Assembly (NCBI GenBank): GCA_003553505.1
Contig: PWEN01000034.1
Coordinates: forward strand, 1-39,270
Source of the DNA: Candidatus Nealsoniibacteriota bacterium
GTDB taxonomy: Bacteria; Patescibacteriota; Minisyncoccia; Minisyncoccales; PWPS01
Reading direction: 5' to 3'
DNA: 39,270 nucleotides
Position 1 is the first letter of the stretch. Each line of letters begins with the position of its first letter. The position numbers and the translations under genes were made by a program. The notes beneath the pieces were generated by a model. It saw nothing but the letters and a program-made list of their open reading frames with translations, had not been told where the DNA came from and ran no database searches. Positions 1 to 39,270 of the stretch are shown piece after piece.

Positions 1-60
1 ACCACCTTGCTCTTTGTTCACGATCGTATTTTATGGGGCTTGGCATACGCATATTTTTAT

Positions 61-115
61 TAGTTAACACCTGTTACCCTTCAGTATATCAAGTGTCACC
101 CCATGGTGTTAACTA
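61..115. repeat. 11-base perfect inverted repeat
   Basis: The arms TAGTTAACACC (61-71) and GGTGTTAACTA (105-115) are exact reverse complements separated by 33 bases. The pair lies just upstream of the promoter of the first surface-protein gene. No T-run follows the right arm, so it does not look like an intrinsic terminator. It could be a paired operator or a structure in the 3' region of a gene to the left. No gene was recognised in bases 1-182. Confidence 0.55.
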
Positions 116-124
116 TACACTTTC

Positions 125-152
125 TTGTGATTTTTCGTTATTTGTTTATAAT
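125..152 (+). promoter_or_regulatory. sigma70-type promoter of the surface-protein operon
   Basis: TTGTGA (125-130) and TATAAT (147-152) are separated by 16 bases, a good match to the housekeeping promoter. Transcription would start near 159, leaving a leader of about 24 bases before the ATG at 183. No Shine-Dalgarno sequence is seen in that leader. Confidence 0.6.
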
Positions 153-182
153 GAAGAAATTAAAAGTAATAACATAAAAAAT

Positions 183-1778
183 ATGAGAAAATTCAAAGCC
201 GCAGTAGTGTCTCTTGCTCTACTTCTTACACCCTTCCTAATACTTGCGGAAGAGGATGAGTTTGTCGAGGTTCATATAGGAGGAGCAAACGAAAAAGCAA
301 CAGGGGTTGATTGCTTCGATCACTATGAGTTCGGAAGTATTGGAATGGATATGTCTTCTGATAAGTCCGATTATAAAGCGGGTGATACGGTCTCTTTTGA
401 GGGAAGACTTAAGAACAACAACAGCTATCCTGTGACGGGAGGTGGTCTTCATGTGCAGATATTCAGGAGCAATGATGATTACCAGAAAAAAGCGGGGAGT
501 GATATGATAGAAGAGTTTTTTGCGGAAGAAGATATAGCAATTGCGGCAAACTCCTCTGGTCGAACAAGTTTTGAGTGGCAAATTCCAGAAGCGATATCGG
601 GCGGTGATTACTTTGCCGCTGTTGATTTTGTGGTTGATAGATCGTTAAATCTTACGGGAGCACCTATACTAGAGGGTGTTCATGGTGAATTGGTGCATTT
701 TACGGTAGAAAGCGATGAAGCAGGAGACGTAATTTTCAATAAAGAGAGAGTAACTGTGAACGGAGAGCAGTTTCTTTCAAGGGATTTTGTTCCCAAGATA
801 GAAGAAGGAGAAAGAGTTTCTATAGATTATGTATCCAAAAACTTAAGTGAGGATCATCAGTCTGTAACGATAAATGAAAGGCTGTACTACTGGGATAATC
901 TAAAAGAGGAGAATCTCTTAAAAGAAAACAGTCATAATCTTGCTGTTGGGCCTCGCTCAGAGTCAAGCAGGAGTGTTGATCTGGGAGATCTTGATCCGGG
1001 AACTTACCTTTTGGAACTTTCTACAGAAAGCGATAGTGGCGTTCCCGCAAAGATGAATATACGGTTCTCTGTAGAAGGGGCTCCTCTTCCTTCGAGGATA
1101 AACTTTTACTCTCTGGAGAACTTTCCTCTTCAAGCCGGAGAAACGGGATATGCCTTTGTTTGTTTTCACTCTGTTGCTGATAAGGTGACCGGAGAGCAAG
1201 AGGTGCTATTAGAGCTTACCGATAGCGAGGGAAACATCATAAAAGAGATTGACTACAAAGGAGAGATATCTCCTGGCATGATGGCGATAAGAGAAGAGTT
1301 TACTGCTGATAAGGACTATAACGACTTAAGCTTAAGTGCTACCGTTTACAACGAAGAAGGCGAAGTAATTGATTCATCTACTCTTAATTATGCACCGGAA
1401 AACTTTGGCGCGGCTACCTCTGTTTCTGTAGAGATGGAAGAGGATGAGCTTGTTATTTCTGCTCTTGATATGTTTGACAATCCTGTAGAGGCGGAGATGG
1501 CGATAGAAGTGAAAGACAGAGAAGGGGAAACGGTCTTTTTTGAGCCTTCTTTTTCTGGAGAAGAGTTTAGAAAAGATATTGGCATTGATAAGGAGAAAAG
1601 TTATGAGGTGACAGTGCTTACATCGGAAGAAGGACTAAAAGAAAGTGGCCATGTTGGAGCCGTTCCTATAATGGAAGAAAAAGACGATCTTATTATGATC
1701 GGAGCAGCAATATTTGGCCTGCTTGTCATATTAGTCATTATATTTGTAGTAGTGTATAAAAAGAGATCAAAAATATGA
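183..1778 (+). CDS. membrane-anchored extracellular beta-sandwich protein
   Basis: This is a 531-residue protein of unrecognised family. Residues 1-22 form a Sec signal peptide (basic start, hydrophobic core, LILA cleavage site). The mature part is acidic and beta-rich, with Ig-like stretches such as SDYKAGDTVSFEGRL and LQAGETGYAF. Near the C-terminus a single membrane helix (about 504-526) is followed by the basic tail KKRSKI, so the bulk should face outwards. I chose the ATG at 183 over the open frame from 33 because the signal peptide starts there and it lies behind the promoter; the upstream 50 residues look non-coding. It overlaps the next gene by four bases (ATGA), which suggests translational coupling. 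The neighbours suggest a cell-surface role, perhaps linked to pili; this is inference. Confidence 0.75.
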   Translation: MRKFKAAVVSLALLLTPFLILAEEDEFVEVHIGGANEKATGVDCFDHYEFGSIGMDMSSDKSDYKAGDTVSFEGRLKNNNSYPVTGGGLHVQIFRSNDDYQKKAGSDMIEEFFAEEDIAIAANSSGRTSFEWQIPEAISGGDYFAAVDFVVDRSLNLTGAPILEGVHGELVHFTVESDEAGDVIFNKERVTVNGEQFLSRDFVPKIEEGERVSIDYVSKNLSEDHQSVTINERLYYWDNLKEENLLKENSHNLAVGPRSESSRSVDLGDLDPGTYLLELSTESDSGVPAKMNIRFSVEGAPLPSRINFYSLENFPLQAGETGYAFVCFHSVADKVTGEQEVLLELTDSEGNIIKEIDYKGEISPGMMAIREEFTADKDYNDLSLSATVYNEEGEVIDSSTLNYAPENFGAATSVSVEMEEDELVISALDMFDNPVEAEMAIEVKDREGETVFFEPSFSGEEFRKDIGIDKEKSYEVTVLTSEEGLKESGHVGAVPIMEEKDDLIMIGAAIFGLLVILVIIFVVVYKKRSKI

Positions 1779-3811
1779 ACAAAAAAATATTATTATTAAC
1801 AATTGCCATGCTCTTCTTTGGCTTCTGGGGACTTTCCGAAGCAAGTGTGGGGGTTGATACAAGAAATCCCGGCAAGATGCACAGCAACCAGCTTTTTAAC
1901 AGAACTGCTGTTTGTGACAATATTAGATTCCCCAGTTCTGTTTCTTGTGATACGATTTATCAGTCGGCAATGGAAAACGGTGAAAGACAGTACGCAAGAC
2001 ATCTCTCTTTTAGTGTTGACTACTCTGTTAGCACGAGTTATGGAGCAAGTTTTGTAGAGGGGTTTACGAATAACTCCATATCTTCTGACCTCAAAAAGGG
2101 AAACATAGTGAGGTTTAGCTCGCTTAGTGATCCGGAGGGAGAGTGGTATTTTGCAGGATCCTACTTTGACACTCCTCCTATTGAGTGGAGAAGTGACTCT
2201 AGGTCTGATTATGAAAACATGGAACCTATAAATGAGACTTCGAGTCACAGCGTAAAGGCTGCTGACATAATAAATGTTGCTGATGCAGGAGGATGGACAA
2301 ACGTTTTTGAGCCGGAGCTTGGCATTGCCGCTACTGATCCTATGGAGAACAACAAGATAACTTTTCAGGGTGATGACAAGTTTGAGACCTTTACGATGAA
2401 GGGTGATCACTACGCTATCGCAGAAAGCGAAGGCATTGGTCATCTGGAGGGTGCTGTGGATGACACGCATGCTTATGCAACGATTGATAACCTCTGGTTT
2501 GACGAAGGGGTTCTTTCCGGCTCTAGCACAGAAGAGGACTTTTCTATATCGGAAAATGTTCACGCTATTCCGGAGATCGATGCTGGAGATGACAAGTTTG
2601 TTGCCATGGGTGGCAGCACCACCATTGATGCGGAAGGATATCACCCGGATGGGGAAGACCTCTACTATCTTTGGGAGTGTGAAGAAGGTTCTCTTGAGGA
2701 TGACGAGGCAGAGAAACCGACATACAATGCTCCCATGACTGAAGGAGACTATGAGTGCAGAGTTGTTGTTTATGATGACAATAACAAAGGTGCGACCGAC
2801 ACTGTTACTATGCATGTAGTGGAGAGCAATCCTCCTCACTCTCCTGAGAATCTTGACTATAGCATAGAGAATGTAAACGACTGTAGTGGTGCGGGAAGCA
2901 CGCCTACGCTTTCGTTTGATTACAGTGATCCTGACGGAGATGACATGGAGAAAGTAGAGATATCATTTGATGGTCCGGAGTATGAAACAAAAACTTTCAA
3001 TGAATCGGCGAGTTCCGGTGATAGGGTTGATGTAGAGCTTTCGCCTGACTGGAGTGGGGCAGAGGAATGGGGAGAAAAAGTTGAGTGGATCGTAAAAGTG
3101 AAAAACGATATGGGTTTTTGGTCAGACTCTTCAAGTAGCACTCTTACAAACAGAGACAAGCCGGAGCCGGAGTTGACCTTGACCGGTGTAGAGTTCAAGG
3201 ATGATCTCCAGTGCAGAGGGCCACACTCTGTACCGACCTTCCTCTGGGAGTATTCTCACCCTGACAGGTGTTCTGCGGAGTATAGGATTATGATCGATCA
3301 CGGAGGAGTTCTTGAAGGTTCTGTTGATCATGGAGATGTAATGGAGAATACTCTTTCTCCCAATGATTGGGAAGGAGATGATGAGTGGGGAGAAAGTGTG
3401 AACTATAATTTGGAGGTGGAGGATGAGTACGGGTTTACTGATAATAGTCAGAGTAACTTCAATAATCTTGTGAGACCTTATCCTCAACCCGCTCTCTCTT
3501 GGACGCCACAAGAAATTCACGCAAAAGACCTTGTTGAGTTTACCGGAGAAGATGAGTCTGGATGGAAACAAGAAATTGAGAGGAGATTCTTTTTCGAGTT
3601 CACGGAAAATTCTGATCCGGAAAGTGATACTATTACCACGACTGATACCGAGGCTGTTTCCGAGGTAGAGTTTGGAACGGATGATGTCGGTAAAGAGATA
3701 AATGTAAAATTAAGAATTACCGATACAGAGCTTGGCAATAGCTGCAAGATAGGAGATGATGATGGAGATATAGGAGAAATCCTTCATCCTCTTCCTGAGT
3801 ATCACGAATAA
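1775..3811 (+). CDS. secreted PKD-domain surface protein
   Basis: This is a 678-residue protein with a signal peptide at residues 1-23 (cleavage after SEA). There is no C-terminal membrane helix or sorting motif, so it is probably secreted. Residues about 266-350 form a PKD-like domain (DAGDDKFVAMGGSTTIDAEG, then LYYLWECEEG, ending DTVTMHVVES). Two related beta-domains follow (about 351-470 and 470-580), each with a YSDPDGDD- or YSHPDRCS-like core and a WGExVxxxxxVxxxxGF motif. A last domain (580-678) resembles the C-terminus of the giant protein encoded at 4315-8514. PKD domains usually mediate protein or carbohydrate contacts in extracellular proteins. Its start lies in the ATGA overlap with the anchored protein upstream, so the two are probably made together. 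A terminator follows. Confidence 0.75.
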   Translation: MNKKILLLTIAMLFFGFWGLSEASVGVDTRNPGKMHSNQLFNRTAVCDNIRFPSSVSCDTIYQSAMENGERQYARHLSFSVDYSVSTSYGASFVEGFTNNSISSDLKKGNIVRFSSLSDPEGEWYFAGSYFDTPPIEWRSDSRSDYENMEPINETSSHSVKAADIINVADAGGWTNVFEPELGIAATDPMENNKITFQGDDKFETFTMKGDHYAIAESEGIGHLEGAVDDTHAYATIDNLWFDEGVLSGSSTEEDFSISENVHAIPEIDAGDDKFVAMGGSTTIDAEGYHPDGEDLYYLWECEEGSLEDDEAEKPTYNAPMTEGDYECRVVVYDDNNKGATDTVTMHVVESNPPHSPENLDYSIENVNDCSGAGSTPTLSFDYSDPDGDDMEKVEISFDGPEYETKTFNESASSGDRVDVELSPDWSGAEEWGEKVEWIVKVKNDMGFWSDSSSSTLTNRDKPEPELTLTGVEFKDDLQCRGPHSVPTFLWEYSHPDRCSAEYRIMIDHGGVLEGSVDHGDVMENTLSPNDWEGDDEWGESVNYNLEVEDEYGFTDNSQSNFNNLVRPYPQPALSWTPQEIHAKDLVEFTGEDESGWKQEIERRFFFEFTENSDPESDTITTTDTEAVSEVEFGTDDVGKEINVKLRITDTELGNSCKIGDDDGDIGEILHPLPEYHE

Positions 3812-3836
3812 AAAGCTAGGAAGTTGTGCTTTCAAT

Positions 3837-3870
3837 GGAGCGTGTTTACTGCACGCTCCTTTGCATTTTT
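3837..3870 (+). terminator. intrinsic terminator
   Basis: The arms GGAGCGTG (3837-3844) and CACGCTCC (3852-3859) pair perfectly around a 7-base loop and are followed by TTTGCATTTTT. It lies 26 bases after the stop of the PKD-protein gene and should end the first two-gene unit. Confidence 0.8.
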
Positions 3871-3912
3871 GAAAAAATTATTTAAAATAAAGTAAAGATT
3901 ATCAATAAGCTT

Positions 3913-4314
3913 ATGGACAACACTTTGAAGATTATAATTATAGTGCTGATAATTCTCCTAATTGGAGGATTAGCGTGGCTCTTTGTGGGTTTTATGGAAG
4001 AGGAAGACCTTCCGGAGGAAGATTTAGAAAAAGAGGAGATATATAGTTTTAGTGGTGTGGTTTCTTCTACAGAAAATGGCTCTTTTGTTGTGGTGTTAGA
4101 AGAGGAGGAGAGGGAGTTAGTTATTGACCCATCTGATGATACTCGCATTTTTCGCTCTGATGTTCCCGAAGAGAGAGATTCTGTATTTACAATGGAAACG
4201 ATAGATGTAGATGTTGATGACATAAAAGAAGGTGACCGTGTTTTCATAAAAAGCAAAGTAAATGTCTTTGGACTGGAAGAGTTGGAAGACATTGACTATA
4301 TAGAAGTCATTTAA
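3913..4314 (+). CDS. small membrane-anchored hypothetical protein
   Basis: This is a 133-residue protein with one N-terminal membrane helix (about residues 6-28, poly-Ile/Leu). A very acidic linker (EEEDLPEEDLEKEE) and a compact beta-rich domain (about 43-133) follow. The pattern FSGVVSSTENGSFVVVL, then IKEGDRVFIKSKVN, resembles a small OB-like barrel, as in DUF5666-type proteins; this is only a shape argument. It was not recognised as a named family. The stop codon directly abuts the ATG of the giant surface protein, so the two are probably co-translated. A helper or tether for that protein is possible but unproven. Confidence 0.65.
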   Translation: MDNTLKIIIIVLIILLIGGLAWLFVGFMEEEDLPEEDLEKEEIYSFSGVVSSTENGSFVVVLEEEERELVIDPSDDTRIFRSDVPEERDSVFTMETIDVDVDDIKEGDRVFIKSKVNVFGLEELEDIDYIEVI

Positions 4315-7300
4315 ATGAGGTTATTAAAGACAATAAAAGCAACCCCCTTAATCTTGTTTTTTGCTTTTTGTGTTGTTTTTGCAGGTGGTAGTATTACGGG
4401 AGAAGTGTCTGTGGACAAGACAGAGGTTGGTATGGGAGAGGATTTTGAGATAGAGGTAGAAGGAGAGGACGAGAATGATGCGCAAATAGACTACATTTGC
4501 TATAAAGAAGAAGATGAAGAGGACTGGACTTGTTATGATGACTGTGATAGCAGTGAGTGCAGCTACTCTTTTGAGAGGTCAGAAGACTCTTCTGGTGAGA
4601 AAAGATATCACGGAAGAGTTGTTAATGTAGAGGGTGATATTGGACTTACCGAATTTAGCGAATCGGTTACTGTTTTTGAGCCTACCGGAGAGATATCTCT
4701 AGATGAGATGGAAGTGGGCACAGGAGACAGTTTTAATATAGATGTTCACGGAGAAGATCTTATTGATATAAGTCATGTATGTTACAGGGAAGAAGATGAA
4801 GAGGACTGGACTTGTTATGATGACTGTGATAGCAGTGAGTGCAGCTACTCTTTTGAGAGGTCGGAAGACTCTCCTGATACCTATAACTATTATGGAGTGA
4901 TCGTTAACGAAGAGGGTTTTAGTGGATTTACTGATCCGGAAAGTGCGCAGATTGATGTGGTCTCAGAGCCATCCGTGGAGACGTTTTCCGTTGTTGATCG
5001 TGCAGAAGAAAGCGTTACTCTCAAGGGCTATGTTTCCGGATTTGGTGGATCGGATTCCGTGGAAGCGGGTTTTCAGTACAAAGAGAAAGAAGAAGGAGAA
5101 TATACAAAAGAGAGTGAGACCGTTCTTGTTCATGACGAGCAGGAATACTTTGAGATTTCTCTTGAAGGTCTTGTTCCGGGGGAGGTTTACTCTTTTAGGG
5201 CATTTGCTTCTAATGTTGCGGGAAGAGAGTATGGAATGGAGATGCTTACAACAGAGCTTATAAAAAATGGTTATTTTCAAACGGGCAACATAGATGGGTG
5301 GGACCATACTGAGCGTGGAAACCACAAGGTGGTAGAAGAAGAGGGAAATTATTATGGAGAATTTGGCTTTAAGGATGAGAAGGGGAGTGGTGCAAGCAAG
5401 TTTTATCAGGTTGTTTCTATTCCCGAGAACGCTTCCGATATTCGTTTTTCTGCAGAGTATAAGTATTACACCTATGATTATGATGAATATGATGAGTTTA
5501 GGATACGTGTAAACGATGAGGATTTTGACGTCTTGGAAGTCATTGAGAGACTGAGGTGTCCATCAACCATTCCTCGAGCATGGAGCTCTTGTTTTCAGAG
5601 AGAAACGAGGGTTGACTTTGGTCCTGAAACCGTTTCAGCCGATCTTAGTGATTATGCCGGAGAAACGGTTATACTGTCTCTTGGCAACTGGAGAGATGAT
5701 GATAAAAGAAGATCATGGGGAAAGATAACAGACGTCACCATGACTTATACTCCTGCACTTTCTCCTTCCGTTGAGACAGAGCCTGTTGACTACACCGATA
5801 CGGGAAGTGCTCTCCTTGGTGGTGATCTCACCGATATGGGACAGTCTGATGTGGTTGACACGTGGTTTGTGTGGGACGACACTTCTCATGGAAATATTAA
5901 TATGTACGAGAACAGAACAGAAGAGAGTTCTGTCTCAGAGAAAGGAGTGTTCAATGATCTCCTTGGAAACCTTGAGTCTGATACAACTTACTATTTTAGG
6001 GCGGTAGCGGAAACAAATGGTGGTCTTGATTTTGGAAATGAGAAGACATTTGAAACAACGTACTCTGCTTCTGGGGGCTGGCGTCTACCGGACTATCATA
6101 ATGATGTAAGTAACATGTGGCGGGACGAGCAGGACGCTTATGATTGGGACACCGCTACTCGTGCGGGAAACTCTGGTGGGGCTGGAGGAACAGGGCCCCG
6201 TGGGTATTTGGAGTTTCATTTAAATCAGCCCTTGCTTTCAAACAAGATAAGGGTTAGTGGAACAGGAGAAGGATCTCCTTCCGGATCTTTGGCGGAGATC
6301 GATATTCGTTATGCGGGTGACACGCAGTGGACAAGAATATTTGAAAATGAAAGACTTCCTCGCAATCATCAATATGTAGAGGTGAGCTTTGATGAAGACC
6401 CGGTTGAAGCGGCAAGGTTCAGGTTTGATTATGAGGTCAGTGGATGGAACAGCACAATAGGAGAGTTTCAGTTCTACGAGGTTCCCGATGAGCCGATAAC
6501 TCCTCCTACTGCAGAAACGCTCGAAGCGGAAAGAGTAGAGGAAGAGTATGCTACTGTAAAAGGTAGAGTACTTGATGACGGAAGGGATCCTGTTGATGCA
6601 AGATTTAAGTACTGGAACAAGGACAACCCTGAGGATGTTATGTATACGGAGTGGGACGAGGGAATCACTGGCGATGTTGTCGGATGGGCTACAGGAGAAG
6701 TTTTTGGTCAACGGATAACTGGACTTGAAGAAGGAGAAGAGTACAGTTTTCGCGCACAGCTACGAAACAGCGCCACAGAGGACGGCGATCCGGTAGAAGG
6801 AGGAGAGAAGAGCTTTGTTGCCCGCATTGCTGACAGGGGATGGGTTTCTCCGGCAGAGTCTTGCGGAACGTGGGATCAGGAGTATGAGTATTATGCTTAC
6901 GATACTATCGAAGATACTCTTGCTGCTGTAACGCGTCAGTATGGATCTCCCCAATGGGGTCCGCGCATCGAATTTACTCGTGAGCCAATATTTTCCGATA
7001 AAATAAGATTTAGGTTGCCGGATGCTACATATCAGGGTTCTCCCATCATAACAAGTGCGGAAGTAAGAATAAACGTAGAAGGCAATATCTATACTGTTTT
7101 TAGTGGTTCTGGGTTTAATAGGGGAGATTGGACGGAAGTTGATATATCTTCTTATACTTTTTCGGGAAACAATCCTTTGCGGGTGAAGGGGGCTGATATG
7201 AGATTAGAGATGTATAGCAACGGCTACTTTCCTTACGAACTTGATGAGTTTGATTTCCATAAGCTCTCTGATTTTCCGGAAGTGGAAACGGTTCACGGCT

Positions 7301-8514
7301 CTTCAGAGCTAAAGGATGATGGTGAAATAGAAGTTGATTTTGCCGGTGAGCTTATTTGCAGAGGAGGAGCGGATGAGGTTGATGTTTGGATGGAGTGGAG
7401 AAAAGAGGGGGAGAGCTATGCTACCGGAGGAAGTACGGAAAGAAAGACGTTATCGGAAGCCGATGAGTTTTTTGAGACAGTTAAGGGAGAGTTTGAAACG
7501 GATACAACATATTACTACAGAGCAGTGGCGGAGAACGAGACAGGCATCTCTTATGGTGATGATGATGACTACTTTTTGACTGATGGATGTACTCCGGGGG
7601 ACACCTATGATTGTGTGTCTTATCCCGATGATTGGGAGAGTGGTCCGAAGTGTACTTATGCTATTACTTGTTCTGAAGATGGTGAGTGGGCGGATCGTTG
7701 CGAAGTGCGAGAGTGTGCAACAGATTTTGACTGTATGAGCTGTGAGGAGTATCTTGAAGAACAGGAGGGGCTTGAAATAGAAGGAGATCCCGTTTGTACA
7801 GATGAGTGTTACTGTGACTATAGTAATTGTGAATATGTTTCCGACATTGAGATAGGGGACCTAGAAGAAGAGATGAACTACTGTGCGCGCACAGAAGGAA
7901 GTGGGACAGTGGGGGAGTGGGAAGTAGGCGGAGAAACAGTTCATGACTTAAGCATGCAGCTCAGGTTTAGTTTTGACTATGAGGAAGGTACAGGAGATCC
8001 CGACCGTTTTTATATAGAGATAGAAGATGAAGATGGAAATGTATTTTCTGATGATAGAGGCATATTTACAGAGGGCACACAGACCTACCATCTTACTCCC
8101 GGAAACTTGGATTGGCCTGATGGAAGCAATAGAATAGAAGGTGGCAAGGAGTATACTTGGAGGGTGAGAGTTGATGATTCGGAGTGGGAAGAAAGTTCTT
8201 TTGTCGTAGACTCAACTCCTTGGCCTTTTGCTTATTTTTCTCGTGACCCGGAAGGTGATATCTTTACGGAAGAAGAGGTGTATTTTGAGTCTCACTCGGA
8301 GGTTTATGAAGGAAGTTCTTCTCTTTTTTTGACTTTTTCAGGAGGAGACCCTTCGACTTCTGATGAAGATGATGTTGTTGTTTCCTTTGATGACCCTGTG
8401 GAGGCAGAAGTAGAGTTGGAAGTAGAGGACGGACTTGGAAGGAGTTGTGATGTTTCCGAAATGATCAGCGTGGATCACGCTCCTCCTCACTGGAAAGAGA
8501 TCCCTCTTAGATAA
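4315..8514 (+). CDS. giant modular secreted surface protein, possible adhesin
   Basis: This is a 1399-residue protein with an N-terminal signal peptide (about 1-24). Approximate layout: two homologous ~94-residue modules (28-215), a fibronectin-III-like domain (217-315), a beta-sandwich starting NGYFQTGNIDGW that resembles carbohydrate-binding modules (317-480), a second Fn3-like domain (485-583), and a discoidin/F5-8C-like domain (585-728). Then come a third Fn3-like (730-838), a second discoidin-like (840-985) and a fourth Fn3-like domain (990-1090), a cysteine-rich module with about 12 Cys (1092-1172), another Fn3-like domain and a PKD-like C-terminal domain (about 1300-1399). The Fn3-like units share the ending TTYYFRAVAE. 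It is strongly acidic, with no membrane anchor or catalytic motif seen. Its gene directly precedes pilD and the prepilin genes, so a role as a pilus-associated adhesin is inferred. Domain names are by eye. Confidence 0.7.
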   Translation: MRLLKTIKATPLILFFAFCVVFAGGSITGEVSVDKTEVGMGEDFEIEVEGEDENDAQIDYICYKEEDEEDWTCYDDCDSSECSYSFERSEDSSGEKRYHGRVVNVEGDIGLTEFSESVTVFEPTGEISLDEMEVGTGDSFNIDVHGEDLIDISHVCYREEDEEDWTCYDDCDSSECSYSFERSEDSPDTYNYYGVIVNEEGFSGFTDPESAQIDVVSEPSVETFSVVDRAEESVTLKGYVSGFGGSDSVEAGFQYKEKEEGEYTKESETVLVHDEQEYFEISLEGLVPGEVYSFRAFASNVAGREYGMEMLTTELIKNGYFQTGNIDGWDHTERGNHKVVEEEGNYYGEFGFKDEKGSGASKFYQVVSIPENASDIRFSAEYKYYTYDYDEYDEFRIRVNDEDFDVLEVIERLRCPSTIPRAWSSCFQRETRVDFGPETVSADLSDYAGETVILSLGNWRDDDKRRSWGKITDVTMTYTPALSPSVETEPVDYTDTGSALLGGDLTDMGQSDVVDTWFVWDDTSHGNINMYENRTEESSVSEKGVFNDLLGNLESDTTYYFRAVAETNGGLDFGNEKTFETTYSASGGWRLPDYHNDVSNMWRDEQDAYDWDTATRAGNSGGAGGTGPRGYLEFHLNQPLLSNKIRVSGTGEGSPSGSLAEIDIRYAGDTQWTRIFENERLPRNHQYVEVSFDEDPVEAARFRFDYEVSGWNSTIGEFQFYEVPDEPITPPTAETLEAERVEEEYATVKGRVLDDGRDPVDARFKYWNKDNPEDVMYTEWDEGITGDVVGWATGEVFGQRITGLEEGEEYSFRAQLRNSATEDGDPVEGGEKSFVARIADRGWVSPAESCGTWDQEYEYYAYDTIEDTLAAVTRQYGSPQWGPRIEFTREPIFSDKIRFRLPDATYQGSPIITSAEVRINVEGNIYTVFSGSGFNRGDWTEVDISSYTFSGNNPLRVKGADMRLEMYSNGYFPYELDEFDFHKLSDFPEVETVHGSSELKDDGEIEVDFAGELICRGGADEVDVWMEWRKEGESYATGGSTERKTLSEADEFFETVKGEFETDTTYYYRAVAENETGISYGDDDDYFLTDGCTPGDTYDCVSYPDDWESGPKCTYAITCSEDGEWADRCEVRECATDFDCMSCEEYLEEQEGLEIEGDPVCTDECYCDYSNCEYVSDIEIGDLEEEMNYCARTEGSGTVGEWEVGGETVHDLSMQLRFSFDYEEGTGDPDRFYIEIEDEDGNVFSDDRGIFTEGTQTYHLTPGNLDWPDGSNRIEGGKEYTWRVRVDDSEWEESSFVVDSTPWPFAYFSRDPEGDIFTEEEVYFESHSEVYEGSSSLFLTFSGGDPSTSDEDDVVVSFDDPVEAEVELEVEDGLGRSCDVSEMISVDHAPPHWKEIPLR
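4507..4590 (+). repeat. tandem module repeat, copy 1
   Basis: This stretch is identical to 4789-4872 except for one base (A at 4581, G at 4863), at a period of 282 bases (94 codons). It encodes the EEDEEDWTCYDDCDSSECSY segment in the first module of the giant surface protein. Confidence 0.9.
4789..4872 (+). repeat. tandem module repeat, copy 2
   Basis: This is the second copy of the 84-base near-identical block, in the second module of the giant surface protein. The surrounding parts of the two modules are clearly related in protein but far more diverged in DNA. Local gene conversion or selection on this block is therefore likely, rather than a fresh duplication of the entire module. Confidence 0.9.
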
Positions 8515-8515
8515 T

Positions 8516-9196
8516 ATGATGGACATTTACTTTTCAATAGCTGTTTTTCTTATTGGCCTCGGTGTGGGGTCTTTTTTGAATTACTCCATAGAAAAACTTG
8601 AAAAGAGAGACTCTTTTGAGTCAAGTGAAAAATATCCTGTCGTGCACATTGCTACTGCGCTTGTTTTTCTTTTCAGTTTTCTGCACTACTTTCCTTTTAC
8701 GGGATTTATGGGAGTTTTGGAATTTATTTTTACCCTTATTATTCTCTCTTTTCTTGTCTTTTTATTCTTTTATGACTTAAGACACTTCATAATTCCCAAT
8801 GAAATTATTTATCCCGCTATATTTATAACAGTAGCTTATCTCGCGGTGGTTGGTTATTTTGAAGGTCTTTCTTTTGTTCTTGGAAACGTTATTTCTGCAG
8901 TGGGAGCGTTTCTCTTCTTTCTTTTTATATACTACATCACCAAGCAAAAAGGAATGGGCTTTGGTGACGTGCGCTACTCTTTCTTTATGGGTCTTTTCCT
9001 GGGGTTTCCCGGCATACTGGTAGGTCTGTTTTTTTCTTTTCTTATTGGTGCTATAATCGGATCAGGACTTATTATTTGTGGTAAAAAGGGAAGAAAGAGC
9101 GAGGTTCCGTTTGGACCGTTTCTTATCACGGGAACACTTTTGGCTTGGTTTTATGGAGAGGAGATCATGAGTCTCTATTTGAATTTTTATGTATAA
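8516..9196 (+). CDS. pilD: prepilin peptidase, minimal form
   Basis: This polytopic 226-residue aspartic peptidase removes the leader of type IV prepilins at the inner face of the membrane. The two catalytic aspartates are visible: D87 in FYDLRHFIIPN and D151 in the GxGD motif GMGFGDVR. The N-terminus keeps the GLGVGSFLNY start, but the cytoplasmic loop with two CxxC pairs found in classical PilD is absent, and the only cysteine is near the C-terminus. Classical PilD also N-methylates the new N-terminus, so methylation may be missing or done elsewhere. A second in-frame ATG at 8519 is an alternative start. It overlaps the first prepilin gene by eight bases and clearly belongs to the pilin operon. 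Confidence 0.92.
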   Translation: MMDIYFSIAVFLIGLGVGSFLNYSIEKLEKRDSFESSEKYPVVHIATALVFLFSFLHYFPFTGFMGVLEFIFTLIILSFLVFLFFYDLRHFIIPNEIIYPAIFITVAYLAVVGYFEGLSFVLGNVISAVGAFLFFLFIYYITKQKGMGFGDVRYSFFMGLFLGFPGILVGLFFSFLIGAIIGSGLIICGKKGRKSEVPFGPFLITGTLLAWFYGEEIMSLYLNFYV

Positions 9197-9761
9197 AAAA
9201 GACGGATTCACAATAATAGAATTACTTGTTGTGATAGCAGTGATTGGTGTAGTTGCTACTTTCTCTTTTGCAAGTTACTCTTCTATAGAGGATGAGTTAA
9301 GCCTTGAAAGAGAGATGGGGGAGATATTGGGAACAGTGAACACCGCAAGGGACTATGCCATAGCGTCTTGGTACCCGAAAGAGGGATTCTTGGAAGATTA
9401 TCTGGAAGATGAAGACAACGCTTTTCATGGGGGTTATGGTGTTGCTTTTGATGTTGACAGTAGTACCTATAAGCTTTTTGCAGACTTGGAAGACGAGGAA
9501 GGGGGGAGCATAGATGATGTAGAAATTATAGAGACCTTTGAGATGGAGGAGGTGATGAGCGTGGAGAGCGTTGATATTGATGGAAGTGCAGAGGACCGCC
9601 TTTATGTTGTTTTTCGTCCTCCAGATTTGCTTGTCTTTTTTAATGGAGAAGATGCCATAGAAAACGACTCTGAAGCTGTTATTACTTTTTCTTATGGTGG
9701 TTTGGATTATACAAGAGAAATATCAATAAATCCTTATGGAGTGTCAGAATACAAAAAATAA
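9189..9761 (+). CDS. type IV prepilin, FimT/GspH-like minor pilin
   Basis: This is a 190-residue prepilin. A short basic leader (MYKKDG) is followed by the class III signal FTIIELLVVIAVIGVV, with cleavage expected between G6 and F7 and Glu at mature position 5. The helix continues into LGTVNTARDYAIA, which resembles the AR-x-AI pattern after the first helix in FimT/GspH pilins. The globular part is acidic and beta-rich. It is the first of four prepilin genes, overlapped by pilD upstream (8 bases) and by the PilV-like gene downstream (26 bases). A minor pilin that helps prime pilus assembly is the best reading; a major pilin cannot be excluded. Confidence 0.85.
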   Translation: MYKKDGFTIIELLVVIAVIGVVATFSFASYSSIEDELSLEREMGEILGTVNTARDYAIASWYPKEGFLEDYLEDEDNAFHGGYGVAFDVDSSTYKLFADLEDEEGGSIDDVEIIETFEMEEVMSVESVDIDGSAEDRLYVVFRPPDLLVFFNGEDAIENDSEAVITFSYGGLDYTREISINPYGVSEYKK

Positions 9762-10320
9762 TAGAGGATTTATCTTTATAGAGTTGATGACTGTAATTGC
9801 CATTATAAGTGTGGGAATGGTTGCCGCTATGGCTATGATAGACAGAACAAAAGCAGAGGTAAACATTGTAAGAGAAAGATTTGCAGCAACTTACTTGGGA
9901 CAAGAAGGAATAGAGATCGTAAGAAATATAAGGGATGCAAATTGGATGGAAGATGGAGCGTGCTGGCTTGACGGACTGCACCTTGAAGGGGAAGAGTACG
10001 GAACAACGCTTATTTCCAAGGCCAGTTATGATGAGTTGGACTCTTTGGAAGAGCTTTACATTGGCACCGGAGATGACATTGAGGATTATTATGATGATAC
10101 GCGCTTATATATTGATAACGATGATCGTTATCACCATGATGGAGGAGGAGAGTTTGGAGGTTTTTCACGCGTTATAGAGGTAAGCTTGGAGAGAGATGAA
10201 GATAAAGACGAAGACTACTTAGAGGTTGATGTTTATGTGCAGTGGAGTGGCGGAGAAGTTCATATTAGTAAAGTTTTATACAACTGGCTAAGCATAAGAA
10301 GTGATTGTAACGATGGCTAA
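9736..10320 (+). CDS. type IV prepilin, PilV-like
   Basis: This is a 194-residue prepilin with the leader MECQNTKNNRG and the mature helix FIFIELMTVIAIISVGMVAA (Glu at mature position 5). The stretch TYLGQEGIEIVRNIRDANW after the helix is typical of the PilV-like pilins seen in many Patescibacteria. The C-terminal half is acidic (DDIEDYYDDTRLYIDNDD). The long overlap with the FimT-like gene places its leader inside the neighbouring reading frame. Position two in the minor-pilin order fits PilV. It is exported through PilD and would sit at the pilus tip or base. Confidence 0.82.
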   Translation: MECQNTKNNRGFIFIELMTVIAIISVGMVAAMAMIDRTKAEVNIVRERFAATYLGQEGIEIVRNIRDANWMEDGACWLDGLHLEGEEYGTTLISKASYDELDSLEELYIGTGDDIEDYYDDTRLYIDNDDRYHHDGGGEFGGFSRVIEVSLERDEDKDEDYLEVDVYVQWSGGEVHISKVLYNWLSIRSDCNDG

Positions 10321-10837
10321 AAGAAACGAAAAAGGAGTTTCACTTATAGAGTTATTGGCAGGAATGGCGATATTTTCCATACTTGTTGTTGTTCTTACCG
10401 GGATCTTTGTTGGCTCTATAAGAAATCAGGTGAACGTTCTTGAAAGCCAAAAATTAATAGGGGAGATAAGATATGTTTTGGAGAATGTAAGTCGCGTCGG
10501 TATGCTTGCCAGAACGGATACGGGAGGCACTTGTCTTAGTGAGTCCGAAAAATCTTATGAGTTTATTGGTGATGAATTTTCTTTCATTGATGACAGAGAA
10601 AGGTGTAACGTCTACTCTGTGGATGATGGTGTGATATATAGAAAACTTATAGAAGACAGAGGGTCGGGGGCTGAAATAGAGCGACGCCTGACATCTCCGG
10701 AGGTAAGTGTTGAAAGGTTTGATGTGGAGATCATTGATGGGGGAGAACAAGAAAAGGTTATGCTTTTGATTGAGATGAAGACAGAAGGGGTATCAGCACA
10801 TGCTCAAACAACTTTTTCTAAAAGAACACTAAGATGA
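10313..10837 (+). CDS. type IV prepilin, PilW-like
   Basis: This is a 174-residue prepilin from the ATG at 10313. The leader MAKRNEKG is cleaved before VSLIELLAGMAIFSILVVVL, with Glu at mature position 5. An ATG at 10301 would add MIVT to the leader but gives a less usual signal. The continuing helix LESQKLIGEIRYVLENVSR and the globular part with two cysteines suit PilW-type minor pilins. It overlaps the PilV-like gene by eight bases and the PilX-like gene by four. Assignment as PilW rests mainly on gene order. Confidence 0.82.
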   Translation: MAKRNEKGVSLIELLAGMAIFSILVVVLTGIFVGSIRNQVNVLESQKLIGEIRYVLENVSRVGMLARTDTGGTCLSESEKSYEFIGDEFSFIDDRERCNVYSVDDGVIYRKLIEDRGSGAEIERRLTSPEVSVERFDVEIIDGGEQEKVMLLIEMKTEGVSAHAQTTFSKRTLR

Positions 10838-11199
10838 ACAACAAAGAACAAAAAGGAGCAATCATGATAGGCCTTGTGGTCATTGTGATGTCAATTGTTT
10901 TAATGATAGGAGTGGGAATAAGCACGATACACCTTAGAAGTTTAAGGGCGGTGGAGACGACAGAGGAGTCCATAAGAGCTCTTTATGCTGCGGATAGTGG
11001 CTTGGAGGCCACACTTCTTTATGTTTATGGAGATGCTGGATCCCCCACTCCTCAAGACAAGACAGAGATGCACAACAACGCCTTTTATTATACGGAATCA
11101 AAAGATTCTGATCATGATGAATGTGATGCCGAGTTTTATTGCGTGGATAGTTTTGGTCAGTATGAGGACATCAGAAGAGCTCTTGGAGTAGAGTACTGA
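10834..11199 (+). CDS. PilX-like minor pilin
   Basis: This is a 121-residue protein with the N-terminus MNNKEQKGAIMIGLVVIVMS. It has a processing-site glycine and a long hydrophobic helix but lacks the Glu5 of ordinary pilins. The next segment RALYAADSGLEATLLYVY matches the AADSG-E-A signature of PilX N-terminal domains. The protein is short (classical PilX is about 170 residues) and holds two cysteines near the end. It is the last gene of the pilin operon, sharing ATGA with the PilW-like gene. GspK-like helpers also lack Glu5, so a tip-capping role is plausible. Confidence 0.78.
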   Translation: MNNKEQKGAIMIGLVVIVMSIVLMIGVGISTIHLRSLRAVETTEESIRALYAADSGLEATLLYVYGDAGSPTPQDKTEMHNNAFYYTESKDSDHDECDAEFYCVDSFGQYEDIRRALGVEY

Positions 11200-11228
11200 T
11201 TGACAATATTTAAATATTGTGATATAAA
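11200..11228 (+). promoter_or_regulatory. consensus-like promoter of the lipoprotein gene
   Basis: A perfect TTGACA (11200-11205) and TATAAA (11223-11228) are separated by exactly 17 bases. Transcription should start near 11235, giving a leader of about 50 bases. It is one of the two strongest promoters in the window by eye; the other is that of the rRNA. Confidence 0.75.
11203..11220. promoter_or_regulatory. 18-base perfect palindrome, candidate operator
   Basis: ACAATATTTAAATATTGT is a perfect palindrome that begins inside the -35 element and fills the spacer of the promoter just described. A dimeric repressor bound here would block RNA polymerase. The regulator is unknown and no regulator gene was recognised in the window. 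Confidence 0.5.
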
Positions 11229-11284
11229 AAAACAGGACACTAAAAAATAAAAATATATATACAGAAAAAAAAGGGGGGTGTGTC

Positions 11285-11647
11285 ATGAGACTTGCCGCGA
11301 TAACGATGATAATGATGATGGCAGTGATGGTAGGTTGTGGGCACTATCAGGGTGAGTGGAAGATAGGGGAAAAGCCCCATTTCCGCTTTAGAGAAAGCGT
11401 CCTTGTAGTAAACAACCTCAAATACGAAGTTGTTGTCATCTATCGTTCCTCTTGGGGAGAGGAGCGCAGGGAACGCTTTTCTCCCGGTCAAGAAGGAATG
11501 TTGACTGGACTAAGAGAGGATGAGTACCTTACAGCACAGGTGCTTAAAAATGGCTCCGTAATTGGGACTGCTACAAAGCAAGTGAGTAGTCCCCGTGGCG
11601 AAGGACCTGATCACTGGCGTATAACAAGGTACAGGTCGCTTCGTTAA
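11285..11647 (+). CDS. small secreted lipoprotein of unknown function
   Basis: This is a 120-residue protein. The N-terminus MRLAAITMIMMMAVMVGCG is a lipoprotein signal with a C18 lipobox (VMVGC), so the mature protein should be lipid-anchored outside the cytoplasmic membrane. The mature part is basic and beta-rich, unlike the acidic proteins around it. It contains NNLKYEVVVIYRSSWGEERR, then LREDEYLTAQVLKNGSVIGT, which suggests one small beta-sandwich. No family was recognised. It has its own promoter with a palindrome, a G-rich ribosome-binding region (AAGGGGGGTG) unusual here, and its own terminator, so it is a single-gene unit between the two convergent pilus blocks. Arginine codons are mixed (CGC, CGT, AGA, AGG), whereas neighbours favour AGA; recent acquisition is possible. 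Confidence 0.7.
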   Translation: MRLAAITMIMMMAVMVGCGHYQGEWKIGEKPHFRFRESVLVVNNLKYEVVVIYRSSWGEERRERFSPGQEGMLTGLREDEYLTAQVLKNGSVIGTATKQVSSPRGEGPDHWRITRYRSLR

Positions 11648-11654
11648 GCTCTTT

Positions 11655-11684
11655 AAGGGTCTTCTTGGAAGACCCTTTTTATTT
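11655..11684 (+). terminator. intrinsic terminator
   Basis: The arms AAGGGTCTTC (11655-11664) and GAAGACCCTT (11668-11677) pair perfectly around a 3-base loop, followed by TTTATTT. It ends the lipoprotein unit. It also lies between the convergent lipoprotein and pilC genes; on the - strand no good U-run follows the stem. Confidence 0.85.
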
Positions 11685-12885
11685 AGAATGTCATTCCCAT
11701 TTGGTATATGGGGAGAATAATTGATGCGACAAGTCCTCCCACAAGCGCTCCTAATACTATTATCATTGCAGGCTCTATCATGCTAACATATTTATCAAGA
11801 CTTTCTTCTATTTGTTTTTTGTATATTTTTATAACACTTTGCAGTGTTTGACTTACCTTACCGGTTCTCTCTCCAACAGCGATCATTTGTATAACCATGT
11901 AAGGAAAGTAGTCGGAGTGGCTTTTAAGCAGTACACTGATCTGTTCTCCTTTTTCAACACCTTCTTTTACCTCGTCTAGTATGTCTCTATACACTTTGTT
12001 TCCTATTACGTTCCTTGTTACTTCCAATGACTCTATTACGGAAACTCCTCCCGCAAAAAGAGTAGAGAAGTTTTGCGCAAAGCGGTAAAGATATAGTTTT
12101 TTGAAAAAATCTCCCAGCACGGGCAATCTCAGCATCATTCTGTCTTTTATATCTTTCCCTTGCTTGGTGGTGAAAAATTTTGCAACAATCGTAGCGACAA
12201 GAAAGATACCGAGAAGTATGTACCATCCTTGGTAGCGTATAGTGTCAGAAATAGCAATCGCTATCTGGGTTATGAGTGGCAACTCTCCCATCTCTTCGAT
12301 TATCTCTATCATTTCCGGCATCACTGTTATAAACAAGAAAAGAAGAACTATTGTGAACACGGAAAGTATGACGAGAGGGTATGTCATTGCTCCCGTTAAC
12401 TTTTTTTTAAGCTCATGATTTGATCTCTCGTGCTCTGCAAGATAAGAGAAGCTTTTGTCCAGTCCTCCCACTGTTTCTCCTGCCCTTATGATATTTATGT
12501 AAAAATCGGAGAATATATCAGAGTGCTTTTCAAGAGATTTGGAAAGATTGTCTCCTTTTTCTATATTGTGTGATATATCAAGCAACTTTTCTCTGAATTT
12601 GTTGCTGGAAACCTGACTTGATACCATTCTCAGAGACTCTGTTACCGATATTCCGCTTCCCAACATTACGGACATCTGTTCCGGGAAAAGTATAAGCTCT
12701 TCTTTCGGTATTCTTTCAAGTATGGCTATATCTTTTTCCCAGAAAGGAATCTTCTTCTCTTCTACAGAGATTATATAGAAACCTTCCTCTTGAAGGAGCA
12801 TTATAGCGGACTCTTTGCTGGAGGCGTCCACTTCTCCTTCTTTTAGTGATCCGTGTTTATCTTTTGCCTTATATTCAAACTTCAT
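11683..12885 (-). CDS. pilC: type IV pilus inner-membrane platform protein
   Basis: This is a 400-residue GspF/PilC-family protein. An N-terminal domain (about 1-55, starting MKFEYKAKDKHGSLKEGEVD) precedes two homologous T2SSF cytoplasmic domains (about 65-165 and 268-370). Each carries the family's GE(T/R)xGxL-like signature (RAGETVGGLDKSF, VGERTGKVSQTL). Membrane helices lie at about 167-189, 220-238 and 372-393. Length and layout are normal. PilC is the platform through which the PilB ATPase drives pilin polymerisation. The ATG overlaps the pilB stop by one base (TAATG), so it is translationally coupled as the last gene of the machine operon. Confidence 0.95.
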   Translation of the reverse strand: MKFEYKAKDKHGSLKEGEVDASSKESAIMLLQEEGFYIISVEEKKIPFWEKDIAILERIPKEELILFPEQMSVMLGSGISVTESLRMVSSQVSSNKFREKLLDISHNIEKGDNLSKSLEKHSDIFSDFYINIIRAGETVGGLDKSFSYLAEHERSNHELKKKLTGAMTYPLVILSVFTIVLLFLFITVMPEMIEIIEEMGELPLITQIAIAISDTIRYQGWYILLGIFLVATIVAKFFTTKQGKDIKDRMMLRLPVLGDFFKKLYLYRFAQNFSTLFAGGVSVIESLEVTRNVIGNKVYRDILDEVKEGVEKGEQISVLLKSHSDYFPYMVIQMIAVGERTGKVSQTLQSVIKIYKKQIEESLDKYVSMIEPAMIIVLGALVGGLVASIILPIYQMGMTF

Positions 12886-14612
12886 TAGTCGGTTTCTTTT
12901 GTTGCTTTGAGGACCTCTTCTACGGTGGTCAAGCCTTCAAATGACTTATATATGCCGTCTTGCCTCATGCTTATCATCCCGGACTGATAAGCGGCTTTCT
13001 CAATAACATCTCTGTCTGCGTTTTCCAGTATCGCTTTCTTTAATTTCTCATCCATCTTCATTACTTCAAAAATTCCCACTCTTCCCCTGAATCCTTCACT
13101 GCCGCACTTGTTGCATCCTCCGGGTTTATGTGTTTTCATTGATTTAGGTGCAGACAAAGAAGGGTTTTCACTTATTTCGTTTTTTATAAGGGTTTCCATG
13201 TCTGCCTCTGGCGTTACTTTCTCTTTACACTCCTGGCATAGTTTTGGTACAAGTCTTTGAGCTATTACGGAGTTTAGCGCAGGAGAGATAAGAAAAGGTC
13301 TTACTCCCATATCCAGAAGCCTTGGTATTGCTCCCACGGCGGAGTTTGTGTGGAGAGTGGAGAGTACTATATGTCCCGTTAGTGCCGCGTGAATCGCAAG
13401 TTCTGCCGTTTCTTCGTCCCTTATCTCTCCCACCATTATTACATCGGGGTCTTGCCTTAGTATCTGCCTTAATCCGCTTGCAAAAGTATATCCTATATCA
13501 GGCTTTGTTTGTGACTGATTAACACCCTCCATGTAGTATTCTACCGGATCTTCGAGAGTAACTATATTTACTTCTTCTTCATTTAACTCTTTAAGGATAG
13601 AGTAGAGAGTAGTGGTCTTACCTGATCCTGTTGGTCCGGTAACCAGTATAAGTCCGTTAGGCTCTTGTGTTGATTTTTGAGCCAGCTCAAGATTGTTTCC
13701 CGAAAGACCGAGATCTTCCATCTCCATAAGTGCTTTTTCGGAGTCAAGAACCCTTATTACCACTTTTTCTCCTTGTGTGGTTGGCAGGGTGGAGACACGA
13801 AAGTCGATATTTTTATTTTCTACTTCTGTGGAGAATCTTCCGTCTTGTGAAAGCCTCCTTTCATCTATTCTTAAGTTAGACAGTATCTTTATTCTTGCCA
13901 CTATCGCTTGGTGTATCTTCATGGGAAGAAAAAGGGAAGAGTATAGTTTACCGGAAACACGGAAGCGCACTTTTAGTTGTTCTTTACTTGGCTCTATGTG
14001 TATGTCGGAAGCTTCTCCTTCAACCGCTTGTTTCATGATCACTCCCACCATTCTTATTATCGGCGCTTCTTCCGCAAGTTCTCGAAACTCTCTCTCTGTT
14101 TCAGATACTTCTTCCTTCTCTTCTTCTGTGTCTTCTTCTTTTTCTATCTTTTGCATTGCAGAACCAACCTCTTCCTCCAGTGTTTGATACTGCCTTAAAA
14201 GTTTATTGAAATCACTTATTTTTATAAGGTATATCTTGTATTCGAATTTGTTCCTGTAAGCTAGAAAGTCAAGAGCCTCTTTTGTTTTCAAGTTTTCCGG
14301 ATAAACCATTCCTACTTCTATCTTTTCTCCCTCTTTTCCTATGGGAATCATGTTATAGGACTTGGCCGTTTCTCTCGGTATGCATTTTATGGTTGCATCA
14401 GAAACACTGTCCATGTTTATATCATCTTTCAGTGGCACATCTATTGCTCTACTTTTAATCGAGAAAAGATCATCTTCTGAAAGAATACCTTCTTCTATTA
14501 TCATCTCTTCTACTTCCTTGTACTCGCTCTTTGCTTGCGCATTTAAAGAAAGAGCCTTTTCTTTGTCGATGACTCCTTCTTCTTCTAGTTTCTTCAGTAT
14601 CATGTTTGACAT
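12885..14612 (-). CDS. pilB: type IV pilus assembly ATPase
   Basis: This is a 575-residue GspE/PilB-family hexameric ATPase that powers pilus extension. The N-terminal region (1-145) resembles the GspE/MshEN-type domain that contacts PilM or c-di-GMP in relatives. A charged linker rich in Glu (155-178) follows. The catalytic part has an Asp box (SDIHIEPSKEQLKVRFR, 202-218), Walker A GPTGSGKT (326-333), Walker B with VGEIRDE (394-400), a His box (HIVLSTLHTNSA) and two zinc-binding Cys pairs (C459/C462 and C500/C503). All key motifs are intact. No PilT retraction ATPase is seen in the window, so retraction is either encoded elsewhere or absent. Confidence 0.96.
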   Translation of the reverse strand: MSNMILKKLEEEGVIDKEKALSLNAQAKSEYKEVEEMIIEEGILSEDDLFSIKSRAIDVPLKDDINMDSVSDATIKCIPRETAKSYNMIPIGKEGEKIEVGMVYPENLKTKEALDFLAYRNKFEYKIYLIKISDFNKLLRQYQTLEEEVGSAMQKIEKEEDTEEEKEEVSETEREFRELAEEAPIIRMVGVIMKQAVEGEASDIHIEPSKEQLKVRFRVSGKLYSSLFLPMKIHQAIVARIKILSNLRIDERRLSQDGRFSTEVENKNIDFRVSTLPTTQGEKVVIRVLDSEKALMEMEDLGLSGNNLELAQKSTQEPNGLILVTGPTGSGKTTTLYSILKELNEEEVNIVTLEDPVEYYMEGVNQSQTKPDIGYTFASGLRQILRQDPDVIMVGEIRDEETAELAIHAALTGHIVLSTLHTNSAVGAIPRLLDMGVRPFLISPALNSVIAQRLVPKLCQECKEKVTPEADMETLIKNEISENPSLSAPKSMKTHKPGGCNKCGSEGFRGRVGIFEVMKMDEKLKKAILENADRDVIEKAAYQSGMISMRQDGIYKSFEGLTTVEEVLKATKETD

Positions 14613-14614
14613 AT

Positions 14615-14854
14615 TTAGTAGATGTTAAAAGGGTTTTCTCTTCCTGATCTGTCAAGTTCAATTGGCCCTATTCTGTTAAATGATTCTAGCTTCTCAAATA
14701 AGGGGCTATCTAAGAACTTATAGTTTTCTTCCGGAATATGTCTTTCTCTTACCATTGTTTCATCTTGTGGGGCAGAGTATATCTGCCACAGTGAAAAGGC
14801 AGCTGTTATAATAACAAGCACTATTAGTATTTTTATTAATTTACTTTGTAGCAT
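14615..14854 (-). CDS. small membrane protein in the pilus operon
   Basis: This is a 79-residue protein with an N-terminal membrane helix (about 7-25, IKILIVLVIITAAFSLWQIY). A short, probably extracytoplasmic tail ends in GRENPFNIY. Its place between pilO and pilB is where pilP is found in Gram-negative clusters. The RENPF ending recalls the R-x-PF motif near the start of PilP and of proline-rich pilus proteins (inference). It is far shorter than PilP (about 170 residues) and lacks its beta-domain. One-base TAATG overlap with pilO and a 2-base gap to pilB make co-translation likely. It may be a reduced alignment-complex subunit. Confidence 0.7.
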   Translation of the reverse strand: MLQSKLIKILIVLVIITAAFSLWQIYSAPQDETMVRERHIPEENYKFLDSPLFEKLESFNRIGPIELDRSGRENPFNIY

Positions 14855-15369
14855 TATTCTGTGTAATAATAAGCGCTTAGGTTCACACTAAAAAGGTTAA
14901 GCCACTCGTCTTCTTCTATTTGAATGCTATTAACTTGAAATATTCTTTCGTTCTCTTCTATCTTGGACAGAAGGTCTCTAAAAGAAGGGTAGCTACCCTT
15001 AACAGTAAAATTAAAGTTTATTTTATCGAAGAAAACTGTTGTGTCATCTTCTTCTATTTGAAAGTTTGCCAAGTTTACTATGATCATATCATTTTCTCTT
15101 GCCATATTTTCAATATGAGAAAGGATGGCTGGCACTTCAGGATTATCGGGAAGAGTCACAGCAGTCTTTCCTATTTTGTCGAGATAGTCACTTCTTGTTC
15201 TGCTTAGATCGTGCATTTTTTCTATATACTCTTTTTTGTTTTCGACTACTCTTTCTTGGTATTCAATATCTTCCTTTACTTCAAATATCTCCTTTGCCGA
15301 GGGAAAGGTAAGACCTCCCATTATTATAAGGGAAAGAGCAAAAAGTATAATGCAGATTCCTTTTATCAT
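14854..15369 (-). CDS. pilO: type IV pilus alignment protein PilO-like
   Basis: This 171-residue protein has one N-terminal membrane helix (about 5-21), a coiled-coil stretch (about 30-65, KEDIEYQERVVENKKEYIEK) and a ferredoxin-like C-terminal domain. That domain contains the PilO-like pattern FNFTVKGSYPSFRDLLSKIE followed by RIFQVNSIQIEE. PilO pairs with PilN in the inner-membrane alignment complex that links PilM and PilB to the pilus. The length is slightly below the usual 200 residues. It sits two bases after pilN. The assignment rests on fold pattern plus gene order and is strong. Confidence 0.88.
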   Translation of the reverse strand: MIKGICIILFALSLIIMGGLTFPSAKEIFEVKEDIEYQERVVENKKEYIEKMHDLSRTRSDYLDKIGKTAVTLPDNPEVPAILSHIENMARENDMIIVNLANFQIEEDDTTVFFDKINFNFTVKGSYPSFRDLLSKIEENERIFQVNSIQIEEDEWLNLFSVNLSAYYYTE

Positions 15370-15371
15370 TT

Positions 15372-16241
15372 CTATTTTATCCCGAGAATCCTCGGATTAA
15401 GTTTTAATCTGATATGAAAATCTACTTCTCCGTAGAACGGTAACTCTCTTTCTGCAATATCTTCCTCTGTAATGTCTCCATCTTCTGTTGTGGAATACAA
15501 AACATTTACTTTTTCTATCATGTTCTCTGAAGAAAGATGTACACTTTCTTCATCAAGCGTCTCTTTTGTTATATCCTGCAGAGTGGTGATTTTCACAGGA
15601 TAATCAAGCAGATCAGAGATGTCTTCTTCTACACTTTCCAACTCAATCTCTTCTTCTCTAATAGTTTCTCCCTCTGGAGAGGCAAATTTGGCGATCAGCC
15701 TTCCGTTGTCACCGGAAAATCTTATAAAGTGTTTGTCCAGATCATCTCCCAGCTCGGTTATTTTTATGTTCATTACTCCACTTATATCTCCCTCCGTAAG
15801 AAGTCCTTTTTCTCTCATAACTTCTACTTGTTGCCCGAATGACCTGAAATTGTGCGCCACCCCTTCAAGAGAAGCTCTTTTTTCTTCAGTGTTGAGTTCG
15901 AGTCTTGAGAAGTAAACATTGGGATGTGTTACTGCTTCGAGCACATTAAAGAAGTTCTCACTTATCGCTCTTTCATTTATTAGCCGCTCCATAAAGCTTA
16001 TTTTCTGATAGTCCTTATTAAAGACACTTTCCCATTTTTCTATTTCCAGCACCTCAGTCTCTTTTTGTTTTAAAGTTTGAGTTATAATATGTTGCTCTTT
16101 TCGCACTTCTTTGCTGTATTCCAGTACAACAAGATGAGCCGCGGACACAAGTAGGAAAAAAAGAAGAGAAATAACAAGAAAAATCTTTTCTTTTTTTGGT
16201 ATTTTTCTTGCCTCTTTATCTTTTTTTAGTTTTATTGCCAT
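15372..16241 (-). CDS. pilN: type IV pilus alignment protein PilN-like
   Basis: This 289-residue protein has a basic cytoplasmic N-terminus, one membrane helix (about 21-41) and a coiled coil (about 43-75). An extracytoplasmic domain begins with ENFFNVLEAVTHPNVYFSRL, the usual PilN pattern. In classical PilN the first residues carry an INLLP motif that docks into PilM; here they read MAIKLKKDKEARKIP, so that motif is missing. The protein is longer than normal PilN (about 200 residues) because of an acidic C-terminal region (about 175-289). Position between pilM and pilO supports the call. Confidence 0.85.
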   Translation of the reverse strand: MAIKLKKDKEARKIPKKEKIFLVISLLFFLLVSAAHLVVLEYSKEVRKEQHIITQTLKQKETEVLEIEKWESVFNKDYQKISFMERLINERAISENFFNVLEAVTHPNVYFSRLELNTEEKRASLEGVAHNFRSFGQQVEVMREKGLLTEGDISGVMNIKITELGDDLDKHFIRFSGDNGRLIAKFASPEGETIREEEIELESVEEDISDLLDYPVKITTLQDITKETLDEESVHLSSENMIEKVNVLYSTTEDGDITEEDIAERELPFYGEVDFHIRLKLNPRILGIK

Positions 16242-16244
16242 AAG

Positions 16245-17294
16245 CTACTTCTTTGTGCTATAAAGCGCCGCTCCTATGGCGACGGAGAATATGGGACCTA
16301 CTTCCGACTCCATAAACTCTTTTACATAAGAAGGGTATTTTATAAAATCGGGTGACATGTATCTTGTCTCTATTCCTGTTTTCTCGGCAATATACTCTCT
16401 TAATCCCGGAAGAAGTGATCCACCACCACACAGAACTATCTCTTCTATCTCGCTTGTGTCTTTTTCAATATAACTTGTAAAGGATATGCTCATCTCTTTT
16501 ATTAGTTCGTCCACCAGCGGAGCGATTATTTCTCTGTTCTTGCCTTTCATTCCCTCGCTCTCTTTTATCTTATTCGCCTTCTTCTCATTATAAATTAAGT
16601 TGAGGCCTCTGGCAAGCTCTTCTGTTACCATCGATCCGGAAAATGTTGTTCTGTGTGTAACCTTCAGCTTTCCGTTCTCTATCGCGCTTATTCCTGTGCC
16701 TGAAAAACCTATATCCATCACTACGCTTATTTTTTTCTTGCTTTGGTTAAGGCAACGTTTCAAAGAAAAGGACTCCATCTCTAGTACGTTTATGTCCAAT
16801 CCGCACTGTTTGGCGATTCTCTGATATCTTTGAACAACATCGTTTGGAACGGCCACCAAAGAGACCTTTCTTTCATTGTTCTTTTCTTTTTCAACGGACC
16901 AATCAAGAAACACCTCTGAAGGAGAAAGAGGAATATGTTTTTTTGCTTGATACTTGATAGAGCTCTCCACCTCTTCTTCTTCCATAGGAGGAAGAGAAAA
17001 GGTGGTAAAGAAAGTGGTAAAATTTGGAACTGAAAAAAAGCTCTCTCGAGCCTTCATTCCCGCCTCTTTTATAACATATTTTATGGAGTCCGCGGTTGCT
17101 TTTTCTGCCATCTTGAGCTTCTCTTCCTCGTCTTCTTTGAGAAACATGTTGGAGATGTCCTTTGTCGCTACCTCGCCGTAATTTTCCAGCGTGGCTTGCT
17201 TTCCTTTCTTGGACATCTCCACCACTTTTATGCTGAAAGTTCCCACATCTATTCCCAGAAATTTGTCCTTTTTTGAAAATAAAGAAAACCCCAT
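16245..17294 (-). CDS. pilM: type IV pilus assembly actin-like ATPase
   Basis: This is a 349-residue cytoplasmic protein of the FtsA/actin fold. The phosphate-1 loop GIDVGTFSIKVVEM lies at 14-27, the phosphate-2 region VVMDIGFSGTGISAI in mid-protein, and the adenosine-binding motif IVLCGGGSLLPGL near residue 287. The PilM hallmark SSIKYQAKKHIPLSPSEVF, the region near the PilN contact, is also clear. PilM forms a cytoplasmic ring linking PilN/PilO to PilB. It is the first gene of the - strand machine operon and lies head-to-head with ftsZ across 135 bases. A weak - strand -10 (TATTAT, plus positions 17311-17306) lies about 12 bases before the start, which would give a nearly leaderless message. 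Confidence 0.93.
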   Translation of the reverse strand: MGFSLFSKKDKFLGIDVGTFSIKVVEMSKKGKQATLENYGEVATKDISNMFLKEDEEEKLKMAEKATADSIKYVIKEAGMKARESFFSVPNFTTFFTTFSLPPMEEEEVESSIKYQAKKHIPLSPSEVFLDWSVEKEKNNERKVSLVAVPNDVVQRYQRIAKQCGLDINVLEMESFSLKRCLNQSKKKISVVMDIGFSGTGISAIENGKLKVTHRTTFSGSMVTEELARGLNLIYNEKKANKIKESEGMKGKNREIIAPLVDELIKEMSISFTSYIEKDTSEIEEIVLCGGGSLLPGLREYIAEKTGIETRYMSPDFIKYPSYVKEFMESEVGPIFSVAIGAALYSTKK

Positions 17295-17377
17295 ATTTAA
17301 TTTCTATAATAACATCTTTATTTAATAATACTAAAAAAATTTTTTTGTGCAACACCACTTTCAAATCCTGCTTTATG

Positions 17378-17386
17378 TGTTATAAT
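17378..17386 (+). promoter_or_regulatory. extended -10 promoter of the ftsZ operon
   Basis: TGTTATAAT is a perfect extended -10 element (TG at 17378-17379, TATAAT at 17381-17386), with only a poor -35 match upstream. Transcription would start near 17393, giving a leader of about 37 bases. A second set, TTGACT (17395) and TATAAA (17416), has a 15-base spacer and would start at the ATG itself. Confidence 0.6.
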
Positions 17387-17429
17387 CGTATCAATTGACT
17401 TGTTAGCTTTTAATCTATAAAATGAAAAA

Positions 17430-18686
17430 ATGACCAAAAAGAAAACAGCGGGAAAAAAGCCGGCACTTGAAAAGAAAAAAAACAACTCTTTTGATGAAGG
17501 ACCTCTGCGTGAGGTAAAGATACGCGTTGTAGGAATTGGAGGAGGTGGTGGATCTATAATTTCGGGAGTTTCTTCTAGTCTTAAAAAGGTCCTTTTTGCT
17601 ACCGCAAACACTGATTCTCGTGCGCTTTACGATGCTACTAAGAATAAAAAAATAAAGAGCTTTCACTTTGGAGAAGAGATAACCGGAGGACTTGGTACGG
17701 GAATGGATCCGCAACTCGGAAAACAGGCTGCAAGCGAATCCATGGAAGGTATAAAGGAACTCTTGGGTGGCCAAGATATAACCGTGATCGTTTCTTCTTT
17801 AGGAGGAGGGACCGGATCGGGAGCCGTATCCACTTTTGCTTCTGCTGCTCGCCAGACAGGAAGCATGGTTTACGGTATATTTACTCTTCCTTTTTCTTTT
17901 GAAGGGGAGAAGAAGATGAGTATAGCAAAAGAGGCGATAAGGGAGTGTGCACCTTACCTTAGTGCGGCCACCATACTTCCAAATGACAGGATATTTAATG
18001 TTGTAAACAAGAACACTCCTTTAAAGGAAGCTCTCTCCAAGATGAATGAGATGCTTGCATTTAATCTGGAAGGGCTTGTGGAGACTATATATGAGACAGG
18101 GCTTATAAACATAGACTTTGCCGATGTGCGCACGGTGTTAAGTGGAAAGCAGGGGTCGAGAAAATTAGCTTATTTGAGCACTGTGGAGGCAAGCTTGCAA
18201 GATGGAGCAGAGGAGATAGTGAAGAAGGCTCTCTCTAATCCTCTTTACCCCTATACGGTCGATGATGCTAGTGGGGTTTTGTTTAACATTACTGGAGGGA
18301 ATGACATTGGCCTTGCGGATTTTTCTTCTATTTCAGAAAACATATCAAAATACACAAGCAGTAAAGCAAAAATAATTGTAGGTATAACGCAAAAGAAAAA
18401 TTATAAGGAAAAGGTCAGAATTGCTCTCCTTGCTACGGGATGCGGAGCGGACTTCTTCTCTGAAGAGTTAGGTGACTCCAAAAAGCCGGCAAAGAAAAAA
18501 AAGCCTTCCCGAAAAAAGAAACCAAAAGAAGACAAGGAGTTAGTAAAAGAAAACAAAAAAGAAGAAGTGCAAGAAAAGAGCGGCTTTCCGGAAGTTAAAA
18601 GTAGGCTCGAGATGGAAGAAAAAGACATACTGGAGGAGGAGAGTAAGTGGGAGAAACCAAGCTTTTTAAGAGGAAAAGATGAGTAA
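17430..18686 (+). CDS. ftsZ: cell division protein FtsZ
   Basis: This 418-residue tubulin-family GTPase forms the division ring. The nucleotide loops are visible: T1 GIGGGGGSIISGV (near 37-49), T3 NTDSRAL, the signature loop GGGTGSG (tubulin-type Ser where most FtsZ have Thr) and the catalytic T7 loop NIDFADVRTV. After T7 the usual MG-x-A-MG segment is replaced (SGKQGSRKLAYLS). A Lys-rich linker (about 350-385) leads to a recognisable C-terminal tail peptide, EKPSFLRGKDE, like the IPxFLR peptide that binds FtsA. The N-terminal 28 residues are a Lys-rich extension. No ftsA is adjacent; PilM, an FtsA relative, is divergent. It overlaps the next gene by eight bases. Confidence 0.93.
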   Translation: MTKKKTAGKKPALEKKKNNSFDEGPLREVKIRVVGIGGGGGSIISGVSSSLKKVLFATANTDSRALYDATKNKKIKSFHFGEEITGGLGTGMDPQLGKQAASESMEGIKELLGGQDITVIVSSLGGGTGSGAVSTFASAARQTGSMVYGIFTLPFSFEGEKKMSIAKEAIRECAPYLSAATILPNDRIFNVVNKNTPLKEALSKMNEMLAFNLEGLVETIYETGLINIDFADVRTVLSGKQGSRKLAYLSTVEASLQDGAEEIVKKALSNPLYPYTVDDASGVLFNITGGNDIGLADFSSISENISKYTSSKAKIIVGITQKKNYKEKVRIALLATGCGADFFSEELGDSKKPAKKKKPSRKKKPKEDKELVKENKKEEVQEKSGFPEVKSRLEMEEKDILEEESKWEKPSFLRGKDE

Positions 18687-19410
18687 AAAAGTAAAAACTT
18701 TAGTGGTCCCTGCTTCTTTTTCGGACAAGGGCCTGTTTCCTTTGACCGGTGCTGTTCCCCGAGAACTTCTTCCTTTGGGAGGCGTTACCATAATGGACTA
18801 TATCGTTGAAAGAGCAGTAGAGTCGGGAGCGGAAGAAGTTGTTTTTATCACTCCTCAAAACAAGAAGATGATCTTGGATCACTTTTTGAGACTAAAAGAT
18901 GAGAGTGAGATGTACTCTGATGTTTCTTTTTCGCACATACTACAAAAGAAAGAGTCCGGTGGCGCTCGCACGGCTTCACGTGCAGAAAAGAGTACAGAAG
19001 GGGAGCCTTTTATGCTTTCTTTTAATGATTTTGTTTTGCGATCAAGAACTCCCGTGTTCTCGCAGTTAGCGAGTGTTTTTCGTACAACGGAAAAGCCAGT
19101 GATTGCTTTGTCTCGTGAATCATCTCACATTGTTGAAACGGAAAAGATAGCTAATCGTTTATATAAAGTAAGGGGGGTAAAGATAAGAGAGGATGGCGAC
19201 AAGGAATCGCTTGGCATCTCGGGAAAATCTATAATGACGAACGCTTCTTTGGAGTACTTTAAAAGTTCTTCCGAGGACGAGGAAGTAGCGGATGCTGTGG
19301 GACGTATGGTTTCAAGTGGAAAGACCGTTTATGCTTATGAAGTGGAAGGGGAGTGGATGCCCGTCTATGATCATGACTCCTATTTAAAAAGCATAGCTTC
19401 TTTTTTATGA
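18679..19410 (+). CDS. degenerate GalU-like nucleotidyltransferase homologue
   Basis: This 243-residue protein aligns by eye with the first part of UTP-glucose-1-phosphate uridylyltransferase (GalU). Examples are VPRELLPLGGVTIMDYIVER and VESGAEEVVFITPQNKKMIL. The substrate loop G-x-G-T-R is replaced by FSDKG, the TKAIPKEMLP lysines are Gly and Arg, and the GLGHA segment is gone. The metal-binding Asp region reads SFNDFVL and the EKP motif is not evident. It is also shorter than GalU (about 290). Loss of so many active-site residues in an intact frame suggests a pseudoenzyme kept for binding rather than catalysis. It is coupled to ftsZ (8-base overlap) and nnrD (ATGA overlap). A different sugar nucleotidyltransferase activity cannot be ruled out. 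Confidence 0.65.
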   Translation: MSKKVKTLVVPASFSDKGLFPLTGAVPRELLPLGGVTIMDYIVERAVESGAEEVVFITPQNKKMILDHFLRLKDESEMYSDVSFSHILQKKESGGARTASRAEKSTEGEPFMLSFNDFVLRSRTPVFSQLASVFRTTEKPVIALSRESSHIVETEKIANRLYKVRGVKIREDGDKESLGISGKSIMTNASLEYFKSSSEDEEVADAVGRMVSSGKTVYAYEVEGEWMPVYDHDSYLKSIASFL

Positions 19411-20267
19411 AAACATTAAAAGATATATACAAAAAGAGAGAAACTCATACCCGTAAATATGACTACGGAATGGTCGTTGTGATCGGAGGATCACAACTTT
19501 ACAGCGGATCACCTTCTTTTTCTGCTCTTGCCGCGGTGCGAGCCGGAGCAGATATTGCAAAGATAGTTGCTCCGCGCAGGGCGGCCGACATAGCCGCTTC
19601 CTTTAGTCCTTCTCTTATCACTTTTCCTTTGGATGGAAAGTGTCTTTCTTTAGAGCACCTTCCAGAACTCTTATCTCTTACTCGTAGCGCGGAAATAGTT
19701 TCCAGGGGCAGGGTTTCCGTAGTGATAGGAGGAGGAGCGGGAAGATCACAAGAAACAAAGGAAGCTATCAGGAAGTACCTCGAAGAGACTTCTTTGCCGG
19801 TAGTGATAGACGCTGACGCAATATACTCTTTGGAAGAAGAGAAGATCGACCTTAAAGGAAAAAGCTTTCTATTTACTCCTCATGTAAATGAGTTTCTTGC
19901 TCTTACCGGAAAAGACGTAAAAGAGTTCTCTGACAAAGAGAGAGAGGAAGCCATAAAAGAGGAGGCCGGAAAGATCTCTTCTACTATTCTCTTGAAGGGC
20001 AAAACGGACTTTGTTTCTGACGGAGAAAGTGTTCTAAAAAATGAGATAAGCGTTCCTCATCTTGCCACGGGCGGGTGTGGTGATGTTCTTGCCGGAGTAG
20101 CGGGCGCACTTCTTTCAAGAGGTTTTTCTACAATGGACTCTGCCTATATGGCGGCCCTTATAAACTCTAAGGCGGGAGATGTTGCTGCAAAAGAAAAAGG
20201 CGATGGCCTTATGGCGATGGATGTAGTGGAAAAGATCCCGGAAATAATAAGACAAAGTAGTTTATGA
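19407..20267 (+). CDS. nnrD: ADP-dependent NAD(P)H-hydrate dehydratase
   Basis: This 286-residue ribokinase-fold enzyme repairs hydrated NAD(P)H, using ADP to restore NAD(P)H. Visible marks are YDYGMVVVIGGSQLYSGSPS at the N-terminus, GAGRSQET, DADAIYSL (substrate site), FTPHVNEF and the catalytic ATGGCGDVLAG motif with D226. This is the YjeF C-terminal domain alone. The epimerase half (NnrE) fused to it in many bacteria is absent, so the epimerase must be separate or missing. It shares ATGA overlaps with both neighbours. Metabolite repair fits the NAD-dependent enzymes downstream. Confidence 0.9.
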   Translation: MKTLKDIYKKRETHTRKYDYGMVVVIGGSQLYSGSPSFSALAAVRAGADIAKIVAPRRAADIAASFSPSLITFPLDGKCLSLEHLPELLSLTRSAEIVSRGRVSVVIGGGAGRSQETKEAIRKYLEETSLPVVIDADAIYSLEEEKIDLKGKSFLFTPHVNEFLALTGKDVKEFSDKEREEAIKEEAGKISSTILLKGKTDFVSDGESVLKNEISVPHLATGGCGDVLAGVAGALLSRGFSTMDSAYMAALINSKAGDVAAKEKGDGLMAMDVVEKIPEIIRQSSL

Positions 20268-21166
20268 CTTATCAGTTAGTGATAGTTGGCGGGGGCCCTG
20301 CGGGGATAACTGCCGCTATCTACGCTTCCAGAAAAAGGATAAAAACAGCTATTCTCACGAAAGATTTTGTCGGCCAAACAGGAAGAGCGGGAAAGATAGA
20401 GAACTATCCCGGAGAGATATCTATTGATGGAGCAGATTTAATGAAAAAGTATGAAGAACACGTAAGATCGCTCGATATAGATATTATGGAAGAGGTCACT
20501 GTAAGCGGTATAAACAAAAAAGGGGATAATTTTATCGTAGACACAGGAGAAAACTTGGAGACAAGTACGGTCATTATTGCTTCCGGAAGGAATCCGCGAC
20601 CCCTTAAAGTTCCCGGAGAGGAGTTTTTCTTAGGAAGAGGAGTTTCTTACTGCGCAGCAAGAGATGGATCTTCCTTTAAAGATAAAAAGGTTGTTGTTGT
20701 TGGGGGAGGGGACTCCGGATTTAAAGCCGCTTTGCAGTTAAAAGAGTATTGTCCGGAGGTTTCCGTGTTAGAGTTTATGCCTAAACTAAGAGCGGAAGAA
20801 GCTTCTGTAGAAAAAGCAAGAGAAGCAGGAATAGAGATTGTTACCGGTGCACGCCTAAAAGAGATAAAAGGAGAAGAGAGTGTTTCTTCTCTTGTTTATC
20901 AGAAGGACGGAGAAGAAAATGTTATTGCAGCGGAAGGCGTGTTCATCGAGGTGGGATCAACGCCCGCGACAAGTTTTGTAAATGATCTTGTGGACTTCAA
21001 TGATAAGGGGGAGATAGCGGTGGATCCTTATACCGGAAAAACAAAAACAGAAGGTCTTTTTGCGGCCGGTGACGTAACCGATGGCCGAGATAAACAGATA
21101 ACTGTTGCTTGCGGAGAGGGTGTGCGTGCTCTTGTTTCCGCTTACAACTACCTGCAAAATGATTAA
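20264..21166 (+). CDS. thioredoxin-reductase-like flavoprotein, CxxC broken
   Basis: This 300-residue FAD/NAD(P)H flavoprotein has the two-domain layout of bacterial thioredoxin reductase. The FAD motif is GGGPAGITAAIYASR (8-22), the NADPH motif VVVVGGGDSGFKAALQL (about 144-160), and the FAD-closing motif FAAGDVTDGRDKQITVA (about 265-281). The redox-active CATC of the family is CAAR here (C130 to R133), so the intramolecular disulfide cannot form. Relatives without both cysteines include ferredoxin/flavodoxin-NADP reductases of the TrxR-like type. A glutaredoxin and a single-cluster ferredoxin are encoded in the same gene run and are possible partners. It overlaps enolase by eight bases. Confidence 0.85.
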   Translation: MTYQLVIVGGGPAGITAAIYASRKRIKTAILTKDFVGQTGRAGKIENYPGEISIDGADLMKKYEEHVRSLDIDIMEEVTVSGINKKGDNFIVDTGENLETSTVIIASGRNPRPLKVPGEEFFLGRGVSYCAARDGSSFKDKKVVVVGGGDSGFKAALQLKEYCPEVSVLEFMPKLRAEEASVEKAREAGIEIVTGARLKEIKGEESVSSLVYQKDGEENVIAAEGVFIEVGSTPATSFVNDLVDFNDKGEIAVDPYTGKTKTEGLFAAGDVTDGRDKQITVACGEGVRALVSAYNYLQND

Positions 21167-22331
21167 ATCTATAAAAGCAAGAGAGATACTTGACTCAAGA
21201 GGAGAGCCGACACTGGAAGTTTCCATGGAGACCGGTGAAGGTGTCTTTACTTCCTCTGTTCCATCCGGAGCATCAAAAGGAAGTTACGAAGTTGGCGAGC
21301 TTCGTGATGGTGATGGACGCTATAAAGGAAAAGGTGTCTTAAAGGCGGTTGAGAGTGTAAACGATGTAATTGCCAAAAGATTGAAAGGAAAAGATCCTTC
21401 TAGGGCAGATTACGAGATGCTTAAAATAGGTAAATCCGCCTTGGGCGGGAACGCTGTTCTTGGCGTTTCTATGTGTGCATGTCGCGCATCTGCAGCAAAA
21501 GAAGGAGTGCCGCTTTATAAGCACATATCATCTCTCTCAAGAGAAGATGTTTCTGTTCCGCGCCCTTGTTTTAATATAGTAAATGGTGGCGCACATGCCG
21601 GAGGGGGAGTTGACTTTCAGGAGTTCATGATAGTCCCCGATAAGGGATTCTTTGCTGAAAATCTTCGCTGTGGATCGGAAACTTATCACACCCTTAAAAG
21701 TGAGCTTGAGAGTATATACGGAAAAAGTTCTGTGAATGTGGGGGATGAAGGGGGATTTGTCCCTATTGCGAAAGATCACAAAGAGGTTCTTGAAATACTT
21801 GGCAAGATAACTGACAGTGATATTTTCATTGATGTTGCCGCGGGCGAGTTTATGGAAGATGAAAAGTATAGATTGGGAGAAAAGCTTTTGAGTGAGGAAG
21901 AGATTGTTTCTATTTACAAAGAGATCATTGATTCTTATAACGTAAAAGGCATCGAAGACCCTTTCGGGGAAGACTCTTTTTCCGGTTGGGAGAAACTAAA
22001 ACAGGAGATTGGAGAAGATGTCCTTATTATTGGTGATGACCTTCTTGCTACCAACATGCAACGCATGAGAAGAGCGAAAAATCTCTGCAATGCCATGATA
22101 CTAAAGATAAATCAGATAGGCACCATAAAGGAGGCCATTGATGCTGCCTCGTTTGCGCGTGATATGTCGTGGGAAGTAGTGGTCTCACACCGTTCCGGAG
22201 AAACGAATGATGATTTTATTGCGGATCTCGCCGTAGGGTTGGGTGCGGATTATATAAAATCCGGGGCGCCTGCAAGAGGGGAGAGAGTTGCAAAATATAA
22301 TCGTCTTTCTTTGATAGAGAAAATGTTATGA
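21159..22331 (+). CDS. eno: enolase
   Basis: This 390-residue enzyme interconverts 2-phosphoglycerate and phosphoenolpyruvate. Key motifs are present: the mobile loop SGASKGSYEVGELRD, GGAHAGGGVDFQEFMIVP, the VGDEGGF loop with the catalytic Glu, metal ligands in DVAAGEF, IEDPF and IGDDL, the Lys of LKINQIG and VVSHRSGET. The C-terminal IKSGAPARGERVAKYNRL is of the archaeal-like type. The protein is about 40 residues shorter than usual bacterial enolase, mainly through shorter surface loops. The ATG at 21159 was chosen over an upstream TTG frame because homology begins there (MIKSIKAREILDSRG); it gives an 8-base overlap with the flavoprotein gene. Confidence 0.95.
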   Translation: MIKSIKAREILDSRGEPTLEVSMETGEGVFTSSVPSGASKGSYEVGELRDGDGRYKGKGVLKAVESVNDVIAKRLKGKDPSRADYEMLKIGKSALGGNAVLGVSMCACRASAAKEGVPLYKHISSLSREDVSVPRPCFNIVNGGAHAGGGVDFQEFMIVPDKGFFAENLRCGSETYHTLKSELESIYGKSSVNVGDEGGFVPIAKDHKEVLEILGKITDSDIFIDVAAGEFMEDEKYRLGEKLLSEEEIVSIYKEIIDSYNVKGIEDPFGEDSFSGWEKLKQEIGEDVLIIGDDLLATNMQRMRRAKNLCNAMILKINQIGTIKEAIDAASFARDMSWEVVVSHRSGETNDDFIADLAVGLGADYIKSGAPARGERVAKYNRLSLIEKML

Positions 22332-23797
22332 AGGTTATTTTTATTATAAGAGATGGATGGGGACACAGGGAAGACACTCGTTTTAATGCTATCTTTGAAG
22401 CGAATACTCCTAATGATGATTATCTCAGAGAAAACTACCCTTGGACTCTTCTTCATGCTTCCGGAGAGTCTGTGGGTCTCCCACAAGGGTATCAGGGAAA
22501 CTCGGAAGTGGGCCATTTAACCATTGGATCGGGGAGGGTTATAGAACAGAACTTAAAAAGAATAAACAGCTCTATAGAAAGAGGATCTTTTTTTAAAAAA
22601 GAAGAGTTCTTGCAAGCAATAGAGAACTGCAAAAGAAATGAAAGCAAAATGCACATTGCGGGACTGATGCAAAAAGAAGGAGTGCATGCGCACATGGATC
22701 ATCTTTATGCATTGCTTGAACTTTGCAAAAGAGAGAACTTTAAAGATGTTTTTTTGCATGTAATAACCGATGGAAGAGATGCTCCCGTAAACAAAGGAGT
22801 AGAATACCTTGAAGAGTTACAGGAAAAATTGAACAGAATAGGAGTAGGGGAGATAGTGACTATATCGGGAAGATACTATGCTATGGACAGGGACAAAAGA
22901 TGGGATAGAACAAAAAAAGCTTATGATGCGGCAATAAAGGGTGTTGCGGAAAGCAGTTTTACTGATCCCTTGGAGAAGTTGAGAGAGTCTTACAATAAAG
23001 GAGAAACAGACGAGTTTATAACTCCTTCAATAAAGGGTGGATATAAAGGAGGGAAAGATGAAGACTCTTTTATATTCTACAATTACAGAACGGATAGGCC
23101 GCGCCAGTTGACACAAGAAATAACGGAAAACACAAAACTTTTTTTTGTGGCCATGACCGGATATTACGACTCTATGAAGGCAAAAGTTGCTTTTCCGGAA
23201 GAAGAGCACAACGATCTTTTGGGAGAAGTACTTAGTGATAACGGCATAAAACAGTTAAGAGTAAGTGAAACGGAAAAGTATGCTCACGTTACTTTCTTTT
23301 TTAATGGCCAGAAGGAAAAAGAGCTTAAAGGAGAAAGAAGGTTAATGATAAACTCTCCAGGTGTTTCTACTTATGATGAAAAACCGGAGATGAGTGTTAA
23401 AGAAGTTAGCGATAAGACCATAGAGGAGATAAAGGAAGGAGAAAGTGATTTTATAGTTGTAAATCTTGTTAACTGTGACATGGTGGGTCATACTGGCAAC
23501 ACAGAAGCGATAATAAAGGCCGTGGAAGCGGTTGATCGTGAGGTAGGAAGGATAGTTTCTACAGGAACCTCCAATGGATACTCTCTTTTTGTTTTTGCGG
23601 ACCACGGAAATGCGGAAGATCAAAGAGAAGAGTGGAGAACGAGTCATACCGTGAATTCCGTTCCTTTTATTTTTGTTTCTGATACTCAAAAAAAGATAAA
23701 AAAAGGAGGAGGATTAAAAGATATCGCACCTACAACACTATCTCTTTTAGGGATAGAAATACCGCAATATATGACGGGGAAGGTGCTCTTGAAGTAA
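22328..23797 (+). CDS. gpmI: 2,3-bisphosphoglycerate-independent phosphoglycerate mutase
   Basis: This 489-residue Mn-dependent enzyme interconverts 3- and 2-phosphoglycerate. It has the alkaline-phosphatase-superfamily layout: DGWG (metal Asp), the phospho-Ser loop GNSEVGHLTIGSGR with S59, and the transferase-domain motifs TDGRDAP and GRYYAMDRDKRWDR. It continues with YNYRTDRPRQLT, VSETEKYAHVTFFFNG, NCDMVGHTG, ADHGNAE and SHTVNSVP. All catalytic motifs look intact and the length is near the normal 510. It shares ATGA with eno, so the two consecutive glycolytic steps are coupled. No clear terminator follows; the 53-base gap to the glutaredoxin gene is AT-rich. Confidence 0.96.
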   Translation: MKVIFIIRDGWGHREDTRFNAIFEANTPNDDYLRENYPWTLLHASGESVGLPQGYQGNSEVGHLTIGSGRVIEQNLKRINSSIERGSFFKKEEFLQAIENCKRNESKMHIAGLMQKEGVHAHMDHLYALLELCKRENFKDVFLHVITDGRDAPVNKGVEYLEELQEKLNRIGVGEIVTISGRYYAMDRDKRWDRTKKAYDAAIKGVAESSFTDPLEKLRESYNKGETDEFITPSIKGGYKGGKDEDSFIFYNYRTDRPRQLTQEITENTKLFFVAMTGYYDSMKAKVAFPEEEHNDLLGEVLSDNGIKQLRVSETEKYAHVTFFFNGQKEKELKGERRLMINSPGVSTYDEKPEMSVKEVSDKTIEEIKEGESDFIVVNLVNCDMVGHTGNTEAIIKAVEAVDREVGRIVSTGTSNGYSLFVFADHGNAEDQREEWRTSHTVNSVPFIFVSDTQKKIKKGGGLKDIAPTTLSLLGIEIPQYMTGKVLLK

Positions 23798-23850
23798 CTG
23801 TTTTTATATACTAAACTGTAAACAATTACTCGTTAAGTAGATTAATTATT

Positions 23851-24087
23851 ATGGGAAAAAATGTACGAATTTTTTCAACTCCCACCTGTTCTTACTGTGT
23901 TTTTTTAAAGAACTATTTAAACGAGAAGGGAGTGGAGTATGAAGAGATCGATGTTTCCAAAGATGAAGAGAAGTTAAAAGAGATGGTGGATCTCTCTGGT
24001 CAGATGGGGGTTCCCGTTACTCAGATAGGAGAGGAAGTTATAATTGGTTTTAATAAAAAAGAGATAGAAAGCCTACTGGACATATGA
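23851..24087 (+). CDS. glutaredoxin-like protein
   Basis: This 78-residue single-domain thioredoxin-fold protein has the active site C13-S-Y-C16 in STPTCSYCVFLKNYL, the cis-Pro segment GVPVTQIGEEVIIGF and the G-x-x final helix region. It belongs to the glutaredoxin/NrdH group that reduces disulfides, for example of ribonucleotide reductase. The VPVTQI and VIIGF patterns favour this group over thioredoxin proper. It overlaps gap by four bases (ATGA). The flavoprotein encoded upstream would be its natural reductase but lacks one active cysteine, so the electron donor is uncertain. Confidence 0.88.
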   Translation: MGKNVRIFSTPTCSYCVFLKNYLNEKGVEYEEIDVSKDEEKLKEMVDLSGQMGVPVTQIGEEVIIGFNKKEIESLLDI

Positions 24088-25115
24088 AGAAAAAAAGGAT
24101 CGCTATAAATGGTTTTGGGAGAATAGGAAGGGCCGTGTTTCGTAGAGTTATAAGAAGCCATCCCGACCTTGAGCTTGTTGCTATAAATGATCTTGCGGAC
24201 TCACAAACTCTTACGCATCTTCTTGCTCACGATTCTCTTTATGGCAGGTACGGGAAGCAGGTGAAAGAGCGCAAGGGTGATATTATGGTAGATGGAAAAA
24301 AAGAAGGTTCACAAGTAAAAGTTTTTTCAGAAAAAGATCCCGCAAACCTTCCCTGGAAAGAGTTAGAAGTGGATATAGTTCTGGAGTGTACAGGGTTGTT
24401 TCGTGATTTTGAGGGCTCGAAAAAGCATATTGAGGCGGGCGCCAAGAGGGTGATAATTTCAGCTCCCTCAAAAGATCCCGACAAGATATCGTCTTATATT
24501 TTGGGGGTGAATGCCTATCAGTTCAATCCGGAAAAAGATGACATTATTGACATGGGGTCTTGTACTACCAACTGTCTTGCTCCCATCATAAAAGCGGTGC
24601 ATGCAAATTATGGTGTTGTTAAGGGCTTTATTACTACTACGCACAGCTATACGGGAGATCAACGCTTACTTGATGCACCACATAAAGATCTTCGTCGTGC
24701 CCGTGCTGCGGCAATAAATATGGTTCCTACCACTACCGGTGCGGCACAAGCGATAGGAAGAGTAATGCCTGATTTGCAAGGGAAGCTTGACGGCATCGCT
24801 GTGCGCGTTCCTACTGCTACTGTTTCTCTTCTTGATCTGGTCGTGGAGGTTGAGAGAAAAACCACAAGAGAAGATTTAAACTATACTCTTAAAAGAGAGT
24901 CTGGCAAAGAGGAGTATCGCGGCGTTCTTGGGGTGGAGGATGCTCCCCTTGTCTCGTCTGACTATGTAGGCAACTACTTTTCTGCAGTGGTTGACTCCGA
25001 GTTTACGTCCGTGAAGGACAGTCTTGCCAAGGTGGTTGCTTGGTATGATAACGAGTGGGCTTATGCTTGTCGTCTCGCGGAGATGGCGCAACTTATTTCA
25101 AGTAAAACTGAGTAA
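24084..25115 (+). CDS. gap: glyceraldehyde-3-phosphate dehydrogenase
   Basis: This 343-residue phosphorylating GAPDH has the NAD-binding motif INGFGRIGR (8-16), INDLADSQTLTHLLAHDS and the catalytic SCTTNCLAP with C160. It continues with HSYTGDQRLLD (catalytic His), LRRARAAAINMVPTTTGAA, and WYDNEWAYACR near the C-terminus. The aspartate in NDLAD is typical of NAD-preferring enzymes. Length and motifs are normal. It links upper and lower glycolysis and can run in either direction. It is coupled to the glutaredoxin gene and followed after seven bases by acetyl-CoA synthetase. No phosphoglycerate kinase gene is in the window. Confidence 0.97.
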   Translation: MKKKRIAINGFGRIGRAVFRRVIRSHPDLELVAINDLADSQTLTHLLAHDSLYGRYGKQVKERKGDIMVDGKKEGSQVKVFSEKDPANLPWKELEVDIVLECTGLFRDFEGSKKHIEAGAKRVIISAPSKDPDKISSYILGVNAYQFNPEKDDIIDMGSCTTNCLAPIIKAVHANYGVVKGFITTTHSYTGDQRLLDAPHKDLRRARAAAINMVPTTTGAAQAIGRVMPDLQGKLDGIAVRVPTATVSLLDLVVEVERKTTREDLNYTLKRESGKEEYRGVLGVEDAPLVSSDYVGNYFSAVVDSEFTSVKDSLAKVVAWYDNEWAYACRLAEMAQLISSKTE

Positions 25116-25122
25116 TAAAATT

Positions 25123-27030
25123 ATGCACAAAAAAGAAAATCTTTATTATCCATCAGAAGAGGTAAAGAAAAACGCCAACATAAACAACGAAGAGGTTTAT
25201 AATAAAGGAGGGGAAGATCCCATCTCTTTTTGGGAAGAGAGAGCAAACGATATTGTTTGGAGGGAAAAGTGGAAGGAGTCTTTTTCTCACAACCCTCCTT
25301 ACTTCTCATGGTTTTCAGGTGGAAAGCTAAATATAACAGAGAGCTTTCTTGATGCAAACAAAGAAAGTGATAAGACCGCCGTTCTTTTTCTTCCGGAGCC
25401 GGAAGAGGAAGGAGAAAAGAAAATAAGCTACAAAGAGTTATATAAGGAGGTTAATCGTTTTGCTAACGCACTAAAAAGCGCGGGAGTAAAGAAGGGCGAT
25501 CCAGTGGGAATATATATGCCCATGATACCGGAGGCGGTAGTCGCCATGCTTGCTTGTGCACGAATAGGAGCGATGCACACCGTTGTTTTTTCTGCTTTTA
25601 GTTCTTCTGCCTTGCGAATAAGAATGCAAGATACATCCGCAAAGGTTCTTATTACCGCTGATGGTTACTATCGGGGAGGAAGGGTAAACAACTTAAAAGA
25701 AAGTGCAGATGAAGGAGTAAAAGAGACATCCATAGAAAAAGTTGTTGTTGCAAATAGAGTAAATAACGAGGTTTCTTTAAATGAAAAAGATGTTTGGTGG
25801 AGTGATTTTATAAAAGATCAACCGGATGAGCTTGAAGCACAAGAAATGGATAGCGAGGACCCTATGTTTATCCTTTATACTAGTGGATCGACAGGAAAAC
25901 CAAAGGGTGTGATACACACTTGTGGAGGATATGCCGTGCAAACCAAGGCAACAGCAAAGATGATATTTGATATGAAAGAAGATGATATTTTCTGGTCAAT
26001 GGCGGACATAGGATGGATAACGGGTCATACTTATACTGTTTATGCTCCACTCATTTGTGGTGCTACTATGGTTCTTTTTGAGGGAGTTCCAAACTGGCCG
26101 CAGGCTGACAGGTGGGCAAGTATAATAGATGACTACAAAGTAAGTATTTTCTATACAGCACCTACTGCTATACGCATGTTCAAGATGCAAACAAAGGAGG
26201 TTAAGAACGAACTTTCCAGTTTACGCATACTTGGATCTGTGGGAGAACCGATAGATGAAGTTTCGTGGGAGTGGTTTTTTAGGGAAGTAGGGAAGGAGAG
26301 ATGTCCCGTGGTTGATACTTGGTGGCAAACAGAGACAGGGGGGGTTCTTATAACTTCTCTTCCGGGGGTGGGACCGTTTAGGCCTACATTCACAGGCCGT
26401 CCTTTGCCGGGGGTAAAATTTGACATACTAGACAGCGAAGGAAACTCTGTTCCGGCAAACAAAGAAGGGGATCTTGTTATTATGCCTCCCTTCACTCCGG
26501 GGATGCTTAGAGGACTCTACAAAAATGAAGAGAAGTATATAAAAACTTACTTTACAGAGCACGGAGAAAGTATCTTTTATACTTCTGATACGGCTTACAA
26601 AGATGACAATGGATTAGTGCGTATCGTCGGCAGAGCGGATGACGTGATAAAGGTTGCCGGACACAGACTTACCACCGGTGAGCTTGAAAACGCTATAACA
26701 AAAAATGAGAGTGTTGCAGAGTGTGCCGTAGCAGGGATAAAGGACGAAATAAAAGGAGAGGTGCCTGTTGCTTTTCTAGTATTAAAGGAGGAGAGAGAGA
26801 AGGAGGAGTTACACGAAGAGATAGCGGAAAAGCTAAGAAAAGACATAGGACCCATTGCGCTTATAAAGAACATATACATCGTTTCTGATATTCCTAAAAC
26901 GCGCTCCGGAAAAATGATGAGACGTGTAATAAAGAAGCTCTTTACAGGAGAAGATCTTGGAGATCTTTCTACTCTCTCTAATCCGGAAAGTGTAGAGATA
27001 TTAAAAGAAGCAATAAAAAAAGATGAGTAA
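25123..27030 (+). CDS. acs: acetyl-CoA synthetase (AMP-forming)
   Basis: This 635-residue ANL-family enzyme activates acetate with ATP and CoA, releasing AMP and PPi. Visible parts are SFWEERANDIVWREKW (ACS N-terminal domain), the P-loop YTSGSTGKPKGVIHT (about 251), MADIGWITGHTY, the A5 motif DTWWQTETGG with the ACS-type Trp pair, SDTAYKDDNG, GRADDVIKVAGHRLTT, and the C-terminal RSGKMMRR with the catalytic K597. That lysine is the usual target of regulatory acetylation. I start at ATG 25123; the frame is open upstream from 25024, but that part overlaps gap and lacks homology. It overlaps the pyrophosphatase gene by eight bases, which fits removal of its product PPi. Confidence 0.94.
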   Translation: MHKKENLYYPSEEVKKNANINNEEVYNKGGEDPISFWEERANDIVWREKWKESFSHNPPYFSWFSGGKLNITESFLDANKESDKTAVLFLPEPEEEGEKKISYKELYKEVNRFANALKSAGVKKGDPVGIYMPMIPEAVVAMLACARIGAMHTVVFSAFSSSALRIRMQDTSAKVLITADGYYRGGRVNNLKESADEGVKETSIEKVVVANRVNNEVSLNEKDVWWSDFIKDQPDELEAQEMDSEDPMFILYTSGSTGKPKGVIHTCGGYAVQTKATAKMIFDMKEDDIFWSMADIGWITGHTYTVYAPLICGATMVLFEGVPNWPQADRWASIIDDYKVSIFYTAPTAIRMFKMQTKEVKNELSSLRILGSVGEPIDEVSWEWFFREVGKERCPVVDTWWQTETGGVLITSLPGVGPFRPTFTGRPLPGVKFDILDSEGNSVPANKEGDLVIMPPFTPGMLRGLYKNEEKYIKTYFTEHGESIFYTSDTAYKDDNGLVRIVGRADDVIKVAGHRLTTGELENAITKNESVAECAVAGIKDEIKGEVPVAFLVLKEEREKEELHEEIAEKLRKDIGPIALIKNIYIVSDIPKTRSGKMMRRVIKKLFTGEDLGDLSTLSNPESVEILKEAIKKDE

Positions 27031-27922
27031 GATAACAGTAATAGGTCACAAAAAAGCAGATACAGACTCTGTCGTGTCAGCAGTAGTTTTTTCTCGCTTT
27101 CTTTCTCGTGAAGGGAAAGATGCTTCTCCTGCGGTAGCAGGCAAGATAAACTCCGAAACCGAGTTTGTTTTTTCTCGTTTCAAGGAAGAAGTGCCTCCTT
27201 CTCTGGAAAATGTAGAGGGAGAAGCGTTCTTAGTGGATTATAATGAGCTGGCTCAAGGAGTGGCAGAAAACGTAATAGGAGTAATTGACCATCATCCTCT
27301 TGCGGGAATGAAAACGGAAAAAGCTATATTTTTTCGTGTTGAGCCCTTGGGAAGTACTGCAACGTTGATATATAAAATGATCAATGAAAAAGAAGATAAA
27401 TTAGACAAGGGCGATGCCTGCCTTCTTCTTTCCGCCATTATATCGGATACGTTAAACCTTACCTCTGCCACTACCACTAAAGATGACAAAGAAGCACTAA
27501 AAGAGCTTGCTGACATATCGGGAGAAGATGTGGAAGAGCTTTCAAGAGAGATGTTTGAGGCAAAATCGGATTTTTCGGGAATGACACTAAAAGAGGTTGT
27601 AAAGGCAGACATGAAGGAGTTTGAGTTTTCTGGCAAAAGAGTGGGTATAGCAGTTTGTGAAACTACTTCTACTTCCTTCTTTGAGGGCAAGAATATTATC
27701 GAAGTAGTGCAAGACATTAAAAAAGAGGAGGGGTATGATGCTTTCTTTTTTGGGATAGCGGACATAATAAAGCAAGAGATGTATCTTTATCCCGCGGAAG
27801 AAGAAGATGCACGTATCGCGCAGAAGGCCTTTGAGGCAGAAGACAGGGGAGAGTTTATGCTTCTTCCCGGAGTGACATCACGCAAAAGCCAGATAGTTCC
27901 TCCATTATCTAAAGTTTTTTAA
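27023..27922 (+). CDS. ppaC: manganese-dependent (family II) inorganic pyrophosphatase
   Basis: This 299-residue DHH-family enzyme hydrolyses PPi. The metal-binding motifs are GHKKADTDSV (H8, D12 and D14), VDYNE (normally VDHNE), the DHH motif in GVIDHHPLAG and the SDTLNLTSAT segment. The C-terminal DHHA2 domain carries the substrate motif RKSQIVPPL (family consensus RKKQVVPPL). No CBS insert is present. The gene is translationally coupled to acs, whose reaction it should pull forward. The VDYNE substitution is a mild oddity and should not remove a metal ligand. Confidence 0.93.
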   Translation: MSKITVIGHKKADTDSVVSAVVFSRFLSREGKDASPAVAGKINSETEFVFSRFKEEVPPSLENVEGEAFLVDYNELAQGVAENVIGVIDHHPLAGMKTEKAIFFRVEPLGSTATLIYKMINEKEDKLDKGDACLLLSAIISDTLNLTSATTTKDDKEALKELADISGEDVEELSREMFEAKSDFSGMTLKEVVKADMKEFEFSGKRVGIAVCETTSTSFFEGKNIIEVVQDIKKEEGYDAFFFGIADIIKQEMYLYPAEEEDARIAQKAFEAEDRGEFMLLPGVTSRKSQIVPPLSKVF

Positions 27923-27924
27923 AA

Positions 27925-30279
27925 ATGAAAAAATACACAATATCTTTATCAGATGTCGGAATAAAAGATCTTTCCCTTGTGGGAGGTAAGAACGGATCTC
28001 TAGGAGAGATGATAGGAGCGCTTTCCGATAAGGGCGTTTCTGTTCCCGGAGGATTTGCGGTTACTACAGACAGTTACTGGGAGTTTTTGAAGTACAACAA
28101 TCTTCTCGAGAAGCTTGAGGAAGTTCTTGAAAGTTATGATAGAAATGATACTAAGAGCCTTATTAAGACCGGTAAAAAGGCTAGGGACCTTATAATGAAA
28201 GGAAAGATGCCAGAAGAAGTTGATCAGGCGATAAGAAGCTCTTATCGTGAGATGTGTGAACAGTACGGAGAAGGCGTTAGCGTGGCAGTACGGTCTTCTG
28301 CGGTTTGCGAGGACGCTCCCGATGCTTCTTTTGCTGGTCAATTTGAGACATTTTTGAATATTTCCGGTGAAGAAGAGCTCTTGAGAGCGGTACATCTCTG
28401 CATAGCTTCTTCTTTTGGTGATAGGGTAATTGCTTATCGTGAAGAGAAAGGAGTTCCTCATCTTGATTTTGCGCTTTCTATGGGAGTGCAAAAAATGGTG
28501 CGCTCCGATCTTGCTTCTTCAGGAGTAATGTTTACTCTTGATACGGAGAGTGGGTTCCGGGGAACGGTCCTTATAAACTCTATATACGGAGTGGGAGAGA
28601 TGATCGTACAGGGAAGCGTTACTCCGGATGAGTTCTATGTTTTTAAGCCTACGTTAGAAGAGAACTATGACTCTATTATACGTAAAGACTTGGGAAGAAA
28701 GGATCGTAAGTATGTTTACAAGAAAGGAGGAGGACTTCGAGAAGAAAAGGTTGCCCAAGAAGACGCTATGCGTTTCTCAATTACCAACGAAGAGATATTA
28801 ACACTTGCCAGATGGGCGGTAAAAATAGAAGAGCACTATGAAAGGCCTCAGGATATCGAGTGGGCAAAAGATGGAGAGACGGGGGAGCTTTTCATTGTGC
28901 AGGCAAGGCCGGAAACAATCCACGCACCGCAAGAGAAAAACAGTTACAAGGAGTATAAAGTGGATGCAAAGGAAGATCCTATACTTACCGGCATAGCAGT
29001 AGGGGATAAAATAGGAACAGGAAAGGTAAAAGTTATAAAGAGCGTTGACGAGATGGACAAGTTCCAGAAAGGAGATATTCTTGTTACCGGGATGACGGAT
29101 CCGGACTGGGTGAGCATAATGCGCCTTGCTTCTGCTATAGTTACAGATGAAGGAGGGAAGACGGCGCACGCTTCCATTGTTGGAAGGGAGCTTGGCATTC
29201 CTACTATTGTAGGCACGGAAAAAGGAACACAAGTGTTAAAGGATGGTTCTGTTGTTACTGTTGATTGCACAGAGGGTCTTTATGGGAAAGTTTTTGAAGG
29301 AGAAGTTCCTTATGAAGTGGAGGAGTACAATCTTGAAGATATTCCCGAGACGCGCACCAAAGTCATGCTTAATTTAGGTACTCCGGAAACGGCTTTTCGT
29401 TCTTCTTTTCTAAAGGCGGGAGGAGTTGGTCTTGCAAGGCTGGAGTTTATTGTTGCCGAAAAGATACGCGTGCATCCACTTGCGCTTTATAACTACGATG
29501 AACTGAAGGACAAAAAACTGAAGAACAAGATAGCGGAGATTACCGTGGAGCATGATGATAAAAAAGAACACTTCATAAAAGAGCTTGCGGAAGGAGTAGC
29601 GCAGATCGCAGCCGCGTTTTATCCTAATGAAGTTGTTGTTCGTCTGTCTGACTTAAAAACGAACGAGTATCGGAACCTAGTAGGCGGGGATCTTTATGAA
29701 GGAAAGGAGTCTAATCCTATGATAGGATTTAGAGGCGCTTCACGCTATTTAGATAAAAGATTTTCTCCTGCTTTTAAGATGGAGTGTGAGGCGTTGAAGA
29801 GGGCAAGAGAAGTGTTTGGATTAAAGAATATATCTGTTATGATTCCTTTCTGCAGAGGCGTGGAAGAGGGGGTTTCTGTTAAAAATGAGATAAAATCCTT
29901 TTTAAGTGATGCTCCTGTATATATTATGGCGGAGATACCGGCAAACACTGTGCTTGTTGATCGCTTTAGTGAAGAGTTTGACGGATTTTCTATTGGAAGC
30001 AATGATCTTGCGCAACTTCTTTTGGGCGTGGACAGAGATAATGCTCAGCTCTCTAAAGGATATGATGAGAATCATGAGGCCGTAAGAAGGGTTATTTCCG
30101 AGTTTATTGCAAATGCGCATGGGCATGGAAAAAAAGTTGGCATATGCGGAGAAGCGCCTGCCATAATCCCGGGCTTTGTTGAGTTTTTAGTAGATAGCGG
30201 CATAGACTATATATCGGTTAATCCGGACTCTTTTGTGCAGACCATATTAAAAGTTGAAGAAAGAGAAAAGAATGTTTGA
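27925..30279 (+). CDS. ppsA: phosphoenolpyruvate synthase
   Basis: This 784-residue enzyme interconverts pyruvate + ATP and PEP + AMP + phosphate. The order is an N-terminal ATP-grasp domain (about 1-340; GGKNGSLGEM, VAVRSSAVCEDAPDASFAGQ and ERPQDIEWA), then the swivelling phosphohistidine domain with GGKTAHASIVGRELGIPTIV (H about 416). The PEP/pyruvate TIM barrel follows (about 470-775; NPMIGFRGASRY, MIPFCRG, GSNDLAQLLLGVDRD and the catalytic Cys in VGICGEAPA). The GGK and DPDWV features fit PEP synthase rather than phosphate dikinase. It starts three bases after ppaC and overlaps the sugar kinase gene by eight. In organisms without pyruvate kinase this enzyme can run towards pyruvate. Confidence 0.93.
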   Translation: MKKYTISLSDVGIKDLSLVGGKNGSLGEMIGALSDKGVSVPGGFAVTTDSYWEFLKYNNLLEKLEEVLESYDRNDTKSLIKTGKKARDLIMKGKMPEEVDQAIRSSYREMCEQYGEGVSVAVRSSAVCEDAPDASFAGQFETFLNISGEEELLRAVHLCIASSFGDRVIAYREEKGVPHLDFALSMGVQKMVRSDLASSGVMFTLDTESGFRGTVLINSIYGVGEMIVQGSVTPDEFYVFKPTLEENYDSIIRKDLGRKDRKYVYKKGGGLREEKVAQEDAMRFSITNEEILTLARWAVKIEEHYERPQDIEWAKDGETGELFIVQARPETIHAPQEKNSYKEYKVDAKEDPILTGIAVGDKIGTGKVKVIKSVDEMDKFQKGDILVTGMTDPDWVSIMRLASAIVTDEGGKTAHASIVGRELGIPTIVGTEKGTQVLKDGSVVTVDCTEGLYGKVFEGEVPYEVEEYNLEDIPETRTKVMLNLGTPETAFRSSFLKAGGVGLARLEFIVAEKIRVHPLALYNYDELKDKKLKNKIAEITVEHDDKKEHFIKELAEGVAQIAAAFYPNEVVVRLSDLKTNEYRNLVGGDLYEGKESNPMIGFRGASRYLDKRFSPAFKMECEALKRAREVFGLKNISVMIPFCRGVEEGVSVKNEIKSFLSDAPVYIMAEIPANTVLVDRFSEEFDGFSIGSNDLAQLLLGVDRDNAQLSKGYDENHEAVRRVISEFIANAHGHGKKVGICGEAPAIIPGFVEFLVDSGIDYISVNPDSFVQTILKVEEREKNV

Positions 30280-31210
30280 CGTAGTAACATTTGGCACGGC
30301 AACAAAGGACATCTTTTTACAGCCCAAAGAGTTCTCTTTGCGAGAAGAGCTTCTTTGTTTTACCTTAGGATCAAAAGTTCCTGCGGAAGATATAAATTTT
30401 AGCTCCGGAGGTGGTGGAACTAATGTGGCTGCAACTTTCGGAAAGCAAGGGTTTTCTGTTGCTTACTGTGGGATGGTGGGAGAGGATCACTCTGCTGAAA
30501 TGGTGTTGAGAGATTTGAAGAATTATGGCGTGGATTGCAGCATGATAAAAACTACTTCCGAAAAACCCACCAATCACTCTGTTACCATAAATATTCCCGA
30601 AAAGGATCGCACCATTCTTGTTTATCGTGGTGCTTCAGAGCTTTACAGCAAGATGCACGTTGATTTTCCTAGATTAAAAACGAGATGGATGTATCTTGCA
30701 CCCTTTTCTTCTCTTTCTCTTTTCTACTCTTTACTTGATTTTGCCGAAAAAGAGGGGATAAGAGTTATGATAAATCCCGGAAAAAAGCAAATAGAAGATG
30801 ATCAATTCAAGGATTACCTAAAAAAAGCGGAGATTGTTCTTTTAAATAGAGAGGAGGCTTCTCTTTTGATTGATGAAACCGAAGAGAGCAAGCTTGTGTC
30901 AGAAGTTCAATCTCTTTGTGGAGGAATTTCACTTATTACAAAAGGAAAAGAGGGCGTTGTTGCTTCTTCAGAAAAAGAGATCTATAGTACTGCCCCTAAG
31001 CCCGATGATGCTGTCGATCGTACCGGAGCAGGGGACTCTTTTGGGTCTGGATTTCTTTCTTGATATATGAGAACAGAAAGTATAGAAGAAGGGTTGATCT
31101 TTGGTGTTGCAAACTCTACTTCTTGCTTGCAAAAGGTGGGAGCAAAGAAAGGTCTTCTTGGGGAAAATGATGAGTTTGAAAGAGTTTATGTTGAAAGATC
31201 ATCTAAATAA
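30272..31210 (+). pseudogene. PfkB-family sugar kinase interrupted by in-frame TGA
   Basis: The frame from ATG 30272 encodes a ribokinase/PfkB-type kinase: MFDVVTFGTATKDIFL, FSSGGGGTNVAATFGKQGF, the LLNREEASLL segment and the anion-hole/catalytic motif DRTGAGDSFGSGFLS. TGA at 31061-31063 then stops it after 263 residues. The same frame continues from 31064 as YMRTESIEEGLIFGVANSTS, then QKVGAKKGLL, exactly the usual PfkB C-terminus, to TAA at 31210. At the TGA position relatives carry glycine (GFLAGY), so a single G-to-T change from GGA explains it. An ATG three bases after the stop (31067) could restart a 47-residue C-terminal piece. Sequencing error, recent pseudogene, split protein or readthrough are all possible. 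The substrate sugar cannot be told. Confidence 0.8.
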
Positions 31211-32033
31211 AGCAAGAGAAAGGGCGTTTGCCTTGGGGCAGTTCAACTTTTCCACCCTTGAACAACTACAAGGCATAATGCTTGCCTCAAAAGAACTATC
31301 CGCTCCGCTTATCTGTGGAACATCCAGCGGGGAGGTTGATTTTTTAGGTGTTGCTGAGGCCGCTTCTCTTGTTTCCATAATGCGAGAAAAGATGAACGTT
31401 CCCGTTTTTTTGAACCTTGATCACGGAAGAGACTTGGAGACCATAAAAAAGGCAATAGAGTGTGGTTATGACGCTGTACATTTTGATGGTTCTCACTTAC
31501 CAATGGAAGAGAATATAGAGATTACAAAAAAAGTGGTCTTAGAGGCTCACAAAAAAGGGGTGTTGGTGGAAGGAGAGGTTGGGAAAATGAAGGGAGAATC
31601 TACTCTGCACGACACTCCCGCAGAGAAACCTACCTTGACTTCTATGGAAAAAATTGTTAAATTTACCAAGGAGACGGAGGTTGATAGCATAGCTCTCGAC
31701 GTTGGTAGCGTTCATGGAATTTATGCTGATGCACCCGTTATTGATTTTGATCGTATAGAAAAAGCGAAGAACGAAACAGGCTGTTTTATAGTGCTTCATG
31801 GCGGTTCAGGAGTTGAAGAGAAAGACATGAGGGAAGGCATAAAAAGGGGAGTGGTGAAGGTGAATGTTAATACAGAACTACGTGCCGTTTGGAGGGATGC
31901 GCTTTACAGAGAAATGACTGAGAACAAAAAAGAGATAGTTCCGTACAAGATCCTTCCTGCCGCAAGAGAAGCCACAAGAGAAAAAGTAAAAAAAATGATA
32001 AAATTATTTTCTTATGAAAAAGGTAATATTTGA
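31170..32033 (+). CDS. class II fructose-bisphosphate aldolase family protein
   Basis: This 287-residue Zn-dependent aldolase of the FbaA/GatY/KbaY family cleaves or forms a ketose bisphosphate. Seen are SLKEFMLKDHLNKARERAFA then LGQFNFST, the Zn/catalytic region FLNLDHGRDLETIKKAIECG, FDGSHLPMEENI, VEGEVGKMKGE, the Zn His in SVHGIY, the Zn/phosphate region LHGGSG and KVNVNTELR. Start: ATG 31170 (or 31167) preserves the usual MSLKEF opening and has GGGG a few bases upstream; the upstream frame from 31101 lies inside the kinase gene. It overlaps the kinase 3' end by about 40 bases and ferredoxin by 20. Fructose-1,6-bisphosphate is the likely substrate because of the glycolytic neighbours, but tagatose bisphosphate is not excluded. 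Confidence 0.88.
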   Translation: MSLKEFMLKDHLNKARERAFALGQFNFSTLEQLQGIMLASKELSAPLICGTSSGEVDFLGVAEAASLVSIMREKMNVPVFLNLDHGRDLETIKKAIECGYDAVHFDGSHLPMEENIEITKKVVLEAHKKGVLVEGEVGKMKGESTLHDTPAEKPTLTSMEKIVKFTKETEVDSIALDVGSVHGIYADAPVIDFDRIEKAKNETGCFIVLHGGSGVEEKDMREGIKRGVVKVNVNTELRAVWRDALYREMTENKKEIVPYKILPAAREATREKVKKMIKLFSYEKGNI

Positions 32034-32238
32034 GAGAGAAAAATGTATAGGGTGTGGAAGTTGCACCTTTGCATGCCCTGATTACTGGGAAATGGGGGAG
32101 GACGGAATGTCCAATCTCAAGGGTGGTAAAAAAAATGAGGAAACAGGCAATATAGAGCTTGATGTTGAAGAGGTCGGTTGTAATAAAGAAGCGGAAGAAG
32201 GATGTCCCGCTCTTTGTATTCATATTAAAGAAGAGTAA
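32014..32238 (+). CDS. single-cluster [4Fe-4S] ferredoxin
   Basis: This 74-residue low-potential electron carrier has C11, C14 and C17 in KCIGCGSC and C64 in EGCPALC as likely ligands of one [4Fe-4S] cluster. C21 and C56 match the disulfide pair known from Pyrococcus/Thermotoga-type ferredoxins; C68 is extra. The middle (DYWEMGEDGMSNL) is the usual linker in place of a second cluster. The first 20 bases lie inside the aldolase gene, so translation is probably coupled. It could serve a pyruvate:ferredoxin oxidoreductase encoded elsewhere or the TrxR-like flavoprotein upstream; both are inference. Confidence 0.9.
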   Translation: MKKVIFEREKCIGCGSCTFACPDYWEMGEDGMSNLKGGKKNEETGNIELDVEEVGCNKEAEEGCPALCIHIKEE

Positions 32239-32239
32239 A

Positions 32240-32869
32240 ATGATAAAATTATCTGCGAAAGTACGTCAAGAGAAGCCGCATAGATTGCGCAAGGAGGGTC
32301 GTATACCGGCTGTGGTTTATGGGTATAACCAAGAAAACACACCCCTTTCTGTAGATGAAAGGGAGTTTATGAGAGTTTATAAAAAAACAGGAGAGAGTTC
32401 TCTTATCTCTCTTGATACGGAAAAAGGGAAATCTGTAGTTCTTGTCTATGACATGCAAGAGGAGCCCATGAGCGGGCGAGTTATGCATGTGGATTTCTAT
32501 CAGCCTAATATGAAAGAGAAGGTTGAGGCAGAGATTCCCATTGTCTTTAAGGGAGAGTCTCCCGCTGTAAAAGATATGGATGGCACTCTTGTAAAGAGCA
32601 TGTCGGAAGTTACGGTAAGCGCCCTTCCTCAAAATCTTCCAAGTGAGCTAGAAGTTGATATAGGAAAGCTGGAAAGTTTTGATGACGTAATAAAAGTAGA
32701 GGACATAGAAATCCCTGAGGGTGTAGAGATCATAAATGAACCTGACTGGACGGTTGCTATGGTTTCCACTCCTGAGAATGTGGAAGAGCAACTAGAGAAG
32801 TCAATCGATGAATCTGTTGGCGAGACTGAAATTGAAAAAGAAGAAGAAGAGGAAGAGGGAGAGGAGTAA
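32240..32869 (+). CDS. rplY: 50S ribosomal protein L25 (CTC/TL5 type)
   Basis: This 209-residue protein of the large subunit binds 5S rRNA. The N-terminal L25 domain (1-90) shows KVRQEKPHRLRKEGRIPAVV, VYGYNQENTPLSVDEREF and MSGRVMHVDFYQ. The C-terminal TL5/CTC beta domain (about 95-185) has VEAEIPIVFKGESPAVKDMD then LPSELEVDI, and the chain ends in a poly-Glu tail. ATG 32240 follows the ferredoxin stop by one base and begins at the family start; the longer frame from 32159 lies inside ferredoxin. Its placement with carbon-metabolism genes rather than pth is unusual. Confidence 0.94.
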   Translation: MIKLSAKVRQEKPHRLRKEGRIPAVVYGYNQENTPLSVDEREFMRVYKKTGESSLISLDTEKGKSVVLVYDMQEEPMSGRVMHVDFYQPNMKEKVEAEIPIVFKGESPAVKDMDGTLVKSMSEVTVSALPQNLPSELEVDIGKLESFDDVIKVEDIEIPEGVEIINEPDWTVAMVSTPENVEEQLEKSIDESVGETEIEKEEEEEEGEE

Positions 32870-32878
32870 TCTTAATTT

Positions 32879-34213
32879 ATGCAAAAAACGAAAATATTCT
32901 TTATTTTCTCGTTAATCTTCCTATTTGGAGTGGGAGTATTTGTGTATGGTCAAACGGATCTCGAGACGGAAAGAGCTGAACTAGAAGCGGAGTTGGAGCG
33001 GCTGGAAAGAGAGATAACGCGCTCAGAGAGGGACCTTACAAAGACGGAAGCGGAAAAAGAAAGTCTGCGCTATCAGATAAGTGTAATCGAGAACAGAATA
33101 AATAATCTTAATTATCAGATTGAGCGCAATAATCTCATTATACACAATCTCGGACTGGAGATAGAGGACACAGAGGAAAGTATAAGGATCACAGAAGCAA
33201 AGATAGGTGACTCAAAGGAAAAGTTGGAGGAAACGTTGCGCACCATGTATCGTGAAGACAGAAGAGATCTTCTTTTTATTTTGCTCGAGGAGGATGATAT
33301 ATCTTCCTTTTTTAGTAAGATAACCTTGCTTGAAAGACTTTCTGAGGAAACAAGCAGCGTATTGGACGAGATAAGATCGTTGAAAACTTCCTTGGAAGAA
33401 GAGAAGAAGGTTCTTTCCAGCGAAAAGAGTGAGGCGGAACGTATAGCAAGAATGCAGGAGATGCAAAGAAGAGAGGAGGCTGCCGCAAGAGCGGAGAGAG
33501 AGCAGTTGTATGAGATGACCGAAGAAGAGTATCAAGAAAAACTTGAGGAAAAGCAAAGACTTGAGGAGCAAGCAGAAGAAATAAGAAGCAGGATATTTGA
33601 GCTTACAGGTCTTCCGGAAGATGTTGATGCGCCTACATTCGAAGAGGCTTACGAGATTGCAGAGTGGGTGAGTGGATCTACAGGGGTAAGGCCTGCCTTC
33701 CTTCTTTCCATTTTGCAACAAGAGTCTGCTTTAGGAAGAAACGTAGGACAGTGTCATCTTGCTGACAAAAGTTCTGGTGCTTCTGTGCACATTGAAACGG
33801 GAAGAAGGTTCTCAAACGGAATACATCCTACAAGAGACATACCTCCCTTTTTAAAAATAACAAGTGAGTTGGGAAGGGATCCTCTTAGCACGCCTGTTTC
33901 TTGTCCTATGAGCTTTGGATATGGGGGAGCTATGGGGCCTGCGCAGTTCATTCCCTCCACGTGGCAGTCTGTGCGCTCAAGTGTGGCAAACATACTTGGA
34001 AGAGAGCCCGATCCGTGGAGTATAAGGGATTCTTTTATGGCTTCCGGAGTTCTTCTGAGTAGTTCCGGCGGGAGCTCGAAAAGTGGAGAGTGGAGCGCAG
34101 CGATGATATACTTTTCGGGAGGAACAACGAACCCTAGTTATCACTGGTACGCTAATCAAGTAATAGAAAGAGCAAATCAGTTTGAGAGAGACATAGAGAT
34201 TATGAGTCAATAA
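32879..34213 (+). CDS. coiled-coil lytic transglycosylase (peptidoglycan hydrolase)
   Basis: This 444-residue secreted protein has a signal peptide at 1-24. Long coiled coils (about 27-125 and 165-240), with the short segment MYREDRRDLLFILLEEDDIS between them, match EnvC/PcsB-type division hydrolase regulators. The C-terminal domain (about 250-440) resembles MltB-type lytic transglycosylases: catalytic Glu in ILQQESALGRN (about residue 282), the FGYGGAMGPAQFIPSTW signature, and a late WSAAMIYFSGG. In relatives the coiled coil is moved by FtsEX to switch on cell-wall cutting at division. Joining it to a transglycosylase instead of a LytM or CHAP domain suggests septal peptidoglycan cleavage. 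It begins nine bases after rplY; its 3' end overlaps prfA (opposite strand) by 14 bases. Confidence 0.87.
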   Translation: MQKTKIFFIFSLIFLFGVGVFVYGQTDLETERAELEAELERLEREITRSERDLTKTEAEKESLRYQISVIENRINNLNYQIERNNLIIHNLGLEIEDTEESIRITEAKIGDSKEKLEETLRTMYREDRRDLLFILLEEDDISSFFSKITLLERLSEETSSVLDEIRSLKTSLEEEKKVLSSEKSEAERIARMQEMQRREEAAARAEREQLYEMTEEEYQEKLEEKQRLEEQAEEIRSRIFELTGLPEDVDAPTFEEAYEIAEWVSGSTGVRPAFLLSILQQESALGRNVGQCHLADKSSGASVHIETGRRFSNGIHPTRDIPPFLKITSELGRDPLSTPVSCPMSFGYGGAMGPAQFIPSTWQSVRSSVANILGREPDPWSIRDSFMASGVLLSSSGGSSKSGEWSAAMIYFSGGTTNPSYHWYANQVIERANQFERDIEIMSQ

Positions 34214-35276
34214 CTATATCTTTATACCTTTCGTGCTCTTCTATTTCACGAATTGATCTTATTACTTCTTCCAATTCACCGTTCATTATCTCTTCAAGGT
34301 TGTACCAACTTTTCTCTATGCGGTGGTCGGTAACTCTATTTTGTGGAAAATTATAAGTACGTATTTTCTCTGAGCGGTTTGCGTTTCCTATTTGCGATCT
34401 TCTTTCGGACTCTCTTTTTTCTCTTCTCTCTTCTTGTTGCTTTTCCATTATTTTTGCTTCCAGAACAGACATGGCGTTCTCTTTGTTTTGTTGCAGACTT
34501 CTTTCTGTTTGTGATGCGACCACGATTCCAGTAGGAACGTGAGTGATACGTATAGCTGTCTCCCTTTTATTAACATACTGTCCTCCGGGTCCGGAAGCTT
34601 TGCACGTTTCCATTTTTATGTCTTGAGGGCTTATGTTAATCTTCCCTTTTTTGGGTTCTGGCAGAACAGCCACAGAGGCGGTAGAGGTGTGTACACGTCC
34701 CGCTTTTTCTGTTCCCGGAACGCGTTGCACTCTGTGTACTCCCGCTTCATAGCGCATCTCGCAATAGGGGTCACCGTTTTTCATTTTAAAGGTTACCATC
34801 TTATAACCTCCTTGTTCTGTTTTGTTGTCATCAAGTATTTTAACATTGAAGCCTTTTATTTGAGCATATCTGTTATACATATTAAACAGATCGGCGGCAA
34901 AAAGTGATGCCTCGTCTCCTCCTGCTCCTGCGCGTATCTCCATTATTGCTGATCCTTGTGCTTGATCTTCTTCTCCCTCTTCTCTTCTTGCTATCGCTCT
35001 TTTGAGCTCTTTTTCGAGCTCCTCTTTTTTCTTTTCCAACTCTTCAATCTCTTCGTTTGCCATCTTCAAAAGCTCTTCGTCTTTCTCTTCCTCTAAGACT
35101 TTTTTGTTCTCTTCCAGGCGTTTCTTTGTTTCTTCGTAGTTTTTCTTTTTTGACACAACCTCTTCCAGTTCTTTCTTTTTCTCGCCCAATGCCTCCCAAT
35201 CCTTAATATTTTCTGGATCAGAAAACTGTTTCATTATCTCGTCGTACTCCTTCTGTATTTCGTTTAGTTTGGACAT
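34200..35276 (-). CDS. prfA: peptide chain release factor 1
   Basis: This 358-residue factor terminates translation at UAA and UAG. The long N-terminal coiled-coil domain (1-100) is followed by IRAGAGGDEASLFA, the codon-recognition region RVPGTEKAGRVHTST (PGT where PAT or PVT is usual for RF1; RF2 would have SPF) and the catalytic GGQ loop in ASGPGGQYVNKRETA (Tyr follows GGQ where His is common). NYN-like RTYNFPQNRVTDHRIEKSWY is also seen. Length is normal. RF1 does not read UGA, so an RF2 encoded elsewhere is expected because many genes here end in TGA. It follows rpmE on the same strand across a bidirectional terminator. Confidence 0.95.
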   Translation of the reverse strand: MSKLNEIQKEYDEIMKQFSDPENIKDWEALGEKKKELEEVVSKKKNYEETKKRLEENKKVLEEEKDEELLKMANEEIEELEKKKEELEKELKRAIARREEGEEDQAQGSAIMEIRAGAGGDEASLFAADLFNMYNRYAQIKGFNVKILDDNKTEQGGYKMVTFKMKNGDPYCEMRYEAGVHRVQRVPGTEKAGRVHTSTASVAVLPEPKKGKINISPQDIKMETCKASGPGGQYVNKRETAIRITHVPTGIVVASQTERSLQQNKENAMSVLEAKIMEKQQEERREKRESERRSQIGNANRSEKIRTYNFPQNRVTDHRIEKSWYNLEEIMNGELEEVIRSIREIEEHERYKDIVIDS

Positions 35277-35285
35277 ATGTAAAAT

Positions 35286-35315
35286 AAAACTCCCGCTTAA
35301 TGCAAGGGAGTTTTT
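35286..35315 (-). terminator. bidirectional intrinsic terminator between rpmE and prfA
   Basis: On the - strand the stem GGGAGTTTT/AAAACTCCC (plus positions 35306-35314 and 35286-35294) spans an 11-base loop and runs into TTTTATTTTA. On the + strand the stem is followed by TTTTTCTTTTTC. It can reduce rpmE transcription into prfA, so the two genes may be expressed at different levels. Confidence 0.7.
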
Positions 35316-35324
35316 CTTTTTCTT

Positions 35325-35537
35325 CTATTTTTCTTTTTTTGCCTTTGCCACTCTTTCTTTGAACTTTTCTACACGTCCCATTGTGTCGAGTATCTTCTTT
35401 TTACCGGTATAGAATGGATGGCAAGCAGAACAAACCTCAATAGTGATAGATTCCTTGGTGGATCCTATATCAAAAACTTCTCCGCAAGCACAGGTAACTT
35501 TTGCTTTATCGTGATATTTCGGATGAATCTCTTTCAT
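35325..35537 (-). CDS. rpmE: 50S ribosomal protein L31
   Basis: This is a 70-residue L31 of the zinc-binding (C+) type. [20 protein letters not shown] and [20 protein letters not shown] give four cysteines, C16, C18, C36 and C39. The last 18 residues are a basic tail. C+ paralogues can act as zinc stores, replaced by C- copies under zinc limitation. The gene heads the - strand unit with prfA; the 64-base AT-rich gap to the divergent FAD oxidoreductase gene must hold its promoter (several TATAAT-like boxes, none with a clear -35). Confidence 0.95.
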
Positions 35538-35601
35538 GGTATTTATTATTAATTTAAATTATGCCATAATATAGCAGAAATTATTTATAAAATCAAGTAA
35601 A

Positions 35602-36768
35602 ATGAAGGATTTCGTCGTTATTGGCGGAGGGATCTCTGGTCTTGTTGCCGCCTACAGAACAACAAAAGCGGGATTTAACACCGTTCTTTTTGAGGAAGGA
35701 GGTACTTTGGGAGGGAGGTTAAAAAACTGTATAAACTTAACTAATCCCAAATTCAATCCCAAGCTGTATAAGCTTATCAAGGAATTTGATATAGAGGGTG
35801 CTGATTCTTCCTTTACCCCCGATCTCATGGGGATAGTACATGGAAAAGATGTTTTTGGCTGTGATATTCCCGGAATGTTAGCCAACCTTCCTCCTAAGGA
35901 GGGAGAGTATATGCAGAAGATCATGGGTGAAGCGATGCAGAGCACATTTGATCCTTTTAATCCCAGCGAAAATCTTCTTCGTTTACGAGAGATATCATTT
36001 GAAGATTATCTAAAGGACTGTCCTCCGGCGTTAATAGAGAAGATGATCAAGCCGATGCTTGTTTTTACTTTTTTAGAAGATATTGATATATCCAAGCTTT
36101 CCGCAGAATACTGCTTGTTTCGTATACGGTTTGAGTCAGAGGTTATAAATGAAAAAGCAAGAACACTAGAAGAGGGGAGTGTGCTTTCCAGTCTCATAGA
36201 GAGAGAAGCGTCTTCGAGTGGAATGGAAGCATGTTGTTTTACGGAAGTAGAAAAGGTGGAGAAAACAGAGTGTGGTTTTCGTGTTTATTACAACCACTTG
36301 GGATCGAGAGGAGAGGTAGATACCAAAAAAGTGATCTCTTCCATTCCTCTCAATACTGCAGAAAGAGTAATTCCCGGTCTTGATATCGGAAAAGGAGTTT
36401 TTTACAGTAGCACAAAGTGTATCTTTCTTAGTGGAGAGACCAAAAACGACTATCGTATATACATAGGATTTCCAAACAATGAAGCGAATCTCCGTGTTCT
36501 TTATCTGGGAGAGTACGAACAACACTTTTTGTATCCTTTTTATGGGGAGCAGCCCGTGGATTTCAGCATGATCTACAATGACTATAGAGTTGAAAGAGAA
36601 GAGTGGGTGAGGGAGGCGTTTCCCAGCTTTTCTCCGGGAGCAAAGGTTCCGGGAGTCAAGACGAGCATAGATGGTCTCTATCTTTGTGGAGACTTCTTTT
36701 ATTATCCATCTGTGGAAACATCCATTCATGCAGGAGAAGAGGCTGCAAGAATTGCCATGGAGGAGTAA
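35602..36768 (+). CDS. FAD-dependent amine-oxidase-like oxidoreductase
   Basis: This 388-residue protein has a Rossmann FAD motif VIGGGISGLVAAYRT (6-20), the second FAD-contact segment EEGGTLGGRLKN and the closing GLYLCGDFFYYPSVETSIHA (about 357-376). It belongs to the family that includes protoporphyrinogen oxidase, phytoene desaturase and monoamine oxidase. The substrate domain is divergent and gives no clue to substrate; no carotenoid or haem genes are nearby. No membrane segment was seen. It stands alone between rpmE and rpsB, with TATAAA (35586-35591) about ten bases before the ATG, hinting at a very short leader. Annotation beyond NAD(P)/FAD oxidoreductase is not justified. Confidence 0.82.
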   Translation: MKDFVVIGGGISGLVAAYRTTKAGFNTVLFEEGGTLGGRLKNCINLTNPKFNPKLYKLIKEFDIEGADSSFTPDLMGIVHGKDVFGCDIPGMLANLPPKEGEYMQKIMGEAMQSTFDPFNPSENLLRLREISFEDYLKDCPPALIEKMIKPMLVFTFLEDIDISKLSAEYCLFRIRFESEVINEKARTLEEGSVLSSLIEREASSSGMEACCFTEVEKVEKTECGFRVYYNHLGSRGEVDTKKVISSIPLNTAERVIPGLDIGKGVFYSSTKCIFLSGETKNDYRIYIGFPNNEANLRVLYLGEYEQHFLYPFYGEQPVDFSMIYNDYRVEREEWVREAFPSFSPGAKVPGVKTSIDGLYLCGDFFYYPSVETSIHAGEEAARIAMEE

Positions 36769-36769
36769 C

Positions 36770-36798
36770 TTGATTTATTTACTGATAGATGATATATT
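36770..36798 (+). promoter_or_regulatory. promoter of the rpsB-tsf operon
   Basis: TTGATT (36770-36775) and TATATT (36793-36798) are separated by exactly 17 bases. The expected start site, near 36805, is only about three bases before the rpsB ATG at 36808, and no Shine-Dalgarno sequence is present, so the message is probably leaderless or nearly so. Confidence 0.55.
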
Positions 36799-36807
36799 TC
36801 TCGCTAT

Positions 36808-37494
36808 ATGACTGAAAAAACTAAAAGCATGAAAGAGGAGATGGCAAGTGCCGGACTTCACTTTGGACACAAGACATCTAAACGCCATCCCAAAATGAGT
36901 CCTTATATAGAAGGAGTCAAGGGGTCTGTGCACATTATAGATCTTTTAAAAACGGAAGAGCACTTAAATGAGTGCTTGGAACAACTGAAGAGTATGTCGC
37001 ATGAAGGAAAGACTATTATGATCGTTTCCACTAAGCCACAGTTTAAGAGTATTGTGAAAGAGATGGCGGAAGAGTGTGGCATTCCTTATATTGTGAACCG
37101 TTTCGTGGGAGGAATGATAACAAACTTTGATACTGTAAAGCAGAGAATAGATTACTACAACGAGATGCTTAAGCAGCAAGAAAGCGGAGAGATAGATAAA
37201 TACACAAAACATGAAAAGATGAAGATATCAAAGGAGCTTGAAGGACTAGAAAAGAAGTTTGGAGGTGTGCGTAAGATGGAAAGAGTGCCGGATGCCGTTT
37301 TTGTAATTGATATGAACAAGGATGGCTTGGCGGTAAAAGAAGCAAAGATAAAAGGATTGAAGGTTTTTGGTATTGCTGATACGGACGCTAATCCGGAGAT
37401 GGCAGACTGTTTCGTGCCTGCAAACGATGATGCTGTTGCATCCGTGAAATATATACTTGACAAAGTAAAAGAAGTAATTAAACAACAAAAATGA
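36808..37494 (+). CDS. rpsB: 30S ribosomal protein S2
   Basis: This 228-residue S2 needed for assembly of the small subunit shows ASAGLHFGHKTSKRHPKMSP, GVHIIDL-like SVHIIDLLKTEEHL, IPYIVNRFVGGMITNF, MERVPDAVFVIDMNKDGLAV and FGIADTDANPEMADCFVPAN. An extra short Met-Lys-rich start (MTEKTKSMKEEM) is present; translation from the second Met at 36829 is conceivable. It shares ATGA with tsf, the standard rpsB-tsf pairing of bacteria. Confidence 0.97.
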   Translation: MTEKTKSMKEEMASAGLHFGHKTSKRHPKMSPYIEGVKGSVHIIDLLKTEEHLNECLEQLKSMSHEGKTIMIVSTKPQFKSIVKEMAEECGIPYIVNRFVGGMITNFDTVKQRIDYYNEMLKQQESGEIDKYTKHEKMKISKELEGLEKKFGGVRKMERVPDAVFVIDMNKDGLAVKEAKIKGLKVFGIADTDANPEMADCFVPANDDAVASVKYILDKVKEVIKQQK

Positions 37495-38069
37495 TAGAAC
37501 AAGTAAAAAAACTTCGCCAAGAAACCGGCGTTTCTCTTATGGAGTGCAGGAAGGCACTTGAGAACTCTGGAGGTGATGTCGAAAAAGCAAAAAAGTATCT
37601 TCGTGAGAAAGGGGAGGAACTTCTTGGAAAAAGAGCGGAAAAGGATGCCGGTCAGGGAGTTGTGGCAAGCTACGTGCACACTGACAGAAAATCGGGTGTG
37701 CTTCTTGATATTCGTTGTGAATCCGATTTTGTTGCTAAAGGTGATGATTTTCTTAATCTTGCACACGAGATATGTCTTCAGATAGTAGCGGCAAAGCCGC
37801 TTTATATATCGGAAGAGGATGTTCCTCAGAGCGTAAAGGATGAAGAAAAAGAAATAATCTTGAATCAGATGAAAGATGAAAAGAAGTCCCCGGAAATGAT
37901 GGAAAAGATAGTGGAAGGAAAGATGAACAAGCAACTGAAGAACATAGTTTTACTTTCTCAACCGTGGGTAAAGGATGATAGTAAATCGATAAACGATCTC
38001 ATAAACGAAGTGGTAGCAAAAATAGGGGAGAAGATAGTTGTTAACAAGTTTGAAAGATACGAGATATAA
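37491..38069 (+). CDS. tsf: elongation factor Ts
   Basis: This 192-residue exchange factor reloads EF-Tu with GTP. The N-terminal UBA-like domain carries VKKLRQETGVSLMECRKALE and AKKYLREKGEELLGKRAEKD; the core motif LDIRCESDFVAKGDDF contacts EF-Tu. One core subdomain is reduced, making it short (E. coli 283 residues), like EF-Ts of thermophiles and many Patescibacteria. The ending QPWVKDDSKSINDLINEVV is typical. It overlaps rpsB by four bases and is followed by a small membrane-protein gene. Confidence 0.96.
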   Translation: MIEQVKKLRQETGVSLMECRKALENSGGDVEKAKKYLREKGEELLGKRAEKDAGQGVVASYVHTDRKSGVLLDIRCESDFVAKGDDFLNLAHEICLQIVAAKPLYISEEDVPQSVKDEEKEIILNQMKDEKKSPEMMEKIVEGKMNKQLKNIVLLSQPWVKDDSKSINDLINEVVAKIGEKIVVNKFERYEI

Positions 38070-38071
38070 AG

Positions 38072-38341
38072 ATGTATATTGCGCTGCTACTCTCAATAGC
38101 AAGCGCCATTCTTCTTATCTTGCTTGTTTTATTGAAAATACCTGTTCTTGCCGATCTTCCTGAAAGAAAGGAGAGTGAGGTGCTTCCTAGGATCAGAAAA
38201 GCGCTCTTGTCTCTATGGGAAAAAACAAGAGAGTATTTGTCGTTGCAAACGATATTAAAAAAGGTTCTTGCACTTATCAGGAGTGTGAGCTTTAAGGCAG
38301 AAAGAGCAGTCATGAAGCTACTTTACAAAGTAAAAAAGTGA
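38072..38341 (+). CDS. small single-pass membrane protein, unknown
   Basis: This is an 89-residue protein of no recognised family. A membrane helix at about 2-24 (YIALLLSIASAILLILLVLL) precedes a basic, mostly helical tail rich in Lys and Arg that should lie in the cytoplasm and could bind nucleic acid or membrane surface. It starts two bases after tsf and ends two bases before the tRNA-Thr gene, so it probably shares the rpsB-tsf transcript. TGA is the stop. Confidence 0.65.
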   Translation: MYIALLLSIASAILLILLVLLKIPVLADLPERKESEVLPRIRKALLSLWEKTREYLSLQTILKKVLALIRSVSFKAERAVMKLLYKVKK

Positions 38342-38343
38342 AA

Positions 38344-38419
38344 GCCAGCGTAGCTCAGTGGTCAGAGCAACTGTTTTGTAAACAGTAGGTCGCCGGTTCG
38401 AGTCCGGCCGCTGGCTCCA
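38344..38419 (+). tRNA. tRNA-Thr (anticodon UGU)
   Basis: This 76-base cloverleaf has the acceptor arms GCCAGCG/CGCTGGC, a D stem GCTC/GAGC, the anticodon stem ACTGT/ACAGT with loop TTTGTAA (anticodon TGT at 38377-38379, reading ACA), the T stem GCCGG/CCGGC with TTCGAGT, discriminator T and an encoded CCA. It begins two bases after the upstream stop codon, so it is probably cut out of the rpsB-tsf transcript. Confidence 0.97.
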
Positions 38420-38447
38420 TAGATATTACTCGCATAATACCTTATTT

Positions 38448-38756
38448 ATGGACTTTAAAGAGTTGCAAAAAGGAGTTGTGGAGAATGCCATGAAATATGG
38501 TGAAAATTATAACGTAAAAATTGATGAAGATTTTGCTCTATTAAAACTGTATGAAGAAGTCGGTGAACTTGCTCAAGCGGTTTTAGTGCATCGAAAGAAG
38601 AGTCGTCCGGAAAAACATGTTTCTGAAGATGTTTCAAAAAAAGAGTTAGCGAAAGAGCTAGCCGATGTTATTGGCATGGCCATTGTTAATGCGTATCTGT
38701 TTGATATTGACTTAGAGGATGCAATCGAAAAAAAGTGGATTAATAAAAGAAAGTGA
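38448..38756 (+). CDS. MazG-like nucleotide pyrophosphohydrolase
   Basis: This 102-residue all-helical protein of the MazG/all-alpha NTP-PPase superfamily hydrolyses (d)NTPs to NMP and PPi, usually to clean the nucleotide pool. The Mg-binding pattern is intact: E36, E37 and E40 in LYEEVGELAQAV, then E70 and D73 in AKELADVIGMAIVNA. It is a single short domain, as in small MazG-like proteins. It lies between tRNA-Thr and the rRNA promoter, without an obvious promoter of its own in the 28-base gap after the tRNA. Preferred nucleotide is unknown. Confidence 0.85.
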   Translation: MDFKELQKGVVENAMKYGENYNVKIDEDFALLKLYEEVGELAQAVLVHRKKSRPEKHVSEDVSKKELAKELADVIGMAIVNAYLFDIDLEDAIEKKWINKRK

Positions 38757-38772
38757 TCGTGTTGCGGGATAC

Positions 38773-38800
38773 TTGACAAAAAAAATAAGATGAGTAGAAT
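38773..38800 (+). promoter_or_regulatory. rRNA operon promoter
   Basis: A perfect TTGACA (38773-38778) and TAGAAT (38795-38800) have a 16-base A-rich spacer. Transcription should start near 38807, giving about 60 bases of leader before the 16S gene. No boxA-like antitermination sequence was recognised in the leader. Confidence 0.75.
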
Positions 38801-38849
38801 TACGTGCAGCACATTACAAAAATAGTCCTAGAGTAAGAGCCAGTTTTTT

Positions 38850-38867
38850 AAAGTTGCTTCGAACTTT

Positions 38868-38871
<4 letters not shown>
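38850..38871 (+). terminator. terminator-like hairpin directly before 16S rRNA
   Basis: AAAGTT (38850-38855) and AACTTT (38862-38867) pair around GCTTCG and run into a T7 tract (38865-38871) that ends at the expected 5' end of 16S rRNA. It has the form of a weak intrinsic terminator but could instead be a processing or leader structure. Confidence 0.4.

Positions 38872-39270
<399 letters not shown>

Follow-up and report, generated by a model that had tools for sequence, protein, structure and literature searches.

The window, the whole 39,270-nucleotide stretch of DNA that was analysed, is the entire contig C65 of an 810-kb genome that is 68% complete. The string of genes that starts at position 183, on the plus strand, opens with a 531-aa secreted protein (183..1778), which has a C-terminal transmembrane (TM) anchor visible in its sequence and an MG2-like beta-sandwich stretch (Pfam, E 2.9e-6, just under the family cut-off). 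It is followed by a 678-aa secreted protein (1775..3811) with a Pfam PKD domain and a C-terminal Ig-PKD module (match at 3230-3814, E 8e-52) that ends in HPLPEYHE. A terminator-like hairpin (3837..3859, pattern match only) lies between this gene and the pilin operon, which begins with a 133-aa protein of the family here called C133 (3913..4314), composed of an N-terminal TM helix and an OB-fold-like domain and often found near module proteins. Next come the 1399-aa secreted modular protein (4315..8514), with Fn3-type domains and internal repeats, and pilD, an A24 prepilin peptidase (8516..9196; PF01478, E 1e-14). The C-terminal module of the 1399-aa protein (7951..8511) consists of an Ig-like domain of the Rha78A-N type, a PKD domain and the tail PPHWKEIPLR. 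The fimT/fimU-like (9189..9761), pilV-like (9736..10320) and pilW-like (10301..10837) minor prepilins, which each match N_methyl above the Pfam cut-off, precede a pilX-like protein (10834..11199) with a weak PilX_N match (Pfam, E 9e-4, under the family cut-off). The last gene of the string encodes a 120-aa putative lipoprotein with an MVGC lipobox (11285..11647), and a second terminator-like hairpin (11655..11677, also a pattern match only) closes it. The convergent assembly machinery, pilC, pilB, pilO, pilN and pilM, lies on the minus strand (11683..17294), with no pilT at this site.

These ORF and Pfam scans bear out the reading frames, the coordinates and the order of pilD and then FimT-PilV-PilW-PilX after the 1399-aa protein that were given in an earlier note on this DNA, and the two secreted or anchored proteins that it placed ahead of the pilins are present. 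The 133-aa protein, although part of the string, was missed there, as was the C-terminal module common to the 1399- and 678-aa proteins. The note had also proposed Fn3, discoidin-like and carbohydrate-binding-like modules; the Fn3-type matches in the 1399-aa protein are real, whereas Pfam does not support carbohydrate binding (CBM_4_9 at E 0.23), and no Pfam discoidin model matched.

From 3913 to 11199, neighbouring genes overlap or are separated by 0-1 nt. Such overlap and abutment from the C133 gene to pilX, together with the hairpins before the C133 gene and after the last gene, are consistent with one operon. Glu5 is present in FimT, PilV and PilW of the window, as read from the sequence. 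The pilX-like protein, whose N-terminus reads MNNKEQKG|AIMIG, has no Glu5, and its gene keeps the same place in the clusters of the relatives; PilX and GspK likewise lack Glu5 (Treuner-Lange 2020, PMC7541494). The same genome encodes a PilT homologue and major pilins, and true pili are therefore likely. It also encodes a giant Fn3 prepilin on contig C23 and, on contig C52, a 401-aa protein that carries the same C-terminal module and adjoins a second pilus locus.

The last ~185 residues are common to the 1399- and 678-aa proteins and comprise an Ig-like domain, a PKD domain and a short C-terminal tail, for which alignment of the module proteins gave the consensus P-L-P-x-W-K/R-E-I/V-x-P-F (LPxWKEIxPF). 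In the AlphaFold model of the module of the 1399-aa protein, the two domains form beta-sandwiches (pLDDT 85) and the tail is ordered (89-93). A fold search with the module returned generic Ig/Fn3 matches only, and a PDB sequence search matched the PKD part to ColH and the Ig part to a rhamnosidase-type domain. The tail was left uncovered by the Pfam and NCBIfam models in the module proteins that were scanned. With the tail ordered even in the model of a single chain, its role may simply be to complete the PKD fold.

Among the 2157 ORFs examined, the tail motif forms the end of 68 module proteins and of no other ORF. The motif resembles the LPXTG and PEP-CTERM sorting signals in being short, conserved and C-terminal, but no TM helix or basic end follows it, and it is fused to one particular PKD module. 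No ORF without the module ends in the motif in the loci read, and the idea that the tail serves as a sorting signal for proteins of all kinds was rejected on that ground. An N-terminal hydrophobic export signal, without N_methyl, was found in 86 of the 89 complete module proteins. In the minor-pilin context, the C-terminus lies within 5 residues of the motif in all 18 module proteins and an amphipathic extension is seen in none; 21 other module proteins continue for at least 10 residues past the motif, mostly as an amphipathic stretch (some of ~20 aa). The short C-termini of the pilin-linked members are compatible with docking of the tail, without proving it. The heads of the module proteins are unrelated to one another and include AWS-GWI repeats, PKD arrays, Fn3 domains and, in the genome G019, an FG-GAP/PQQ propeller; this last protein adjoins fimT-V-W-X.

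The module was found in 113 of 196 genomes of the order (E<=1e-20) and, together with the tail, in 111 proteins from 90 genomes and 37 families. When 287 genomes from across the phylum were searched, the module matched over its full length only in this order and in a single further genome, G132, which is of the same class; in the others, only the PKD or the Ig part matched, save for a weaker tail-bearing pair in G160, also of the same class. The "CPR-specific" tip complex of the earlier note was thus too broadly drawn, the module being essentially limited to one order. The order is called CPR-like here on the strength of its small genomes, mostly 0.4 to 1.2 Mb, and its gene content.

A whole-protein search with the 1399-aa protein in 60 related genomes gave one full-length relative (G041) and many matches to the last ~185 residues. 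In all, two full-length relatives, in G041 and G362, were found, both ~40% identical; they keep the 133-aa C133 partner and have no pilin neighbours. Linkage of the whole 1399-aa protein as an orthologue was therefore rejected. What does recur is linkage of the C-terminal module, whose genes are neighbours of fimT-pilV-pilW(-X) in about ten families and in several gene arrangements; for the module, then, the outcome that the earlier note named as a refutation, a lack of linkage in related genomes, did not occur.

This linkage was counted in stretches around module and pilD matches in 60 relatives (first set) and in 60 loci added later from genomes absent from the first set (second set), with expected counts from random placement, assuming two fimT-pilV/W clusters and 700 genes. 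Module genes lay within 6 genes of fimT plus pilV/W in 11 of 54 cases against 1.9 expected in the first set, and in 11 of 61 against 2.1 expected in the second. Counted by family, the proximity was seen in 8 of 33 (p<=1e-4) and 5 of 18 (p 0.03), respectively, so that the second set lends modest independent support at the family level. Ten module gene-fimT pairs are on the same strand, with gaps of -76 to +242 nt. The usual order in the relatives is pilMNO-B-T-C-A-pilD-fimT-V-W-X-ligA-ftsW, where ligA and ftsW were identified from their translated sequences. In a minority of these clusters, a module gene lies immediately 5' of fimT, 5' of pilD as in the window, a few genes 3' of pilW, or in divergent orientation; most of the fetched fimT-V-W-X clusters have no adjoining module protein.

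About 62-63 of 111 module genes have neither a pilus nor an rny neighbour in the fetched stretch, a count limited by the fact that nearly half of the module anchors are at most 2 genes away from where the stretch read stops; in at least 2 of the 63 loci classed as "other" (L066 and L164), minor pilins lie slightly further off. When neighbours were clustered across the module loci, without choosing families beforehand, rny (RNase Y) ranked first (29 genomes, 15 families), and after these rny neighbourhoods a second pilB-pilC-prepilin locus often comes next. Other frequent neighbours were minor pilins, a response regulator, a kinase-like membrane protein, pilB and C133, and the housekeeping run rpmF-nusB-rnc is also a conserved context of the module. 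Overall, the linkage between module and minor pilins is recurrent but optional, and not universal.

The arrangement invites comparison with PilY1, a Sec-exported protein with a conserved C-terminal and a variable N-terminal part, the former predicted to dock on PilX by strand complementation (PMC13190605; PMC7541494). Like PilY1 and Neisseria PilC, the module proteins are large, Sec-exported and encoded with FimU/T-PilV-PilW-PilX, and they combine a conserved C-terminal part with a variable head. They differ in that the C-terminal part is Ig-PKD-tail, whereas that of PilY1 is a seven-bladed propeller, and in that the module gene lies mostly upstream of fimT or pilD, whereas pilY1 lies downstream of pilX. 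Even the FG-GAP/PQQ propeller of the G019 protein sits in the head, in contrast to the C-terminal PilY1 propeller (PF05567). No Pfam match to PF05567 was found in the 1399-, 678- and 531-aa proteins or in the scanned module proteins. The earlier note saw no PilY1 propeller in this DNA, and in keeping with that, none of the 60 relatives and none of 380 genomes from across the phylum matched PF05567 in the genome-wide search, but no control genome matched either, which leaves the absence of PilY1 unproven, and the genome of the window is itself 68% complete; pilY1 transcripts have been reported in ultra-small groundwater microbes (PMC9938205). The module proteins are best read as PilY1-like in layout and outside the PilY1 family. 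With the same layout, often the same gene company and a different C-terminal part, they may share the way in which PilY1 works while being proteins of another kind.

A second point of comparison is TM7x (Saccharibacteria), in which the minor pilins PilX1 and PilX2 bear jelly-roll or beta-propeller extensions and deletion of pilX2 reduces host binding (PMC12206443). Both are cases of a CPR type IV pilus with an adhesive domain proposed for host binding, but in TM7x this domain is fused to a prepilin, whereas here its carrier would be a secreted protein in its own right that lacks a prepilin signal; unlike the TM7x PilX-type modular minor pilins, the 1399-aa protein gave no Pfam match to N_methyl. 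The giant Fn3 prepilin on contig C23 resembles the TM7x solution. The large beta-sheet repeat proteins of Parcubacteria (>1500 aa), described as possible adhesins (PMC4508563), are likewise large beta-sheet surface proteins of the same broad group, and that account is not known to describe a common module, tail or pilus linkage for them.

Our preferred reading, given a little less than even confidence, is that the 1399-aa protein is a member of a family of Sec-exported surface proteins peculiar to this order, with a swappable head and a conserved Ig-PKD-tail, that in the window it is made with pilD and the minor pilins, and that it docks on the pilus tip. The 678-aa protein probably belongs to the same family. 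The protein would first leave the cell by Sec, after which its C-terminal module would dock on the tip complex of minor pilins, with the Glu5-less PilX as the likeliest partner. The head would then project from the tip and bind another cell, and retraction of the pilus would draw the two cells together. The family with its module and tail, the variation of the heads, the recurrent linkage with minor-pilin genes and the operon-like gene string are observed; docking, tip position, adhesion and host contact are inferred.

The main rival to tip docking is a co-expressed surface adhesin that is held in the envelope and forms no part of the pilus: the module and tail would anchor it, perhaps via the membrane-anchored C133 protein, and its genes would merely be co-expressed with pili, since both are used in attachment. 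We consider this a serious possibility, though well below an even chance. C133, modelled as an N-terminal TM helix and an OB-like domain (pLDDT 92; only weak OB-fold matches in a fold search), is the only partner that stays with the full-length relatives (G041, G362), and of the 48 C133 genes that module-bearing genomes contain, 28 are no more than 8.5 kb away from a module gene. The distance of many module proteins from pilus genes, the amphipathic extensions of ~20 aa on some tails, which could touch the membrane, and the proposal that PKD and Ig-like proteins expressed at high levels in related Paceibacterales serve in adhesion (PMC10936435) point the same way. However, the presence of C133 is uncorrelated with that of the module across genomes (34 of 113 with the module, 22 of 83 without), which led us to reject C133 as an obligatory partner, its physical linkage being nonetheless real. 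An envelope-held adhesin also gives no account of why the neighbours are minor pilins specifically, in several arrangements, and the pilin-linked members have no anchor helix past the motif.

It is improbable that there is no functional tie at all and that genes for surface proteins simply gather at a tolerant site next to pilus operons. The lack of linkage in most clusters, the great variation of the heads and the conserved rpmF-nusB-rnc context would fit such a site, but the enrichment in two genome sets, the shared strand, the overlapping or close genes and the several distinct arrangements argue against it. The FimT, PilV, PilW and PilX minor pilins correspond to GspH, GspI, GspJ and GspK, which would suit export by a pseudopilus, with the minor pilins as a type II secretion (T2SS) tip that expels the protein from the cell surface as cargo. 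A likeness between PilY1 and T2SS substrates has also been drawn (PMC7541494), but the PilT homologue and major pilins in the same genome, which make true pili likely, and the proteins' own export signals render this very unlikely.

Returning to docking on the pilus tip, a more tentative proposal is that the Ig-PKD-tail is a previously undescribed docking unit that places exchangeable heads on the minor-pilin tip and so does the job of the PilY1 propeller in this order. The open-licence papers found deal with CPR pili, the domain-bearing pilins of TM7x, large Parcubacterial beta-sheet proteins and expressed PKD proteins, and not with this module or its linkage. To our knowledge, how CPR bacteria recognize partner cells is largely unknown outside Saccharibacteria. 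If the proposal is true, head exchange would decide which cells these ultra-small bacteria grip. The common C-terminal tag would allow candidate pilus-linked adhesins to be listed, and their heads read, in thousands of unannotated genomes.

In the source genome, another pilD is present on contig C68 (L190:6574-7290), with ligA and ftsW directly 3' of it. Minor pilins are absent between this pilD and ligA-ftsW, the position that is occupied by fimT-pilV-pilW-pilX in relatives. Because contig C68 carries pilD-ligA-ftsW without minor pilins, the fimT-pilV-pilW-pilX set of the window looks like a separate copy that comes with a pilD of its own. In the same string, the 1399-residue secreted protein contains a duplication close to its N-terminus (window 4375-4960), the near-identical block of which is DEEDWTCYDDCDSSECSYSFERSED.

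On contig C12 (L045:129-1170), an ORF adjoining a major pilin consists of the signal-peptide region of the 531-residue secreted protein fused to the 3' part of the adjacent pilin, and its sequence looks as if it had arisen by recombination. Contig C23 encodes a giant prepilin (L042:13951-17646) of at least 1232 residues, the gene being cut by the contig end, in which an N_methyl start is followed by a long Fn3 array. The gene is preceded by that of a small membrane protein with weak similarity to C133, the family of the window's 133-residue protein.

Among the proteins that end in the Ig-like, PKD and tail-motif module, 21 of 111 exhibited at least 10 extra residues after the motif (L050, L052, L059, L062, L063, L079, L137, L140, L149, and others), mostly amphipathic or hydrophobic and rich in F, L, and K. 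Such an extension was observed in none of the 18 module proteins in the minor-pilin context. Genome G056 carries a tandem run of five module proteins with C133-like genes in between (L034:4962-19900), and the head of one module protein in G046 (L080:7937-10183) is an unusual Trp-, Tyr-, Cys-, and Asp-rich repeat (W-V-D-G-Y-W, C-E-D-V-W-I). Secreted proteins of ~190-240 residues, forming one family of the type NGDIIVPINAG..NKLGDLGIGG, recur near module genes (L164 and L183), and were seen in 10 families.

The module gene immediately adjoins rny, the RNase Y gene, in L128, L130, L137, L142, L147, L149, L154, L155, L176, and L177. After this pair, genes for a kinase-like membrane protein and for a response regulator often come next, together with a second locus of the pilB-pilC-prepilin type. 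The arrangement suggests a second pilus, possibly a regulated one.
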